A stretch of DNA of 64,000 nt. It comes from an uncultured Vicinamibacterales bacterium (GTDB lineage: Bacteria; Acidobacteriota; Vicinamibacteria; Vicinamibacterales; UBA8438). Both the position numbers and the translations under genes were made by a program. Under the pieces are notes generated by a model. That model did no database searches. It was not told where the DNA came from and saw only the letters and a program-made list of their open reading frames with translations. The DNA lies in the NCBI GenBank assembly GCA_958295905.1, contig OY282382.1, positions 2,318,001 through 2,382,000 on the forward strand, read 5' to 3'. Below are positions 1-64,000 of the stretch, one piece after another. The first letter of the stretch is position 1. Every line of letters starts with the position of its first letter.

Positions 1-295
1 ATGCCTGTCGCGAGCGAGAGCGCGGCTGTGAGGACGGAGCGGGTTGCGAAGCTGACCATCGTTTGTCTCCCTCCGGGCGCGCTGGCGCGGCCTTGCGGCC
101 GTGTTGCGCACGGTTGGCGCGCACCGGCAAGTCCTTTGCTCGATCATCGACCGTGGCTGACCGGTAGCTTACCGCATGACCTCCGGGTCTGCGACCACGG
201 CACTCGCATGGCGCGGACATCGAGTACGGGGTAGCCGCGTCACAAGCCGATCAAGGGCGTTCTCCGCCCCCGAACCCGAGCGTCACCGCCGGCGG
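1..295. other. left edge, no gene recognised
   Basis: An open frame runs from the first base on the plus strand, but its translation is rich in Arg, Pro and Ala, matches no family I know, and shows no ribosome binding site. Nothing else is recognisable up to the stop codon of the first minus-strand gene. Confidence 0.4.
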
Positions 296-1708
296 TCAGT
301 TCGCGTCGAGCCGGCGGATCTTGATGTTGCGGAACGCGACGGGGTCGCCGTGGTCCTGGAGGGCGATGTGCCCGCGGGGCTCGCGGCCGTAGCGGGCGAT
401 CGAGGCGAACTTGCTGGCCATCCTGCGGCGCTCCCAGTCGGGGCTGTCCAACTCGTACTCCAGCAGCTTCCCGCCGTTCATCCAGTGCTCGACGTGGGCG
501 CCGCGGACGACGAGGCGGGCGGTGTTCCAGGCCCCGACGGGCCGGGTCACGTCGCGGGCGGGGGGGTGGACGGCGTAATTGCTGCCGGCCGAGGTGATGG
601 GCGCGCGCCCGTCGCGGTGGCCGGCGTTGTGCAGGAGTTGGAACTCGGGTCCGGTGTGCCACGGCGGGCCGTCGCCTTCCGCGACGCGGAACATCACGCC
701 GCTGTTGCCGGCCTCCTCCACCTTCCAGTCGAACCGCAGCTCGAAGTCGGCGAACTGCTCGACGGTGATGAGGTCGCCCCCGCGGCCGACTCGGGCGATG
801 GCGCCGTCGACCGCCTGCCATCCGTCGGGCACGCCGTCCCGCCGGTAGCCGCGCCAGGCCGCGAGGCTCCCGCCGTCGAACAGGAGCTTCCAGCCGTCGG
901 CCCGCTCCTCGTCGGTCAGGGTGTTGGCGGCCGTGTCGTCGGCGCCGGCCGCGGGGTCGCCGACGGCCCATTCGACGCCCCGCAGCAGGTGGGTCTGGAA
1001 GCGCGGGTCGTCCCACACCTCCGGGCGGTGGCCGAGCGCGGTGTAGAAGACGCGGCCGGCGCCCTCCTCCCGCGTCCAGGCGAGGGCGAAGTCCCGGTCG
1101 TCGCGCCGGATGTTGCGCGCGTTCATGTCGACGGAGCCGACGTCGAGGCTCAGCAGCACGTCGACGTTGCCGCGGGACCATTCGCGGTGCTGATAGATCT
1201 CGTCGTGGATGCGGAACGACCCGCCGAGGTGCCGGGTGGCGGGGTGCTGCCCGTCCTCGACCCGCACCGTGACCTCCTGGTGCCAGGGATGGCCGTCGAA
1301 GTAGCCGCCGATCAACGCGGGATATTCCGGCCACTCGTAGAACGTGTCGGTGGCGCTGTGCACGCCGACGAACGCGCCGCCGCCGCGCACCCAGGCGAGC
1401 AGCGCCGCCTTCTGCGCGCCGTCCATCGGCAGTTCGCCGGTCGTGAAGAAGACGACCGCGTCGTACTCCGCGAGGGTGCCGGCGGAGAGGGTGGAGGCGT
1501 CGCGGGAGACGGTGACGTCGAGGCGTCCCGACTCTTTCGCGATGCGCGTGAAGACCGCTTCCGAATGCGGGAGGACGGGGTGCGCGAACGCGGCGGACTG
1601 CGTGAGATACAGGATCCGGGCCGGGGCGGTCTGCGCCGCGGCCGGCGCGGGGCTTGCGGAGAGCATGAGGGCCGCTGCCAGGACGATGAACAGATCCGCG
1701 TGTCGCAC
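296..1708 (-). CDS. secreted ThuA-domain / DUF1080 (3-keto-disaccharide hydrolase-like) fusion protein
   Basis: A two-domain exported protein of about 470 residues. A signal peptide of about 26 residues ending in PAAAQ is followed by a ThuA-like domain (roughly residues 30-240). This is a glutamine-amidotransferase-like fold seen in trehalose-utilisation proteins, with the typical stretches FFTTGELP and GVHSATDTFYEWPEY. A DUF1080 jelly-roll domain fills the second half (roughly 270-465; WKLLFDGGSLAAW near its start, then a typical NSGVMFRV stretch). DUF1080 members include 3-keto-glycoside hydrolases, so a periplasmic sugar-processing role is likely; the exact substrate cannot be read from the sequence. 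I chose the GTG at 1708 because AAAGGA lies 9-10 bases upstream of it; an in-frame ATG at 1738 would add ten residues before the signal peptide. It is transcribed away from the xylose genes. Confidence 0.85.
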   Translation of the reverse strand: MRHADLFIVLAAALMLSASPAPAAAQTAPARILYLTQSAAFAHPVLPHSEAVFTRIAKESGRLDVTVSRDASTLSAGTLAEYDAVVFFTTGELPMDGAQKAALLAWVRGGGAFVGVHSATDTFYEWPEYPALIGGYFDGHPWHQEVTVRVEDGQHPATRHLGGSFRIHDEIYQHREWSRGNVDVLLSLDVGSVDMNARNIRRDDRDFALAWTREEGAGRVFYTALGHRPEVWDDPRFQTHLLRGVEWAVGDPAAGADDTAANTLTDEERADGWKLLFDGGSLAAWRGYRRDGVPDGWQAVDGAIARVGRGGDLITVEQFADFELRFDWKVEEAGNSGVMFRVAEGDGPPWHTGPEFQLLHNAGHRDGRAPITSAGSNYAVHPPARDVTRPVGAWNTARLVVRGAHVEHWMNGGKLLEYELDSPDWERRRMASKFASIARYGREPRGHIALQDHGDPVAFRNIKIRRLDAN

Positions 1709-1909
1709 GATGCCACATCCTTTCCCGGTTGGCGTCATTCCGTGCCCTCATGGTACCGCGTTTCCTGAGCAGCCTGTGGCAAAACTCCACGGCGCGCCTC
1801 GCCGGTCCCGGCACGCGCGGTCTTGCCACGCGCTCCCGTCGTGGAGAACGATGCCGCGCGGTCGGACCCGCGCCGGCGGGGCCGGCGGCCGGGGTATCCT
1901 GGGGGACCG

Positions 1910-3415
1910 ATGGCGGTACTGGGACTCGATGTCGGAACCGGCGGGTCGCGGGCGGTGATCGTCGAGGCGGACGGCTCGGTGACCGCGGCGGCCTCGGAGC
2001 CGCACGCGCCATTCGACGCGCCCCGAACCGGCTGGGCCGAGCAGCATCCCGGCGACTGGTGGCGCGCGTCGCAGGCGGCGGTCCGGGCCGCCCTGGCCGC
2101 CGGGGGGACGGCGCCCGGCGCCATCCGGGCCGTCGGCCTGTCGGGACAGATGCACGGGGCGGTGCTGCTCGACGCGGCGGGAGCGGTCGTGCGGCCCGCG
2201 ATCATCTGGTGCGACCAGCGGACCGACGCCCAGTGCCGGCGGCTCACCGACGAGGTGGGCGCGGCCCGTCTGATCGAGCTGGTCGGCAATCCCGCCCTCA
2301 CGGGGTTCACCCTCCCGAAGCTGCTGTGGGTGCGCGACGAGGAGCCGGCGCAGTGGGAGCGGGTGCGGACGGTGCTGTTGCCCAAGGACTACGTGCGGTG
2401 GCGGCTCACCGGCGAGCGCGCCACCGACGTCGCGGACGCTTCCGGGACCCTGCTCTTCGACGTGGCGCGCCGGTGCTGGTCGTCGGAGCTGCTCGGCCGG
2501 GTGGGGATCGACGCGGCCAGCCTTCCCGCGGCCCACGAAGGGCCGGCCGTCACCGGCCGTCTCGCCCGCGCCGGCGCCGAGGCCACGGGCCTCGCGGTCG
2601 GCACCCCGGTGGTGGCCGGCGGGGGAGACCAGGCGGCGGGGGCGGTGGGGATGGGCATCGTGGGCCCCGGCGCGGTCAGCGCCACCATCGGGACCTCGGG
2701 CGTGGTGTTCGCGGCCACGGACCGGCCGGCGCGCGACCCCCGCGGGCGGGTGCACACGTTCTGTCACGCGGCGCCGGGCCGCTGGCACGTCATGGGGGTC
2801 ACCCAGGGCGCGGGGCTGTCGCTGCGCTGGCTGCGCGACACCCTCGGCGCGGGCGCCGGCGGCGCGGACGGGCCGGGCGACCCCTACGACCGTCTGTGCG
2901 CCGAGGCGGCGGCGGCGCCGCCGGGGGCCGACGGGGTCCTGTGGGCGCCCTATCTGATGGGCGAGCGGACGCCGCATCTGGATCCGCACGCGCGGGCGGC
3001 GCTCGTGGGGCTGTCCGCCGCGCACGGCCGGGCGCACGTGATCCGCGCGGTGCTGGAGGGCGTCGCCTTCAGCCTGCGCGACAGCCTGACCGTTTTCGAC
3101 GAGATGGGGGTGCCGGCGACCCGGATCCGGCTCGGCGGCGGCGGCGCGCGGTCGCGGCTGTGGCGTCAGATTCAGGCCGACGTCTACCGCCGGCCCGTGG
3201 ACGTGCCGGCGGCGGAGGAGGGCGCCGCCTACGGCGCGGCGCTGCTCGCGGGGGTCGGGGCCGGGGTCTGGGGCTCGGTGGACGAGGCGTGCGCGGGCGC
3301 CGTCCGGGTGGCGGGGACGGTGGCGCCGGATCCCGGTGCGATGGAGACCCTCGACGGGCACTACCGCCGCTTCCGCGCCCTCTATGGCGCCCTCCGCCCG
3401 CTGGCCGGTCGTTGA
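1910..3415 (+). CDS. xylB: xylulokinase
   Basis: A 501-residue FGGY-family sugar kinase that phosphorylates D-xylulose to xylulose-5-phosphate in the cytoplasm. Visible marks are the N-terminal nucleotide-binding strand GLDVGTGGSR (residues 5-14), the substrate-loop motif GLSGQMHG (76-83), the stretch IIWCDQRTDAQ (98-108), and catalytic Asp240 in GGGDQAAGAVG, the equivalent of E. coli XylB Asp233. The C-terminal ATP-site segment GGGGARSRLW is present. Length agrees with the family (480-520). The ATG at 1910 begins directly at the kinase fold; the frame stays open upstream to a TTG at 1823, but that extension is low-complexity. It is followed on the same strand by xylA, about 680 bases downstream. 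The wide spacer full of repeats is unusual for a xylBA pair. Confidence 0.93.
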   Translation: MAVLGLDVGTGGSRAVIVEADGSVTAAASEPHAPFDAPRTGWAEQHPGDWWRASQAAVRAALAAGGTAPGAIRAVGLSGQMHGAVLLDAAGAVVRPAIIWCDQRTDAQCRRLTDEVGAARLIELVGNPALTGFTLPKLLWVRDEEPAQWERVRTVLLPKDYVRWRLTGERATDVADASGTLLFDVARRCWSSELLGRVGIDAASLPAAHEGPAVTGRLARAGAEATGLAVGTPVVAGGGDQAAGAVGMGIVGPGAVSATIGTSGVVFAATDRPARDPRGRVHTFCHAAPGRWHVMGVTQGAGLSLRWLRDTLGAGAGGADGPGDPYDRLCAEAAAAPPGADGVLWAPYLMGERTPHLDPHARAALVGLSAAHGRAHVIRAVLEGVAFSLRDSLTVFDEMGVPATRIRLGGGGARSRLWRQIQADVYRRPVDVPAAEEGAAYGAALLAGVGAGVWGSVDEACAGAVRVAGTVAPDPGAMETLDGHYRRFRALYGALRPLAGR

Positions 3416-3429
3416 GCGCGCGGCGGAGG

Positions 3430-3760
3430 AGGGCGCCGGGCCGGCTTCGGCCGCGGCCATCCGGGGGGGGATCTGCTGGCGCAGCCCGGCTTCGGCCGCG
3501 GCCATCCGGGGGCCGGTCCGCGGGGCGCGCGGGGGTGGGCGATCTGATTCGGCCGCGACCAGCCCGGGGCCGGCCCGCGGGGCGCGGCGGCGGAGGGCGC
3601 CGGGTCGGCTTCGTCCGCGGCCATCCGGGGGGCGGCCCGCGGGGCGCGGCGGCGGAGGGTTCTCCCGCGGGTCCCCGGATGAAGACGTTCTTCCCGGAGG
3701 CGTTTTTCGGCCCGCGGGGCGCGGCGGCGGAGGGTTCTCCCGCGGGTCCCCGGGGCCGCA
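3430..3760. repeat. degenerate GC-rich direct repeat array between xylB and xylA
   Basis: At least four imperfect copies of a unit like GGCTTCGGCCGCGGCCATCC begin near 3440, 3487, 3550 (weak) and 3605. A second unit of about 45 bp, beginning CGGCCCGCGGGGCGCG and ending CGCGGGTCCCCGG, occurs twice, near 3632-3678 and 3708-3752. Both strands are open through this stretch in several frames with Arg/Pro/Gly-rich translations, which I treat as non-coding. With the next entry this accounts for the 676-base gap before xylA. Confidence 0.75.
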
Positions 3761-3917
3761 CCATGACCATCCCACGCTCCGCCACCGCCGTGCGCAGGCG
3801 GAATCGTGGCGGGTCTCGGGGCTCCGGACGTGCGGAATCGTGGGTCCCACGCGGCGCCGGCCGGTCGGCAAGACGGTCGCGACCCCTCGAATCGGGGGCG
3901 GGCCGTCACGCGCAGTC

Positions 3918-4144
3918 AGCGTGGGATGCCCCTGGGGCCGCACCCGCGACGGTTGACGCTGGAGAGATGAACCATGTCTGACGACGCCGGCGCTCCCCGC
4001 CCGGAGCACAAGTTCTCGTTCGGTCTGGTGGCGGAGCGTGGGATGGTCCCCGGGGCCGCATCCGCGACGGTTGACGCTGGAGAGATGAACCATGTCTGAC
4101 GACGCCGGCGCTCCCCGCCCGGAGCACAAGTTCTCGTTCGGTCT
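3918..4144 (+). repeat. 118-bp tandem duplication covering the xylA start region
   Basis: The segment that starts at about 3920 (GTGGGATG...) and includes the ribosome binding site and the first 18 codons of xylA is repeated 118 bp further on. The second copy carries the intact gene. The two copies are nearly identical over the coding part. Part of the junction (4027-4046) is a perfect 20-bp inverted repeat of 3767-3786, so an inversion or template switch may have produced it. Confidence 0.9.
3974..4099 (+). pseudogene. duplicated 5' fragment of xylA
   Basis: It has the same GGAGAG ribosome binding site and ATG as xylA, and the first 18 codons ([10 protein letters not shown]...SFGL) are identical. 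It then runs into junction sequence and stops inside the second copy, 41 codons in all. It would be translated from its own site as a short leader-like peptide whose stop codon overlaps the start of real xylA by a few bases, so an effect on xylA translation is conceivable. Confidence 0.7.
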
Positions 4145-5261
4145 GTGGACGGTCGGCAATCCCGGCCGCGATCCTTTCGGCGAGCCGGTGCGGCCGCGGC
4201 TGACCCCGGTCGAGCTCGTCGAGCTGCTCGGCGGGGTGGGCGCCTGGGGGGTGAACCTGCACGACAACGACCTGGTGCCGATCGACGCGACGGCGGCCGA
4301 GCGCGACGGCATCGTGCGGGAGTTCCGGCAGGCGTGCGGGGACCACGGGCTGGTCGTGCCGATGGTCACCACGAACCTGTTCACCGACCCCGCGTTCAAG
4401 GACGGGGCGTTCACCGCCAACGATCCGGCGGTGCGGGCGCTCGCGGTCCAGAAGGCGATGGGGGCGATGGACCTCGGAGCCGAGCTCGGCGCGAAGATCT
4501 TCGTCATGTGGGGCGGGCGCGAGGGGACCGAGACCGACGGCTGCCGGCGCCCCGACGCCGCCGTCGCGCGGTTCCGCGAGGCGGTGAACTTCCTGTGCGA
4601 GTACTCCATCGCGAACCGCTACGGCTACCGCTTCGCGCTCGAGGCGAAGCCGAACGAGCCGCGGAGCGACATCTACTTCGCGACCACCGGCGCGTATCTC
4701 GGGTTCATTCCGACCCTCGATCATCCGGAGCTGGTGGGAGTCAACCCCGAGGTCGCCCACGAGCACATGGCCGGCCTGAACATGACCCACGCCGTGGCCC
4801 AGGCGTGGGAGGCCGGGAAGCTCTTCCACATCGACCTGAACGACCAGGTGATCGGCCGCTACGACCAGGACTTCCGGTTCGGCGCGGCGAACCCGAAGGC
4901 CGCGTTCTGGCTCGTGAAGTTCCTGGAAGACGTCGGCTACGGCGGCCCGCGCCACTTCGACGCCCACGCCTACCGCACCGAGGGCGTCGAGGGCGTCAAG
5001 GACTTCGCGCGCGGCTGCATGCGCACCTATCTCATCCTGAAGGAGAAGGCGGCGCGGTGGAACGCCGACCCCGAGATCGGCGGCCTGCTCGCCCGGCTCG
5101 TCGAGACGTCCCAGGCCGCGCCCGCGGTCGGCGTCTTCAGTCCGGATGCCGCCGCCGCCCTCCGGACCCACCGGTTCGACCGGGCGGCGCTCGGCGCCCG
5201 GGAGCTGTCCTACGAGCGGCTGGACCAGTTGACGACGGAGATCCTGCTCGGCGTGCGGTAG
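4092..5261 (+). CDS. xylA: xylose isomerase, actinobacterial (class I) type
   Basis: A 389-residue TIM-barrel enzyme that interconverts D-xylose and D-xylulose using two divalent metals. The active-site set of the Streptomyces enzymes is complete with a constant +3 offset: His57 and Asp60 (NLHDND), Glu184 and Lys186 (LEAKPNEPR), Glu220, His223, Asp248, Asp258, Asp260 and Asp290. Length matches the roughly 388-residue Streptomyces and Actinoplanes enzymes rather than the 440-residue E. coli type. GGAGAG lies 9-10 bases before the ATG. It works with the upstream xylB to feed xylose into the pentose phosphate pathway. No xylose transporter or XylR regulator is nearby. Confidence 0.96.
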
Positions 5262-5899
5262 GCGTGCCGCCCGTCCTTCCTCTCCCGGCGTGGCTTGGCG
5301 CACGCCATGTTCGGCAGTAGCCCCCGCGCCCTCAGCCGGGGCTTCGGCGCGGTGCGTACGGGCGGTCGGCGCCGGCCCGTCCACCGGGCGCCGCAGGAGG
5401 CGCGCCGGTGGGTGGACGGCATTCTTGCCGCACATGTCCCCGACGTTTCGCGGCGTCGGGGTGATCGTCCCCGATCACGACGGTTTGGTGCGGAAGGACG
5501 TTCGGTGTGAGAATGGCTCTTGGCGAAACGCCGCGTCGCCTCGGTGGCCTGCCCGGCCAAGCGTGACGAGCGCGCAGGGTCGGCCGGTGCGGCCGCGGAG
5601 CAGGACGCGGCTCCGAGGAACCGCGCCGTCGGACAGGATGCATCGCCGGTCGAACGTGGCGGCGCCGCTTACCACGGCAGGTGAAGCAGGAAGGCGACCA
5701 AGCGGTCAAGGATCGCCGGTCGAACGCAGCGGCGCCGCTTGCCACGGGGCGCCGGGCATCGCGCCGGCGGCACGAATTGGAGGGAACCGGGCCCACTGAA
5801 TCTGAAGAACAGCGAATGACGACGACGCGCTGGAGGACATATTCGCTCGGCGACCGTTCGGTCGGCGGCGTAAATCCGTGCTCCCCTTGGAGGTATCCC
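5262..5899. other. non-coding spacer with a short direct repeat
   Basis: No gene is recognised. A direct repeat of about 42 bp (ATCGCCGGTCGAACG, then GGCGCCGCTT) occurs at about 5641 and 5714, a spacing of 73. The last 25 bases carry the GGAGG ribosome binding site (5889-5893) of the TonB receptor gene. Promoter elements cannot be assigned with confidence in this GC-rich sequence. Confidence 0.6.
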
Positions 5900-8818
5900 A
5901 TGCGTGCAATCGTCGTGTCAACGCTCGCTCTCGGGCTGTCGTGCGCCATAGCCGCACCAACCTTCGCGCAGGGAACGTCCGCGATTCGCGGAGTCGTCAT
6001 CGACGAGCAGGGCGGCGTGCTGCCGGGCGCGACGGTCCTCGCCACCCACGAGGAGACGGGAACCTTCCGGGAGACCATCACGGGCCCGGAGGGCGAGTAC
6101 TCCCTCGCCAGCCTGCAACCCGGTCCGTACACCCTCACCGCCCGGCTCACGGGTTTCCGCGAGCTCATCACCGAGAACGTCGTCCTGCAGGTGGGGCCGA
6201 CGGTGCGGATCGACCTCTCGCTGCAGATCGGGGCGCTCGAGGAATCGCTCACGGTCACCGGGGAGTCGCCGCTCGTCGACCTCACCTCGGCGCAGGTCGG
6301 CGGCAACGTCTCGCTGGAGGAGCTGCAGGACCTGCCGTCGTCGAGCCGCAACTTCACCAGCTTCGTCGCCCTGTTGCCCGGCGTGCAGTTGACCCCGTCG
6401 AGCAGTCCGAGCTCGTCCGGCGTGCGCATCAACGGCCAGGACCAGACCGGCATCATGTTCATGCTCGACGGCGGGGCCAACAACGACGATCTGCGCGGGG
6501 GACAGTCGCAGGCGAAGCCCGCCCTCGAGGCGGTCGCCGAGTTCCAGGTCGTCACGAACCAGATGGACGCCGAGTACGAGTCCGCCACGTCCGGGGTCAT
6601 CAACGCCATCAGCAAGACGGGGACCAACGAGTTCCACGGCAGCGCGTTCGGCTTCTACACGAGCGGGGGCCTGACCGCGCCGGACTTCTTCGTCAAGCAG
6701 CAGGGCCTCGAGAAGCCCGACACGGTGCTGCGCCAGATCGGCGGCACCATCGGGGGGCCGATCGTGCGGAACCGGGCCCACTTCTTCTTCAGCTACGAGC
6801 GCCTGGACCTCGACGTCGGGGAGAGCCGCTTCTACCCGGAGCGGCCCGACCTGAGCTTCTCGACCGTGCAGGAATCCAACTTCGACAACTACTTGGCCCG
6901 CATCGACGACCAGATCAACTCCGATCACAACTACTCGATCCGGTTTCTCTGGGACCACCAGCCCACGAACGGCAACCCCGCCGGCTCCCGCACGCTGGAG
7001 ACGGTGACCAACGAGCGGGACGACGACTGGACGCTGGTGGGGACCCACAACTGGGTGATCGGCTCCACGGCCGTCAACACCCTGCGGGCGTCGTGGACCT
7101 ACGAACGTCCCAACTGGGGCTCGCTCGGGTATCACGCGACGAACGACCAGACGCTGGAGCCGCCCACCATCGTGTTGCGGAGCGGAATCGTCACCCAGGC
7201 CGACTCCTTCGCGCTGGACAGGAAGATGCAGTCCTACGCGTTCCAGAACAGCTTCAGCTGGTTCGTGCCGACCGACGGCGGGGACCACGACTTCAAGTTC
7301 GGCATCCAGTACAACAACGCCCAGCACCGGCGCGTCGACCAGAGCTTCATGAACGGCGGATTCACCCTGGCGAGCGATCTTCCGTTCGATGCGGCCAATC
7401 CCTTCACCTACCCGGAGCGGCTGAGGGTTCGCATGCCGAGGCCGGACACGCCGTACACCACGGTGCATTCGGGCGGGCTCTACCTGCAGGACTAGTGGAG
7501 CATCGACGATCTGACCCTGAACCTGGGGGTGCGTTACGACCTGCACATCGCCCCGATCCACGCGTTCTTCAACCCGTTGTTCGACGACCCGGATGCCTAC
7601 CCGATCGACAAGAACAACATCGCGCCGCGGCTGGGGTTCGCGTACGACGTGAGCGGAGACTCGGTCATCCGCGGCGGCTTCGGCCGCTTCTACGAGCGGC
7701 TGTGGGTCAACCGCTTCGAGAACTTCGTGCGCCGCGGGGTCTACGCCAGCTCCTTCGAGATCGACTTCCCGCTGGACGACATCGATCCGGGTCCGAGCGG
7801 GGGGATGTTCCCGACGCATCCCCTGCTGGTCAACGGGCCGGTCCTGAACCGTGACCTCCTCAACCAGTTGGTGCCCCCCGGCTCCTTCAGCCGAAACCTC
7901 GGGGCGGTGTGGCTGGACACGCCCGAGCGTCCCGTCGCCCATCAAGACTCGCTGACGTTCGGCTACGAGCGCGAGCTCGGCCCCCAGATCTCGTTCGGCG
8001 TCGACTACGTCCACCTGTGGGGCCGCGACCTGCCGTTGCGCTACAACCTCAATCCGCCGGTCCGGGCCGGCACGAGCCGAACGGATCCGATCACCCGGGT
8101 CGACTTCATGGGGCTCGCGGACCAGTTGGGGATCGAGCCGTTCAGCAGCAACGTGTACATCATCGAGAACAACGCCAGCTCGCAGTACGACGGGCTCAAC
8201 TTCCAGATCGAGAAGCGCTATTCCAACAGTTGGGGCGGGCGCATCGCGTACTCGATCGGCTATGCCCGGGGCAACAACGACGGCGACCCCAACGACGAGC
8301 TCAACATCGCTCAGGTCGGCGCCGACCGCAACCTGGATATGCTGTGGGGGCCGAGCACCTACGACCGGCGGCACCTGCTGACCGCGAGCGCGCAGACCGA
8401 GCTGCCGGGGACCGGGGGCGTGACCCTCAGCGCCGTCGCTCGATACATGAGCGGCACGCCGTTCACCATCCACGACAGCAACTTCGATCCGAACCGGAAC
8501 GGACTGTCGCCCGACCCGCTGTCCCTGGGCGCCTACAGCGGCACGGGAGAGAACGCGATCAGGGTGGACAACGCCGGGGGGCTCAGAGGAGCCTACGGTC
8601 CCGACTACTTCCAGTTGGACCTGCGGATCGGCTACCGCTTCCGGGCCGAAGGGCAGCAGACCGTCGATGTGTTCGGCGAGCTCTTCAACGTGACCAACCG
8701 CGTGAACTTCGTCAACCCGTCGGGCGACCGGCGGTCCGGCAACTTCCTCGTGCCCACCAGGCTCCTGGCCGGGGGCTACCCGCGCCAGTTCCAGGCGGGT
8801 ATCCGGTACGGGTTCTGA
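5900..8818 (+). pseudogene. TonB-dependent receptor (Oar-like, carboxypeptidase-regulatory N-domain) interrupted by in-frame TAG
   Basis: An outer-membrane beta-barrel transporter of the Oar-like group common in Acidobacteriota, about 972 codons. The ATG at 5900 has GGAGG 7 bases upstream and is followed by a signal peptide ending TFAQG. A carboxypeptidase-regulatory-like beta-sandwich domain comes next (IRGVVIDEQGGVLPGATV, about residues 28-110), then a plug domain (GVRINGQDQTGIMFMLDGG) and barrel strands to the usual aromatic terminus (GIRYGF). Codon 532 (7493-7495) is TAG, in a conserved position of the form YLQD-x-W. The same frame then continues uninterrupted for 441 codons with clear barrel sequence (LTLNLGVRYD), so this is one gene with a single nonsense change, not two genes. 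CAG, GAG or AAG would each restore a residue usual at this site. Reading through, suppression or a sequencing error cannot be told apart here. Confidence 0.88.
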
Positions 8819-9255
8819 GCGATCCCCGGGGCAACGGCGCGCGGGCGGCTCGAAGGCGACCACGAGCCGCCCGCGCCGCCGGCGGTTTGCAGGCGACCGC
8901 GCTCTGGCGGGAGTCCAGCCCGGAGAGCTTCGCCTGCGGCTCCGCTCACCGCCCAACCAACCCTCCAGGCGTCCGCGCCGTTCTACGGCGCAGACGCCTG
9001 CCCCGGAGAGCTTCGTCTGCGGCTCCGCTCACCGCCCAACCAACCCTCCAGGCGTCCGCGCCGTTCTACGGCGCAGACGCCTGGTCCGGAACCGTCGCCA
9101 GCGGCTCCGGTTGCCGCCCCTGCGCCGCCCCGCCGCCCGTGGCGCCCGGCGCCGACACGGGGTACCATCCTCGGGCTGGACAGGTTGGACCGGATGTGCG
9201 CAACATGGATCGGTCCGGGGGCGGAGGTCGGCTCCGGGAAGGGAGGGACGCGTTC
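8819..9255. other. non-coding spacer after the TonB receptor
   Basis: It holds the tandem hairpin repeat described separately (8921-9086). The rest shows no coding potential I trust; the open plus-strand frame that runs through it is the out-of-frame shadow of the receptor gene. Confidence 0.6.
8921..9086. repeat. two tandem copies of an 83-bp hairpin repeat (family also at 34.5 kb)
   Basis: The units 8921-9003 and 9004-9086 are nearly identical. Each ends with a strong hairpin whose arms CAGGCGTCCGCGCCG and CGGCGCAGACGCCTG are separated by TTCTA (8966-9000 and 9049-9083). The same unit, also as a tandem pair but in reverse orientation, lies at 34511-34668. The hairpins just after the receptor gene may act as terminators, and the family looks like a REP-type dispersed repeat. 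Confidence 0.85.
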
Positions 9256-10545
9256 ATGACTCGTCAATCGGCAGGTATCGCGGTCGGGCTCGCCGGGGTG
9301 GTTGCGGCGGCGGCGCTCGCGCCGGCCGCGCTCGCGCAGGACGACGCCGGGGCGCACGCCGGGCTCCCGGCCGCCGCCCCCGGCGCGGTCGGGATGTCCG
9401 CGGACGCGCTGGACCGCATCGCGCCGGCCATGCAGGCCTACGTCGACGACGGCCGGCTGGCCGCGGTGATGACGATGGTGGCGCGCCGGGGGCAGGTCGT
9501 CCACTGGGAGGCGGTGGGGACGCGCGACACCGCGGCCGGCGATCCCCTGGAGCGGGACGACATCTTCCGCATCTATTCGATGACCAAGCCGGTGACCAGC
9601 GTCGCGGTGATGATCCTGGTCGAGGAAGGCAAGGTCGCGCTCGACGACCCGCTCTCGAAGTTCGTGCCCGAGTTCGCCGGCGTGCAGGTTCTGACGGACG
9701 CGGGTGACCGCGTCGCGGCGGACGGCCCCATCACCGTCGAGCACCTGCTGACCCACACCTCGGGGCTCACCTACGGGTTCTTCGGCGACTCCGCCGTCGA
9801 CCGCCTCTACAACCAGGCGAACCCCCTCGCCCGCGCCGAGGGCCTCGACGACTTCGCCCGCCGCGTGGCCGAGCTGCCGCTGATCGCGAGCCCGGGGACG
9901 CGGTGGAACTACAGCGTGTCGACCGACATCCTCGGCCGCGTCGTCGAGGCCGCCTCGGGCCAGGCGTTCGACGCGTTCGTCGCGGCGCGCATCCTGGGCC
10001 CGCTCGGCATGGACGACACCGCGTTCTGGGTGCCGGCGGAGAAGCGCGGCCGGTTCATGGCCAACTACGCGAAGGTGGGCGGCCGGCTCGTCGTCGCCGA
10101 CTCCCCGGTGGACGGCCAGTACACCCGCCCGCCGGCGTTCCCCTCGGGCGGCGGCGGCCTGACCTCGACCGCGTCCGACTACATCCGGTTCGCCCAGATG
10201 CTGCTCGAAGGCGGGAGCCTCGACGGCGTGCGCATCCTCGCGCCGGAGACGGTCGCGCAGATGCGCGCGAACCACCTCCCGGACGCGCTGGTCCCGATAG
10301 ACCTGGGGACGTTCCTCAGCCCCGGCTACGGCTTCGGGCTCGGGTTCGCGGTCATGGTCGACGCCGCCGCCTCGCCCGAGCCCGACCACGACGGCGTCTT
10401 CCGCTGGGCCGGCGCCGCCAACACGTTCTTCTGGATCGACCCCGAGGCCGAGCTCGTCGGCATGGTGTGGACCCAGTTCACCCCGTTCGCCGCCTACGAC
10501 CTCGAGCGCGAGTTCCAGACCCTGGTCTACGAGGCGATCGAGTAG
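9256..10545 (+). CDS. exported serine hydrolase, beta-lactamase (class C / EstB-like) family
   Basis: A 429-residue protein with a signal peptide (residues 1-28, cleavage after ALA-Q). The catalytic motif S108-M-T-K111 (IYSMTKPVTS) and the second motif Y219-S-V (RWNYSVSTD) are as in class C beta-lactamases and EstB-type esterases. The third-motif region reads WAGAAN instead of the KTG of true beta-lactamases, which favours an esterase or peptidase activity over antibiotic resistance. The ATG at 9256 follows AGGGAGGG by 7-8 bases; the frame is open further upstream but only with shadow sequence. It acts in the periplasm or outer envelope. Substrate unknown. Confidence 0.9.
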   Translation: MTRQSAGIAVGLAGVVAAAALAPAALAQDDAGAHAGLPAAAPGAVGMSADALDRIAPAMQAYVDDGRLAAVMTMVARRGQVVHWEAVGTRDTAAGDPLERDDIFRIYSMTKPVTSVAVMILVEEGKVALDDPLSKFVPEFAGVQVLTDAGDRVAADGPITVEHLLTHTSGLTYGFFGDSAVDRLYNQANPLARAEGLDDFARRVAELPLIASPGTRWNYSVSTDILGRVVEAASGQAFDAFVAARILGPLGMDDTAFWVPAEKRGRFMANYAKVGGRLVVADSPVDGQYTRPPAFPSGGGGLTSTASDYIRFAQMLLEGGSLDGVRILAPETVAQMRANHLPDALVPIDLGTFLSPGYGFGLGFAVMVDAAASPEPDHDGVFRWAGAANTFFWIDPEAELVGMVWTQFTPFAAYDLEREFQTLVYEAIE

Positions 10546-10717
10546 CCGCGGGCACGGTTTGGGCATAGGTAACCGACGAACAACGCAGCCCGGCGGGATG
10601 CGCCGCCGCTCGGCGGCGGGGACTTTCGCCACCGGCTGACAAGAGCCGCCAACCGCACCCGGGCGTTCCGCCGCGGGTGACGTTCAACACGGGCAGTGTG
10701 AAGAAGGAGATCGAATC

Positions 10718-11623
10718 ATGAACAGACGGCGCTTTCTCGCAATGACGGGCATGACGGTGACGGCGGCCGCGCTCAGGGATCTGCCCCTCGCCGGATTGCA
10801 GCAGCTCACCACCTCGTTCGAGGACCTGCGGCGGGGCGTGGGCATCTTCAACGGCCAGGGGGGCACGATAGGCTGGCTGGTGAACGCGGACGGGATTCTG
10901 ATCATCGACAGCCAGAACGCGGCCGCCGCGGCGGCCTGCATCGACGGGATCCGGGAGCGGTCGTCGAATGCGATCGACATCCTGCTCAACACGCACCACC
11001 ACGGCGACCATGTCGGCGGCAACCAGACGTTTCGCCCGGTGGTCGGCACGATCGTCGCCCACGAGAACAGCGCGGCGTGGCAGCGGCGGACGGCCGAAGA
11101 AGCGGGGAACGAGGACTCGCAGGCTTATCCGGACGAGACGTTCACCGAGGAGTGGCGGACCACGATCGGGGACGAAACGGTCGTGGCGCGCTATCACGGC
11201 GCCGGCCATACGAGCGGCGATTGCGTGGTGACCTTCGAGCAGGCCAACGTCGTGCACATGGGCGACCTGATGTTCAATCGCCTGCACCCGTTCGTCGACC
11301 GTGCCTCGGGCGCCCGGATTGCGGGCTGGATCGAGGTGCTGGAGCAGGTGTCGGCGGCGCATTCGGCCGACACCATCTACATCTTCGGGCACGGGACCCC
11401 GGACGCCGGCGTCACGGGCGGCCGGGCGGAACTGGCGCACCTGCGCGACTACTTCACTGCCGCGCTGGAGCTGACGCGCCGCGAAATGCAGGCGGGCCGG
11501 TCGAAGGAAGAGATCGCCGGCGCCGAGTCGCTGCCCGGGTTCGAGGATCACGTGTCGCCGTTTCCGCTGCTCAGCCTGAGCGGCGTGCTCGGCGTGGCGT
11601 ACGACGAGCTCGGCGAGGGGTAG
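10718..11623 (+). CDS. metallo-beta-lactamase-fold hydrolase with Tat signal
   Basis: 301 residues. An N-terminal MNRRRFLAMTG segment is a twin-arginine export signal, implying that the folded metalloprotein is exported. The metal-binding motif H93-x-H95-x-D97-H98 (NTHHHGDHVGG) is complete, with His164 (GAGHTSGD), Asp183 (HMGDLMF) and His225 (FGHGTPD) completing a dinuclear site. This pattern is usual for the cyclase/B3-like MBL superfamily of exported hydrolases; the substrate is not evident. AAGGAG lies 10 bases before the ATG. It converges with the drmB end of the defence island. Confidence 0.9.
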   Translation: MNRRRFLAMTGMTVTAAALRDLPLAGLQQLTTSFEDLRRGVGIFNGQGGTIGWLVNADGILIIDSQNAAAAAACIDGIRERSSNAIDILLNTHHHGDHVGGNQTFRPVVGTIVAHENSAAWQRRTAEEAGNEDSQAYPDETFTEEWRTTIGDETVVARYHGAGHTSGDCVVTFEQANVVHMGDLMFNRLHPFVDRASGARIAGWIEVLEQVSAAHSADTIYIFGHGTPDAGVTGGRAELAHLRDYFTAALELTRREMQAGRSKEEIAGAESLPGFEDHVSPFPLLSLSGVLGVAYDELGEG

Positions 11624-11777
11624 GCGTCTGCGCCACGTAAATCGGGATGCGGCCGTTGTGGACGAGCCTCCCGACGAAAGGACCGGCTGTCGACCCCATT
11701 CCGCCGCTACGCGCCGGACGAGGGGGACGGTCGGCGCGCCGCGCCGTCATGAACGTCAGATGATGGTGAAGGTGCTG

Positions 11778-11824
11778 TTCGCCATCCCCCGCGCCGGGAG
11801 TGTTCTCGTCGCGGGGATGGCGAA
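11778..11824. terminator. inverted repeat between convergent genes, possible bidirectional terminator
   Basis: Arms TTCGCCATCCCC (11778-11789) and GGGGATGGCGAA (11813-11824) are perfect complements with a 23-base loop. It sits between the convergent MBL-fold gene and drmB, but there is no T-run on either side, so a terminator role is only an inference. Confidence 0.4.
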
Positions 11825-11829
11825 GAAGC

Positions 11830-11935
11830 GGGAAAGAGGACATGGCGGCCGCCGGACCGGGGTCTCGGCTGTCGGCGGCACGTGCAGGGACACGACGCGG
11901 GAATGAGGACGTGGCGGCCGCCGGACCGGACCGGG
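11830..11935. repeat. short direct repeat in the drmB / MBL spacer
   Basis: A segment of about 30 bp ending in GGCGGCCGCCGGACCGG occurs near 11830 and again near 11901, separated by about 71 bp. No gene is recognised between 11624 and 11987. Confidence 0.65.
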
Positions 11936-11987
11936 TTCCCGCGGCCGCCGGAACCGTGGCGGTTACGCCGCTCTCGGGCCGCCGCGG

Positions 11988-13808
11988 TTACGCCGTCCTC
12001 GGAAAGAACGCGGCATCTTCCAATCCGAGGACCGGCACCGCCAGCGCCCGATCCAGATAGTCGTTGCGCATTTCGCACGACGTCTCCGAGATCAGGGTGC
12101 AGCCGTGGCAGGCGGCGCCGTGCAGCCACCGCCGTTCCAGGCTCCGGCCGGGCTCGTGCTGGGCGCAGATCGGATCGTTGGAGCAGAGCGCGCCGGCGCG
12201 CAGCGCGTCGGCGAGATGATCTTCGATGTGACGGGCCTGCTGCACCAAGCCGCCCAGCGTGCCCTCGGCGTCCGGGCCGCCGGTGTAGAGAAGAATGCCG
12301 AAACGCTCGCCGGCGGGTCCGGGCTCCGCGTAGATCCGTTCCCGGATGGAACTCGCGGGATAACCGCAGCGCATCGCCAGCGACTGGATCAGCAGGTGCG
12401 ACAGCGTGTGCAGCAGGACGTACGGTCCGCCCGGGAACGGACGCGCCGGCTGGCCGCCGGGCGTCCCGCGGCTCTCCGTCCAGGCGTTGTGCCCTCGGGC
12501 CAGATCGGCGAGCCGCCGCTCGACCGCCGGCCGTCTCGACCAGGCGTCCACCGAATCCGTGCGCAACTGCACGAACACGCCCTCGCCGCGGTTCTCGACG
12601 GCGGGAAACCACTCGGGGTCCAGGGCGATGGCCGCCCGCTCCACGTCTGTGTCGTATTCCCCGTGGATGTCCGGTGTCACCGCTTCGAAGCGGGTGAACC
12701 CGACGAGCGCCTGCACCTCCCGCAGACGATGAAGCTGAATCACGGAAGCCATCCCGCCGCCGAGCTCGGATCGCCGCCAGGCGTCGGACGGCAGGCGGCG
12801 GGCATGGAAGTCGGGATCGATGGTCACGTCGTCGCCGAACCCCTCGGGCGCCGCGAGCAGCGCGTCGAGTTCGACCTGTTTCACCGGCCGGTCGCTGCTC
12901 CTGCCGCGCCTGCGCCGGCGGATCGCGTCCAGAGTCTCGTCGTCGTCGAACGGATCGAGCGCCGCCGCGATCGCCGGTTTCCTCTTCATGAAGGCGAGTT
13001 CCGCGGCATCGTCCACGATCTGCAGGTCGTCCCACCGTTCGCCGACGGCGTTGTCGACCGCCGTGCCGCGGTCCGGCAGTGACAGCACGCTGACGATCTG
13101 CGGAAAGTAGGCGTTCGACGCGGTGCGGATCAACAGGCGGCTTCGCTGGTTGCAGTCCTCGTTCGTGTTGCGGCCGAGCCAGGGGCGGGCGCCCCGGCAA
13201 TTGCCGAGCGGATTCTGATCGAGCTCCGCCGCTTCGTAGAGCGGCCGAGTCCGCCCGCATTCGCAACGTATGAAGAGATCCGCGAGATCGCCGGTCGTGC
13301 CGCGTTCGTCCAGCCAGAGTTGCCGCCGGCAGACGTGGCCGGCGCCATGGACGAAACCGCGCCAGTCGAGATCGTCGACGTGGCCCCTCGGACAGGCGCG
13401 GACGAAGCGGGTGGGCACCACCGGCAGTTTCTCGAAACGCCCCCGCTCGTCCAATGCCTTGCGGTGGGCCAGACGCCGCGACCGGTCACGCGGTTCACCG
13501 CTCGACGGCCGGCCGCCGTCTTCCTGCACGACGAACCACTCGGGAAACCGCCATGCGCCGATGCCTCTCCGGGCCGCCCACGGTTCGTTCGGGCTTGGGG
13601 GCGGCGCGCAGAGCCGGGGCGCCGGCACGCCGGTCATGCGCCGGAGCTTGTGCGCGAGCCTCGTCTCGACCACCTCGTCGAGGCCCTTCGACCAAGTTTC
13701 GAGGCCGCCGATGATCGCCGAATGTTTCGGCAGGTCGATGAGCGCGCCGGGGCCGTAGGTGGTGATCACCTGACTCTGGCGAAGCTGTCCGTGGGCCCTG
13801 CGGCTCAT
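11988..13808 (-). CDS. drmB: DISARM protein DrmB (DUF1998-containing)
   Basis: 606 residues. The N-terminal signature GQLRQSQVITTYGPGALIDLP-type (residues 7 onward) is diagnostic of DrmB. The C-terminal half carries the DUF1998 region with a cysteine cluster (CSNDPICAQHEPG ... ACHGCTLISETSCE), probably a zinc site. In DISARM, DrmA and DrmB form the core complex that recognises and blocks incoming phage DNA. The ATG at 13808 overlaps the drmA stop codon by four bases (ATGA), so the pair is translationally coupled; the frame is open further upstream only as a shadow of drmA. It is the last gene of the island. DISARM loci usually have drmC (a phospholipase D protein) after drmB, but here the next gene is convergent and unrelated. 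Confidence 0.88.
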   Translation of the reverse strand: MSRRAHGQLRQSQVITTYGPGALIDLPKHSAIIGGLETWSKGLDEVVETRLAHKLRRMTGVPAPRLCAPPPSPNEPWAARRGIGAWRFPEWFVVQEDGGRPSSGEPRDRSRRLAHRKALDERGRFEKLPVVPTRFVRACPRGHVDDLDWRGFVHGAGHVCRRQLWLDERGTTGDLADLFIRCECGRTRPLYEAAELDQNPLGNCRGARPWLGRNTNEDCNQRSRLLIRTASNAYFPQIVSVLSLPDRGTAVDNAVGERWDDLQIVDDAAELAFMKRKPAIAAALDPFDDDETLDAIRRRRRGRSSDRPVKQVELDALLAAPEGFGDDVTIDPDFHARRLPSDAWRRSELGGGMASVIQLHRLREVQALVGFTRFEAVTPDIHGEYDTDVERAAIALDPEWFPAVENRGEGVFVQLRTDSVDAWSRRPAVERRLADLARGHNAWTESRGTPGGQPARPFPGGPYVLLHTLSHLLIQSLAMRCGYPASSIRERIYAEPGPAGERFGILLYTGGPDAEGTLGGLVQQARHIEDHLADALRAGALCSNDPICAQHEPGRSLERRWLHGAACHGCTLISETSCEMRNDYLDRALAVPVLGLEDAAFFPRTA

Positions 13809-16800
13809 GGCGCCACGTCCCGGCCCGTCGGTTCCCGGATGAACAGGTCGACCTCGGGCTCGACGTCGCGCAGCGATCGGTTCGCGCGGAACTTGCGGTG
13901 GTGCTCGGATTCGAACTCGGTGTCGAGCATCCCGCGCAGGAGCGGCCGCCCCTGCTTCGTCTCGTACTGCTGATACTGCACCGCAACGTTGTCGGCGTGG
14001 TAGTCCTCCACCACGGCGCACCACGAATCCAGCAGCTCGACGACACGGCGGCGCACGCTTCCGATCCGCTCCGAGCGCTCCGTTTCGCCGGCGAACGGTT
14101 GCTGAGCGACCCGTTGCTCGAACGATTCAAGCAATCCGCCCTCCAGTCGGGCGCGCACCTCCGTCAGACGTTCGACGCCGTCCGGCGGCGTCAGCTTCGC
14201 TTCGGCATGGCGGGCCAGCCCCACGAGCGCGCCGGCCAGCCCGCGATCGAGGGCGCGCACCGAGAACGGCGTCACGCTCGATACCTCCACCGAGCGGTAG
14301 AAGGTCTCGTGGTAGTGCCGGAACCGCTCGTAATGTGAGCGGTCGCGCGGCTTGTGGACGTTCAGCAGCGTCACCACCAGCCCCGGACGCCGGTCGCCGC
14401 GCCCCACGCGGCTGGTCGCCTGGATGTACTCCGCGTGCGTCTTCGGTTGGCTCAGCACCACCATCAGGCCGAGCCGGGGAATGTCGAGGCCGACGGAGAT
14501 CATGTTGGTCGCGATGGCGCAGTCCACCCGATCCGACTCGTGAAAGGCGCGCTCCAGGCGCCGGCGGGCGGCGGCCACCTGGTCGGTCGATACCCGCGAC
14601 GTCAGCTCCACCACGTCCGAGAACGTCCTGCGGTCCTGGAAGAGACCGTGCGATTCACCGATGCGCCGCCGCTGACCGTACTGCCTGACCGTGTTCCGAA
14701 CTTCCTCTTCCAGGATGCGCCGCGCCCCGCCCAACTCGCGCAGGCTGTTGAAGTAGCCGAGCACGGTCATGTACGGATCGGCGGGATTGTCCCGGTTCCT
14801 GTGCCCGCCGGCGTCCCGGTACGCCCGCTCGGCTGCGCCCATGAGCGCGAGCCAGACGCGGCGCATGAGCACCTTGGGGTTGCGTCCCGGAGACGCGATG
14901 CCGAGATAGGCTCGGCCCGCGATGCGCTCCACCGGCAGGGTACGCGCGAAGAAGGAATCGCGGCGGTTCGGGCCGGGCGGCGGAAAGACCTGCGTGACGG
15001 ATCTCGCGAACAGCGCCTGGATCTGATCTTGGGCTTGGCGCGCCGTGGCGGTGGACGCCACGATCTTCGGCCGCACCGGCCGGCCGCCGGCCGCGCGCGC
15101 GCACAAGGCGTCGATCACGGACTCGTACAGGCCGACCATGGTGCCGAGCGGCCCGGAGATCAGATGCAACTCGTCCTGGATGACGAGGTCCGGCGGCGGG
15201 AGAGGGCGTTCGAGACGCCGGCCCGTCCGTGGTTCCGCCGCGCCGTGGAAGCCGGCCTCGTCGTATCGATCCGCGCCTCCGAGAAGCGCGCCGGTCCGCG
15301 CCTCCCACGGCAGAGACGCGAACTTGTCGACGGTCGCTATCAGGAACGCCGGAAGACGGCGGTAGATGGGTTCGTCCACGGCGAGGACGGGGAGCGGCCG
15401 GTCGCCGCTGAAGTCGCATTCGAAATTCGTGCAGACGACGCGCAGCTCTTCCGGCCGGTCGTCGTTCGGCAACAGCAGGAAGGAATCGGCGGTAAACCGG
15501 GTCCCGCACCACGGGCAGCTCTCGAGCGGGACCGGGCAGGGCCTGCCGCCGGGGTCCGCCTTGAACTGCCGGGTCCTGGCGCGAGCCGAATCCGATCGAT
15601 TGTCGCCCTTGCGGCCCATGAAGTTGGGCGTCGCCGCCTTGCCGACCCACAGACCGATCTCGAACGGCCATCCGCCGTACCGCTCGACGTCGTCGGCGCG
15701 CTCCAGCTCCAGCGCGCAGACGAGACCGGCCGCGCGGGCGAGCTGATCGAGCGTGAGCAGGCGCAGCGTGTACCGCATGATGACGCTCACACCGGCGCCC
15801 TGGCGTCCGTTCCGACCCGGGTTGCGCAGTCTCCGCAGCGTCATCGCGAGGGCCGCGAGACCGAGATACGCTTCGGTCTTGCCGCCGCCGGTCGGGAAGA
15901 AGAGCAGATCGACGGTCTCGCGGTCGGGGTCGTCAGGAGCGGCGAGGCCGGGGATGTTCAGCACGATGAAGGCGAGCTGAAAGGCGCGCCAGCGCGGCGG
16001 CCGATCGGTGAACTGGGTCGCGAACCGCTGCCGCAGGGCGCGCGCAACCGCGCGGTTCGCGACGCGGAAGGCGTCGAGCACGTCCGCGTCCGCGGCCAGA
16101 ACGGTGATGCCGCGCTCCATGCGATCGGCGGCGATCCCCGCCAGCCGCAGCAACTCCGCGGCGGTGTTGCGCCGCGCATCGGGCAGCGCTCCGATCTCCG
16201 CCCGCCGGGATTCGATCCATTCGCGGTATCGGTCCACCAGGGGCCGGAGCGCGGCGCCGGCGGCGGGGCCGTCAGGCAGCGCCCCCAGCACGCGCATCGA
16301 CAACGCCGCGCCCGGCACGTCCGCGGTCTTCGTCTCCTCCACGTCGGCCCTGGGGATCCACGCGGTGCGCAGCGTGCGGCAGGCGCCGCTCACCACTTCC
16401 CAACCCGCCGACACCCCGTGGCCGGTCGCGTACTCGGGGGTGTCGGCGTAGTGGAGGTCGGCCACCTGCTCGTCCCAGTCGGCCGCCCGGACGCCGCGTG
16501 GATCCGGCCGGGGCACGAACGGCTGCCGGCCGCGGATCTCGATCTCGGTTTGGAAGGCGTAGGCCCGGTCGGGGTTGCCGTCGTCCGGCGCACGCCGGTT
16601 CACCAGAAAAACCGACACCGACCGTGTTCCTGCCGGGATCTCCGCGAGCCCGTCGGTATCGACGAGCCGGTCGTCAACGTGAAGCGTGAGACCACCGGAG
16701 TCGGGGACCTCGTGATCGCCGGGTCGATGCTCTTCGGCCGGAGAGAGCGTCACCGTCACCGTCCGTTCGTTCGACCGCCGCAGCCAGACCGATTCGCACT

Positions 16801-17212
16801 TCCCGTCCGCGCCCGCGGCCTCTGCGCGATCGTAGTCCCCCCACCGCACCGTCACGGCCAGGGCGTCCGCCCCGCCGGCCACGAGGAAGCTCAGTCCCAT
16901 CGACGACGGAAAGAAGCCTTTCCGGGCCGCCTTGCGCTCCTCGGACGACTCGTCCGGCAGACCGCCCGACGCCGGCGCCTCGTCCAGATCGTCGTCCTCG
17001 TCGGGGTCCGCCCTCTGCTCCGCCTTCGTGCCGGACGGAATCAGGAACCCGGTCAAATACCAGTTCGACGGACGCACCCAGCCGGGCAGCCGCTCGCCGG
17101 AAAGGGCGTGGTCCGCCCACGGACCGATCAGGTCGAGGTTCAGCGCTTCGACCAGGCGTTCGCGCACGCCCGCGGCGTCGACCACACCACCCGCGGCGTC
17201 TTGCCGTGTCAT
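13805..17212 (-). CDS. drmA: DISARM helicase DrmA
   Basis: 1135 residues, the usual DrmA size. A large N-terminal region (1-430) precedes a superfamily 2 helicase core. Walker A is FFPTGGGKTEAY (TGGGKT at 441-446), the DEAH-box variant is DELH (680-683), motif III is STATAR, and motif VI is YIQATSRVGRG near residue 945. A four-cysteine insert (CPWCG at 566-570 and CTNFEC at 594-599) lies between motifs I and II and may bind zinc. Literature on DISARM shows that DrmA-DrmB is an ATP-dependent DNA-binding core. The start ATG at 17212 overlaps the stop of the short upstream frame (ATGA). The first codons (MTRQDAAGG) closely resemble the last codons of that upstream frame (MTRQETAGT), so a small local duplication is visible at the junction. 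Confidence 0.9.
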   Translation of the reverse strand: MTRQDAAGGVVDAAGVRERLVEALNLDLIGPWADHALSGERLPGWVRPSNWYLTGFLIPSGTKAEQRADPDEDDDLDEAPASGGLPDESSEERKAARKGFFPSSMGLSFLVAGGADALAVTVRWGDYDRAEAAGADGKCESVWLRRSNERTVTVTLSPAEEHRPGDHEVPDSGGLTLHVDDRLVDTDGLAEIPAGTRSVSVFLVNRRAPDDGNPDRAYAFQTEIEIRGRQPFVPRPDPRGVRAADWDEQVADLHYADTPEYATGHGVSAGWEVVSGACRTLRTAWIPRADVEETKTADVPGAALSMRVLGALPDGPAAGAALRPLVDRYREWIESRRAEIGALPDARRNTAAELLRLAGIAADRMERGITVLAADADVLDAFRVANRAVARALRQRFATQFTDRPPRWRAFQLAFIVLNIPGLAAPDDPDRETVDLLFFPTGGGKTEAYLGLAALAMTLRRLRNPGRNGRQGAGVSVIMRYTLRLLTLDQLARAAGLVCALELERADDVERYGGWPFEIGLWVGKAATPNFMGRKGDNRSDSARARTRQFKADPGGRPCPVPLESCPWCGTRFTADSFLLLPNDDRPEELRVVCTNFECDFSGDRPLPVLAVDEPIYRRLPAFLIATVDKFASLPWEARTGALLGGADRYDEAGFHGAAEPRTGRRLERPLPPPDLVIQDELHLISGPLGTMVGLYESVIDALCARAAGGRPVRPKIVASTATARQAQDQIQALFARSVTQVFPPPGPNRRDSFFARTLPVERIAGRAYLGIASPGRNPKVLMRRVWLALMGAAERAYRDAGGHRNRDNPADPYMTVLGYFNSLRELGGARRILEEEVRNTVRQYGQRRRIGESHGLFQDRRTFSDVVELTSRVSTDQVAAARRRLERAFHESDRVDCAIATNMISVGLDIPRLGLMVVLSQPKTHAEYIQATSRVGRGDRRPGLVVTLLNVHKPRDRSHYERFRHYHETFYRSVEVSSVTPFSVRALDRGLAGALVGLARHAEAKLTPPDGVERLTEVRARLEGGLLESFEQRVAQQPFAGETERSERIGSVRRRVVELLDSWCAVVEDYHADNVAVQYQQYETKQGRPLLRGMLDTEFESEHHRKFRANRSLRDVEPEVDLFIREPTGRDVAP

Positions 17213-17550
17213 ACTGTACCTGCGGTCTCTTGCCGCGTCATGGGAACGTTCTCACGGAAGCAACTCCCGTCACCCGCCTTCACCGCGGCTCCTTCCGGCT
17301 CCCCGGACTCCCCGTGACGGCCGCCGTCCGCCAGTTGCCGCACCGCGCCGTCCTGCAGCGCGCTCCACCAGAAGGTCTTGCCGGCGCCCCGCATGCCGGT
17401 CACGAGTTGGACGTCCGGGTGCAACGCCTTCACGTGGGACGGCGGCAGGTAGACGCGCCCCGGCGACGGCGGGCCGCCGCCGTGGCTCGTGCCTTCAGGC
17501 AGAGCCAGAAGCGCTTCGCGCAGCGCCGCGGTGCGGGTTCCGCCCCTCAC
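17209..17550 (-). pseudogene. truncated P-loop ATPase, N-terminal stump
   Basis: A 113-codon frame starting at a GTG that overlaps the stop of the ParA-like gene (GTGA) and ending in a 4-base overlap with drmA. It contains an N-terminal region of the form YLPPSHVKALHPD, then a clear Walker A, GMRGAGKTFWW (about residues 52-62). The remaining ATPase core (Walker B, sensor, C-terminal domain) is absent: after about residue 75 the sequence becomes a short unrelated tail. I read it as the beginning of a larger ATPase whose body was deleted when drmA was brought next to it. A functional short protein cannot be excluded because the overlaps on both sides are clean. Confidence 0.6.
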
Positions 17551-18833
17551 CGGCGATCTCCGTCGTCGTCCATGACCAGACCGTCGAAGCGCCGCAGGAA
17601 CGTTCCGTATGCCTGGGCCACGGTCGCGGCTTCCAGGTCCTGCAACGACGCACCCGCCGCGAGACCGCGGGTCCAGTGGATCGGCAGTGGATCGTGCGGC
17701 GCGTCTTCCTCGTCGACATCGAAGGAGTAGGGTTCGCCGCCATTCCCGGATGGCTCCACGTCGCCGTACAGACCGTCCCGGAACAGATTCCACGACTTCT
17801 CCCGGAACCCCTGCAGGTACCGCTCGGTGTCCAGCTCCGGCGTCAATGCGGAAACGATGGACAGACGGTCTCGGATGGACGTCGCGAGCAGGCGCGTCTT
17901 CCAATGCCGGAAGAGGATTTCGTGGTCGGCCCAGGTGCTCGTCGAGTCGACGGCGAACAGGAGCACGTGCGCGTCGACGTCGGTGACCGCGGCGGCCGCG
18001 ACGTCGTGCAGTCCGCTGCGGCTCTCCAGGAGCACTACCGTCGGTTCGAATTTCGCCTCCAGGCGTTGCAGCAGGCCCCTCAACCGCACGTCCCACGGGG
18101 CGGGCCGGTTCCGGTAGACGCGGCCGAGTTTGGCCAAGTAGTCCCCGGGGGCGCGGCCGTGCGCGGGGGCGACGCCTACGTCGCCCGGCGAGTCCTGCGC
18201 CCATCGCGGCGATGCCAGCATTCGTTCGACGACCTGATCGCCCTGCCCCACCAAATCTTCCACGAACCAGTCGGTGACGCCGAACCGCGGTCTCGCCGCG
18301 TGCTCCAGCATGGCCGAGGACAATCCGGGAGATTCGAGATCCAGATCGACCACCAGAACACGCTCGCTCTTTCGCGCCAAGTGCCATGCCAGGACGGCGG
18401 CTGTCGTGCTCCGGCCGACGCCGCCCTTGACCGAGAACAGCGTGCAGCGCCTTGCGCCGTCGCGGCGTCCCGCGTCCTGCCCGACGGACCACCAGCCGCG
18501 TCCCGTCAGCAGCCGATCCGCCAGGTAGACGCCTCGGCGGACCTCCGGGGCAGGTTCGAGAGCCTTCAGCAGCGCGTCGTCCACGAACAGCACGGCGCGG
18601 TCGGGTGCGTAGCCGTGCGCTCCCAGCCCCTCGTGCAGGGCGCGGGCGAGGCGCTGAAGGGCGTCCCGGCAGGCCGGGTCCCCTTCCAACCGGTCGGATA
18701 CCGACAGGCGCACCCTGCCCGACAGATCCCGCACCAGATACAGCCGGTCCACCGCATCCGGCATCGGACCCGAGTGCTCGACCGCAGCGACGATGCGGTC
18801 GTACATGTCATCGAACGAAACGAAGTCGTTCAT
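17547..18833 (-). CDS. ParA/MinD-like P-loop ATPase
   Basis: 428 residues. The N-terminal 140 residues resemble no domain I know. They are followed by a deviant Walker A of the ParA/MinD type, FSVKGGVGRSTTA, then VLVVDLDLESPGLSS (Walker A' / switch I Asp) and a hydrophobic strand VVLLESRSGLHD where ParA proteins have their Walker B. It is therefore a dimerising SIMIBI-class ATPase and not a helicase. The start ATG at 18833 overlaps the stop of the HEPN-like gene (ATGA) and its own stop overlaps the next gene (GTGA). This tight packing puts it in a three-gene module (HEPN-like, ParA-like, P-loop ATPase) embedded between vsr and drmA. Plasmid partition is unlikely: no ParB or parS is seen. Confidence 0.8.
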   Translation of the reverse strand: MNDFVSFDDMYDRIVAAVEHSGPMPDAVDRLYLVRDLSGRVRLSVSDRLEGDPACRDALQRLARALHEGLGAHGYAPDRAVLFVDDALLKALEPAPEVRRGVYLADRLLTGRGWWSVGQDAGRRDGARRCTLFSVKGGVGRSTTAAVLAWHLARKSERVLVVDLDLESPGLSSAMLEHAARPRFGVTDWFVEDLVGQGDQVVERMLASPRWAQDSPGDVGVAPAHGRAPGDYLAKLGRVYRNRPAPWDVRLRGLLQRLEAKFEPTVVLLESRSGLHDVAAAAVTDVDAHVLLFAVDSTSTWADHEILFRHWKTRLLATSIRDRLSIVSALTPELDTERYLQGFREKSWNLFRDGLYGDVEPSGNGGEPYSFDVDEEDAPHDPLPIHWTRGLAAGASLQDLEAATVAQAYGTFLRRFDGLVMDDDGDRR

Positions 18834-19223
18834 GCCAGACCATTCTGCCGCGCCGCTTCGACGATCGCGCCGACGGCGTCGGCGGCGTCCCGATGCGCCT
18901 CGACGTCCGACCTGCCGCAGTAGCCGCCGTGCGCGTAGCGGTCGTGAGGGGACCGGTCGGCGAACGGCTCGCCCGGCGGCAGCCGATCCCAGGTATTCCG
19001 CGTTCTCCAGGGTCTCGACGAAGCTCTGAGGTACCGAGCCACGGGCGTTCCGGTCGTGGGATCGACTGGCATCCCGCACGCTTTCATCACCGCCTTCAAG
19101 GCCGCATTCCGCGCTGAACCCGTACAACTGATCGGCGTTCGCCCAGCGCCCGCGCCCGAAGAGCAGCTCCGCGTCCGCCCGGTGGCGGTGGTGCGCGTCG
19201 ATGAAGTCGGCGGGATGCGGCAT
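18830..19223 (-). pseudogene. HEPN-like helical protein gene with a one-base frameshift
   Basis: Two overlapping frames form one protein. The first begins MPHPADFIDAHHRHRADAEL at 19223 and runs through ANADQLYGFSAECGL. The second takes over with KAVMKACGMPVDPTTG and ends at 18830, where its TGA overlaps the ParA-like start. The stretch RxxDAELLFxxGRWxxADxLYGxxAECGLK is how helical HEPN-type proteins of defence loci begin, so I call it HEPN-like with moderate confidence. Removing one T from the CTTGAAG run near 19100 would join the frames. The clean stop/start overlap at its end shows that the second frame is real coding sequence. The single-base change may be genuine inactivation or a sequencing error. 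Confidence 0.6.
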
Positions 19224-19246
19224 TGCCAATTCAACCGGGCCGTCAT

Positions 19247-19672
19247 TCAGTCCGCTTCATCGGCCAGGAATTCGTACACGCTGGACATGACGCGATCGAT
19301 ATCCCGCAACTCGCACTCCCATATCGTCAGGACCCGCCAGCCCGACTGCTCGAGCGCCGTGGTGCTGTTGCGGTCACGCAGCCGGGTGGCCGCCAGCTTC
19401 GGCTTCCAGAAGCCGACGTTGGATTTGGGCAGGCCGGCTATCGGGCACCGCGGATCGGGATGCCAATGCCAGAAGCAACCGTGCACGAAGATCACGGCGC
19501 GGCGGCCCGGCAACACCAAGTCGGGCGTACCCGGCAGGTTCGGGCGGTGCAGCCGAAACCGATAACCCATCCGGTGCACAATGGACCGGACGATACGCTC
19601 CGGCTTCATGTGGCGGGACCGAATCCGCGACATGCACCTGGACCGGTCGACCGCACTCAAGTTGTCGGCCAT
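19247..19672 (-). CDS. vsr: very short patch repair endonuclease (Vsr)
   Basis: 141 residues starting MADNLSAVDRSRCMSRIRSR. The catalytic residues fall at the same positions as in E. coli Vsr: Asp51 (GTPDLVLP), His64 and His69 (FVHGCFWHWH). Cys66, His71, Cys76 and Cys120 are candidates for the structural zinc site. Vsr nicks beside T:G mismatches that arise when 5-methylcytosine deaminates, so its partner here is the C5-cytosine methylase two genes upstream. The matching residue numbers support the ATG at 19672 over the in-frame ATG 135 bases upstream. It lies 177 bases after the helicase-nuclease stop (19850), and the HEPN-like gene follows 23 bases later. Confidence 0.92.
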   Translation of the reverse strand: MADNLSAVDRSRCMSRIRSRHMKPERIVRSIVHRMGYRFRLHRPNLPGTPDLVLPGRRAVIFVHGCFWHWHPDPRCPIAGLPKSNVGFWKPKLAATRLRDRNSTTALEQSGWRVLTIWECELRDIDRVMSSVYEFLADEAD

Positions 19673-19849
19673 CGTTCGGTCCGTCCGAGCAAGCCGGTTG
19701 TCCCCCGAGAACGTCGTCTCCGCAATGTCCGTCGGGCGGGCGCCACGGCGCCGAGCCCGAGTCGTCGATACCATGAGTCGAGTCTCGATCTCCTTGCGCG
19801 AGAGCAACCGGGGCCGGGTTGCGCGTCGGCGAAGAACGCACGAGCCGCG

Positions 19850-22783
19850 TCATTCCTCGACTTCGCTGATCGCCCGCGCCTCCTTCCGGCGGGCTCCGGG
19901 CAGATGCAGCGCCGGCGGCGCATCACCTGTCCCGAACTCCCCCCGTACCATCGGACAGAGACGCTTCCAGTCGCAGGACCCGCACTTGTCGCGGTGCGGC
20001 CTCATCGGGAAGTCGCCCGCGACGATGCGTTCCGCCGCCCACTCGACGTTCTCAACGGCGGCCCCGACCGCCGCCTCGTCGACGGGGACCTCGATGCGTT
20101 GGCCGTCCTTGAGGAGGTGGACGTGACCTGTCCGTGCGTTGGCGTCGAGCACATCCGCCGCCGCCCTGGCGTAGAGCTGCACTTGCAGGGCAAGCTCGCT
20201 CCAGTCGAGCTTCGGGTTGTTCTCCGGGTTCGGGCCGCCCTTGATGGACTTGAAGTCGATGACGCTTGCGTCGAGGATCCGCCCTTGGCCGTCGAGGCGC
20301 ACGAGCAGGTCGATTGAGCCGCCGAGCACGGAGTCGCGCAGCGGGATTTCGAAACGGACCTCAAGCTGACGGTGATGCACGAAGTCGTCGCCGTAGCCTT
20401 CGGCGTAGCGGCTGACGATCCCGGCGGACGCGTCGGCGGCACGCTCGTAGGCACCTGGACGCTCCACGGGATCCCGGCTCGGCGGCACGTGCTTGAGATG
20501 GAAGATCCCGCGCGCGACCGCCTCGGCTTCCGCGGGTGTCGGGGGGCGTTGCGGGTACTGCTCGTGCAGCTTCCCGACCGCGGCGTGCACCGTCTGTCCG
20601 AAACCGAACATTTCGGGAATCGGGGGGCTGAAGCCCCACACGTAGCGGAACTTGTAGTCCCGGGGACAGCGCAGGTAGTAGCGGATCTCGGAGAAGGTCG
20701 TCGGCAGCACCGTTTCGTCGGCCCGGCGGCGGGGTGCCGCCGACGGCAGATCGTTCGGCGGCAGTTCGTGCGCGGCAGGCGCGGCCCGCGCCACGTCTTT
20801 GTCGTTCAACCGCGCCGAAAACGGTGATGCCTTGCGGGCTTTCTTGCCCCCCGGCAGCAGTTTGGCGTGTGTGACGTACAGGAACCGCTCGGCCCGGGTC
20901 ACAGCCGTGTAGAAGAGCCTCGCCTCCTGCTCGCGGTTGTTGCCGTACGCGAGCCGCGGGGGCTGGACTGCGCCCCCGATCACCTCGTCCGGAAGCCAGC
21001 CGGCATACGCGCTGCGGCGTCCGGGGAAGCGTTGGCCCTCCGCGTCGACGATGAAGACGACCGGGTACTCGAGACCCTTGGCCTTGTGAACGGTCGACAC
21101 AGTGACGGCATCGGGACGCCGCACCGCGCCATCCTTCGCCGACTGGTAGCCGCTTTCGCCTATGTTCTGCATGAAGTTCAGGATTCCGCCGAACCTCTGG
21201 GGCGTGTCGATGCTGACGTACACAGTCTCGACGTCTTGGAGCAACCGGCTCAACATGCCGATGTCGGCCGCCACGCCATCGTCCTGGTCGGCGCCGGCGA
21301 AATCGCAGGCGGCGAGCAGATCGTGCAGAAGTTGCTGCGGGAAGACACGGCGCCGTTCCACCTCGATCGGCGTGTGGATGCGTCGGCCCCAGTCCGCGTA
21401 CAGTTCGGTCATGGCCCTGTTCTGCGCACGGGGGAACACCGGTAGGACTCGTTCGGCCACGAAGCGGAGCACGGTATCGCGATCGGGTGATTCGTCGCGG
21501 AGCAGTTCCATGGCCTCGCGCAGCACCGCGACTTGCGGGCGTCCGAACACGCTGCCGCCGGCCTCCAGCGTGTACGGTATGCCGCGCGTTTCGAGTGCGT
21601 CGCTGAACGCTTTTGACCTGGCGGTCCCGTCTTGTTCTCCGCTTCCTGTAGAGCGCATCAGGACGGCGAAGTCCGCGTGGGTGAGGCCGCGCGGCCCGCC
21701 GTCGTCGTCATAGGAGCCCCCGAGCAACGCCGAAATGCGCCCGGCCACCCATTCCGCCTCCATCCGGCGGTCGTCGAATCCGAACGCCCCGAGCTGGTGC
21801 GGACCCCGGCCCCGGTCGGCGGTTGGAGACTTCAGCAAGCGGTTGGCGCCGATCTCTGCGCGCACGAACGCATCCGCGCTGCGCACGATCAGCGGCGTGC
21901 TGCGGAAGTTGTGAGCCAGCGTGTGCCGGCTCGCGGCTGGGTTCCGGACGTGGAACTCCAGGATGTTCTGCACGTCGGCGCCGCGCCACCCGTAGATGCT
22001 CTGGTCGTCGTCGCCCACGACGGTCAGCGTTTTACACTTCGACGACCTGAGAGCCCGGATCAGTTGTTCTTGAAGCGGGTTGGTGTCCTGGTACTCGTCC
22101 ACCAACAGATGGCGAATCCCGCCGATCGCGTCCAGCGTTGCCGGGTCGCCCGCTTTCAGACGATCGACGATCAGCCTGATCAAGGATGAGAAATCGATGT
22201 AATTTGATTGGTCCAACAAGTTGCGAAGCCGCGACAGCGCCTCACCGAGATCCGGGTCGTGCGACTCGACATCCTCCAGGTCCAGCACTTCGTCGTGCAG
22301 GTTCGCCCAAGCGCCGGCCAGCCCGGTAATCCTGTCGAAGTAGCGCGCTCGCTTGCCGAAGCGCTGGATCCCCAACTTCGCGTAGCGGGAAATCAGGAAC
22401 AAGTGCAGGCCGTTCTGATCGAGAACGTCGAACTGGCGGTAACGCGCGTCGACAAGCACGAGCATCTCGCGGCAGAACCCGTGGATCGTCCCGATGCGGA
22501 CCTTCCCGACCTCGGTCGGCGGCCGGCCCGTCCTGAACAGCGCGGTGGCGACGCGCTGGCGAATCGAGTCCGCGGCCTTCTCGGTGAACGTGAACGCGAC
22601 GATCGATGCGGGGTCGGCTCCGCGCGAGATCAACCACGCGATTCGGTAGGCCAGCGTCCGGGACTTGCCGGAACCCGCGCACGCGATGACGAGGACGTCC
22701 GCGCTCTCGTCCGTCGCCGCCGCGCGCTGTTCGTCGGTGAGTTCCCGCCTCAAGATGTCGTCGATGTCCGCGGGGCCGCTCAT
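19850..22783 (-). CDS. UvrD/PcrA-like superfamily 1 helicase with C-terminal Cas4/AddB-like nuclease domain
   Basis: 977 residues. SF1A helicase motifs are clear: Walker A ACAGSGKS (34-41), FTFTEKAA (Ia), DEYQD (229-233), GDDDQSIYGWRGA, HNFRST (IV), VHKAKGLEYP (V) and TAVTRA (VI). The last 250 residues form a PD-(D/E)XK nuclease of the RecB/AddB/Cas4 class, with VIDFKS and four iron-sulfur-type cysteines (one in RCPRDYKF, three in CGSCDWKRLC). Domain order resembles AddA-like proteins fused to a nuclease. Its ATG overlaps the methylase stop by four bases (ATGA). A role in processing phage DNA ends is an inference from the island; it is not one of the standard DISARM genes. Confidence 0.9.
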   Translation of the reverse strand: MSGPADIDDILRRELTDEQRAAATDESADVLVIACAGSGKSRTLAYRIAWLISRGADPASIVAFTFTEKAADSIRQRVATALFRTGRPPTEVGKVRIGTIHGFCREMLVLVDARYRQFDVLDQNGLHLFLISRYAKLGIQRFGKRARYFDRITGLAGAWANLHDEVLDLEDVESHDPDLGEALSRLRNLLDQSNYIDFSSLIRLIVDRLKAGDPATLDAIGGIRHLLVDEYQDTNPLQEQLIRALRSSKCKTLTVVGDDDQSIYGWRGADVQNILEFHVRNPAASRHTLAHNFRSTPLIVRSADAFVRAEIGANRLLKSPTADRGRGPHQLGAFGFDDRRMEAEWVAGRISALLGGSYDDDGGPRGLTHADFAVLMRSTGSGEQDGTARSKAFSDALETRGIPYTLEAGGSVFGRPQVAVLREAMELLRDESPDRDTVLRFVAERVLPVFPRAQNRAMTELYADWGRRIHTPIEVERRRVFPQQLLHDLLAACDFAGADQDDGVAADIGMLSRLLQDVETVYVSIDTPQRFGGILNFMQNIGESGYQSAKDGAVRRPDAVTVSTVHKAKGLEYPVVFIVDAEGQRFPGRRSAYAGWLPDEVIGGAVQPPRLAYGNNREQEARLFYTAVTRAERFLYVTHAKLLPGGKKARKASPFSARLNDKDVARAAPAAHELPPNDLPSAAPRRRADETVLPTTFSEIRYYLRCPRDYKFRYVWGFSPPIPEMFGFGQTVHAAVGKLHEQYPQRPPTPAEAEAVARGIFHLKHVPPSRDPVERPGAYERAADASAGIVSRYAEGYGDDFVHHRQLEVRFEIPLRDSVLGGSIDLLVRLDGQGRILDASVIDFKSIKGGPNPENNPKLDWSELALQVQLYARAAADVLDANARTGHVHLLKDGQRIEVPVDEAAVGAAVENVEWAAERIVAGDFPMRPHRDKCGSCDWKRLCPMVRGEFGTGDAPPALHLPGARRKEARAISEVEE

Positions 22784-23901
22784 GTCGCCACCCCCGCCGT
22801 GGCGCGCAGGCGGCGGAGCATCCGCGCCTGCGGCGCGACGAACCCGGGCGGAATCGCATTGCCGACCATCTCCGCCGCGGCGTACTTGCCGCGGCGCAGA
22901 GAGACGCGGTGATTGCTTGGGAACCCTTGCAGCAAGAGAGCCTCGCGGACGGTGATCGCCCGATCTTCCTCAGGGTGCAGGAACCGTCCCTTGCTGGGAT
23001 TGATGCAGCCCCCCGTGATTGTCGGAGCCGGGCGGTCCCACGCCATCCGTGCGTAGATGTTGCGTCCCCAGCCGTGCCCGTGCCGTGCTGCGCGGCGGTG
23101 GCATTCGAGTTGTTCGTCGTCCGGAAGGTCGGCCCGGCTGCCGCCGTCTCTGCGAATCGCGGCGATGACGGCGCGCACGCGCTCGGCGCGCTGTTCGCCG
23201 TGGTCGTGCAACGGGTCTCCTGAGCGCCCCGCGCTACGGGCGAGCCCGCCGATGGCGTCACGCACGGTCCGCCCCTCTGCGCCGCCCCCGGCGAGAGTCG
23301 GCTTCCCGCGGCGGGCGGCGACGAACACCAGGCGGCGCCGTTGCTGCGGCGTCCCGAAATCGGCGGTGTCCAGCACACCGCAATCGTAGAGCATGCCGCA
23401 GGCCGTGATACCCTCGGTGAACGCCCTGAACAAATCGTCGGTGCCAAGTCCCGGAACGTTCTCCATCAGCACGAGACGCGGCCGGATTTCCCGAACCAGC
23501 CGCAGGAAGTCAAGGACAAGGGTGTTGCGGTCGTCGTGCAGGGCCTCCCGGCGCCGGGTTCGAATCGCCGAGAACCCCTGACAGGGCGGGCACCCGGCGA
23601 GCAGATCCAGTTCGCCCTCACGCAAACCGGCGGCCCGCAGCAACCCGGACGCCGTGCCGGGGTCGCGCACATCGCCCGGGATGACCGGCACGCGCGGAAA
23701 ATTCATGCGGTAGCTCTCCACCGCAAGCGGCAGGACGTCAATCGCGGCGGCCACACGAAAACGCGCCTGCCGCAGTCCGAGGCTCAGCCCCCCCGCCCCG
23801 CAGAACACGTCGATGGCCGTGGGCCAGCGCCGGCCCGCTCCCGCCGCATGCTTCAGCCGCACATCCGCCTCCGCACAGTCCGCCGCCGACCGTTCGTCCA
23901 T
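22780..23901 (-). CDS. C5-cytosine DNA methyltransferase (DrmMII/Dcm type)
   Basis: 373 residues with the ordered C5-methylase motifs: I, DVFCGAGGLSLG (31-42); IV, GCPPCQGFS with catalytic Cys107; VI, ENVPG; VIII, QQRRRRL; and X, GNAIPP near the C-terminus. In DISARM a C5 methylase (DrmMII) marks host DNA in class 2 loci. Here it sits with Vsr and the helicase-nuclease, inside an island whose other genes are of class 1. It could alternatively be a solitary Dcm-like methylase with its own Vsr. It overlaps the downstream helicase gene by four bases and lies 114 bases after the broken adenine methylase gene. Confidence 0.92.
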   Translation of the reverse strand: MDERSAADCAEADVRLKHAAGAGRRWPTAIDVFCGAGGLSLGLRQARFRVAAAIDVLPLAVESYRMNFPRVPVIPGDVRDPGTASGLLRAAGLREGELDLLAGCPPCQGFSAIRTRRREALHDDRNTLVLDFLRLVREIRPRLVLMENVPGLGTDDLFRAFTEGITACGMLYDCGVLDTADFGTPQQRRRLVFVAARRGKPTLAGGGAEGRTVRDAIGGLARSAGRSGDPLHDHGEQRAERVRAVIAAIRRDGGSRADLPDDEQLECHRRAARHGHGWGRNIYARMAWDRPAPTITGGCINPSKGRFLHPEEDRAITVREALLLQGFPSNHRVSLRRGKYAAAEMVGNAIPPGFVAPQARMLRRLRATAGVAT

Positions 23902-24015
23902 CCTTCCGACCCCGGTATTGTACGGTCTAAGATGCGTAGCGCGCTCGTCGGCCGGAGACCGGCGAGGCGCCTTCGGGGCCGACGTGCCGCCCGTCGAGGG
24001 GGACTTGGCGGCCGG

Positions 24016-27000
24016 TCAGTCATCGGACGCCCCCCAGAGCGGACGCGGCTCGGCCGCGTGCGGGGCGTCGGATGGGCGGCGTACCGCACGGCGCGGTGAC
24101 CGGTCGGTCTTCTGCCGCGCGGCCGACGCGGCCGTCCCGGCGCGGGCTTCCGCGGCGGCGCGCTGCGCGTTGAGCTCCAGCAGGCGGGCGAGGACCTCGT
24201 CGCGGACTGCATCCGGCCAGCGGTAGCGGTACGGCTTCTTGCGGGCGCCCCATTCATCTTCGTCGATCTCGTGGTCGAGCAGGAACTCGCAGTCGGTCGG
24301 GACGTCGCGCCAGCCGTAGGCGTCGAGGACGGCGCGGTCCATGGCCGCGTGCAGGCGGCGGAGGGTGGCGACGTCGGGGTCGTTCCCGCCAGGGTCGTGG
24401 AAGCGGTTGCAGGTCTTGGTCAGCCCTTCGTTGTTCTCGAGCATCAGCGCGGCGCGGAAATCATGGTACGCCTTGCCGGCGGCTTCGAGGCCGGGGTGGG
24501 TCTCCCAGTGCTCGGGGAACGGGAACGTCTCGAAGCAGTCGGAGGGGGTATAGCGGAGGCGGTCTTCCAGGGACGAGCCGAAGAAGCGCGCCCAGATTTC
24601 GTGGGGGCGGGACTGAAGGATGCAGAAGTTGGCGTAGTCGGAGAACGGGAACACGATGGTCGAGTCGGCGTACACCCGGCGTTCGCCGCCAGCCGCGCGG
24701 GATCGTCGTGGCCGCCCCGGTGGAAGAGAAACGCGGTGATCGTGTCCGCCGCGGCGCCGTCGAGGCGGCGCGGCCCGGCGCAGCCCCCCTTTCGCACGTG
24801 GACGACGCTCACCACTACCGCCGCCTGCCCGGGCCACGGGCGCCGTCGGCGGGCGTGGTAGACCTCGCCGCCGTGCGTGCAGATCCAGCGGAGGCCGGTA
24901 GCGCGGGTGTCGCCCTGCGCGATGGTGTTGGTGGCGATCAGGCCGAACGCGCCCCCGCGGCGCAGGAGGGTGAACGTCCGCCGGAAGAAGTGGGCCACGA
25001 GGTCGGCGTTGCCGTGGCTCTCCTCGTGCGCCGCCTTGAGCCAGTCGGGGTAGCCGGCGGGGTTGCCCGCGGCCACGGTGTTCTTCCCCGCGAACGGCGG
25101 ATTGCCCACGACGGCGTCGAACCCCGGGTCTTGCCGCTCGAACACCTCGGGAAACTCGATCTCCCAGTGGAACGGGGCCAGCGGCGGGTCGCCGCGCCGA
25201 AGCTCTTCCGTCCAGCTTCCGTACCGCGCCATCCCGCCGCGCTGCACCGCGTCTGCGAAACGCCGGCGGTGCTCCTCGCGCGGCTTCGGCTTGCCGCCCT
25301 CGAAGAATGCCGCCACGGCGAGATCGCCGAGCAGGCGGACGTTGCGCGCTTCGAACCTGGACTCGTCCCACCGATCGCGCAGTTCGCGGTCGGTGATGGT
25401 CTCGTCCGCTTCACGGATGCGCCGGCGGAGGGCGCTCGCGCGGGCTAGGAGTCTGCGCCGCAGAACGGTTTTGGGTCCGATTTGGCACAATATGTAGCGG
25501 TCAATCGTCAGAGCTTGCGCAACATATGGTGGTCATAATTTCCTGCGGCGCAGACTCCTAGGTGCTCCATCCCCTGTATCGCCTCGAACCCCGGCTGGAA
25601 CTCGGGCGCGTCGGCCTTCCAGTGGAAGGTCTCGATCTGCCGGCGCGAGAGGCCGACGAGGGAATCGCCGTGGCGCAGGGCGTGGTCGAGGAAGGTGAAC
25701 GACTCGTTCCTGGCGAGGGTCGCCAGCCAGAGCGACAGCTTGGCGAGGTCGACCGCCACGGGGTTGCGGTCGACGCCGTAGAGGCAGCGTTGCGCGATCA
25801 GGCGGCGCGCGGCGACCACTTCGTCTTCGGCCGTCGCGGGGCGGGGCCGCGCGGGGTGGGCGCGCCGCGCCTCGACGAGCGCGTCGCCGAGCTGGCGGCA
25901 GGCTTCGACGAGGAACGCGCCGGAACCCATGGCGGGGTCGCAGACCTTCAGGTCGAGAATCTGCTCGGGCAGGAGCCGCGTGCGGGGCGACGGCGCGCCC
26001 GAGCCGGCCGCATCGGCGGATTCGGCCCGCAGACGGTCGAGGACCGGCGCGAGCGCCTCGCGCACGATCGGCTCGGTGAGGGCGCGGGGGGTGTAGTGCG
26101 AACCGGTGCGCCGGCGCTCCGGGCTCGGCTGCAGCACCAGCGCGCCCGCCGGCACGAGGTCCGGCGTCGCGTTCCGGTCGATGACGGGATCGAGGGCGGC
26201 GTGCAGGTCTTCAAGGGTCCGGGCGGCCTGCGCCGCCCGCTTCACGTTGTCGGTCAGCCGGCGGTCGGTGCGGTCCTGGACCCACTTCGCGCGGCGGGCC
26301 GGCGTCTCGTCGAGCAGCTCGTCGAGGCTCAGCGTCGCCGGCGCGCCGTGCTTCTTCCCCGCCTTGACGGCCACCGAGCGGCCGGTCGCGGTCTCCAGCC
26401 GGAAGCCCATCATCGTCTCGTAGACGGAACCGATCTGCTCGACGTCGAGGGCGCGGTACGAGATGCGCTCGCCGCCGAGGACGAGCAGCTTGTCGAGCAC
26501 GCGGTAGATCGTGCCGTCGGGCACGAGGGGGGGCTCGATGCGCTCGTGGATCTGGCGCGCCCGGCCGCCGGCGCGGCCCTCCAGGAACGGATGGCGGTCG
26601 GGGTCGAACAGGTCGCCGCGGCGGGGCGGCAGCGTCAGCCCGCCCGCCGCGGCGCCGTCGTGGACGATGCGGAACAGGGCGAGGAGCTGCGCCCAGGCGC
26701 CGTACCGCTGATCCATCGTATCGGGGTGGAGCGCGGCGTCTTCGCGCAGGCGCTCGTACAGGGCGGCGGGCGCGTAGGCGCGCCGGAAGGTCTCGTCGTC
26801 GGGCAGCATGTCGCGCTGCTCGGCGTAGAGGAGGAAGACGAGCCGCAGCAAGACCGCGAGGAGCGCGCGGTAGATCTCGTCGGGGCGGTCGGCGAGCGGC
26901 TCGCGCAGCAGCGCCCCGTGCGAGGCGTCGTGGGCGGCCTGGAGGCCGCGCAGCAGCTCGTAGAGGGCGTGCAGCACCTGTTCGGCCAAGCGCTCGCCGA

Positions 27001-27793
27001 CGTCGTTCTGGTGCCGGCGGCTGTCCGCGAGCAGGGCCGCGAGGCGCTTCCCGCGCGGCACGCTCAGCAGCCGCGTCTGGCCGAGCAGCAGACGGAGCGC
27101 CGCCGCGATCGGCCGGCCCGAGGTCTCCAGCATGTCGGCCACGCGGAAATCGAGCCAGCCCGAGCTCTCGCCGCGCGGGGCGGAGACCAGACGCAGGGCG
27201 ACGCCGTTGAACAGCAGGCCGGCCGGGACCCCGGTATGGCGCAGCAGGCGCTCCAGGCGGCCGTGGGGCGAGGCGTCGAGACCGCCGGAAGCGCGGGCCG
27301 CGCGGTCGAAGTCTTCGCCGGCGCCGCACGCGCAGACGAGAAGCTGCCAGTCGGGAGAGCCGGCGGGCGCGCCGTGCGCGGGCGCGGATTCGCGCGCCGC
27401 GGCGGCCGGGGCGGGTTGCGGCGCGTTCCGCACCGGTTCCGACCGCACCGCGAAATCGGGGCGCAGCACGGCGCCGGCCTCGGGGAGCGCGGCTTCGAGT
27501 TCGGGCGGGACCGGCGCTTCGTCGGTGCCGGCGTAGGCGCGCGGCGAGAAGTTCCAGTCGAGCACGGACGCCGCGAAGGCGCGGAAGTCCGGCAGCCAAG
27601 GCGCGGGCGCGACCCCCGGTTCGACTCTGCGTTCCTCGACGCAGGCGCGGAGCCGCTGTTGTCCCTCGGTGTCCCGCCGGTTCAGGATCGCCCCCGCGCT
27701 CACCAGGGCCGGCGCAGACACCACGAGGCCGGTGGGCCGGACGAAGCCCAGCCATTCGAGGTGCGCGGCGACGTGCGGGTCGTGTTTCGCCAT
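24016..27793 (-). pseudogene. drmMI: Eco57I-class N6-adenine methyltransferase (DrmMI type), split by a miniature element and a frameshift
   Basis: The first segment (27793-25562) holds an N-terminal region and methylase motif I, CDPAMGSGAF. The second (25444-24680) holds the catalytic motif GNPPF (25092-25106). A third (24680-24016), in another frame, holds the target-recognition and C-terminal part (RVYADSTIVFPFSDYANF). Segment one is ended by a stop inside the inserted element at 25445-25561. Deleting 113 bp there would restore the frame as ...GMEHLARASALRRR. A second break near 24680 needs one extra base in a GGG run (AANAG / RVYADS). DrmMI is the adenine methylase of class 1 DISARM and protects host DNA. 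As it stands motif I and NPPF are on separate polypeptides. Its start lies 12 bases after the drmD stop, so the two form an operon. Confidence 0.85.
25445..25561. mobile_element. 113-bp MITE-like element inserted in the adenine methylase gene
   Basis: The ends are 18-base inverted repeats (TAGGAGTCTGCGCCGCAG and its complement), and CTAG occurs at both borders as a probable 4-bp target duplication. The interior is AT-richer than its surroundings (GGCACAATATGTAGCGG, then CAACATATGGTGGTC). A second copy, identical in the interior apart from a few bases, lies at 38012-38128. Precise loss of 113 bp rejoins the methylase reading frame, which shows that this is a recent insertion. It has no gene of its own, so it must be mobilised in trans, if at all. 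Confidence 0.88.
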
Positions 27794-27805
27794 CGGTTCC
27801 CGGCG

Positions 27806-30800
27806 TCAGTTGGTCTCCGGCCACAGGTAGACGAGGCCGACCGGCTCGACGCGCCGCGCGCGGACCTCGTAGAACGCGCGGATACGGTCGGGCTCGCGAT
27901 CGAGGTCCTGGTCGAACTGCGTCAGACGCAGTTTCCAGGCCCGCACGTCGGCTTCAAGCTGCCGCTGCTCCTCGGGGCTGAACGCCAGCGCCATCTGCCC
28001 GCCGCCTTCGTCGTGCCGCCGCAGCTCGTCGCGGACGCGCGTGCGCTGGCGCTCGAGGGTCTCGCGCAGGCTCCGGGCCTCCTGTCCGCCGCGCCGCCGG
28101 AGCTTGTCGACGGCGGCGTCGGCCAGCTCCGCGGCGCGCGGTTCGAGCTGCGGCAGGAGTTCCTTGATGTCGCCGGGGGCGGATGCGAGCAGGCGGCGCC
28201 GCACCGTCTCCGGCGGCGCGCCGGGACGGCCGAGCGACCGGTCCAGCAGGTCCAGCGTTCTCGCTTCGGCCTCGCGGGCGTACGCCTTGAGCGGGCCCGA
28301 GCGCCTCGCCGGCTCGGTCCAGCGCGCCGCGACGGGCACGATCTCTTCGTGCAGCCGCTCGGCCCCGCGCCCGTACAGCGCCAGCCGGCCGAGCAGGATC
28401 ACGCGGGGGATGGCGTCCGCCGCCTGGGCGAGACAGGCCCGCGACAGGTCATGGTGGACGAAGCCCTGGGCGCGGAACCGGGCGAGCAGGCGTTGCGCCA
28501 CGCGCTGCCCCAGATGCAGATGGACGGTGTCGTCGCCGAGCACGCCCGGGTCGTCGAAGACGACGGGGCGGATGGGCGCGTCGCGGCGCCAGTCGGCGAG
28601 CTTCTGATCGGTTTTGCGCGGCGCGCGCAGCGTGTCCAGCGTGGCCGTCCAGCTCGGATCGGCCGCCGCCCGGCGGTCGAGCGGCGGGAAGGTCCAGACC
28701 GGGTTGCCGTGCCGGTCCGGTCCGGGCCGGAGCGGGTCTGCGCCGAGCAGATCGAGCGAGCAGGAAAGCGCGTCGCGGAACGGCGCCGCCTCGAACCCCA
28801 CCCACTTTCGGGACCGGTCCAGGAGCTCGCGGCAGCGTTCGACCTGCTCGTGCAGGGCGTCTTGCCGCCCGCGCGCGGCTTCGAGCTCGTCTTCGGCAAG
28901 ACGCCGGCGTTCGGCGTCGACGTCCGCGGCGTCGATCTCTCGGGCGAGCCGTTCGGCGTCGCGGTGGCGGATGCCGCCGGCGTTGAGACGGCGTTCGACG
29001 TCGTCGTCGATCACCTTCGAGAGGCTGCCCAGTTCGGTCTTGATCGTCTCGGTCTTGCGGACGAGCACCTCGAGTACCCGGTCTTCGGCGCGCTGGGGCA
29101 GGACGAAGTAGTGGCAGCGCACCTCGGGCGCGGGCTGGAGCTTGCGGTCGATGCGGCCGTTGCGCTGCTCGATGCGGCCGGGGTTCCAGGGCAGGTCGAA
29201 GTGGAACAGGTCCGTGCAGTGGGCCTGGAAGTTCAGCCCTTCTCGGGCGGCGTCGGTGGCGAGCAGGATGCGCAGCGGATCGCGTGCCGGATCGGCGTTG
29301 AAGCGGCGCTGGATCTCCCGGCGGCGGGCGCCCCCGGTCAGACCGTCTATCGTCTCGATTCGTTCCTCGGCGCGGTCCGTGCCTTCGACGGCCTGTTCGA
29401 GAACGTCCCGCAGATAGCGTTTCGTGCCCCGGCGGTTCTCGGTGAAGATGAGCACCCGCCGGTCGTGCCAGCGGGGCGGCGCGCCGGCGGGGGAATCGCC
29501 GAACGGCGGCAGGCCGGGGCAGAGGTTCGCCCGGATCCAGTCGATCAGGCGGCGGGTCTTGGCGTCGGGCAGGCATCGGGACCGGTCGGCTGTCTGCTGC
29601 ATCCGGTCGAGAAGCCGCCGCTCGCGTTCGGGCAGGGGCGCATCGCCGGCGGACGGGGTTGCGGTTTCGGCCGCGCGGGTCAGCGCCGCGATCCGTTCGT
29701 TCTCTTCGGCCTCGATCTCCCCGTCGTCCCACGCGCCGCGCTCGTCGTCGGCGTCCGGCGGCGTCAGGAACGGGTCGTCCGGCTTGCCGCCGGTCGGTGA
29801 TTCTTCGGTTGGAGGGCCGCCGGCCCGCGGCCTGCGGTCTGCCGCCCTGTCGGGGCCTCCTCCGCCGCCCGCCGCCCGCCACTGCCGCTCCACCGTCGCC
29901 CGGTGCGCCGTCAGGCTGCGCGCGAACGCCTCGATGGACGAGAGCAGACGCTGCTGCAAGCCGACCACGAGCAGGCCGGCGGCGGCGCGCGCCCGGCCGG
30001 ACGCGCTTCGGTGGCGCTGTTCACGCGCCGTACGGTACTCGTCGAGCAGGCGCGACAGGACCAACTCCGGCGCGTCGTCCGGCAGGCCGGCGATCTTGAT
30101 GCGCTCGATCACCCGCCGGGGGAACCCGTCCTGAAACTGACGGACGTCCTCCTTGAGCCGGCGGACCATGACGTCGTCGAGCGCTCTCCGGCCGCGCACC
30201 TTGACGCCGCGGGTGAAGCGGTAGGGGTCGAGCAGTTCGAGCAACGTCGAAAAGCTGTTCGAGTGGCCGTTGTGCGGGGTGGCCGAGAGGAAGAGCCGGT
30301 GCTCGAAGCGTCCGCCGAGGTCGCGCATGGCCCGGGTGAACTTCGTCTCGATGCCGTAGCGCCCGCCGCTCGACGGCGCGGCGTGGTGGGCTTCGTCGAG
30401 GATCAGCAGGCTGCCGGGCCGCATCGGGCCGAGCCACTCGCGCAGCGGGTCGGCGTAGGCGGCGTCGACGAGCAGGTTGTGCGAGACGAGGAACCGGCTG
30501 TGGGTGCGCCAGGGGTTGACGCCGAAGCCGCGCTCGCGGCGCATCCGCGAGACGTACCCGCGGTCGAGCAGCTCGAAGACCAGTCCGAACCGTTCGTCCA
30601 GCTCGCTCTTCCACTGTTCGAGCACGGACGGCGGGGCGGCGACGACAATCACGTTGACCTTGCGGCGCAGCAGCAGCTCGCGGGCGATCAGCCCCGCCTC
30701 GATGGTCTTGCCCAGACCGGTGTCGTCGGCGATGAACAGGTTGACCCGCGGCAGCCGCAGCGCCTTGCGCAGCGGTTCCATCTGGTAGGCGTCGATCCTG

Positions 30801-31153
30801 ATGCCGGCGCGGAACGGCGCCTGGAACAGATGCGGATCGGTCGCGGTGGTGCAGTGCCAGCGCAGCGTATGGAAGAAAGCGGCGAACCGGCGCGGCGGAT
30901 CGAAGCCGCGGGAAGCGAGATCCGCCCAGTCCTCGGCGGCGGCGATCCGGCGGTCCGGCTCGTGGTTCCAGAAGATCTCCAGCCACTGCCCCGGGGCGTC
31001 GTCGTCGGCGCAGGCCAAGCGCACCCGCGGCGATTCGCCGGGGACAGCCGAGTCGACGACCTCCTCGACGAGCCACCGCCGCGAGCGGACCTGGACGAGT
31101 TCGCCCACGCGCGGCGCCCGTTCGGGGAGTGTCGCGGCCAAGGGAGCGTTCAT
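27806..31153 (-). CDS. drmD: DISARM SNF2-family helicase DrmD
   Basis: 1115 residues. The SNF2/RapA-like ATPase core has Walker A ADDTGLGKTIEAG (GLGKT 146-150), DEAH at 253-256 (LILDEAHHAA), SATPHNG, and the second lobe with ATDAAREGLN and motif VI IEQRNGRIDRK. A low-complexity charged linker lies between the lobes. The C-terminal third is helical with coiled-coil character. Family size and order (drmD then drmMI) match class 1 DISARM. No Shine-Dalgarno is obvious before the ATG at 31153; the first 100 bp including the start are duplicated upstream (ATG at 31253), so the leader has been remodelled. It is the first gene of the island. Confidence 0.88.
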   Translation of the reverse strand: MNAPLAATLPERAPRVGELVQVRSRRWLVEEVVDSAVPGESPRVRLACADDDAPGQWLEIFWNHEPDRRIAAAEDWADLASRGFDPPRRFAAFFHTLRWHCTTATDPHLFQAPFRAGIRIDAYQMEPLRKALRLPRVNLFIADDTGLGKTIEAGLIARELLLRRKVNVIVVAAPPSVLEQWKSELDERFGLVFELLDRGYVSRMRRERGFGVNPWRTHSRFLVSHNLLVDAAYADPLREWLGPMRPGSLLILDEAHHAAPSSGGRYGIETKFTRAMRDLGGRFEHRLFLSATPHNGHSNSFSTLLELLDPYRFTRGVKVRGRRALDDVMVRRLKEDVRQFQDGFPRRVIERIKIAGLPDDAPELVLSRLLDEYRTAREQRHRSASGRARAAAGLLVVGLQQRLLSSIEAFARSLTAHRATVERQWRAAGGGGGPDRAADRRPRAGGPPTEESPTGGKPDDPFLTPPDADDERGAWDDGEIEAEENERIAALTRAAETATPSAGDAPLPERERRLLDRMQQTADRSRCLPDAKTRRLIDWIRANLCPGLPPFGDSPAGAPPRWHDRRVLIFTENRRGTKRYLRDVLEQAVEGTDRAEERIETIDGLTGGARRREIQRRFNADPARDPLRILLATDAAREGLNFQAHCTDLFHFDLPWNPGRIEQRNGRIDRKLQPAPEVRCHYFVLPQRAEDRVLEVLVRKTETIKTELGSLSKVIDDDVERRLNAGGIRHRDAERLAREIDAADVDAERRRLAEDELEAARGRQDALHEQVERCRELLDRSRKWVGFEAAPFRDALSCSLDLLGADPLRPGPDRHGNPVWTFPPLDRRAAADPSWTATLDTLRAPRKTDQKLADWRRDAPIRPVVFDDPGVLGDDTVHLHLGQRVAQRLLARFRAQGFVHHDLSRACLAQAADAIPRVILLGRLALYGRGAERLHEEIVPVAARWTEPARRSGPLKAYAREAEARTLDLLDRSLGRPGAPPETVRRRLLASAPGDIKELLPQLEPRAAELADAAVDKLRRRGGQEARSLRETLERQRTRVRDELRRHDEGGGQMALAFSPEEQRQLEADVRAWKLRLTQFDQDLDREPDRIRAFYEVRARRVEPVGLVYLWPETN

Positions 31154-31721
31154 GCCGGGGATCGCGGCTCAGTTCGCACGCGGGGCGCCCGGCGGCCCGC
31201 GGCGGAACCCGCGTTGCGCGTTCGGGAAGTGTTGCGGCCAAGGGAGCGGTCACGTCCGGGAGCGCAGCTCAGTCCGCAGGCGAGTTGTCCGGCGGCCCGC
31301 GTCGGCACCCCGCGTCGCGCGGAAACGGGCGGGGCGCCGGCGGGCTGCGGGGCACCCGTGCGACAGGGCGTGACGAGAGGCACCAGCGGGCTCCCTATCG
31401 TCGCCGCGTCCCTCTTGTGCTTTCGAGCCCCCGCTCCCCCCGGGCCCGCCACGCGCCCGAAACAGGGCGGAACGCCGACCGTCCTCACGCGGATTCGCTC
31501 CCCCAGCCCGCAGCGCGCCGGACGGCCTCACGATATCCACACGACCGGCGACCGTCAAGCCGGACGTCCTCGTCCGCTTGCGCGCGTCGGCGCTGTTGGT
31601 CGGCCACCTCGGTGGCCAAGCACCGCGATGCTCGTACGATCCCGGCTGCGGTGCCGCCATTTTCGAGTTGTTTTGGGACCGTTCTACTTTACTAAAAGAT
31701 GGGATCTGATATAGTCTCTTG
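31154..31721. other. drmD upstream region with tandem copies of its 5' end
   Basis: Reading on the minus strand, the segment running from a GCGGGCCGCCGG motif through the drmD start (CTCCCTTGGCCGC) is present as the real start (31153), again exactly 100 bp upstream (31253), and in a more decayed form near 31360. The closest upstream copy is 31154-31260. The remaining bases up to 31721 contain no gene that I can support and end in an AT-richer promoter region for the toxin gene. Confidence 0.75.
31688..31715 (+). promoter_or_regulatory. candidate promoter of the toxin-antitoxin operon
   Basis: TTTACT (31688-31693) and TATAGT (31710-31715) are 16 bases apart in the most AT-rich stretch of the neighbourhood. 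Transcription would begin at about the ATG at 31722, so the toxin message would be leaderless. This is consistent with the lack of a Shine-Dalgarno sequence. Confidence 0.5.
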
Positions 31722-32015
31722 ATGCGAGTCATCGCGAAGAAGCGGCTTCGCGAGTTCTGGGAGCGGCATCCGGCGGCCCGAGAACCGCTTCTCGCTTGGT
31801 TTCGGGAAGTTAAAGGGGAGGACTGGGACACGCCGGCGGCCGTGAAGGCGAAGTACCGCCAAGCCGGCATCGTCGGCGGCAGCCGCGTGGTCTTCAACGT
31901 CAAGGGCAACGACTACCGGCTGGTGGTGAAAATCCATTACGCGCATCGTGTCGTCTACGTGCGATTCGTCGGCACGCACGCGGAGTACGACGCTGTCAAC
32001 ATCGAGGAGGTGTGA
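31722..32015 (+). CDS. higB: HigB-like mRNA interferase toxin
   Basis: 97 residues of the HigB_toxin (PF09907-like) family. The start MRVIAKKRLREFWERHP, then DTPAAVKAKY, GSRVVFNVKGNDYRL and the ending VYVRFVGTHAEYD are family hallmarks. Such toxins cleave mRNA at the ribosome. The ATG at 31722 is preferred; a TTG three bases upstream is also in frame. The gene precedes its antitoxin, which is the reverse-order layout of hig operons, with only two bases between the toxin stop and the antitoxin ATG. Confidence 0.88.
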   Translation: MRVIAKKRLREFWERHPAAREPLLAWFREVKGEDWDTPAAVKAKYRQAGIVGGSRVVFNVKGNDYRLVVKIHYAHRVVYVRFVGTHAEYDAVNIEEV

Positions 32016-32017
32016 CG

Positions 32018-33229
32018 ATGGCCGACATTCAGCCGATCCGGACCGAGACCGACTACCAAGCCGCGCTGGCCCGGATCGACGAGCTCATGGAGGCCGAGCC
32101 CGGGAGTCCGGACGGCCGGGAACTCGACTTGCTGGCCGACCTCGTCGAGCTGTACGAGAGCCGCAACGAGCCGATGGATTATCCCGATCCGGTGGCCGCC
32201 ATCGAGTTCCGCATGGAGCAGGCCGGACTGCAGCCGCGCGACCTGATCCCGTTCATCGGAAGCCGCGGGAAAGTCTCCGAGATCCTCTCCGGCAAGCGCC
32301 CGATCACGATGCCGATGGCGCGCGCGCTCCACGAGCACCTCGGCATTCCGGCGGACGTGCTTCTGCGTCGGCCTGGAGGAACAACGGACGACGCACGGTC
32401 GACCGCCGAATGGAAACGGTTTCCCCTGAGGGCGATGGCCGAGCGCGGCTGGATACCGAAGGTTCCCCATCTTGAGGCGCGGGCCGAGGAACTCATCGGA
32501 GAACTGATTGAGCGGGCCGGCGGCGCGACCGTGGCCGACGCCGTACTCTACCGCAAGGCCGACAACCTGCGCGCGAACGCCAAGACGGACCCCTATGCGC
32601 TCAAGGCTTGGTGCTGGCAGGCATTGGCGGCCGCGGCCCCGAGTGGACGGGATCAAGACTACCGGCCCGGCGCGGTGACCCCGGACTTCCTTCGGCAGGT
32701 CGCACGGCTGAGCTGGTCGGAGGAGGGACCGCAGCGGGCGCGCGAGCTCCTGAGCGGCAACGGCATTCCCCTCGTCATCGTCGAACACCTGCCCAGGACC
32801 TATCTGGACGGGGCCGCGCTCCGGCTCGGGGACGGCCGGCCCGTAATCGCGCTGACGTTGCGCTACGACCGCCTTGACAACTTCTGGTTCTGCCTGCTGC
32901 ACGAGCTCGCCCACGTAGGCCGGCACATGGACAACGACGACGGCCAAGCGTTCGTGGATGACCTGACGTTGCGCGGAACTGACACGGGCGCACAGGATCC
33001 GAGGGAGGCGCAGGCCGACCAATGGGCGGAAGAGGCGCTCATCCCGTCCGACGCGTGGGAAAGGAGCGCAGTTCGGGAGCGCCCGACGCCGATGGCGGTG
33101 CTGAGCCTGGCGCAGGCGCTGCATGTGCATCCGGCGGTCGTCGCCGGACGGGTCCGTTACGAACGTCGGAATTACCGGCTACTGTCCCAATTCGTCGGAA
33201 CCGGCGAGGTTCGCCGGCAATTTCGTTGA
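32018..33229 (+). CDS. HigA-like antitoxin fused to an ImmA/IrrE metallopeptidase domain
   Basis: 403 residues. The N-terminal part (1-130) is a HigA/HTH_3 regulator, with a helix-turn-helix around GSRGKVSEILSGKRPITMPMARALHEHLGIP. The C-terminal part is a COG2856-type ImmA/IrrE zinc peptidase with HELAHVGRH as the metal site and the downstream acidic residues of AQADQWAEEALIP. AGGAGG lies 7 bases before ATG 32018; a GTG at 32012 overlaps the toxin stop. It should neutralise HigB and repress the operon. The peptidase could degrade the repressor under stress, as in ImmA/ImmR systems (inference). Confidence 0.88.
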   Translation: MADIQPIRTETDYQAALARIDELMEAEPGSPDGRELDLLADLVELYESRNEPMDYPDPVAAIEFRMEQAGLQPRDLIPFIGSRGKVSEILSGKRPITMPMARALHEHLGIPADVLLRRPGGTTDDARSTAEWKRFPLRAMAERGWIPKVPHLEARAEELIGELIERAGGATVADAVLYRKADNLRANAKTDPYALKAWCWQALAAAAPSGRDQDYRPGAVTPDFLRQVARLSWSEEGPQRARELLSGNGIPLVIVEHLPRTYLDGAALRLGDGRPVIALTLRYDRLDNFWFCLLHELAHVGRHMDNDDGQAFVDDLTLRGTDTGAQDPREAQADQWAEEALIPSDAWERSAVRERPTPMAVLSLAQALHVHPAVVAGRVRYERRNYRLLSQFVGTGEVRRQFR

Positions 33230-33723
33230 GGCGCAGAGGATTGCGCAATCAGGAGTCTGCGCCGTAGAACGGCGCGGACTATGCAGGCCGCGGAGGGTGG
33301 CGATTTCGGGCGCGTCGTCGCGCCGGTCGTGGAAGCGCGGGTTCCGACCGCGCCGGGAAATCGGGGCGGCCGGCGGCCGATCCGAGCTGGACGGCACGCT
33401 GCCGGGCCGGCGGATCCTCCGTTAGAGGTTTGTCGACCCGCGGCTTGCGGTCCGCCGGCGCGTCGGGGCCCCCCGCCTCCGGCGGTCGCTTGCCGCTGCC
33501 GTTCCACGGTCGCCGGGTGGGCCGTCAGGCTGCGCGAACGTCTCGATCGACGAGACGGGACGCTGCTGCAAGCCGACCACGAGCAAGCGGGCGGGTGCGG
33601 GCCGCGCCCGGGGCCGGGATCACGTTGTCGACAAACGCCGACTTTTCTGGTGGGGCACGGACCGCGTAGCGCATACTATCGGGGACGTCTCCGGTCGCGG
33701 CACAACGAAGGGGGGAAACGGCC
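33230..33723 (-). pseudogene. remnants of a second adenine-methylase (drmMI) 3' part and drmD middle part
   Basis: On the minus strand, 33281-33350 translates to a segment like RFHDRRDDAPEIATLRGLH, which matches the intact methylase's NRFHDPGGNDPDVATLRRLH. Next, 33425-33610 is close in DNA to the drmD stretch at 29815-29985 (GGTCGCCGGGTGGGCCGTCAGGCTGCGC and CTGCTGCAAGCCGACCACGAG regions). Order and strand are the same as in the intact island. A hairpin-type repeat end (AGGAGTCTGCGCCGTAGAAC) lies at 33251-33270, next to the methylase remnant. No intact frame remains. Confidence 0.75.
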
Positions 33724-34506
33724 ATGATGGACAGTTTGCAGTTCCTCTTCCGGTGGCTCCACGTGTTCGTGGGGATCATCTGGATCGGGCACCTTTACTT
33801 CTTCAACTTCGTGAACGGCCAGATGGCCGCTCAGCTCGACGGGCCGACGAAACAGAAGGTGGTGCCGGAGCTCATGCCCCGCGCGCTCTTCTGGTTCCGT
33901 TGGGGCGCCGCCTGGACGTGGATCACCGGCGTCGTCCTGCTGCTGCTGATCTTCTATCACGGCGGCCTCGCGATCGAGGTCGACGCGGGCTGGGGGGCGG
34001 GCCCGATCGCCATGATCGCGGTGACCTTCCTGGCCGTCTTCGGCTACGACGCGCTCTGGAAGAGCGGGCTCAAGTCGAACGTCCGCGCCGCCACCATCGT
34101 CTCCTTCGTGCTGCTCGCGGTCGTCGTGTGGATGTTCGTGGAGGTCGGCGGATTCCCGCCGCGCTCGGTCCTCATCCACACCGGCGCGATGTTCGGGACG
34201 ATGATGGCCTTCAACGTGTGGTTCCGCATCTGGCCCGCGCAGCAGCGGATCATCGCGGCGGTGAAGGCCGGCAAGGCCCCGGACGCCGCCGATCCGGCCC
34301 TCGCCGGGCTGCGTTCCAAGCACAACACCTACCTGTCGCTGCCGCTGCTGTGGGCGATGCTGAACGAGCACGCGACGCCCTTCTTCGGCGGCAACCTCGG
34401 GATTCCCGGCGACTACTACTGGGTGGCGTGGCTTGCGGTGGTGGCCCTGGGGTGGCACGTCATCTTCCACTGCTACCGCATCGCCGGCCGCGTTTCCGGC
34501 ATGTGA
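33724..34506 (+). CDS. puuD: urate hydroxylase PuuD-like integral membrane protein (DUF989)
   Basis: 260 residues, with six or more predicted membrane helices and the typical beginning FRWLHVFVGIIWIGHLYFFNF. It also has conserved parts such as MPRALFWFRWGAAWTW, NVWFRIWPAQQRII and LRSKHNTYLSLPLLW. PuuD proteins are membrane-anchored urate oxidising enzymes, some with an added cytochrome c domain; this one lacks any CxxCH and is at the short end of the family. In Acidobacteriota homologues often sit with oxidoreductases unrelated to purines, so urate as substrate is uncertain. A G-rich ribosome binding site (GAAGGGGGG) is 8 bases before the first ATG. No purine-degradation genes are nearby. Confidence 0.75.
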   Translation: MMDSLQFLFRWLHVFVGIIWIGHLYFFNFVNGQMAAQLDGPTKQKVVPELMPRALFWFRWGAAWTWITGVVLLLLIFYHGGLAIEVDAGWGAGPIAMIAVTFLAVFGYDALWKSGLKSNVRAATIVSFVLLAVVVWMFVEVGGFPPRSVLIHTGAMFGTMMAFNVWFRIWPAQQRIIAAVKAGKAPDAADPALAGLRSKHNTYLSLPLLWAMLNEHATPFFGGNLGIPGDYYWVAWLAVVALGWHVIFHCYRIAGRVSGM

Positions 34507-34510
34507 AGCC

Positions 34511-34668
34511 CAGGCGTCTGCGCCGTAGCGCGGACTCCTGGAAGGTTGGTTGGGGGGTGAGCGGAGCCGCAGGCGACGCTCTCCGGGGCAGGCGTCTGCG
34601 CCGTAGCGCGGACTGCTGGAGGGTTGGTTGGGGGGTGAGCGGAGCCGCAGGCGACGCTCTCCGGGCTA
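34511..34668. repeat. tandem pair of the hairpin repeat (reverse orientation to 8.9 kb)
   Basis: Two units of about 78 bp start at 34511 and 34589. Each starts CAGGCGTCTGCGCCGTA, contains GGTTGGTTGGGGGGTGAGCG and ends near CTCTCCGGG. It is the reverse complement of the repeat at 8921-9086. It directly follows the PuuD-like stop codon, as the other pair follows the TonB receptor, so it may end transcription. No other feature is seen between 34507 and 34895. Confidence 0.85.
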
Positions 34669-34895
34669 CGGCCGGGCCGGTTCGAGCCGTCGCCGGGAGG
34701 TCCGCCGAGCGTTCTCGGTGGACCTCCCGAGCTGGTTCGGGTCCGCCGCGTGGGTCGCGCGGTCGAACACGAAGCACAGCTCGCCGCCGGCCGGTCCTCC
34801 GCCTGCCCCTTCGCCGGCGAAGGGAAGAGGAAGAGGTCGAGGTTCGCCGCCTGCGCCCTCGAGCGCGGGCTCCAAGATGGCGGGACGGTGCGAGA

Positions 34896-35123
34896 ATGCG
34901 GTTTGAAGGGAGTGTTGAAGTGGATTACAACGGTGAGCGGCGGACCATCGGCCGGTGGCGCGAGCTCGACCCCGACATGCCGATCGCGCCGGTGGACAAC
35001 CGTTCGACGTCGGAACACGCGGCGCGTGATGCCGGAGACCCCGACAAGTTCACCACCCCGGGCTATGCGGCGGTGCTGATCGGCTCCACCAAGCCGAACA
35101 AGAAAACGGCCGCGGCCGACTGA
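34896..35123 (+). CDS. small hypothetical protein, 75 residues
   Basis: Starts MRFEGSVEVDYNGERRTIGRW and ends in a lysine-rich tail. I do not recognise a domain. It is hydrophilic and has no signal or membrane segment. The composition (balanced acidic and basic residues, a codon bias with G/C third positions) is more protein-like than the surrounding frames. No strong ribosome binding site is visible, so the start is uncertain; an internal start near VDYNGE is possible. Confidence 0.45.
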   Translation: MRFEGSVEVDYNGERRTIGRWRELDPDMPIAPVDNRSTSEHAARDAGDPDKFTTPGYAAVLIGSTKPNKKTAAAD

Positions 35124-35283
35124 TGCCGGCCGCGGCCTGTGTCCCGCCTCTGGCGCCCCCGCTCCCGTGACCGTTCAGAGAACGGCCCCGGAATCCAGAT
35201 ACCCGCTTTATCAGTCCAAGCCTGGGTCAGCTATGTTTTCCTGGAGTCGAACGGGACCCGCGAACCGGTCGTCAAGATTGCAT

Positions 35284-35679
35284 TTACGAAGATGCTTGCA
35301 TGCAATCATCGAGGGGGCGCCCGAATCGAAGGCGGGGCTCAGACGACGGGCCGAAGAGCGTTGCGAGATGGACGGCGTCGATGGTCCGGATCGGTTCACG
35401 AGGAAACGCCCGGCGGGACCGATGGACGATCTCCGCGTCCATGCCGTGGAGGGTCCAGTGGACGGACGCGGTGTCGACGATCGCCTGCATCCGCGAAGAC
35501 TCGTCCGCCGTCAATCGCCCGGCGGCGCCGGCGCGCCGCAGCGCGCGATCGCATTCGATGAGCGTCAGGTCGGACGTGGCGACGGCCGCTGCCGCGGTCA
35601 GTTGCGACCACGCGCTGTCGCCGCGCTCTTTGTCCAGCAGCGGCGACATCACGGCGCTGGTTTCCGCGTACAGATTCAC
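35284..35679 (-). CDS. PIN-domain (VapC-like) toxin
   Basis: 131 residues beginning at a GTG. The PIN-domain signature is NLYAETSAVMSPLLDKERG at the N-terminus, where the first acidic residue is Glu in place of the common Asp, a variant known among VapC relatives. SDLTLIECDRAL in the middle and RTIDAVHLATL (third acidic site) follow. PIN toxins are metal-dependent RNases. The last 15 residues (after GPSSEPRLRF) do not resemble the usual final strand and helix, so the 3' end may be altered. The place where a VapB antitoxin gene would be is occupied by drmD remnants, so the toxin looks orphaned. Confidence 0.7.
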   Translation of the reverse strand: MNLYAETSAVMSPLLDKERGDSAWSQLTAAAAVATSDLTLIECDRALRRAGAAGRLTADESSRMQAIVDTASVHWTLHGMDAEIVHRSRRAFPREPIRTIDAVHLATLFGPSSEPRLRFGRPLDDCMQASS

Positions 35680-35699
35680 CGGTCGCCCCGACGATCAGC

Positions 35700-36021
35700 G
35701 CCTGCACGCCGCTCGACGTAGCGCCCGCCGCTCGACGGCGCGGCGTGGTGGGCTTCGTCGAGGAGCAGCAGGCTGCCGGGCCGCATCGGGCCGAGCCACT
35801 CGCGCAACGGCCGGCGTGCGCGGGGGCGACGACCTCCTCGACGAGTCGCCGCGAGCGGACGTGAACCAGCTCGCCCACACGCGGCGCCTGTTCGGCGAGT
35901 GTTGCGGCTGGGGAAGCGTACATGCTGGGGATCGCGGCTCAACTCGCACGCGAGGCGCCCTGCGGCCCGCGGCGGAACCCCGCGGTGCCCGTTCGGGGAG
36001 TGTTGCGGCCAAAGGGAGCAT
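35700..36021 (-). pseudogene. remnant of the 5' end of a second drmD
   Basis: Minus-strand translation gives PLAATLPERAPR, APRVGELVHVRSRR.LVEEVV and, after a deletion, LREWLGPMRPGSLLLLDEAHHAAPSSGGRY. All three are near matches to drmD residues 1-35 and 237-265. The start region is present twice, 98 bp apart (ATG at 36021 and 35923), mirroring the 100-bp duplication in front of the intact drmD. The reading frame is broken by an internal deletion of about 200 codons. Confidence 0.85.
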
Positions 36022-36413
36022 TCATGCTCGGGAGCGCGGGAAATTGCCGACCGGGTTCAACGAGGACGGAAGAACGACCACGATGGAGGTGTCGTTCTGC
36101 TCGCTCCCCGGCGGAGCATCTCCACGGTCAGCCTGCGCCGCTACCTGACCGGTCGGCGCGGACACCCGGACGACTCACCGGTGGCGCGGACGCCCGCGGG
36201 CCGCGACGACGGTCACGCTGTCACAGGAATCTGTGCCCTATAATGTGGGCTTGAACCGCGGAGGGGCCGTGAACGTCGCGTGCACGGTGCCGCCGCCGGC
36301 GATTTGCTGCCCGACCGCAGTGCCCGGCGGTGATCCTGCCATCGCCACCGCCGCTCCGAGCACCACGCCGCCGGCGAGGCGAAGCGGTTGGCTGCGGCTT
36401 CGGTCCGTCATCG
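36022..36413. other. non-coding stretch upstream of the membrane cluster, with a 67-bp direct repeat
   Basis: No gene is recognised. A segment like GCTCCGA-CACC, then GGCGAGGCGAAGC, is present at about 36353 and again at 36420, the second copy overlapping the possible start of the next gene. A locally AT-richer TATAATG sequence (36238-36244) might be a -10 element, but no convincing -35 is seen. Confidence 0.5.
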
Positions 36414-37871
36414 ATGTCGGCTCCGATCACCGCGCCGCTGGCGAGGCGAAGCTGTAGCGGCTTGCCGCCAATCAGAGACCTGCCCGTGTTCGAGACCGTG
36501 GACTTCGCAAAGCTCCGGGATGAACTCGACCCCGTGACCTCGGGGTACGAGGCGGGTCAGCAGGACCTGCCGCCGCTCGAAGCCGACAACGACCCGCATG
36601 AGCGTTCGATTGCGGAGGCGATGGAAGGTCTCCTGAGAAGGGCCCATTCGTTCGTCTCCGATCATCTGGAGCAGGCGCACAAGCACTTCGGAGAGATCCA
36701 CGACACCGACTGGAGCGGCGGCATCAACCGGGCCGAGAGAAGAGCATTAGCCCGTTTCGATCAGGTCGAGGGCATGCGGAGCCCCGAGCTCCATCACAAA
36801 CGCGTCGAAGCCGACAAGCGCGTGAAAGACCTCGCGAAGTTCCGCGCGGCCAACCGGCTGTCCCGATCACCGGACTACCCGGACAGCGGTTTGAGCGTAT
36901 TCCAGTGGGGACTGGTGGTGTTCCTGTTCGTCTGCGAGAGCATCGCCAATTCGGCGTTTCTGGCCAAAGGCAACGAACTCGGTCTGGTCGGCGCCTCCAC
37001 CGTCGCATTCGGCATCAGCTTGGCCAATCTTCTGCCGCCGTTCCTCTTCTTCGGTCCCATCAGCCGCAACTTCGTCCACCGGAACGTTTGGCGGCGCGCG
37101 CTCGCGGGCGCGTGCACGAGCGCCTACGGCGTGGTCGCCTTCATCCTGAACCTGGGCGTCGCTCACTATCGCGAAGTCTCGGGCGAGCTGATGGGCGACG
37201 CCGGCGTCGAAGTGGTCCGCCGCATGACCGAGGCGCCCTTCAGCCTCCAGGACGCCCAGTCCTGGCTCTTGTTCCTCCTCGGGATCATTTTCTCGCTGGT
37301 GGCTTTCGCCGACGGCTGGAAGCGCGACGACGCCTATCCCGGATACGGCAAGCTGGATCGCATCGAACGCAAGGCGCGTGATGCGCATTTCGCTGCGCGG
37401 AACGATGCCAGCGAGGAGCTGGCCGAGATTCGGGAGGAAGCCCTCGACGAGATCAAGCGTATCGCGCACGAGGCCGAGAGGCAGCCCAGGGAACGCCTGA
37501 GAATCGTCGAGGACTGCGAGCGGTGGATCGAGAAGTTCGACGGCTACGTCGATCGACTCCAGAGGGGCGGCGCGGGGCTGATCGACGAATATCGGGCGGC
37601 GAATCGCAAGGCCCGCTCGGACGGCGGCGTCCCACGATGTCACACAAGCCCTTGGCGTCTGTCGCGCCCCAGGGTCGACAATCCGCTGAGCGGTGCCCGC
37701 GTGGATCCGCTGACGGAGAAACGACTCCGGGAAATCCAGAACGATGACCAACGGGCGACGAATCGGATTTACCAGCACTGCGACGCCGTGCGAACCCGTC
37801 TCTTCGGATCGACTGCTCCACAACCCGTACCGGGGGGCCACGCCGCCGCCGTGCCGGAATCCTCCGGCTAG
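36414..37871 (+). CDS. membrane cluster gene A: 4-TM protein with flanking coiled coils
   Basis: 485 residues from the ATG at 36414. A GTG at 36486 (VFETVDFAKLRDELD) is an equally plausible start because the first 24 codons lie in repeat sequence. An N-terminal soluble helical region (to about 165) leads to four predicted membrane segments, around FQWGLVVFLFVCESIA, STVAFGISLANLLPPFLFF, TSAYGVVAFILNLGVA and SWLLFLLGIIFSLVAFA. A highly charged helical C-terminal part (RKARDAHFAARNDASEELAE onward) probably forms a coiled coil. I recognise no family. It lies on the same strand as genes B-D and is separated from B by a spacer holding a copy of the miniature element. Confidence 0.75.
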   Translation: MSAPITAPLARRSCSGLPPIRDLPVFETVDFAKLRDELDPVTSGYEAGQQDLPPLEADNDPHERSIAEAMEGLLRRAHSFVSDHLEQAHKHFGEIHDTDWSGGINRAERRALARFDQVEGMRSPELHHKRVEADKRVKDLAKFRAANRLSRSPDYPDSGLSVFQWGLVVFLFVCESIANSAFLAKGNELGLVGASTVAFGISLANLLPPFLFFGPISRNFVHRNVWRRALAGACTSAYGVVAFILNLGVAHYREVSGELMGDAGVEVVRRMTEAPFSLQDAQSWLLFLLGIIFSLVAFADGWKRDDAYPGYGKLDRIERKARDAHFAARNDASEELAEIREEALDEIKRIAHEAERQPRERLRIVEDCERWIEKFDGYVDRLQRGGAGLIDEYRAANRKARSDGGVPRCHTSPWRLSRPRVDNPLSGARVDPLTEKRLREIQNDDQRATNRIYQHCDAVRTRLFGSTAPQPVPGGHAAAVPESSG

Positions 37872-38382
37872 TGCTTCGCCACGACTAAAAATAGGGTCTC
37901 CGGGCACTCACCTCGAACCGCAAGAGTCCTATGCAGAAGAAATACGTCGTTCGATCAAGTCCGTATATCCGAAACTTATGACGTGACGGACTACTAGCGG
38001 GCTGGGAGTCTCTGGGAGTCTGCGCCGCAGAACGGTTTTGGGTCCGATTTGGCACAATATGTAGCGGTCAATCGCCAGAGTTTGCGCAACATATGGTGGT
38101 CACAATTTCCTGCGACGCAGACTCCTAGCGAGCCTCCGCCTCGGACCCGACGAGACATGCAGGGTCGGGCGTGATCGCTGCTGCGCGGCCAATGGCTGTC
38201 GGAGACGTGGCAGCGGCGAAATAAACGATCAGAACCTGAACTCGACTCAACTGTAAGTAACGATCCCGGCGGCTCAAGGAGTCTGGTCGCGTCACCGCCC
38301 AAGTGCGGATCACGCGGGAAAGCGCTGGTACGGAGATTCGTTGCAGGCCGGAGCTGGCTTGCCCGAGAGACTGAACCAAGGC
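37872..38382. other. spacer between membrane genes A and B
   Basis: It contains the second copy of the MITE-like element (38012-38128). The rest shows nothing coding; the area is AT-richer (TACTTACAGTTGAGT on the minus strand at about 38250-38260) than the neighbouring genes. Confidence 0.55.
38012..38128. mobile_element. second copy of the 113-bp MITE-like element
   Basis: Starts CTGGGAGTCTGCGCCGCAG and ends CTGCGACGCAGACTCCTAG. It differs from the copy at 25445-25561 by only a few bases, one of them in the left border CTAG (here CTGG) and one in the right inverted repeat. A short duplicate of its left end (GGGAGTCT) lies just outside. It is intergenic here and is not known to disrupt a gene. 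Confidence 0.85.
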
Positions 38383-39237
38383 ATGGCGACACGCAGCCGG
38401 CGCGGAACGTCGCGAAGACCCCGATTCGGACGGAAGGGGCCGGCATGGAGCTGGCCGGCGGCGGCTGGCGTCGCGCTGGCCATCATCGCGTTCGCCTTGG
38501 TGGCCGCGCTGGTGCTGTTGCGACCCGAAACCGTGCCCCGCGATCCCGAGACGCTGTGTCCCGAGGCTGGCCCGAGCCGGGTCACCGCGATCCTGTTGGA
38601 CACGACGGACCGTGTCGGGCCGACGAGCCGCGCCGACATCCTCGCCCGGCTCGACGACCTCGTGGCGTCGAGCCGGGCGGACGAGATGATGGTCGCCTAC
38701 GAGACGTCAAGGATCGCCCGCGACGGCACGCTGTTTCCACCGAAGCTCACCGTCTGCAACCCCGGGGACCCGGACGCCGCCAACCCGCTGATCTCGAATC
38801 CGGAGCTCATCCGCCGGCGGCTCGAGGAGGGCTTCAGAAGGCCGCTCGACATGCTGTTTCGGGAGCTTCTGGACCGGAACCGGGCCGATGTTTCCCCGTT
38901 GCTGGAGAATGTGCAGGCGATTGCCGTGACCCTGTTCGCACGCCGCGTGCACGCGGAGACGCCGAAACGGTTGATCGTCGTTTCCGACCTGATGCAGCAC
39001 TCCCAGCACCTGTCGCTCTACCGCGGGCGGCTCGATTACGACGCCTTCGACCGCACCGTCGGGGCTGACGCCCTGCGCACGAATTTGCGGGACGTCGAGA
39101 TCGAGGTGCTGTTCGTGCGGCGGCGCGAGCACGATCGGTTCGACGGCGTGCGGAGCCTGATCGATTTCTGGGAACGCTGGTTCGAGGCGCAGGGCGGGCG
39201 GCTGGAGCGCGCGTCCCGGATCGACGGACTGAACTGA
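38383..39237 (+). CDS. membrane cluster gene B: single-TM protein with possible vWA-like domain
   Basis: 284 residues from the ATG at 38383; an in-frame TTG lies 42 bases upstream. A basic N-terminus is followed by one membrane segment (WPAAAGVALAIIAFALVAAL, about 23-45). The rest is a periplasmic or cytoplasmic domain with alternating strands and helices: VTAILLDTTDRVGP near the start and RLIVVSDLMQHSQHLS near the end. The DTTD acidic cluster and the strand order recall a von Willebrand A-type fold, but this is an inference. Its stop overlaps the ATG of gene C by one base (TGATG), so B and C are coupled. Confidence 0.75.
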   Translation: MATRSRRGTSRRPRFGRKGPAWSWPAAAGVALAIIAFALVAALVLLRPETVPRDPETLCPEAGPSRVTAILLDTTDRVGPTSRADILARLDDLVASSRADEMMVAYETSRIARDGTLFPPKLTVCNPGDPDAANPLISNPELIRRRLEEGFRRPLDMLFRELLDRNRADVSPLLENVQAIAVTLFARRVHAETPKRLIVVSDLMQHSQHLSLYRGRLDYDAFDRTVGADALRTNLRDVEIEVLFVRRREHDRFDGVRSLIDFWERWFEAQGGRLERASRIDGLN

Positions 39238-39845
39238 TGGGCGGCGGGTTCGCGCGGGACGGCTGGTGGTCGCCGGAAAGAGACCGCTGGATCTTCTTCG
39301 GGTTCTTCACGATCGGTGCCGTCTTCATCCTGGTGTTGAAGACCGCGGTTGGCAACCAGATCGCCGTCACCGTGTTGCCGTGTCTGTTCATGCTGTTCTA
39401 CGCAGGTCTCCAATGGGACATCGGCGAATGGGAACCGAAACCTGACGCCAACGGCGACAATCTGTACTACCTCGGGTTCCTCTACACCCTGACCAGCCTC
39501 GGCCATGCGCTCTACCGGTTCAGCACGGAACAGGAAGACACGGAGGTCATCGTCACCAACTTCGGTATCGCCATCTCCACGACCATCCTGGGCATGGCGC
39601 TGCGCATCCTTCTCGGCCGCCCGGGATTCGACGATCCGCCCGCGGTCGAGACCTCGGCGCGCAGGGACCTCGCCAGCGCCGCCCGGAGGCTCCGGGCCGA
39701 GCTGGAGTACAGCGCCGCGGACTTCCAAGGCTTCCGCGCGGAGCTGGAACAGGACTTCAGGAACTTCCGTGAGCGACTGGCGCAGGACGCCGACATGGCG
39801 CATGCCGTCGTCGCGAAGACGCTCGATCGCGCGCTGGGCCTAGAG

Positions 39846-42276
39846 CTGCCCTTGCCCCAGATCTCTCCGGCTGAAAGATCACCCGTATTCGTCCCTCAGT
39901 TCGAAGGCGAAGACCATGGCGGCGAGCTGGGTGTAGCCGTGCCACAGGAGTTGCGCGCCGGGCGGGGCGCGGCGGCGCCCGAGCCAGCCGCCGAGGCGCC
40001 CGACCAGTTCGACGGCGTCACCGAGGCGGGTCGGGGGCGGCAGCTGGCGCGAGTGGGCGAAGACCGCGAGCACACGCAACTCGTCGTCGGAGAACAGCAG
40101 GTCGCCCGGCAGGTCGGGCACCTCGCGCCCGAGCTGGACCATCAACTGGATCCGCCACCCGATGACCATCTTGATCGCCATGGCCCGTTCGAGCCGCTCG
40201 GCCTTGTGGTGCTGCAGCTCCTCGACCTTGCAGCCGGACTTGAGGACCCGGAAGTACTCTTCGATGCGCCAGCGCAGCGCATACCAGTGCAGGACCCGCA
40301 CGGCGTCGGCCGTGCCGGTCACGGGCAGCGTGGTCAGCACGAACCACTCCAGCGGCTTGACCCCGGGCGGCGGCTGTTCCTCGCGCGCATGGACGACGAA
40401 CAGGTTGACCGGCTTGGCGCCGGAGCACGGCAGCGCCACCGGCTGGTAGCGCAGGGTCACGTCGGCGTCGCGGGCCGCACGGCGGTCCTTGCGGGCCTGT
40501 TTACTGGCCTTCACCCGCGCGCTCAGCCGCCGCACCTCGACGGTGGCGGCGCCGCGGGCCGGCGCGTTGCGCACCTCCTCGAACAGGCGGCGGGAGACCG
40601 TCTGCCCGTCGGCGGTCTCCTCCTTGCCGAGGACCCGGTCGACCTTCGCGCGGACCAGCAGTTCGACCTGCGGGGCGTGCGTCCGGCGCTCGATGAACAG
40701 GTCCAGGAAGTCGGCCTCGCGGTCCATCGTGCACACCACGCGGGTCTCCGGCAGGCGTTCGGCCGCCGCCGCGCAGTCGCGCAGCCCCTCGACCCAGCGG
40801 AACGACTTCCGTTCCTCTCGCGGCTTCGGCTTGCCTTTCTCCCCGGGATTCCGGAACTCGGGCGCGTCGAACGCGGCCCGCAGGACGCCCAGGGACACCC
40901 CGTCGGGATTGACGGCCAGGGTCGTGTGCAACTCCAGGCCGCGGGCCACCGCGCCGGTCTGATTCGAGCCGAGGGCCCCCAGGCCCTCCGTCCGGCTGTG
41001 CCGGGTGAAGTTCAGGCTGGTGCCGTCCTGGATGCACAACACCGTGTCGTGCCCGCGCATCCGGCGCAGCGTGCGCCCGCGGTGGGGCTCGAGAATGTTC
41101 TCGACCGTCACCGCGCTTTCGGCGGGTTGGTCGATCAGCCGGTAATGGCCCTTGACCAAGGCTCTCAATCCGTTCGCGGCCCCGGTGATGGCGCGCATCG
41201 GAGACTCGGCCATCTGCTGCGCGCTCAGAACCAGGCGCGCGCTCCGGCGCGCGTCGCCCAGCCGCGCCCCGCCGAACTCGTGGCCCGCCCAGGACTCGGC
41301 GTCGAGCCCGTCGCCGACCGCGAGCGGCGACACGTCCGGCGGCGGCGACGCGAGGCGGGCGCGCGCCCCCGGCTCCAACGCATACATATACACGGCTTTG
41401 CGCGTTTCGGGGGCCGCGCAGGTGCGGTCCTGCCGTCCGCGCCCGCAGGTCTCACCCACCCGCATCCAGTTCGCCGCCCGCACGCTCGTGCCCGGATGTT
41501 CGGTCTCGTCGACGAACGTCTCCAGCAGCCAGGGCCGATAGCCGTGGAGGCGCTCGAAGTCGTCGCCGACCACCCGGGTGACCCGGCCCAGCACGTGGGA
41601 GGCCAAGTTGCGGCACGAGAGGCCGGGGCGCACCAGCAGCCGGCACAGTCCCAGCACCCGGTGCAGGTAGTCGCCCCGGCGCTTCTCGTCCCAGCCGATC
41701 CAGGCGTCGCGGGCCCGCAGGCGCCGCGCACTCGCGGCGAACCCGACGCCGCCCAGCCAGCCGTGCCCGGAACCCACCAGATACCGCAGTTGAGGGCCGA
41801 CAAAGGGTCCGGCGCCGCGCGGGTGCTCGTCCGCCATCAGCGTATTCCACACGCGGCGGTGTTCGTCGGTCTCCACCAGCACCAGGGTCAGTTCCCGAAC
41901 CTCATCGACCGTGCCGGGCACGTCCACGGCCGGCGCGACCGGGTGCGGGAGCACCCGCGGGCGGCGTCCACCGCCGCCCGCGGGGCGACCCGGCGGGAGC
42001 GCGACTTGGCCCGCCGCCTCGAGGGCGGCCAACGCCGAGGCGCAGCTCGCGCGCTGCCACCGGCCACGCCCATCGCGGAAATCGAACGCTTCACACACGC
42101 GGTCGGCGACCTGCCCGCGGCTGCCGATGCCCTGCGCCACCGCGCTCCCCAGCACATCGCGCAGGCGGGCGAGGTTGTCCCGCAGCCTCCGCATGACTTG
42201 ATTCTGAATCTTCATGCCCGCCACGGTAGCGAAGTGGCCTCATGAAGTCCAGTGAAAAGTTCTGGGGCAAGGGCAG
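39846..42276. mobile_element. IS4-family insertion sequence, 2431 bp
   Basis: Terminal inverted repeats begin CTGCCCTTGCCCCAGA at 39846 and end with its complement at 42276. Both sides are flanked by the 8-bp target duplication GCCTAGAG (39838-39845 and 42277-42284). A single transposase gene fills the element on the minus strand. Intact ends, intact target duplication and an intact transposase suggest a recent insertion into gene C. Confidence 0.95.
39879..42224 (-). CDS. IS4-family (Tn5-like) transposase with N-terminal DUF4338 (DruA-like) domain
   Basis: 781 residues. After a short N-terminal region, residues about 110-270 form a DUF4338 domain, the family of the Druantia protein DruA. 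It has LTLVLVETDEHRRVWNTLMA, ARDAWIGWDEKRR, RNLASHVLGR and VGETCGRGRQDR. The second half is a Tn5/IS4-type DDE transposase: an N-terminal subdomain with SPMRAITGAANGL, then CIQDGT (first Asp), CTMDREADF (second Asp) and the Y-(2)-R-(3)-E-(6)-K-like region WRIEEYFRVLKSGCK (Glu). Such fused proteins occur as stand-alone IS transposases. The DUF4338 part is probably the DNA-binding or targeting half. An internal ATG three codons later is an alternative start. Nothing suggests disruption. Confidence 0.9.
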   Translation of the reverse strand: MAGMKIQNQVMRRLRDNLARLRDVLGSAVAQGIGSRGQVADRVCEAFDFRDGRGRWQRASCASALAALEAAGQVALPPGRPAGGGGRRPRVLPHPVAPAVDVPGTVDEVRELTLVLVETDEHRRVWNTLMADEHPRGAGPFVGPQLRYLVGSGHGWLGGVGFAASARRLRARDAWIGWDEKRRGDYLHRVLGLCRLLVRPGLSCRNLASHVLGRVTRVVGDDFERLHGYRPWLLETFVDETEHPGTSVRAANWMRVGETCGRGRQDRTCAAPETRKAVYMYALEPGARARLASPPPDVSPLAVGDGLDAESWAGHEFGGARLGDARRSARLVLSAQQMAESPMRAITGAANGLRALVKGHYRLIDQPAESAVTVENILEPHRGRTLRRMRGHDTVLCIQDGTSLNFTRHSRTEGLGALGSNQTGAVARGLELHTTLAVNPDGVSLGVLRAAFDAPEFRNPGEKGKPKPREERKSFRWVEGLRDCAAAAERLPETRVVCTMDREADFLDLFIERRTHAPQVELLVRAKVDRVLGKEETADGQTVSRRLFEEVRNAPARGAATVEVRRLSARVKASKQARKDRRAARDADVTLRYQPVALPCSGAKPVNLFVVHAREEQPPPGVKPLEWFVLTTLPVTGTADAVRVLHWYALRWRIEEYFRVLKSGCKVEELQHHKAERLERAMAIKMVIGWRIQLMVQLGREVPDLPGDLLFSDDELRVLAVFAHSRQLPPPTRLGDAVELVGRLGGWLGRRRAPPGAQLLWHGYTQLAAMVFAFELRDEYG

Positions 42277-43186
42277 GCCTAGAGCGTGCCATCGAGAGCT
42301 TCGAAGTCGGAACCCGGATGGCGGTCGAGACCATCGTTGACCGGGCGGGGGAGCTGGAGCGGAGCGCCGCCGCCCTGACCGCGTTCGAGCAAGCCGTCGA
42401 TCGGCTCGACACTCGCACGACAGCCGCGGTGGAGGCTATCGGGGACCACTCGACCACACTGGCCGCGGGCGCCGCGCGGGTCGGCGAGTCGCTGGAGTCG
42501 CAGGCGGAACGGATGCGGGCCGTCGATTTCGGGCAGGCGCTGATTGACGCCGCCGGCCCCGCGTCGGCCCATCTGCAGGCCGCCGTCGAGCGCAGCGCCG
42601 CGCGGGTCGATACCCGCATCGACTCCCTGTTTGAGGACGCCGAGCGGCGCGCGAAGGAGCTGGAGGCGGGCGCCGGCGCCGTGCGCGACGCGTTGCGGTT
42701 GCAGGCGGAACGCATCGGAACCCTCGATTTCCCGAGGGCTTTCAGCGACGCCGTCCAGCCGGCGTCAGCCGAACTCCGCGCGGCGGCGGTCGAGTTCAGG
42801 GCGTTGCTGGACGGGTTGCGGCAGGCCGACGCGGCGCGCGAACAGGTGCGGGCCGCCAACGAGCGGGCGCTGGCCACGGCGAATGAGGTGCTGCGAGAGC
42901 AGGGAACCCTTGCCGCGGCGGTCGCTGCCGCGGCGAACGACTCGCGAGCTGCCGCCGAGTCGTTCCGTTCCGCCGGCGAACGGTTGGTTGGGGTCAACGA
43001 AGGCGCGGAGGACGCCGCGCGCCGGGCCGCCGGCGTACGCGACGAGTTCGCGCGGTCGGCGGAACGGCTGCGCGTGGTGAACGAAGAGCTGGCGCAGGTC
43101 TCGCAGGCGCTGGCATCCTGGGTCGCGGAGGCGCGGGAAGCTCTGGGGCGCCGGCCGCGCCGCTGGTGGTTCGCCCGTCGGAGGAA

Positions 43187-44269
43187 ATGATGCCGCATCG
43201 GGGGCAGACCTTCCCTCGCGGCCTCGTCTTGGGCCTCACGATGGCGGAGACGGCGATCCTCATCATCTTCGTGCTCCTCTTGGCCCTGACCGCGCTGCTC
43301 GATCGGGAAGCCGACCGGCGCCGCACGGCGGAGCAGGATCTTGAGCGGTTCGAAGAGATCCGACTGGTGCTTTCGGAGCGCGGTCTCGAACCGGCGGCGC
43401 TGTTGGAGACGATCCGGGCGCGCGAGGAAGACCGGAGCGCCGCGGACGACTGGCGCGAACTCGTCCGGGACCTGGGCCGCCAGATGCCCGACCCTTCCCC
43501 CGAAACGATCGCCTCGCGTCTGCGGGAGGCGGCCGATGCGCTGGAACGGGACGCCGCCCACCGGGCGCTCGACGAGGTGCTCGGCGCCGCCGGTGTCGAA
43601 CCCACGCGGGAGACATTGCAGGCACTCGCCGAGATCGCGGAGGCCAGGCAGGAAGCGGACCTGACGGTGGACGAGGTGCGGGACGCGATGGAAACGTACC
43701 CGGCGCTCGACGCGGCGCTTCGGAACCGCGGCGGCGAAACGACGCCGCGGGCGGTCGAGCGGATGGTCCGGGACGCGCAGCGCTGGCGCGATTACGCGGG
43801 CGAAGCGGACGTCGATCTGGCGGCCGAGCTCGGCCGCGCCAACCAGCGTGTCGAACGGCTGGAGGCGCAGGTGCAAGGCGGCGGAGGCACCGACCATCCG
43901 AGCTGTTGGTACGACGGCGACAACACCGTCGCGTACCTCTTCGACGTGGCGCTGACCGAGGTGGGCTACCTCCTCCAGCCCGCCCGCGCGCCGCAGCATG
44001 AGCGGGCGCGGGCGGCGCTGGGGGACGAACTCGCGCCGGTCCGCACCGGCCGCATGCTGACCCCGGCGCAGTTTCGGGAGCAGACGCGGCCGGTCTACGC
44101 ATGGAGCGTCGCCAACGACTGCCGATTCTTCGTCCGCGCGTTCGATGTGACCGCCGCCGATCAGAAGGAACTGTATAAGGATCGCATGCGTCTGTTGGAG
44201 TCGCGCTTCTACAAGTACGCGAATCCATCGGGACCGCCGCCCGAAGCCGGTTCCGCTCCGCGGCCTTGA
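43187..44269 (+). CDS. membrane cluster gene D: single-TM, MotB/ZorB-like partner with helical linker
   Basis: 360 residues; ATG at 43187 overlaps the C stop, and a second ATG at 43190 lies 5 bases after GGAGG. A short basic N-terminus is followed by one membrane helix, GLTMAETAILIIFVLLLALTAL (about 17-38). It contains a Glu near its start, where MotB/ExbD/ZorB-type proteins have an ion-binding acidic residue. A long charged helical region (40-230) leads to a compact C-terminal domain (SCWYDGDNTVAYLFDVALTEVGY ... NDCRFFVRAFDVT). No OmpA-like peptidoglycan-binding signature is seen. Position right after the MotA/TolQ-like gene C supports a stator-type pair (inference). The last codons are duplicated downstream. 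Confidence 0.75.
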   Translation: MMPHRGQTFPRGLVLGLTMAETAILIIFVLLLALTALLDREADRRRTAEQDLERFEEIRLVLSERGLEPAALLETIRAREEDRSAADDWRELVRDLGRQMPDPSPETIASRLREAADALERDAAHRALDEVLGAAGVEPTRETLQALAEIAEARQEADLTVDEVRDAMETYPALDAALRNRGGETTPRAVERMVRDAQRWRDYAGEADVDLAAELGRANQRVERLEAQVQGGGGTDHPSCWYDGDNTVAYLFDVALTEVGYLLQPARAPQHERARAALGDELAPVRTGRMLTPAQFREQTRPVYAWSVANDCRFFVRAFDVTAADQKELYKDRMRLLESRFYKYANPSGPPPEAGSAPRP

Positions 44270-44617
44270 CCGCGTTGGGAGCGCCTGGCCGCGGGCGGGC
44301 TGAGCCTGACGCGGCACGCCGGTTCCGCTCTGCGGCCTTGACCGCGTTGCGAGAGCCCCCGATGCTCCACCGCGGACGTTCGGCACCTCGCAAGGAGCTG
44401 TCAAGGTCGTCGTGCAGGGGACGGCACGACGCTGATACCGAGGGCCCCGGCGTCGAAAGACAGCCCCCGAACGTATTCGCGGGACCCGGGATGTCGGAAG
44501 CGGAGCGCTTGTGTTCCGGGGAGTTGCAGACCGCCCGCGACGCCGCGTCGACCGCGCCGGCGGCGGGGGCCCCGGGTCGGAGGCCTCCCGCCGCCGCCGG
44601 CCCGCGTCAGGGCGGGG
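44246..44617. repeat. duplicated 3' end of gene D and non-coding spacer
   Basis: GCCGGTTCCGCTC-GCGGCCTTGACCGCGTTG, spanning the last codons and stop of gene D (44246), recurs 72 bp downstream (44318). The remainder to the PQQ dehydrogenase stop at 44618 holds no recognisable gene. Confidence 0.8.
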
Positions 44618-46345
44618 CTACTCGTCGCGCAGCGCGAACACCCAGACGACGCCGCCCTGCGGCACCTGGATGTTCCGATCGAGGTGCTGGTTGACCGCGC
44701 GCTGCATGCCCTGCGCGTCGACCCCCCAGCCCGCCTGGACCGCGACGTACTGCACGCCGTCGATCGCATAGGACGACGGGACGCCGATGACCCCCGAGTT
44801 CAGGCGCTGCTCCCAGACGATCTCGCCGGTGGCCGCGTCGAACGCCCGGAAGTAGCGGTCGTGGGTGCCGCCGGCGAAGACGAGGCCGCCCGCGGTGGTC
44901 ATGATCGGGCCCCAGTTCTGCGACTCGGGGAACTCGTGGGTCCACACCTGCTCGCCGGTCGAGAGGTCCCAGGCCTGGATCTCGCCGAGATGGTCGGCGC
45001 CGTTCACCACGAAGACCTGCGACGAGGCGCCGGTGAACGGCCCACCGGGAACGTACTCGACCTCGCGGCCGACGATGGTCGAGCAGAGGTTCTCGTTGGC
45101 GGGAACGTAGAGGTAGCCGGTCTGGGGGCTGTAGGCGGCCGGGGGCCAGTCCTTGCCGCCCCACAGCGACGGACAGAAGGTCGCCGGCCGGTTCGTGCCG
45201 GGCTTGCGCTCCGGGTCGTACTCGGGCCGGCCGGTCACGGGGTCGACGGCCGTGAACACGTTCTGGTCCACGTAGGGTTGGGCGTCGACGAAGGTGATGG
45301 CGTCCGGCCCGCGCTCGAGCATCCACAGGTAGCCGTTGCGGGCGGGGTGCACCAGGGCCGGGATGGTGCGGCCGCCGCGCGGGACGTCGATCAGCAGCGG
45401 GGCCGAGACCTCGTCCCAGTCCCACGAGCCGTTCCAGTGGTACTGGTGATAGCCCTTGAGCTCGCCGGTGTCGGCGTCGAAGGCCACGACCGAGTTGGTG
45501 TACAGGTTGTCGCCCGGCCGCTGGTCTCCGATCCAGGGGCCCGGGTTGCCGGTTCCCCAGTAGGTGAGGTTGAGTTCGGGGTCGAACGAGCCGGTGATCC
45601 AGATGGACGCGCCGCCGGTGCGCCACGTGTCGCCCGGCCACGTCTCGTTGCCGGGCTCGCCGGGACCCGGAATGGTGTGCGAACGCCACACCTCGTCACC
45701 CGACTCGGCGTCGTAGGCGGCGACGAACCCGCGGATGCCCCGTTCGCCGCCCGACGCGCCGACCAGGATCTTGCCGTTGGCGACGAGCGGCGCCATGGTC
45801 ATGTAGTACCCCGTGCGGTAGTCGGCCGCCTCGGCCTCCCACGCGAGATCGCCGGTCGTCGCATCGAGCGCGACCACGAACGCATCGTGCGTCGTGTAGT
45901 AGACCTTGTCGCCGAAGAGGCCGACCCCCCGGTTGGTCCGGTGGGGATGGCTCATGTCCTCGGGGAACTGCCGCTGGTACAGCCAGAGCTGATCGCCGGT
46001 GCGGGCGTCCACCGCGATGACCCGGTCTTCGGGGGTGGTGACGAACATGATGCCGTCGTTGACGACCGGCGGCGACTCGTGGCCCGACGTCACGCCCGTC
46101 GACAGCGACCACACCGGCTCCAGGTTGGCCACGTTGCCGGTCGTGATCTGGTCGAGGGGGCTGTAGCCCCAACTGTCGTAGGTGCGGCGGTACATCAGCC
46201 AGTCGCCGTCGGCGGGCGCGCGCAGCCGCTCGTCGGTGACCGGGGTGTACGTCGGTTCCTGCGCCGCCGCCCCCGGCGGCATCGCCAGTCCGATGGCGCC
46301 GATCGCGGCGCTTGCGACAACCGGTCGCAACGATAGTCTCGCCAT
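44618..46345 (-). CDS. exported PQQ-dependent alcohol/sugar dehydrogenase
   Basis: 575 residues. AGGAGAGG precedes the ATG at 46345, and a signal peptide ends at GAAAQE. The eight-bladed propeller has repeated W-docking segments (for example GDQLWLYQRQFPE, GDLAWEAEAADY, GEIVWEQRLNSG). The family stretch WNGSWDWDEVSAPLL has the Asp usually used in catalysis. Members oxidise alcohols or sugars in the periplasm with PQQ and calcium and pass electrons to cytochrome c. No fused heme domain is present here, so an external cytochrome is needed. Substrate not predictable. It is divergent from the DUF5916 gene, with a 180-base shared control region (46346-46526). Confidence 0.9.
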   Translation of the reverse strand: MARLSLRPVVASAAIGAIGLAMPPGAAAQEPTYTPVTDERLRAPADGDWLMYRRTYDSWGYSPLDQITTGNVANLEPVWSLSTGVTSGHESPPVVNDGIMFVTTPEDRVIAVDARTGDQLWLYQRQFPEDMSHPHRTNRGVGLFGDKVYYTTHDAFVVALDATTGDLAWEAEAADYRTGYYMTMAPLVANGKILVGASGGERGIRGFVAAYDAESGDEVWRSHTIPGPGEPGNETWPGDTWRTGGASIWITGSFDPELNLTYWGTGNPGPWIGDQRPGDNLYTNSVVAFDADTGELKGYHQYHWNGSWDWDEVSAPLLIDVPRGGRTIPALVHPARNGYLWMLERGPDAITFVDAQPYVDQNVFTAVDPVTGRPEYDPERKPGTNRPATFCPSLWGGKDWPPAAYSPQTGYLYVPANENLCSTIVGREVEYVPGGPFTGASSQVFVVNGADHLGEIQAWDLSTGEQVWTHEFPESQNWGPIMTTAGGLVFAGGTHDRYFRAFDAATGEIVWEQRLNSGVIGVPSSYAIDGVQYVAVQAGWGVDAQGMQRAVNQHLDRNIQVPQGGVVWVFALRDE

Positions 46346-46526
46346 GTCGTCCTCTCCTGCGTGTCCTGGTCCGGATTTCCGCCCCGGCATTATGACGCGA
46401 ACACGTCGGTCGGCGCACCGGCCGTTCGCGGGGTGGGTCGCCGGCCGCTTGTCAACGGAACGCGGGTCTCGAACGTCCTGTAGGGGTATGCAACAATTGC
46501 GCGGTGCCGTACAGGGAGCCGGAACG

Positions 46527-49500
46527 ATGAGACGCAGGATGTCCGGGGCGGAAACGGGCGGCCGTTCCCCGAAGCAGGTTCGTGGCGGGGCGGGTGTCCG
46601 TGACGCCGGCGGGGTTCACGGCGACGCGGGGGTTCGCCGCGGGCTCGTGGCGGTGCTGCTGATGCTCGCGCCGATTTGGGCGCAGGCGGGGCAGGTTTCC
46701 GCCGGCGACACCGTGGCGGTCGTGGCGTTCACCAACATCACCGGGGCGGAAGACGACGAGTGGATCGGGTTCGGCATCGCCGAGACGATCACCGCGGATC
46801 TGGCCCGTGTCGGCACGGTCGGGGTGGTGGGGAACGACGCGGTGCAGGCGGCCCTGCGGGCGTCGCGCGCCGCGCCGGGGGCGGCGGTGGACCTGAGCGA
46901 CACCCCGGCGGTGCAGGCGGGGCGGGCCCTGGGCGTGCGGTGGGTGGTCAGCGGCGGCTTCCAGCGGCTCGGACCGCAGGTGCGTCTGACCGCGCGCATC
47001 GTCGACGTGGCGACGGCGGCGGTGCGGCACGCCACGACCGTCGACGGCACGTTGGCGGATCTCTTCGACCTGCAGGACCGGCTGTCGGACGACCTGCGCC
47101 GGGGGCTGTCGGCGTCCCCGCCTGCGATGGCCGCGGGCGTGCGGTCCCCGGGCGCCGCGCCGTCCCCCCCGATGCGTCGGCCGGCGCCGCCGCGCGACCC
47201 GCTGCGCGTCGGCGCGCCCGCGGCGGCGGGAGGTCGGCCTCCCGGCGTCCCGCCGGGCGGCGGCGCCGCCGCAGGCGCGGGGCGCCGGCCTCCCTTCAGT
47301 CCCCCGTCGAGTCCGGGCGCCGCTCCGGGGCGTCCCGCCGGTTTCGCGGTGGTCGCCCCCCGCATCGACGGTCCCCCGGTCCCGGCCGCCCCCGGGACGC
47401 TTGCGCGCGACGCGGCGGGACGGGTGACGATCCGGGCGGTGCCCCTCGCCGGGCCGCTCGACGTCGACGGCAACCTCGACGAGGGCGTCTACGAGATCGT
47501 GGAGCCGCTGACCGGCTTCGTGCAGCAGCAGCCCGACGAGGGGGCGCCGGCGACCGAGCGCACCGAGGCCTGGGTGTTCTACGACGACAGCAGCATCTAC
47601 GTATCGGGGCGCATGTGGGACTCGGCCCCGGAGTCGCGCTGGGTCGCCAACGAAATGCAGCGCGACTCGTTCCAGATCATCAACAACGACACGTTCAGCG
47701 CCGCCTTCGACACCTTCTACGACCGGCGCAACGGGTTCGCGTTCATGGTCAACCCGATCGGGGGGTTCTTCGACTACCAGATCACCGACGAGGGCAATCC
47801 CAACAGCGATTGGAACCCGATATGGGACGTCCGCACCGGGCGCTTCGACGGCGGCTGGAGCGTCGAGATGGAGATTCCCTTCAAGTCGATCCGGTTCCCG
47901 GGCGGGGAGTCGCAGGTCTGGGGCATCCAGATCGGCCGCAACGTCCGTTGGAAGAACGAGTGGAACTATCTGACCCCCGTCGCCATCTCCGCCGGACCGG
48001 GCATGTTCCGGCTGTCGGCGGCGGCCACCCTGGCGGGGCTGGAGGTGCCGTCGGGCAACCGGACGTTCGAGATCAAGCCCTACGGCATCGGGTCGTCGGC
48101 CACCGACGTCAACGCGGACGTCCACAACGAGGGTGACGGCGACTTCGGCGTCGACGTCAAGTACGGCCTGACCGAAAACCTCACCGCCGATTTCACCTAC
48201 AACACCGACTTCGCCCAGGTCGAGGTCGACGAGGCCCAGGTCAACCTGACCCGCTTCAGTCTGTTCTTCCCCGAGAAACGCGAGTTCTTCCTCGAGGGGC
48301 GGGGCATCTTCGACTTCGGCCGGGGGGTGCGGTTCGGCGGCGGCGGCGGGCCCGTGGGCAGCGGGAGACCCGGCGCCGGGGGGTTCTTCGGCGGCGGTGA
48401 CGTCCCCACGATCTTCTTCAGCCGGCGAATCGGGCTGGAATCGCGGCAGACGGTGCCGATTCAGGTCGGGGGGCGGCTGACCGGCAAGGTCGGCGACTTC
48501 ACGGTGGGGGCCCTGAACATCCAGACCGAGAACCTGCAAACCGACAACGTCGACGCGCTGGCGACGAACTTCACCGCCCTCCGGGTGAAGCGCGATGTGC
48601 TGCGCCGGAGCTCGGTGGGCGCCCTGTTCACCAACCGGTCGGTGGCCGTCGGCGGCCGGGGCTCGAACGAGGCGTACGGCGTCGACGGCGTATTTTCGTT
48701 CTACGACAACGTGAACTTCAACGGGTACTACGCCCGGACGCGGACGCCGGGGCTCGTCGGCGACGACCAGAGCTACCAGGCCGCGTTCACCTACAACGGC
48801 GACCTCTACGCGTTCAGCGTCGACCACCTGCTGGTCGGCGACAACTTCAACCCGGAGGTGGGGTACCTGCGCCGCGACGACTTCCGGCGCACCTACGTCC
48901 AGGGCAAGTACAGCCCCCGCCCGCGCGGGATCGAGGCGGTGCGCCAGTTCACGTTCGGGGGCAGCTACGACTACTTCGAGACCGTGGCCGGCGTCCTCGA
49001 GTCGGAGATCGCGCAGGCCAACTTCCAGATAGAGTTCGAGAACAGCGACCGGTTCACCGCCGACGTGCAGCAGAGCTACGAGTTTCTCGAGGACCCGTGG
49101 CAGAACGTGCTGGGCACCGACTTCACGATTCCGACCGGCGTCTACGAGTTCCGGGACTTCTACACGTCGTACGCGATGGGTGCGCAACGCCGCCTGTCGG
49201 GCACGTTGTTCCTGCAGCGCGGCGAGTTCTACTACGGCGAGATCACCGCGGCGGGCTACTCGCGCGGCCGGATCGAAGTCACGCCCCAGTTCTCGTTCGA
49301 GCCCAGCGTGTCGGTCAACCACGTGAAGCTCCCGAACGGGACCTTCACGGCGCCGCTGGCCATCACGCGGCTGACCTACACGTTCACCCCGCGGCTCTTC
49401 TTCAGCGGGCTGCTGCAGTACAACTCGACGTCCTCGGTGCTCGGCACCAATCTCCGCCTGCGGTGGGAGTACCGCCCCGGCAGCGAGCTGTTCGTCGTCT

Positions 49501-49601
49501 ACAACGACCAGCGCGACACGCTGCTGGCGCCGGACCAGCGGTTTCCGATGCTGCAGAACCGCGCTTTGGTTGTAAAGTTCACCCGGCTGTTCCGGTACTG
49601 A
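46527..49601 (+). CDS. DUF5916 outer-membrane protein with N-terminal TolB/FlgO-like domain
   Basis: 1024 residues, ATG at 46527 preceded by AGGGAG. A membrane or signal segment (about 38-55, LVAVLLMLAPIWAQAG) is followed by a TolB/FlgO-like domain (DTVAVVAFTNITGAEDDEWIGFGIAE, about 60-200). A proline/glycine-rich linker (about 205-290) comes next, then a CBM9-like beta-sandwich (PLAGPLDVDGNLDEGVYE, about 310-500) and a DUF5916 beta-barrel to the C-terminal aromatic residue (KFTRLFRY). DUF5916 proteins are outer-membrane and often accompany carbohydrate or protein uptake. The front domain, normally a separate small protein, makes this an unusual fusion. Its 3' end has been copied three times downstream. 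Confidence 0.85.
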   Translation: MRRRMSGAETGGRSPKQVRGGAGVRDAGGVHGDAGVRRGLVAVLLMLAPIWAQAGQVSAGDTVAVVAFTNITGAEDDEWIGFGIAETITADLARVGTVGVVGNDAVQAALRASRAAPGAAVDLSDTPAVQAGRALGVRWVVSGGFQRLGPQVRLTARIVDVATAAVRHATTVDGTLADLFDLQDRLSDDLRRGLSASPPAMAAGVRSPGAAPSPPMRRPAPPRDPLRVGAPAAAGGRPPGVPPGGGAAAGAGRRPPFSPPSSPGAAPGRPAGFAVVAPRIDGPPVPAAPGTLARDAAGRVTIRAVPLAGPLDVDGNLDEGVYEIVEPLTGFVQQQPDEGAPATERTEAWVFYDDSSIYVSGRMWDSAPESRWVANEMQRDSFQIINNDTFSAAFDTFYDRRNGFAFMVNPIGGFFDYQITDEGNPNSDWNPIWDVRTGRFDGGWSVEMEIPFKSIRFPGGESQVWGIQIGRNVRWKNEWNYLTPVAISAGPGMFRLSAAATLAGLEVPSGNRTFEIKPYGIGSSATDVNADVHNEGDGDFGVDVKYGLTENLTADFTYNTDFAQVEVDEAQVNLTRFSLFFPEKREFFLEGRGIFDFGRGVRFGGGGGPVGSGRPGAGGFFGGGDVPTIFFSRRIGLESRQTVPIQVGGRLTGKVGDFTVGALNIQTENLQTDNVDALATNFTALRVKRDVLRRSSVGALFTNRSVAVGGRGSNEAYGVDGVFSFYDNVNFNGYYARTRTPGLVGDDQSYQAAFTYNGDLYAFSVDHLLVGDNFNPEVGYLRRDDFRRTYVQGKYSPRPRGIEAVRQFTFGGSYDYFETVAGVLESEIAQANFQIEFENSDRFTADVQQSYEFLEDPWQNVLGTDFTIPTGVYEFRDFYTSYAMGAQRRLSGTLFLQRGEFYYGEITAAGYSRGRIEVTPQFSFEPSVSVNHVKLPNGTFTAPLAITRLTYTFTPRLFFSGLLQYNSTSSVLGTNLRLRWEYRPGSELFVVYNDQRDTLLAPDQRFPMLQNRALVVKFTRLFRY

Positions 49602-49865
49602 AGCGGCGCCGTGCCGGCGCCGGACCGGCGGTTTCAGATGCCGTGGAACCGCGCTCTGGTTGTGGAGTTCATCCGGCTGTTCCGGTAACGAAGCGGTCCC
49701 GGCGCCGGTTTCCAAATGCTGCGGAACCGCGCTTTGGTTGTAAAGTTCACCCGGCTGTTCCGGTACTGAAGCGGCACCGTGCCGGCGCCGGACCGGCGGT
49801 TTCCGATGCTGCGGAACCGCGCTTTGGTTGTAGAGTTCACTCGGCGGTTCCGGCACTGACCGGGC
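49529..49865. repeat. four tandem copies of the DUF5916 gene 3' end
   Basis: The last coding segment (GCGCCGGACCAGCGGTTTCC ... GTTCACCCGGCTGTTCCGGTACTGA) recurs at about 49617, 49702 and 49786, with periods of 84-88 bp. Later copies preserve the pattern of a Phe-Thr-Arg-Leu-Phe-Arg end, although the reading frame shifts between copies. The gene stops in the first copy. The rest of the 415-base gap before the PSD1 gene shows nothing else. Confidence 0.9.
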
Positions 49866-50016
49866 GCGTCCGGCCGGGGGCGGCGCGGCGTCGGGAACGC
49901 GCCCCGGCGCGGCCCGCCGGAATTCGTGTGGACCCCCCGCCGCCGAAGCCGTTCCGGCCGGCGGGGCGGGATGTCGTTCACAGGCGCCGGACACCTCGCA
50001 TGCGGAGTCTCACACC

Positions 50017-53000
50017 ATGTCCATTCGCGGCTCGGTTCTCGCCCTGACGGTGGCCGTCGGCGCGGCGGCGCTGTTCGCCGCGTTTCCCACCGGCTTGGCG
50101 GCGCAGGGTCCGCCGCCGGCCGCCGCCGTCGACTTTCAGCGCGACGTGCGGCCGATCCTGGCCGACAACTGCTTCTCGTGCCACGGGCCGGACGAGAGCA
50201 CCCGCCGGGCGCGGCTGCGTCTCGACACGCGGGAGGGGGCGTTCGGGCCGCGCCCGCGGGGCGCCGCCGTCGTGCCCGGCGACGCCGGGGCCAGCCTGCT
50301 GCACCAGCGCATCACCCAGGCCGACGACCGCCTGCGGATGCCGCCGCCGGCGCTGTCCGGCAAGACCCTGTCGGCCGGGCAGATCGACGTGCTGACCCGC
50401 TGGATCGAGGAGGGCGCCTCGTGGCGGCAGCACTGGTCGTTCGAGGCCGTCGCCGAGCCGGCGCCCCCCGCCGTGGCCGGAGAGGCGTGGGTGCGCAACC
50501 CGATCGACCGGTTCGTCCTCGCGCGGCTCGAGGCCGAAGGGCTGACGCCCGCGGCCGAGGCCGACAAGCGCACGCTGGCCCGCCGCGCCGCCCTTGATCT
50601 GACGGGGCTGCCCCCTGACCCCGGCCTCCTCGCGTCCTATCTCGGCGACCCCTCGGAGACCGCCTACGAGACGCTCGTCGACCGGTTGCTGCAGTCCCCG
50701 CACTGGGGCGAGCATCGCGCCCGCTACTGGCTGGACGCGGCGCGGTACGGCGACACCCACGGCATCCACATCGACAACTACCGGGAGATGTTCGCGTGGC
50801 GCGACTGGGCGATCCGGGCGTTCAACGAGAACAAGCGGTTCGACGACTTCGTCGTCGAGCAGGTGGCCGGCGACCTGCTGCCCGAGCCGAGCCTCGACCA
50901 GTTGATCGCCACCGGCTTTCAGCGCAACAACATCACCACCAACGAGGGCGGGGTGGTGCCGGAAGAGTACGAGGCGATCTACGCCAAGGACCGGGCCGAG
51001 ACCATCGGCAACGTCTTCCTCGGGCTGACCGTCGGCTGCGCGACCTGCCACGACCACAAGTTCGACCCGATCGCCCAGCGCGAGTTCTACGCGATGACCG
51101 CGTTCTTCCGGAACACCACCCAGTACGTCATGGACGGCAACGTCTCGGATCCGCCGCCCATCCTGGTGGTGCCCGAGGACGCGGACCGCGACCTGTGGCA
51201 TCGGCTGCGCGACGAGGCGTCGGCGCTCGACGCCGGGCTCGACGAGCGCACGGCGTCGGTCGACCCCGACTTCATCGAGTGGCTGACCCGCGGCGGGCAC
51301 CGCGGGATCGAGACGCCGCTCGAGCCGTCGGCCGAGCTGCTGACGCTGGCGCTCGACGATCCGGACGGCCCCGCCGCCGTCCACGGGGGCGGGCGGCGTC
51401 CGATCGTCCTCCAGCCCGGCGCGGTGATCGAGGACGGCCCCGACGGCCATCCCGCCGTCCGGTTCGACGCCGAATCGTGGGTCGAGCTGCCGTCCCTGGC
51501 TCTCGACAGCGACACGCCGTTCTCCATCGCCCTGTGGATCTTTCAGCCGGAGGACGAGGGGAACTTCGTCGTGGCCGGCCAGTACGACCAGGAGGACGGC
51601 GGGCGGGGCTGGGCGGTGACCCTCGGCTCGCGGCAGCTCAACTTCCGGCTGACCGGCGGGCGGAACGCGCGCGGCGCCGCCACCACCGCCCGGGTCGGGC
51701 CGATCAACACGAAACGGATGCCGGCCGGCGAGTGGACCCATGTCGTGCTCACCCACGACGGGTCGGGCGAGCGCGGGGGGCTGCACGTCTTTCAGAACGG
51801 CGGGCGCGTCGAGGAGCAGGGCAGCGAGTTCTTCGCGAAGGCGGAGGGCAGCATCGTCACCGGCCGGCCGTTCTATCTGGGGCGGGGCGACGCCGTCAAC
51901 CGCGGCGTGATCGAGACCCGGCATTTCGGGGGCGGGGGCATCGCCGATCTCCGCGTGTTCGACCGGGCCCTGACGGCGCAGGAGGCCAAGGTGGTCTCCG
52001 AATGGCGGACCCTGCGGGGCGCCGCCGTCAAATCGCCGGAAGACCTGACCACGCCGGAGCGCAACGTCCTGCGGCTGCGCTACCTCAGCATCGAGGACGA
52101 GCCGTACCGCCGGCTTCAGGCCCGGCGCCGGGCGGTGGACGACGAGTGGCGGGAGGTCCGGCGGCGCGGCGGCGTCACCCACGTCATGCAGGAGCGCGCG
52201 GACCGCGAGGCGGCGGCCCACGTGCTGAGCCGCGGGATGTACGACCAGCCCCTCGATCGGGTCCTCGCGGGCACGCCGGCCGCCCTGCCGCCGATGGCGG
52301 AGTCGCTGCCCCGCAACCGGCTCGGCCTCGCGCGGTGGCTCGTCGACGACGCGAACCCCCTGACCGCCCGGGTGACCGTGAACCGGTTCTGGCAGCAGGT
52401 GTTCGGCACCGGGCTGGTGGCGACCAGCGAGGACTTCGGGGCGCAGGGAGAGCCCCCCTCGCACCCCGAGCTGCTGGACCATCTGGCCGCCGGGTTCCGC
52501 GGGTCGGGGTGGGACGTCAAGCGGTTCTTCCGCACCCTGGTGACCTCGGCCACCTACCGGCAGGCCGCCGCCGCGACCCCCGCGAAGCTCGAGCGCGACC
52601 CGCAGAACCGGCTGCTGTCGCGCGGGCCCCGGTTCCGGATGGACGCCGAGATGGTCCGCGACCAAGCCCTGGCCGCGAGCGGGCTGCTCGTGCGCACCAT
52701 CGGCGGGCCGAGCGTGAAGCCGTACCAGCCCGAGGGGGTCTGGTCGACGGTGGCCATGCCCCAGAGCAACACCCGGGTCTACGAGCGGGACAGCGGCGAC
52801 AAGCTGTACCGCCGCAGCCTCTACACGTTCTGGAAGCGGTCGGCGCCGCCCGCGTCGATGGACATCTTCAACGCGCCGACGCGCGAGCATTCGACGGTGC
52901 GCCGCGAGCGGACCAACACCCCGCTCCAGGCCCTGGTGACGATGAACGACACGCAGTTCGTCGAGGCGTCGCGGCATCTGGGGCAACGGGCGATGCGCGA

Positions 53001-53262
53001 GGCGGGGGTCGAGTTCGACCCGCGGCTCGACTACATGACGACCCGTCTGCTGGCGCGCAACTTCACCGCGCCCGAGCGGGCGGTGGCGCGGCGGACGTAC
53101 GACCGGTTCGTCGATCTGTACCGGACCGACGCCGACGGGGCGCGGGATCTGCTGGCGGTCGGGGAGTCGGCGCACGACGCGGCGTTGCCCCTGACCGAGT
53201 CGGCCGCGTGGACGATGCTGGCCAACCAGCTCATGAATCTGGACGAGGTCCTGAACAAGTAG
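50017..53262 (+). CDS. PSD1 cytochrome c / DUF1549 / LamG / DUF1553 protein
   Basis: 1081 residues, signal peptide ending GLAAQG. The planctomycete-cytochrome C (PSD1) domain carries the heme motif CFSCH (52-56), and the later CATCHDHKFDP is the DUF1549 signature. The order is PSD1 (about 40-130), DUF1549 (about 155-385), a LamG-like jelly-roll insert (about 430-650, LALDSDTPFSIALWIFQPEDEG), then DUF1553 (about 745-1050, LARWLVDDANPLTARVTVNRFWQ). Proteins of this type pair with DUF1501 partners in large surface-bound oxidative systems of Planctomycetes and Acidobacteriota. The substrate is unknown. DUF1501 follows, with only a short spacer. Confidence 0.9.
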   Translation: MSIRGSVLALTVAVGAAALFAAFPTGLAAQGPPPAAAVDFQRDVRPILADNCFSCHGPDESTRRARLRLDTREGAFGPRPRGAAVVPGDAGASLLHQRITQADDRLRMPPPALSGKTLSAGQIDVLTRWIEEGASWRQHWSFEAVAEPAPPAVAGEAWVRNPIDRFVLARLEAEGLTPAAEADKRTLARRAALDLTGLPPDPGLLASYLGDPSETAYETLVDRLLQSPHWGEHRARYWLDAARYGDTHGIHIDNYREMFAWRDWAIRAFNENKRFDDFVVEQVAGDLLPEPSLDQLIATGFQRNNITTNEGGVVPEEYEAIYAKDRAETIGNVFLGLTVGCATCHDHKFDPIAQREFYAMTAFFRNTTQYVMDGNVSDPPPILVVPEDADRDLWHRLRDEASALDAGLDERTASVDPDFIEWLTRGGHRGIETPLEPSAELLTLALDDPDGPAAVHGGGRRPIVLQPGAVIEDGPDGHPAVRFDAESWVELPSLALDSDTPFSIALWIFQPEDEGNFVVAGQYDQEDGGRGWAVTLGSRQLNFRLTGGRNARGAATTARVGPINTKRMPAGEWTHVVLTHDGSGERGGLHVFQNGGRVEEQGSEFFAKAEGSIVTGRPFYLGRGDAVNRGVIETRHFGGGGIADLRVFDRALTAQEAKVVSEWRTLRGAAVKSPEDLTTPERNVLRLRYLSIEDEPYRRLQARRRAVDDEWREVRRRGGVTHVMQERADREAAAHVLSRGMYDQPLDRVLAGTPAALPPMAESLPRNRLGLARWLVDDANPLTARVTVNRFWQQVFGTGLVATSEDFGAQGEPPSHPELLDHLAAGFRGSGWDVKRFFRTLVTSATYRQAAAATPAKLERDPQNRLLSRGPRFRMDAEMVRDQALAASGLLVRTIGGPSVKPYQPEGVWSTVAMPQSNTRVYERDSGDKLYRRSLYTFWKRSAPPASMDIFNAPTREHSTVRRERTNTPLQALVTMNDTQFVEASRHLGQRAMREAGVEFDPRLDYMTTRLLARNFTAPERAVARRTYDRFVDLYRTDADGARDLLAVGESAHDAALPLTESAAWTMLANQLMNLDEVLNK

Positions 53263-53437
53263 GGCGGAACGCTACGCGTCGGTGGTCGGATTGATGGGCC
53301 TGGACGGGGGCCTGAACGAGTAAGGCGGAACCCCACGAGTCGGTGGTCGGCGCACCGGGGCCGGCGGGGTCCCGGGCGCGTCGCCGGTCGAAGGCGGGCG
53401 GGTCCGGCCGCCACGGCTCTTGCCGCGGGAGGACACG

Positions 53438-54907
<1,470 letters not shown>

Positions 54908-55198
54908 TCTCTCCGGCGGCGCGGCAGGGCCGGCGGGCGGAGGGAGAGAGCCGCCGGTCACCGGCCGGCGGCGGTCCGCGGCCGATCCGGGAGTCCTTCG
55001 GGCCGGCCGGCCGCTTGGCGCCCGGCGGCGCTCGCCTAACCGCCATCTCCTTCTGCGCGAGTTCACCGAGCCGTTTTCCGCGTTCGGCAATCTTCCGGCG
55101 AAACCGGTCCAACTCCTCGCGCGTCAAGGTCCGTTTTTCGCCATCCGGGCCAGGCCGGATGACAACCTTCAGCGGGTCCACGTAGAATCGCGGTACCG

Positions 55199-56065
55199 AT
55201 GTCGTCGCGCTCAGGAACCACGACCGCGGGTCCGCCCGATCCCGAACGGCTCCGGGCGGCGATCGACCTGGTCGTCGCAAGGCTCCAGCCCGACCAGATC
55301 ATCCTGTTCGGGTCGGCCGCCCGCAACGAAATGTCGCCGTGGAGCGATCTCGACCTGCTCGTGATCAAGGAACGGCGGCCGGACGAGCCGCAAACCGATC
55401 ACACCCACTGGGAATGCGACCGGACAGGTGACGACATCGACGTGATCCTGATGGATCGCGCCACCGCCGAAAACGGGCGGAGAAGCGCGTCCTGCGTCCA
55501 GGGCGCGGCGCTGACGGAAGGACACACCGTCTACACGCGTGAGGGCGTGAAGCCCGTTCTCACCGGACCGACCTGCCATTGGAACGGCCACGAAATGGTG
55601 AGAAACACGCTGTTCGAACCGGACCACGCGCACGAACTCGTGGCGCAAGCTGAAGAAAGATGGAGAAACGCCGACGAGGGTGAACTGAGCCCGGCGTACA
55701 AGTGCGAAATACTGCAAGCAGCAATGGAACGAGCGCTCAAGGCGTTGATCACGGCTCGAGGACAACGAGTAAACCACAGACATGACTTGAACAAGCTGTG
55801 GGAAGAAGCAGAAGAACACGGCGAACGGATAAACGCGCGCCGAGATCCGGACGAACTGGAAAAGCTGTCCCGGTACGCCGGGGACTGGCAATACGACACC
55901 CCGCGGGACGCTGACCCGGAAAAGACGTGGGCGGCGGCAAGGCTCACGGGAGAAGATCTGCTGAACGACGCGCGAAAACGAGTACCGCAACTGGTTCACG
56001 AAACCACACAACGTCTGAAGAAGCTCGAAGCAGCAGCAGAAGCGAAGCCGACCGGGGCCGGGTGA
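55199..56065 (+). CDS. single-chain nucleotidyltransferase-HEPN protein (MNT-HEPN type)
   Basis: 288 residues. The first 110 residues are a minimal nucleotidyltransferase: G38-S39 in ILFGSAARNEMSPWSDLDLLVI, Asp50 and Asp52 in the metal site, and Asp81 (DDIDVILMD). Residues about 135-265 are a HEPN domain (AHELVAQAEERWRNA ... ILQAAMERALKALI) with the RNase-type motif R190-(4)-H195 (RVNHRH). In MntA-HepT pairs the nucleotidyltransferase AMPylates and silences the HEPN RNase; here both are on one chain. The ATG at 55199 directly begins the domain. The HEPN half is clearly A-richer than neighbouring genes, a sign of transfer. The 3' end is duplicated downstream. Confidence 0.82.
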   Translation: MSSRSGTTTAGPPDPERLRAAIDLVVARLQPDQIILFGSAARNEMSPWSDLDLLVIKERRPDEPQTDHTHWECDRTGDDIDVILMDRATAENGRRSASCVQGAALTEGHTVYTREGVKPVLTGPTCHWNGHEMVRNTLFEPDHAHELVAQAEERWRNADEGELSPAYKCEILQAAMERALKALITARGQRVNHRHDLNKLWEEAEEHGERINARRDPDELEKLSRYAGDWQYDTPRDADPEKTWAAARLTGEDLLNDARKRVPQLVHETTQRLKKLEAAAEAKPTGAG

Positions 56066-56142
56066 TCGCTGCGGCGGACCTGGCCCGGCATCCGCTCGTC
56101 GAGCGGCAACAGAAGCGAAGCCGACCGGGGCCGGGGTGATCG
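56037..56142. repeat. duplicated 3' end of the nucleotidyltransferase-HEPN gene
   Basis: CAGAAGCGAAGCCGACCGGG plus GGTGATCG, covering the last codons and stop, occurs at 56037 and again at 56110, a period of 73 bp. Confidence 0.85.
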
Positions 56143-56342
56143 ACGCGGCCGGCGGGGGGTTCACGAAGGGCGGAGTCGATCCCGTCGCCGGCGCGGTTTC
56201 GCGGAGGTCGATCCGGTGGTCGGCGCAGAGCCGGAACCTGCGGGGATGAATCAGCCGCGGGCCGGAATGGACCGGCGTCGATTCGGGTCGGCAAACTCGC
56301 CGCCGAGCTGCGTCCGTCCGACCGCGGTGCGATACTCGTGGT

Positions 56343-57899
56343 ATGCGCTTCTTCAACACGGCGGGCCCCATCAGCGCCGAAGACCACTACCACGTGCCGC
56401 CGCTGTCGCGGCTCGACCTGGACGATCTGCGGCTGCTGATCCGGCAGAAGAAGCACTTCGTTCTGCACGCGCCGCGGCAGACGGGCAAAACCTCGACGCT
56501 GTTGGCGCTGCGGGACGCGTTGAACGGCGGCGGCGGTTACCGGCGCGTGTACGTGAACGTCGAGGGCGCCCAGGCCGCGCGCGAGGACGTGGAACAGGCG
56601 ATGCGCGCCCTGTTGAGCGAGCTGGCCTCCTGGGCGCGGGCGACGCTGCGCGACGAGTTCCTCGGCGCGATCTGGCCCGACGTTCTGGCGCAGGCCGGTC
56701 CGCACGGCGCGCTGCGCGAGGTCCTGGGCCGGTGGGCCGAGGCGGACGAGAAGCCGCTGGTGCTGCTGGTCGACAAGATCGACGCGCTGGTGGGCGACGC
56801 GCTGCTGTCGGTGCTGCGCCAACTGCGGGCCGGCTACGTCCGGCGTCCGGCGGGCTTTCCGCAATGCGTGGTCCTGTGCGGCGTGCGCGACGTGCGCGAC
56901 TACCGGGTCCGGTCGAGCCGTGAACAGGCGATCGTCGCCGCCGGCAGCGCCTTCAACGTCAAGGCCGAATCGTTGCTTCTCGGCGACTTCACGCGGAAAG
57001 AGGTGCTGTCGCTGCTCGGGCAGCACACCCAGGCGACCGGGCAGGCGTTCACCGAGGGCGCGCGCGACGGGATCTGGGCGCTGACCTGCGGACAGCCGTG
57101 GCTGGTGAACGCCCTGGCCTACGAGACCTGCTTCCGGAACAAGGCCGGGCGGGACCGTACGCGGCCGGTCACGGCCGACGCCGTCGGCGCGGCGCGCGAA
57201 CAGCTCATCGCCCGGCGCGAGATCCATCTCGACCAGCTCGCCGACAAGCTCCGGGAAGAGCGCGTCCGGCGGGTCGTCGAGCCTCTGCTGACCGGCGCGT
57301 CGGTCACCGGGACGATTCCCGTCGATGACCTGGAGTACGTGCGCGACCTCGGCCTCCTCCGCCGGGACGGTCCCGTCGCCATCGCCAATCCGAACTACCG
57401 CGAGGTCGTCCCCCGCGATCTCACCTACACGACCCAGGAGATGACGGTGACCCACGACCCCGCCTGGTACGTCGGTCCCGACGGCCGGCTGCAGACGACG
57501 AAGCTGCTGGCGGCGTTCCAGACGTTCTTTCGCGAGCACTCGGAACACTGGGTCGAGCGGTTCCAGTACAAGGAAGCCGGCCCGCAGTTGCTGCTGCAGG
57601 CGTTCCTGCAGCGCATCGTCAACAGCGGCGGCCGCATCGAACGCGAGTACGGCCTGGGCCGGATGCGCACCGACCTGTTGATCGTCTGGCCGGTGCGCGG
57701 CGGGGGTCAGGTGCGGGCTGACGCGCCGGCTATCCAGAAGGCGGTCATCGAATGCAAGGTGCTCTACGGCAGCCTGGAGCGCACCGTGGACCAGGGCCTC
57801 GAGCAGATCCGCGCGTACCGGGACCGCTGCGCCGCCCGCGAGGGCCACTTGGTCGTCTTCGACCGCACGCCCGGCGCGTCGTGGGACGACAAGGTGTAG
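56343..57899 (+). CDS. AAA ATPase with C-terminal PD-(D/E)XK-like nuclease domain
   Basis: 518 residues. [20 protein letters not shown] leads to Walker [12 protein letters not shown] (43-50) of the archaeal-ATPase / AAA-14 group. The expected Walker B is LLVDKIDAL (144-147), where the normally invariant catalytic Glu of the DE-x-D type is Lys145. A winged-helix region (about 290-360) follows. The end resembles the PD-(D/E)XK fold: [10 protein letters not shown], then AVIECKVLY with an E-C-K pair, then [12 protein letters not shown]. Such proteins are common orphan defence or mobile-element genes, and no partner gene is adjacent. The Lys substitution suggests loss of ATP hydrolysis. Confidence 0.82.
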
Positions 57900-58047
57900 C
57901 GCATAGCCGGCGGCGTGCCGGTGACGGTGTGGGGCACGTGAACAAGGTGAACCGCCGCTGACGCCGGTGCCGCCCCTTCCCCTGGGCGGGTTCCCGTGCT
58001 CTTTGTAGCTCCCGTCTCCGACCACGGGGGGACCACGGGCTGTCGAC

Positions 58048-58833
58048 CTACCCGCGTCCGCGATCGGGGGGGTACGGCGCAGTCTCTTCATGGACGCGCA
58101 CGCTTGCGCGCCGGCGGCGGCGCACGATACCGGCGATCGCCGCGGTGCGCTCGTCGCGGGTCAGGCTGAGCCGCATGCCGGATACCGCTTCGCGCACGTC
58201 ACCGGGGGTGAGGCCGCCGACGACGTTCGACGCCGTGAGCCGCCGCGGCCTGGCGCCGGGACGCAGGGCGAGGAATTCCGCCTCCGGGATCTCGTCGCCG
58301 GGGCGATGGCGGAGCCGCCACAGCTCTCGCGCGCCCAGGTCGCCGTAGCGCTCTATCTTTTGCTCGTCGGCGTTCGTCATCTCGACCTCTACGACCAGGT
58401 CGGGCGCGGTCTTCTCGAAAAACGCGTCGGCCGCCTCCCTGCCCTCGGCAAGGGCCGCGCGATAGGCCCGTGCGTTCTTGCCCACGTAGAACGCGCAGTC
58501 GGGCTCCATGCCGGTCCCGGAGGGAGCGCCCGGTTCGCGAAGGCGGGCGGTGCGCAGCCCCTTGACCGCGCCGCTGAGGGTGCTGGCGGCGAGGTCCACC
58601 ATGTCGTCGAGAATCGCCGCCAGTTCGTCGTGGAGACGCGACGGCGCCATCAGGGTGATGAGCCCGCCGGCCGGGTCGAGGCAGACTCGCCGGAACGAGC
58701 GGTTCCAGTCGATGGCTGCGAGCGCCGCGATCGTCGCGGCGTCCGCGCGCAGGACGTGGAGCGTGGATCCGAGCGGCCCCGTGCGCATCGTGGCCTCTCG
58801 ACGGTCTACGACGACGGCCTCGCATTCTGCCAT
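58048..58833 (-). CDS. Uma2-family (DUF820) PD-(D/E)XK nuclease-like protein
   Basis: 261 residues with the family features: MAPSRLHDELAAILDDMV, the motif EPDCAFYV (first Asp) and APDLVVEVEMTN (Asp and Glu), plus IERYGDLGARELWRLR. Uma2 proteins have a restriction-endonuclease fold and unknown physiological targets, and are frequent in cyanobacteria and other phyla. The ATG at 58833 (MAECEAVVV) was chosen; ATG 58788 has a slightly better GAGAGG site, and starting there would shorten the protein by 15 residues. It is convergent with the AAA ATPase gene. Confidence 0.82.
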   Translation of the reverse strand: MAECEAVVVDRREATMRTGPLGSTLHVLRADAATIAALAAIDWNRSFRRVCLDPAGGLITLMAPSRLHDELAAILDDMVDLAASTLSGAVKGLRTARLREPGAPSGTGMEPDCAFYVGKNARAYRAALAEGREAADAFFEKTAPDLVVEVEMTNADEQKIERYGDLGARELWRLRHRPGDEIPEAEFLALRPGARPRRLTASNVVGGLTPGDVREAVSGMRLSLTRDERTAAIAGIVRRRRRASVRVHEETAPYPPDRGRG

Positions 58834-59039
58834 GGGTCCACGATAGCACGTGGCGTCGGACGCAGCCGAGCGAGCACCGTTGCGTGCCGCGATGAACCCG
58901 CGTTCAAAGGACATGCGACGCGGGACACTACGGAACCTTGACTACGACTACGCCTTCGGTCGGGTCCCAGGTCACGAATCGGTCGTCGGCGTCGGCGTCG
59001 GTGTTGGTGATGGTAAGCGCTTCGTCCGTTCCGCGTGCT

Positions 59040-59816
59040 TTACGGCCGGCTCTCGGCTTCAGCTTCCGGCTGGAGGCTCACGTCGGGCAGGTACCGCACG
59101 AGCCATTGCTCGCTGCGGAGCACGACGCCCGACAGCTTCGCCATCACCTCCAGCGCCGCCGGGGCGCCGAGGGCGCGGGCCAGCGGCGACCCTTGGTCGA
59201 GGGCCGCGAAGTTGTCGAGGTGGAAGATGTGGACGTACCCGCCCCCGCCCCCGAACGTGAGGGCGCCGGTGGTGTGGCGCATCTCCGCCTCGTCGAAGTG
59301 GGGGAGGACGTCTTCGGCCATCACCCGCAGATACTCCTGCTCCCGGCCGGGCGCGATGGAGACGATCTGCACGATCATCAGGGCCGGCGTTTCGCCCTCG
59401 GGGAGCGGATTGTCGAGGGTCGGCGTGGTCCGGACCGCGTAGGTGACGCGGCTCGTGATGACGTTGCGGATGCGGCTGACGACGGCGGAGCGGGCGGGGT
59501 CGGCGTCGCCGGCCCGGTCGAGCCGGGCGAAGTTGGCGAGCGGGGCGGTGATGACGAACCGGTAGGTGTCGCCGAAGACCGCGGTCCGGCCCACGCTACG
59601 CCACGGCACGCCGGCCTCCTTGTCGAGGGCCGAGATCTCGCGCTGCGCGGCGAGGAACTCGTCGACGCGGGCCGGGGCGACCTGCACGATGGTCATCTCG
59701 ATCCAAGGCGGCGGGTCCTGCGCCCGGGCCGTCGATGCGGCGGCCGCCGGCAGGAGGAGGACAAGCATCGACCACGCCAAGCCCGCGCGGCCTGAAACAT
59801 CAACTCTGTCGGACAT
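59040..59816 (-). CDS. small exported protein with repeated ferredoxin-like (NIPSNAP/ABM-style) folds, unknown function
   Basis: 258 residues. Signal peptide to about residue 33 (AAAASTARAQD). The mature part shows two similar halves, each with a strand such as EMTIVQVAPARVDEFLAAQREI and ALMIVQIVSIAPGREQEYLRVM. This fits a dimeric alpha-beta barrel arrangement within one chain, but I cannot name a family with certainty. It is the last gene of the minus-strand operon, 118 bases after the ankyrin protein gene. Confidence 0.7.
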   Translation of the reverse strand: MSDRVDVSGRAGLAWSMLVLLLPAAAASTARAQDPPPWIEMTIVQVAPARVDEFLAAQREISALDKEAGVPWRSVGRTAVFGDTYRFVITAPLANFARLDRAGDADPARSAVVSRIRNVITSRVTYAVRTTPTLDNPLPEGETPALMIVQIVSIAPGREQEYLRVMAEDVLPHFDEAEMRHTTGALTFGGGGGYVHIFHLDNFAALDQGSPLARALGAPAALEVMAKLSGVVLRSEQWLVRYLPDVSLQPEAEAESRP

Positions 59817-59934
59817 GGGGAGTCTCTTTTGAATCGCGGCGGTGGCGTCGGAGGTAAATGGCAGGGCAGGGGCAGAGCAAGGGACGCGATCGCCGGGGCA
59901 ACGGATCGCACGGGGTGATGCCGGCAGCCGCGAA

Positions 59935-61809
59935 TCAGCAGGTCACGCAGTTGTGGTTGTTCTTCGAGCCGAGGCGCTCGAGCAGGGCCACCGTCCGGGG
60001 GATCGGCGACACCCGCTGCACCGGGCCGTTGGCCATGTCGGCGGTGGTCTGCCCGCGCCGGCTCACCGCGGTGACGTCGCCGCCCCGCTCGACGAGGTAG
60101 AGGATGAGCTCGTCGTCCCCGCGGGCGGCGGCGTGGTGGATGGCGTTGTAGCCGTTGTGGTCCCGCTGGTTGACGTCGGCGCCGAGCTCGACGAGGTAGC
60201 GGACGGTGTCCAGCCAGGCGTCGGGCGCGTGGCGGTGGGCGTTGCCCGCGAACCCCTCGCCGTAGCCCACCCCCGACGCGGCGTGAATCGGGTACACCCC
60301 CGGATCGCCCTCCTTGTAGGGAGGCAGGCCCGACGGGTCCGGACCCATCGTCGTCAGATCCGTCGCCACCCACAGGCCGGGCGCCGCCGGCAGCACCGCC
60401 GGCACGTCCTGCTCTTCGCCGTTCTCCGCGGTGGTGCCTCCGCGCGCGCGCCGAAACGGCGGGGCGAGGGTGGGGACGCGGGGGTCCGCGCCGTGCTCGA
60501 CGAGCAGGCGCATGGCCGGCAGATCGGTGGCGTAGGCGGCGCGCCAGAACGCGGTCGAGCCCGCGGTGTCCACGAGGCCGCAGTTCCGGTTGCCGCAGCC
60601 GCTGTAGACCATGTACCAGGGATGCCGGGTCAGCCGCGCGTTCGGGTCGGCGCCGGCCTCGAGCAGCGCCGCCATCACGTCGAGATAGGTCGCCTGCTGC
60701 AGGCGGTGCTGCTGCGGCTGCGGGAACCGGGTCCTCGGCTGCCACTCGGCGTTCACGGTCGCCCACAGGGGCGTCACCCCGTTGAGGCCGGACGCGAGGT
60801 TCGGGTCGGCCCCGCGGTCGACGAGCATCAGGGCGAGGTCGAACTGCGCGTTGATCGCCGCCATCAGGAGCGGGCTCGTGGCGTCGCCGTCTCCGACCTG
60901 GTTCACGTCGGCGCCCCCGTCGAGCAGCGCCAGCGCCGCCCCGACGTGTCCCTGCCGCACCGCATGGAGCAGCGCCGTCAGCCCGCCCTTGGTCTCGATG
61001 GACGGCGGCCTCGCATTGCCGTTCTCCTCCGCCGCCGGCGCCTCGCCCGACAGGTAACGGTTGCGTCCGGCGAGCACCGCGGCCTGGACCTGGCTCGGCG
61101 TCGGCTGCGCGTCTCCCGCCCCAAGCGCGGCCATCACCGCGCGTTGCCGCCGCCGCGCCTCACCGGCGAGCCGGCCGTCCGCGACGAGATCGACGGTCGT
61201 CGAGGTGACGGCGGGGTCGGCGCCGCGCTCGAGAAGGACGCGGATGGCCTCGACGCGGTTCCGCGCCGCCGCGAAGATCAGCGGCGTCTGTCCCCAGGCC
61301 CGCTCCCGCGCGTCGGCGTCGGCGCCGTGGTCGAGCAGGGCGGCCACCGCGGCCGGGCTGCCGGCGGCGGCCGCGAGATGCAGCGGGGTGACCCCGGTGG
61401 TGCGGGCGGCGGCCGACACGTCGGCGCCCGCCTCGACGAGCCGTTCGATGACCGCGGCGTGCCCCCCCGTGCCCGCCACGTGCAGCGGGGTGTAGTGCCC
61501 GATGCGGGTCACCGCGTTCACGGCGGCGCCGGCGTTCACCAGGGCCTCGACGATCTCCGCGTCGCCCCGTTCCGCCGCCCAGTGCAGGGCCGACATGCCG
61601 TCTCCGTGCGCGGCGTTCGCGTCCGCGCCCCGCTGGAGCAGCGTGCGCACCGTCTCCAGGTCTCCGCGCCGGGCGGCGTCGGCGACCGGCGCGGCGGCCG
61701 GCGCCGCCGCGGGTCCGGCGCCCCCGGTCAGCCCCCCGGCCGCGGCGGCGAGCAGCAGCGCGCCGGCGACCGCAGTTCGGAAACGGCGCGTGGTGCGTGG
61801 CAGGTTCAC
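59935..61809 (-). CDS. exported ankyrin-repeat protein
   Basis: 624 residues from a GTG at 61809 with GGGAGGG upstream. After a signal peptide or anchor (about 1-30), about ten ankyrin repeats cover the protein: near 45-180 (for example HGDGMSALHWAAERGDAEIVEALVNAG-type units) and 255-600, split by a loop region with VTSTTVDLVADGRLAG. Ankyrin repeats form protein-binding surfaces. Here it starts four bases after the DUF1552 stop, so it is co-transcribed with the DUF1588/1585 and DUF1552 genes, as is common in Acidobacteriota. The last residues (NNHNCVTC) end in a cysteine pair. Confidence 0.88.
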   Translation of the reverse strand: MNLPRTTRRFRTAVAGALLLAAAAGGLTGGAGPAAAPAAAPVADAARRGDLETVRTLLQRGADANAAHGDGMSALHWAAERGDAEIVEALVNAGAAVNAVTRIGHYTPLHVAGTGGHAAVIERLVEAGADVSAAARTTGVTPLHLAAAAGSPAAVAALLDHGADADARERAWGQTPLIFAAARNRVEAIRVLLERGADPAVTSTTVDLVADGRLAGEARRRQRAVMAALGAGDAQPTPSQVQAAVLAGRNRYLSGEAPAAEENGNARPPSIETKGGLTALLHAVRQGHVGAALALLDGGADVNQVGDGDATSPLLMAAINAQFDLALMLVDRGADPNLASGLNGVTPLWATVNAEWQPRTRFPQPQQHRLQQATYLDVMAALLEAGADPNARLTRHPWYMVYSGCGNRNCGLVDTAGSTAFWRAAYATDLPAMRLLVEHGADPRVPTLAPPFRRARGGTTAENGEEQDVPAVLPAAPGLWVATDLTTMGPDPSGLPPYKEGDPGVYPIHAASGVGYGEGFAGNAHRHAPDAWLDTVRYLVELGADVNQRDHNGYNAIHHAAARGDDELILYLVERGGDVTAVSRRGQTTADMANGPVQRVSPIPRTVALLERLGSKNNHNCVTC

Positions 61810-61813
61810 TTGG

Positions 61814-63241
61814 CTACCCTCCCGCCTCGGTGGTGTCCGGCGCCGCCGGCCCGGACAGCGGGAACGTTCCGGTGCTGTCGCCGAAGTGGTCCATCTCGAG
61901 GCCCAGCGACTGCATGAGCGTCAGCATGGCGTTCGCCATCGGGGTGCCGTCGGCCGCCCGCAGGTGCAGGTTGCCCCGGAGACGGCCGTTGGCCCCGCCG
62001 AGCAGCACCAGCGGGCACCGCCGGTGGTTGTGGATGTTGGCGTCGGCCATCGGCGAGCCCCAGATGATCGCGGTCTTGTCGAGCAGCGACGCGTCTCCTT
62101 CCGTCGCCTGCTGCAGCCGATCGAGGAAGTATGGGAGCTGCCCGACGCGGTACTGGCAGATCGTGTTGAAGTCCATGATCCGCGCTTCGTTGTTCCCGTG
62201 GTGGGAAGCGGGGTGGAACGGCCGGTTGCTGCCGCTCTCGGGGAACACCCGGTTCTGGGCGTCGCGTCCCGTCTTGAACGAGATCACCCGGGTCATGTCG
62301 GTCTCCATCGCCAGCACCTGGAGATCGAAGAGAAGCTGCATGTGCTCGGAGAACGAGTCCGGCACCCCCGGCGGGGCGTCGGGCAGCTCCCGCGGCTCGG
62401 CCGTCCCGTCGTTGCGGCCCTCCACCATCTGGATGCGGCGCTCGACCTCGCGGACGTCGTCGAGATAGCGATCGATCCGGCGCCGGTCGGCGGCGCCGAG
62501 CTCGTTGCGCACCTCGGCCACGTCGTTCAGGATCCAATCGAGGATGCTGCGCCGCGTCGCCCGGCGCGCCGCCCGCTCCTCGGGGGTGCCGCCGGTCCCG
62601 AACAGCATCTCGAAGGCGACGCGCGGGTCGCGAATCATCGGGAGCGGCTCGCTCGGCGACGACCAACTGATGGAGTCGGTGTACGCGCACGAGTAGTTGT
62701 AGGTGCACCCGCCCGCCTGGTCGAGGTTCTCGATGCAGAACTGCATGGACGGCATCGGCGTCGCCTGGCCGAACCGCTGCGCGTAGAGCTGATCGAGCGA
62801 CGTGCCGACGAAGAGGTCCGAACCCTGGGTCTGCTTGGGGTGGGACTGGGTCAGGAACACGGCGGACGACCGGAAGTGGTCGCCGCCGATTTCGGGCGGG
62901 CTGAACGCTTCGGCCATCCGCACGTCGGTGTTGCTGACGATGGTCATGTGGTCCCGGAACGGTTCGAGCGGCTTGAGGGCGTTGTCGGGCGGCAACTCGA
63001 AGTCGGACCCCACCGCCGCCGGCGCGAACAGATGCCGGGTCGCGCCCCACTCGTTGCAGCCGGGCAGCCCGTGCACCTCCTCGATGCACACGAGGCGGGT
63101 GACGTCAGAAGCCGCCGCGGCGGCGGTCCGCCCGAACCGCCCCGCCGGAACCATCGCGTCGAGGAACGGCAGCGCCACCGTGGCTCCCATGCCGCGCAGG
63201 AACGTCCGCCGGGGGAGTTGCTTGCCGGTAATGAACGCCAT
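61814..63241 (-). CDS. DUF1552 protein with twin-arginine signal
   Basis: 475 residues. GAGGAG lies 6 bases before the ATG at 63241. QLPRRTFLRGMGATVALPFLDAM is a Tat signal. The body has the family pattern SSAVFLTQSHPKQTQG, TSLDQLYAQRFG, SISWSSPSEPLPMIRDPRVAFEMLFG and IMDFNTICQY. DUF1552 proteins pair with DUF1592/DUF1588/DUF1585 proteins, exactly as here, but their activity is undefined. The intergenic space to the upstream gene is 35 bases. Confidence 0.9.
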   Translation of the reverse strand: MAFITGKQLPRRTFLRGMGATVALPFLDAMVPAGRFGRTAAAAASDVTRLVCIEEVHGLPGCNEWGATRHLFAPAAVGSDFELPPDNALKPLEPFRDHMTIVSNTDVRMAEAFSPPEIGGDHFRSSAVFLTQSHPKQTQGSDLFVGTSLDQLYAQRFGQATPMPSMQFCIENLDQAGGCTYNYSCAYTDSISWSSPSEPLPMIRDPRVAFEMLFGTGGTPEERAARRATRRSILDWILNDVAEVRNELGAADRRRIDRYLDDVREVERRIQMVEGRNDGTAEPRELPDAPPGVPDSFSEHMQLLFDLQVLAMETDMTRVISFKTGRDAQNRVFPESGSNRPFHPASHHGNNEARIMDFNTICQYRVGQLPYFLDRLQQATEGDASLLDKTAIIWGSPMADANIHNHRRCPLVLLGGANGRLRGNLHLRAADGTPMANAMLTLMQSLGLEMDHFGDSTGTFPLSGPAAPDTTEAGG

Positions 63242-63276
63242 CGAGATCTCCTCTGATCGGCCGGGGGCCGGGGGGC

Positions 63277-64000
63277 CTATTGTCCCCGCTTTCGTTGAAA
63301 CGCGTCGCTGCCGACCACCCCGAGGACGAACGACGCCATCCGGTAGCCGTTCGCCTCGGCCGCGCGCGTGACGGCGCGGACCGTCGGCTGATCGAAGTGC
63401 TCGACCCGCCGGCCGATCGCGAACGCCAGCAGGTTCTCGGTGAAGGTGCGGACGAGCGGAATCGGCCGCGCGAGCAGGGCGTCGACGAGCTCGCGCGGCG
63501 TCGACACCGGGGTCCCGTCGTAGTAGTCGCCGCGGGTGTCGAGGGGGACGCCGTGCTCGCGCAGGCGCCACTTCGCGGTCACGTCGAAGTTGTCGAGGGC
63601 CAGCCCGATCGGATCGATCAGCCGGTGGCACGAGCTGCACGCGGGGTTCGCCCGGTGCAGCTCCATCCGCTCGCGGGTCGTCAGGCGCCGGCCGTCCCGG
63701 GTCTCGTCGGTGTCCTCGAGGGCCGGAATGTCGGGCGGGGGCGGCGGGGGCGGGGTGCCGAGCAGCACCTCCATGACCCACTTGCCGCGCAGCACCGGCG
63801 ACGTGCGGTTCGCGAGGGACGTCAGCACCAGGATGCTGCCGTGTCCGAGCACCCCGCGGCGGGTGTCGTCGGGATAGGCCACCCGGCGGAAGTGGCGGCC
63901 CGCCACCCCCGGCATGCCGTAGTGGCGGGCGAGCCGCTCGTCGACGAACGTGTAGTCGGCCCGATAGAGGTCGAGCAGGCTGCGGTTCTCCTGCACGAGG
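63277..64000 (-). CDS. DUF1592/DUF1588/DUF1585 cytochrome-like protein, 3' part only
   Basis: About 240 residues of the C-terminal part are inside the window, and the gene runs off the right edge. DUF1588 is seen as LLDLYRADYTFVDERLARHYG and RRGVLGHGSILVLTSLANRTSPVLRG. DUF1585 then carries the heme-like motif CSSCH in NPACSSCHRLIDPIGLALD. The usual preceding DUF1587/DUF1592/PSD parts must lie outside. It is the first gene in the visible operon and the partner of the DUF1552 gene. Confidence 0.88.
   Translation of the reverse strand, partial: LVQENRSLLDLYRADYTFVDERLARHYGMPGVAGRHFRRVAYPDDTRRGVLGHGSILVLTSLANRTSPVLRGKWVMEVLLGTPPPPPPPDIPALEDTDETRDGRRLTTRERMELHRANPACSSCHRLIDPIGLALDNFDVTAKWRLREHGVPLDTRGDYYDGTPVSTPRELVDALLARPIPLVRTFTENLLAFAIGRRVEHFDQPTVRAVTRAAEANGYRMASFVLGVVGSDAFQRKRGQ

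Follow-up and report, generated by a model that had tools for sequence, protein, structure and literature searches.

A probable decayed copy of the candidate system PDC-M28 within a class-1 type DISARM locus

The window, a stretch of 64,000 nucleotides from the genome of an uncultured Vicinamibacterales bacterium, very probably contains a decayed copy of PDC-M28 within a class-1 type DISARM locus, with ~1.2 kb of M28C lost, M28A frameshifted, drmMI broken and M28B alone left intact. PDC-M28 is a candidate anti-phage system already modelled in PADLOC (PADLOC-DB v2.0.0, PDLC04557-04561), to whose components A, B and C the three genes were assigned from their sequences. The PDC series presumably originates from Payne et al. 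2024. A literature search retrieved neither publications naming PDC-M28 nor a published function or phage-protection test for any PDC-M28 protein.

The module lies on the minus strand and retains the A-B-C order. M28A, a HEPN-like gene recognised by the PADLOC PDC-M28A model in two frames, is a frameshifted pseudogene at 18830..19223 (-), and is followed by M28B at 17547..18833 (-), which encodes a ParA/MinD-like ATPase of the KGGVGR type. The third reading frame (17209-17550 (-), 113 aa) is composite, comprising an M28C remnant at 17332..17550 (-), which corresponds to the first ~73 codons of an ORC/STAND-like ATPase of ~480 codons, and a junction filler of ~119 bp at 17213..17331 (-), which was delimited by alignment with the orthologous locus of a same-family genome (G420). 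Consecutive genes are joined by 4-bp overlaps on this strand, namely ATGA between the stop of the M28A frame and the M28B ATG (18830-18833), GTGA between the M28B stop and the GTG of the short gene (17547-17550), and ATGA between the stop of the short gene and the drmA ATG (17209-17212). The preliminary description had reported three genes with exact 4-base overlaps; all three overlaps are indeed exact, but the HEPN-like gene is not one intact reading frame, being spread over two frames with an extra T. This frameshift had been missed there, as had the broken drmMI. A scan of species genomes with M28B returned 79 related loci from many phyla, with an exact 4-bp A/B overlap in 70 and an exact 4-bp B/C overlap in 49, plus five further loci with B-C fusions, so that the couplings exceed chance. 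The window module thus shares with PDC-M28 its gene order, its protein families, the 4-bp couplings and a position inside a larger defence system, and differs from it in that A is frameshifted and C is reduced to ~73 of ~480 codons.

M28B (428 aa) was matched at full length by the PADLOC model PDC-M28B (PDLC04559; E=9.7e-130), with residues 1-421 of 428 aligned to model positions 1-433 of 438. The protein scored above the cut-off of NCBIfam AAA_KGGVGR and carries the motif SVKGGVGRST, in agreement with its earlier description as a ParA-class ATPase. It is the sole intact gene of the module in the window. No relatives of M28B were found in phage genomes.

Within M28A, the frame opening at the ATG at 19223 matches PDC-M28A at positions 3-40 only (E=2.2e-17) and continues in frame into M28B, whereas the frame ending in ATGA at 18830 matches positions 33-137 (E=2.8e-9). 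The split was reproduced with our own profile, built from 71 relatives. One extra T is present in the window where the frame changes (GGCCTTGAAGG vs AGTC-TGAAGG in the orthologous G420 DNA), and the single open M28A frame of PDC-M28 is lacking. Programmed frameshifting was considered as a route to M28A and set aside, since the second frame also has a gap of ~8 residues over the invariant-histidine block. Separately, M28A was found split between frames in six related loci (L036, L038, L065, L067, L072 and L077), and it may be the most readily lost part of the module. Locus L072, from Halomonas salicampi, holds a decayed M28 with M28A in three frames and M28C down to its last ~90 positions.

The short gene matches PDC-M28C (E=3e-20) over positions 6-74 of 480 only, and our own M28C profile over positions 8-78 of 483. 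Full-length M28C (~480 aa) is therefore missing from the window, and what is left is a remnant rather than a working member. The preliminary description had recognised it as the stump of a second ATPase with the Walker A motif GMRGAGKTF, and the profile match bears this out. The stub frame stays open through the filler to drmA. The 119-bp filler gave no convincing match to G420, to the related loci or to other parts of the window's genome. Its last 29 bp imperfectly repeat the drmA start in tandem (17241-17213 / 17212-17184, 22/29 identical), a level that none of 20,000 tandem placements drawn at random within the island attained.

The history of the junction was read from the G420 locus, in which drmA/drmB share 84% DNA identity with the window over 5.2 kb and the shared M28 pieces 81-87%. 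Close alignment runs from the M28B end to M28C codon ~73 (window position 17331), where the identity ends; the stretch from this point up to the start of drmA measures ~1.24 kb in G420, where it is M28C, and ~119 bp in the window. The G420 M28C contains two internal frameshifts and reaches its normal C-terminus (GGVKPDRSA, stop), followed by an ATGA overlap with drmA. Because M28C at its normal end joins the same drmA by ATGA, the drmA junction is the older event and the ~1.2-kb loss the later one. The alignments show an ancestral locus with M28A-M28B-M28C-drmA-drmB in line and an M28C of ~480 aa. In G420, a deletion has joined codon ~53 of M28A to codon ~390 of M28B, and the drmA frame is broken at codon 31. 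On this comparison, the window and G420 lineages inherited one arrangement and lost different parts of it.

The surrounding operon has drmD, drmMI, drmA and drmB in line, as in DISARM with drmD and drmMI (class-1 type). Intact drmD (27806..31153 (-), 1115 aa) was identified by PADLOC DrmD (E=1.3e-299), the intact DISARM helicase drmA (13805..17212 (-), 1135 aa) by NCBIfam DISARM_DrmAS (1140.5 bits, cut-off 950), and drmB (11988..13823 (-)), which is open to its normal end, by NCBIfam DrmB_fam (561 bits, cut-off 240). DrmMI is clear in PADLOC, and tblastn with three uninterrupted homologues placed the broken gene at 24016..27793 (-) in three frames, with breaks near 25500 and at 24675, the latter with ~180-210 codons missing. 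The locus thus combines drmA, drmB and the class-1 gene drmD with a drmMI methyltransferase that is not intact. It further differs from the class-1 type in that a trio of vsr, UvrD/PD-(D/E)XK helicase-nuclease and dcm-type C5 methyltransferase genes (19247..23901 (-); Pfam Vsr, UvrD-helicase + PDDEXK_1 and DNA_methylase) and the M28 remains are inserted between drmMI and drmA. The reading frames of the UvrD-type and dcm-type genes are open; the dcm-type methyltransferase (22780-23901) matches DrmMII (5.9e-42) and has better matches to other methyltransferases. A codon-use scan placed most other genes of the window in one frame. A TonB-type outer-membrane gene at 5681-8818 (+) has an in-frame TAG at 7493-7495 (LYLQD*WSIDDL) and is otherwise open on both sides. 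Upstream of drmD on the other strand, 31719-33229 (+) encodes a HigB toxin (Pfam, 4e-30) and, after it, a protein of 405 aa whose N-terminal part is antitoxin-like; a segment of this stretch (32013-32376) is also conserved in G420, where it immediately precedes the M28A remnant.

Two other M28 copies were located in the genome of the window (G000). One is a second, complete (A, B and C) and divergent PDC-M28 set at C1:538731-541231 (L002/L008/L019), whose own M28B is only ~30% identical to that of the window. The other, at C1:5772181-5772432 (-) (L016/L018), is what remains of the C-terminal part of another M28C and contains two in-frame TAG codons. It was rejected as the missing piece of the window copy, as it has no DNA similarity to the window region; with 69% identity to a same-genus M28C vs 60% to the G420 orthologue, it was classed as a separate remnant.

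Among the 79 loci, full-length M28C follows M28B in 69, the exceptions being mostly contig ends, and M28A directly precedes M28B in 75. The full-length homologue that had been expected beside ParA-like and HEPN-like genes is thus the M28C of ~480 aa, and its homologues are not short proteins of ~110 residues confined to a place ahead of drmA, since they also occur without DISARM. In five loci (L034, L039, L041, L043 and L044), a single reading frame spans M28B and M28C. Stand-alone M28 was found on a Tistrella plasmid and, beside an integrase, on a conjugative Enterobacter plasmid; a further copy lies within BREX-2 on a Thiodictyon plasmid, and several genomes have a DUF1156 methyltransferase before M28 and a PLD helicase after it. 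Four DISARM loci (L028, L040, L041 and L045) carry M28 with full-length M28C between drmMI and drmA, and two (L023 and L044) carry it upstream of drmD; in L028 and L044 no M28A was detected. The earlier view of an independent three-gene system agrees with this occurrence on plasmids, in BREX-2 and in DISARM loci, both with and without DISARM. In a quick tree, the DISARM-linked copies fell inside a single clade of 26 members, together with 19 copies that had no visible DISARM (visible meaning within 10 kb or the contig). Since the linked copies are mixed among the others in this clade, the association with DISARM was probably gained or lost more than once.

The proteins of the intact system were characterised from relatives. 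In both structure comparisons with the model of an intact M28A relative (pLDDT 95.5), HEPN domains made up nearly all of the top rows, with VIA-align Z values of 11-13 that helical bundles can attain by chance, so that the argument for HEPN is the consistency of the rows. M28A is accordingly predicted, from this model, to have a HEPN fold; Pfam HEPN_AbiV was matched weakly by 12 of 43 M28A members. This predicted fold is shared with the HEPN toxins and effectors HepT, AbiV and Csm6. In contrast to these, M28A lacks a conserved R-X4-6-H RNase motif, with a histidine at +4 to +7 after invariant R105 in only 14 of 40 relatives, and has its own invariant residues instead (R13, E39, C40, K43, H67, W100, R105 and Y106, in L024 numbering). 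For M28C, the structure model (pLDDT 91.6) has BrxC and archaeal ORC/Cdc6 as its nearest folds, and weak AAA_16 and NACHT matches were recorded. Its likeness to BrxC, ORC-Cdc6 and STAND P-loop ATPases is qualified by low TM-scores (0.3-0.4), by its own conserved C-terminus ending in GRRGGVKP and by the ParA-like partner that always accompanied it in the loci examined. Searches of PDB sequences with the M28A and M28C profiles gave no real match.

These features allow a mechanism to be proposed for the intact system, in which M28C, as an ORC/BrxC-like P-loop ATPase, and ParA-like M28B would constitute a nucleotide-driven sensor or switch recognising infection. The switch would free HEPN-fold M28A, which, by chemistry on RNA or nucleotides, would damage either the cell or the phage. 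The fusion of M28B and M28C in five genomes suggests joint action of the two ATPases and is the basis for pairing them in this scheme. We infer such a two-ATPase switch controlling a HEPN-fold effector only tentatively, with somewhat less than an even chance of its being right. Because R-X4-6-H is not conserved, any chemistry of M28A would need to be unusual, or M28A may be a binding subunit.

The lesions in the window are taken as real decay, mainly because two of them are large losses, of ~1.2 kb in M28C and ~0.6 kb in drmMI, which are not typical assembly errors. Breaks of a single base might in principle stem from faulty assembly, and a wholly artefactual origin of the frameshifts and the short gene, with an intact true locus behind them, can draw on the single extra T in M28A and on the in-frame TAG at 7493-7495 in the unrelated TonB-type gene. 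Such an origin is nevertheless very unlikely, since 119 bp of other sequence replaces ~1.24 kb of M28C, drmMI is without ~180-210 codons, drmA, drmB, drmD and the helicase are all open, and the relative, which comes from another assembly, decayed differently. The preliminary description had instead proposed that the island captured a three-gene system, the third gene of which was cut at the moment of joining to drmA. In favour of this, the stub's end coincides exactly with the ATGA overlap at drmA, and M28 is found elsewhere without DISARM; however, M28C of normal length precedes drmA in four other DISARM loci and in G420, where it already overlaps drmA by ATGA, and a separate acquisition of the G420 M28C is unlikely, given that the M28 pieces common to both genomes are 81-87% identical in DNA. 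We therefore regard truncation at the joining as highly improbable.

Decay being the preferred reading, the remaining alternatives concern what may still be used. The uninterrupted M28B and the stub ending in ATGA at drmA could mean that something is still selected. There is a small likelihood that M28B has been retained as a functional component, whether in the service of DISARM or as a partner for the HEPN and ATPase proteins encoded by the second M28 copy: M28B is uninterrupted and a complete A/B/C set exists at C1:538 kb, yet that set already includes an M28B, which is only ~30% identical to this one, and the same-family relative G420 lost M28B while keeping drmA/drmB. It is also unlikely, if less so, that the 113-codon stub is maintained as a bridge for translation, passing ribosomes from M28B to drmA. 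The stub is open through the filler and has 4-bp overlaps with both neighbours, and the 29-bp copy of the drmA start immediately precedes the one now in place, but at this G+C content it is not improbable for ~119 bp to stay open. A combined version, in which the module has been reduced to M28B and a short bridge tying the production or activity of the DISARM helicase to M28B, with the HEPN effector and the ATPase lost, is given little credence. As M28B is the only intact M28 gene of the decayed copy, the module almost certainly yields no working system at this locus, and it is probably dead in this genome.

The comparison describes the intact system as a HEPN-fold A without the usual RNase motif, a ParA-like B and an ORC/BrxC-like C, with B-C fusions. 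It also presents an embedded defence module that was lost piecemeal inside its host system, with drmA/drmB largely intact in both genomes. Because two related genomes lost different M28 parts while largely keeping drmA/drmB, M28 appears to be an optional passenger of DISARM rather than a working part of it.

What the first reader, a model, noticed from the sequence alone, without database searches (positions are those of the whole stretch)
36414..44269. Four-gene membrane cluster with a MotA/TolQ-like and MotB-like pair, a possible vWA-like protein and a coiled-coil membrane protein
Seen: gene A (4 TM with coiled coils), B (1 TM plus alpha/beta domain), C (4 TM, Thr-rich last helix, long helical tail) and D (1 TM with an acidic residue at its start, helical linker, compact end). 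B-C overlap by 1 base and C-D by 4 bases. Known: Zorya ZorA-ZorB are MotA/MotB-like stator proteins with a long ZorA tail. Inference: this may be a new ion-driven envelope system. It lies 5 kb from a DISARM island and carries none of the usual Zorya effectors (ZorC-E). I recognise no named family for A, B or D.
Basis: partly seen in the sequence, partly recalled or inferred. Interest (0 to 1): 0.78.

Follow-up and report, generated by a model that had tools for sequence, protein, structure and literature searches.

The report
Broken copy of nuclease-linked membrane motor
Four neighbouring bacterial genes, found together in many other bacteria, look like an ion-driven membrane machine that often comes with a DNA-cutting enzyme on the outer side of the inner membrane, perhaps to destroy invading DNA; the copy read here has been broken by a jumping gene.

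Summary
Relatives are intact: in 80 genome loci found with gene A, B is present in 80, C in 73, D in 71, and 68 have A-B-C-D in order on one strand. The same 24 plasmid records hold A, B and C. B has a confident von Willebrand A fold. D has one membrane helix with a conserved Glu, and in most relatives an OmpA/ZorB-type domain.

New here: 46 of 90 loci (two records counted twice) carry an exported staphylococcal-type nuclease (SNase), 45 of 46 within 1.3 kb of the operon. In four operons of one alphaproteobacterial family a nuclease domain is fused to the end of D predicted to be periplasmic: SNase twice, the unrelated GmrSD_C twice.

Best reading: a Zorya-like, ion-driven envelope machine with a swappable periplasmic nuclease, most likely a barrier against incoming DNA. 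The motor role of C (no profile reaches its cut-off) and the defence role (enrichment near defence genes not tested against a control) are inferred. It is not Zorya by membership. No library model reached its cut-off for A or B.

The parts
36414..37871 (+). Gene A: 485 aa, four hydrophobic segments between long hydrophilic N- and C-terminal parts (coiled coil likely, not computed); no library model at cut-off
   Evidence: alignments
37872..38382 (.). A-B spacer with two ~120-bp repeat families found dozens of times in the genome; in the loci tabulated the two genes are close together or overlap
   Evidence: 48 matches in own genome
38383..39237 (+). Gene B: one TM (N-in by charge), then a von Willebrand A domain predicted in the periplasm, with two invariant Cys (alternative start 38341)
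   Evidence: (pLDDT 89.6)
39237..39846 (+). Gene C, 5' piece: TM core with motifs GDNxYYxGFLxTLxSL and FGxAxxSTxxG, up to and including the first copy of the target duplication
39847..42275 (-). Insertion sequence in gene C; IS4/Tn5-type transposase with DruA-like N-terminus at 39879-42224 minus; five full-length copies in the genome (this one included) at 99-100%
42276..42285 (.). Second copy of the 10-bp target duplication GGCCTAGAGC (first copy 39837-39846)
42286..43190 (+). Gene C, 3' piece: long tail with coiled-coil-type matches, no TM
43187..44269 (+). Gene D: one TM with conserved Glu (LGLTMAE), variable linker, then a compact domain with two invariant Cys where most relatives have an OmpA domain (alternative start 43166)
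13805..31153 (-). DISARM-type island near the cluster (DrmA, UvrD-type helicase, DNA cytosine methylase, DrmMI in two pieces, DrmD); context, not part of the module

Best explanation
The cluster is a degraded copy of a widespread but unnamed four-gene envelope machine. C and D most likely form an ion-driven stator of the MotA-MotB/ZorA-ZorB kind (inferred). C supplies a multi-TM pore with conserved Thr/Ser and a long cytosolic tail. D supplies one helix with an acidic residue, here Glu where the known families have Asp, and a periplasmic anchor. A and B form an added membrane part whose vWA domain faces the periplasm and could sense or bind an envelope ligand or transmit force (inferred). In about half of the loci an exported nuclease lies next to the operon, and in some genomes a nuclease domain is fused to the end of D predicted to be periplasmic (shown as sequence). 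The nuclease is therefore most likely the output of the machine and acts in the periplasm (strong inference). The likeliest job is to cut phage or other foreign DNA while it crosses the envelope, with the motor gating or positioning the nuclease (inferred). In this genome C is broken by a recent insertion sequence and no SNase was found in the window, so this copy is probably inactive.
For: Module: of 80 genome loci found with A (best 80 kept of 111), B in 80, C in 73, D in 71, all four in 71, and 68 in order on one strand with gaps under 300 bp; in the other three one gene is split or shortened. The same 24 plasmid records hold A, B and C. A-B and A-D distances track each other (rho 0.88 and 0.90, 0 of 2000 permutations reach it; 18 loci). 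Nuclease: an SNase profile hits 46 of 90 non-window loci (two records are in the set twice, L003/L077 and L011/L082), 20 of 40 groups at 80% A identity; 45 of 46 lie within 1.3 kb although only 16.5% of the flanks searched lie that close. Placements differ: upstream + 10, upstream - 2, downstream + 6, downstream - 27, fused 1. By a crude hydropathy scan an export-type hydrophobic stretch precedes the nuclease motif in 45 of 46; the exception is the one fused to D. Fusions inside full A-B-C-D operons: D-SNase in L092 and L164, D-GmrSD_C in L162 and L163 (PF07510 at 50.1 and 47.6 bits, cut-off 23). D: Pfam OmpA in 22 of 27 relatives at E up to 0.01, best PADLOC ZorB1 model in 14 and ZorB2 model in 8 of 27; the D of L137 hits type II ZorB 8VVI at 9e-13 over the OmpA part. 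Glu at the TM position in 84 of the 84 D proteins that matched the motif, of 86. B: Foldseek E 2.6e-5, VIA Z 12.6 over 157 residues.
Against: C reaches no MotA/ZorA cut-off: 13.4 bits against 22.9 in the window, 5 of 27 relatives at E up to 2. hhalign of the C core against small TolQ/ExbB, MotA and ZorA sets found nothing (probability at most 1.2%), and the C core has no PDB relative. About half of the loci, the window included, show no nearby SNase. Five Latescibacterota/Gemmatimonadota loci have A-B without detectable C-D. Defence context is unproven: PADLOC on 144 neighbours from 25 loci gave mad3 in 7, mad8 in 4, AriA in 4 and GajA in 2 members among the 25 of 154 families shown, and no control set was run. 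In 12 Acidobacteriota loci the operon sits directly behind a PQQ-dependent dehydrogenase, and two Paracoccus plasmid contexts look metabolic. The SNase tree follows A only moderately (rho 0.47). No activity has been tested.
Confidence: 0.5

Rival explanations
1. An envelope-maintenance or force-transducing complex (Tol-Pal/TonB-like) in which the vWA protein pulls on or senses the outer membrane or peptidoglycan; the nuclease is a convenient neighbour that clears DNA from the periplasm.
For: vWA proteins next to TolQ/R-like motors were proposed as force transducers (PMC12204202, section 8 read). Most relatives have a peptidoglycan-type OmpA domain in D. Some contexts look metabolic.
Against: Two unrelated nuclease families are fused to D itself, which mere neighbourhood does not explain. 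Distribution is sporadic (13 of 396 genomes of the phylum, 2 of 211 genera), unlike a maintenance system.
Confidence: 0.2
2. A DNA uptake or DNA-scavenging machine: the exported nuclease trims extracellular DNA and the motor drives its uptake for nutrition.
For: Exported SNases sit next to a probable membrane motor; many plasmid hosts are rhizobia.
Against: No uptake partner stood out among the recurrent neighbour clusters; apart from the SNase these looked like ABC-transporter, SDR, LysR and SH3 proteins (named by eye). One ComEC-annotated gene lies about 6 kb away in one locus.
Confidence: 0.1
3. A surface- or entry-exclusion system carried by mobile elements to keep out competing plasmids and transforming DNA rather than phages.
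For: 24 plasmid records carry it, 11 of them predicted conjugative; relaxase genes lie near it in some.
Against: It is also found on MAG and chromosome-scale contigs in several phyla, and no transfer gene stood out among the recurrent neighbour clusters.
Confidence: 0.15

Closest known systems
Zorya anti-phage system (ZorA-ZorB with ZorC/D, ZorE, or ZorF/G)
   Same: A multi-TM subunit with a long helical tail encoded just before a one-TM subunit with an acidic helix residue and, in most relatives, a peptidoglycan-type periplasmic domain; a nuclease partner.
   Different: Two extra genes (A and vWA B); the nuclease is exported or fused to the predicted periplasmic end of D instead of cytosolic; Glu instead of Asp; C far below the ZorA cut-offs; no ZorC-G found. 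Two genomes of the phylum that carry the module (G315, G329) also carry separate ZorA-type genes.
MotA-MotB / TolQ-TolR / ExbB-ExbD motors
   Same: Topology, Thr/Ser motifs in the C helices, acidic residue in the D helix; D relatives match PomB/MotB chains in PDB through the OmpA domain.
   Different: No cut-off reached by C; the window D has no OmpA domain (its end domain resembles TolR/ExbD periplasmic domains only at VIA Z 4.4-5.3, tied with ribosomal proteins).
vWA force transducers beside TolQ/R-like motors (PMC12204202)
   Same: A membrane-tethered vWA protein encoded with a motor pair.
   Different: Those carry an SHLS helix motif or an Asp pore helix; B shows no SHLS, comes with a separate D, and a nuclease is linked.
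Secreted staphylococcal-type nucleases and GmrSD_C (DUF1524) nucleases
   Same: Pfam SNase or GmrSD_C over cut-off in the neighbouring or fused proteins tested.
   Different: Here tied to a membrane machine by operon neighbourhood or by fusion to its peptidoglycan subunit.

Membership tests
Zorya | ZorA at its curated profile cut-off | tested here: not met
   C tail: NF033914 13.1 bits against cut-off 190; C 5' piece: no NCBIfam hit. PADLOC ZorA in the window: tail only; in relatives best ZorA1 model 13 of 27, best E 5.3e-8, tail in the member shown
Zorya | ZorB-like subunit | tested here: inconclusive
   Relatives: ZorB1 14 of 27, ZorB2 8 of 27, 8VVI at 9e-13 for the D of L137, OmpA part. Window D: no ZorB hit
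Zorya | Conserved Asp in the ZorB membrane helix | tested here: not met
   Glu in all 84 that matched the motif, of 86 D proteins; of the two unmatched, L090 also reads AE, and the L036 frame lacks the start
Zorya | ZorC/D, ZorE or ZorF/G effector | tested here: not met
   None in the families shown for 25 window protein queries scanned with PADLOC; not every window ORF was scanned and long lists were cut at 25
MotA/TolQ/ExbB superfamily | PF01618 at gathering score (C) | tested here: inconclusive
   13.4 of 22.9 bits in the window; 5 of 27 relatives at E up to 2, best 0.01; hhalign negative with shallow alignments; decoy ranking undecided
MotA/MotB-type motor | 5:2 stoichiometry and ion-driven rotation | not testable with these tools
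   No multimer prediction or assay available
vWA domain (B) | vWA fold | tested here: met
   Model pLDDT 89.6; Foldseek best E 2.6e-5, prob 1.00, TM by query about 0.3-0.44; VIA Z 12.6, rmsd 3.5, 157 aligned
vWA domain (B) | Canonical MIDAS DxSxS | tested here: not met
   Motif reads DxTD or similar (D73, D76 invariant); no conserved Ser at the fifth position; MIDAS definition recalled
vWA force transducers (PMC12204202) | SHLS motif in the helix, or Asp pore helix without TolR/MotB partner | tested here: not met
   No SHLS in the ten aligned B helices read by eye; a separate D is present
SNase (PF00565) | Pfam cut-off in the partner nuclease | tested here: met
   5 of 5 partner proteins scanned, incl. 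the L092 fusion, 37-98 bits against cut-off 21
GmrSD_C (PF07510) | Pfam cut-off in the domain fused to D | tested here: met
   50.1 and 47.6 bits against 23, inside the D frames of two genomes

The most novel reading that the evidence does not exclude
A separate class of anti-invader machine: an ion-driven, peptidoglycan-anchored stator (C-D) with a vWA-bearing membrane module (A-B) that carries a swappable nuclease in the periplasm, so that foreign DNA is cut while crossing the envelope, before it reaches the cytosol.
Probability: 0.4. Interest if true: 0.92.

Novelty: new variant of a known kind. Interest (0 to 1): 0.78.

Why it matters
Known Zorya systems are described as signalling through the long cytosolic ZorA tail to effectors that act on phage DNA (PMC12409362, passage). 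Here motor-like parts come with two new components and with nucleases of two unrelated kinds on the predicted periplasmic side. If the motor and the defence role hold, this would be an immune motor acting on DNA during entry, and would make it testable whether ion-driven stators gate periplasmic enzymes. A and B are conserved in several phyla and reached no cut-off in the libraries searched.

Tried and rejected
C as MotA-type by sequence: Pfam below cut-off (no MotA_ExbB match at E up to 0.01 among the 22 families listed for 27 relatives), PDB with full C gave coiled coils including ZorA tails, PDB with the C core gave nothing, hhalign against small TolQ/ExbB, MotA and ZorA sets gave nothing. 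A decoy ranking favoured these families overall (Mann-Whitney 2e-5 and 7e-14), but the decoys were not matched for membrane content and decoys held most top ranks, so I do not count it.

A against PDB: nothing below E 0.3. B against PDB by sequence: nothing useful (best E 0.95); only the fold shows vWA. Weak NCBIfam hits of B (E 0.019, 14.8 of 100 bits) were not followed. Window D end domain: no Foldseek match at E 0.001 (model mean pLDDT 59.2, end domain about 80); VIA put TolR 5by4 (Z 5.3, rmsd 4.5, 94 aligned) and ExbD domains (Z 4.4-4.6) high, but tied with ribosomal proteins.

Phage origin: one viral-contig hit, apparently the same Faunimonas contig as L065 (same length). Defence-island test: one search scanned 144 of 162 selected neighbours (three loci dropped to fit the limit), no control set. 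SNase replaced by another recurrent gene in loci without it: no single candidate; L076 has an HSDR_N protein, L091 a GmrSD_C-type protein with a hydrophobic N-terminus 1.3 kb away.

Strict motif regexes for the SNase active site: 39, 44 and 30 of 46 for the three motifs, 27 of 46 all three; motifs recalled. Simple regexes for the two B motifs matched 71 and 38 of 91.

Literature: PMC12204202 (section 8 and passages), PMC11890865 and PMC12409362 (passages only), the other papers as search listings only. No paper describing the A-B-C-D module was seen in searches; most subscription papers are missing from that library.
Full report
What is in the window. Gene C is broken: a 2429-bp insertion sequence, 39847-42275, lies in it. 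It has matching terminal repeats and a 10-bp target duplication (8 bp under another cut), and its transposase reads on the minus strand (39879-42224; IS4/Tn5 type, NF033590 E 1.7e-90, with a DruA-like N-terminal domain). Joining the flanks gives an open frame of 504 aa, so the insertion is the visible lesion. The genome holds five full-length copies, this one included, at 99-100% identity, which suggests recent movement. A and B are separated by 469-511 bp of repeats found dozens of times in the genome, while in the loci tabulated they lie close together or overlap. This copy is probably inactive (inference).

The module is real and shared. tblastn with A, B and the C N-terminus each hit the same 24 plasmid records, all from alphaproteobacterial genera; D found none. 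Ten of these regions were fetched, nine with annotation; in all nine A, B, C and a fourth gene follow each other, and in six the fourth is annotated 'OmpA family protein'. A profile scan of one genome per species used one peptide pattern of A and gave 111 relatives, of which the best 80 were kept: mostly Acidobacteriota, Alphaproteobacteria and Latescibacterota, with one Gemmatimonadetes MAG and one MAG labelled Flavobacteriaceae. Of these 80, B is present in 80, C in 73, D in 71; all four in 71; 68 in order, same strand, gaps under 300 bp. In the other three, one gene is split or shortened. Of the nine without all four, four stop at a contig end (L015, L033, L049, L081) and five (Latescibacterota/Gemmatimonadetes: L026, L031, L032, L034, L037) show A-B only. 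In the window's own phylum 13 of 396 genomes carry A, in 2 of 211 genera. A, B and D diverge in step (rho 0.88-0.90, 18 loci).

What the parts are. B: AlphaFold model pLDDT 89.6, vWA fold by Foldseek (E 2.6e-5) and VIA (Z 12.6, rmsd 3.5, 157 aligned). One TM and +8 charge in the first 20 residues put the domain outside the inner membrane (inference); two Cys are invariant. The metal site is not canonical. D: one TM whose LGLTMAE-type motif keeps Glu in all 84 matched of 86, then in most relatives an OmpA domain (22 of 27) related to ZorB/MotB (8VVI is type II ZorAB). In 14 of the 86 D proteins, the window's and Acidobacteriota-type relatives, another domain with two invariant Cys stands there; its fold was not identified. 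C: TM core with invariant residues including T84, S87, T116 and G119 and a long tail. Its place among MotA/TolQ/ExbB proteins rests on topology, on the operon with D and on sub-threshold Pfam hits; hhalign did not confirm it. A: no model at cut-off in Pfam or NCBIfam, no PADLOC match, no PDB match.

The nuclease. Clustering the neighbours showed one family recurring most, a thermonuclease (17 of 41 groups); it is annotated beside the operon in six of the nine annotated plasmid regions. A profile search found it in 46 of 90 loci and 20 of 40 groups; 45 of 46 lie within 1.3 kb, though flanks commonly reach 10 kb. The 90 loci hold two records twice (L003/L077, L011/L082) and many close relatives, so the binomial value (2.5e-34) overstates the evidence; the group count and the different placements (upstream or downstream, either strand) speak more plainly. 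In 45 of 46 a hydrophobic, export-type stretch precedes the nuclease motif by a crude scan; the exception, L092, is fused to the C-terminus of D. A search of 394 genomes of that genome's family gave seven D genes with a C-type gene beside them in the stretches fetched; four carry a fused nuclease: SNase in L132 (the L092 gene itself) and L135/L164, GmrSD_C in L137/L162 and L138/L163; all four lie in full A-B-C-D operons. A fifth, L134/L165, has an SNase-like gene 64 bp behind D on the other strand. GmrSD_C (DUF1524) is known from type IV restriction enzymes (PMC12409362, passage). In that family stand-alone SNases are common (most of the 115 matching genomes), so presence alone means little; closeness and fusion do. 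The SNase distances follow A less closely (rho 0.47), as expected if it is exchanged. The window's genome has one SNase, about 2 Mb away.

Mechanism. Shown: conserved gene set, vWA fold (predicted model), OmpA/ZorB-type D in relatives, nucleases with export-type N-termini or fused to D. Inferred: a C-D ion-driven stator; A-B as sensor or transmitter; nuclease acting in the periplasm on entering DNA. Against: no cut-off reached by C, about half of the loci without an SNase nearby, defence context unproven (no control), metabolic-looking neighbours in places.

Known systems. It resembles Zorya in outline but is not a member by the curated ZorA model (13.1 of 190 bits), the Asp or the effectors; two genomes of the phylum that carry the module also have separate ZorA-type genes. 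The vWA-motor pairs proposed in PMC12204202 are a precedent for coupling vWA proteins to such motors, with different helix motifs. No model of Pfam (2025), NCBIfam (June 2026) or PADLOC (2023) reached a cut-off or matched for A or B. I file it as a new variant of a known kind and leave the bolder reading, a separate class that cuts DNA during entry, at 0.4.

Noticed in passing
39847-42275: Insertion sequence whose transposase couples a Druantia DruA-like domain to a Tn5-type transposase; five full-length copies at 99-100% in the genome.
   Followed up: partly
37872-38382: Two ~120-bp interspersed repeat families, dozens of copies genome-wide, between A and B.
   Followed up: partly
44618-46390 minus; L013-L016, L019-L025, L030: A PQQ-dependent dehydrogenase (named from its sequence, by recall) lies next to the operon here, and one at about 40% identity lies directly upstream of A in 12 Acidobacteriota loci.
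   Followed up: no
24016-27793 minus: DISARM DrmMI matches fall in two separate ORFs, so the methylase may be split or broken.
   Followed up: no
33724-34506: The gene upstream of A is 84% identical to one upstream of A in L018, so the two genomes share the site.
   Followed up: partly
L026, L031, L032, L034, L037: Latescibacterota/Gemmatimonadetes loci keep A-B without detectable C-D, in a shared gene context.
   Followed up: partly
L006:16348-17106 and similar proteins in L083, L087: A membrane or secreted SH3_3-type protein recurs beside the operon in some rhizobia.
   Followed up: no
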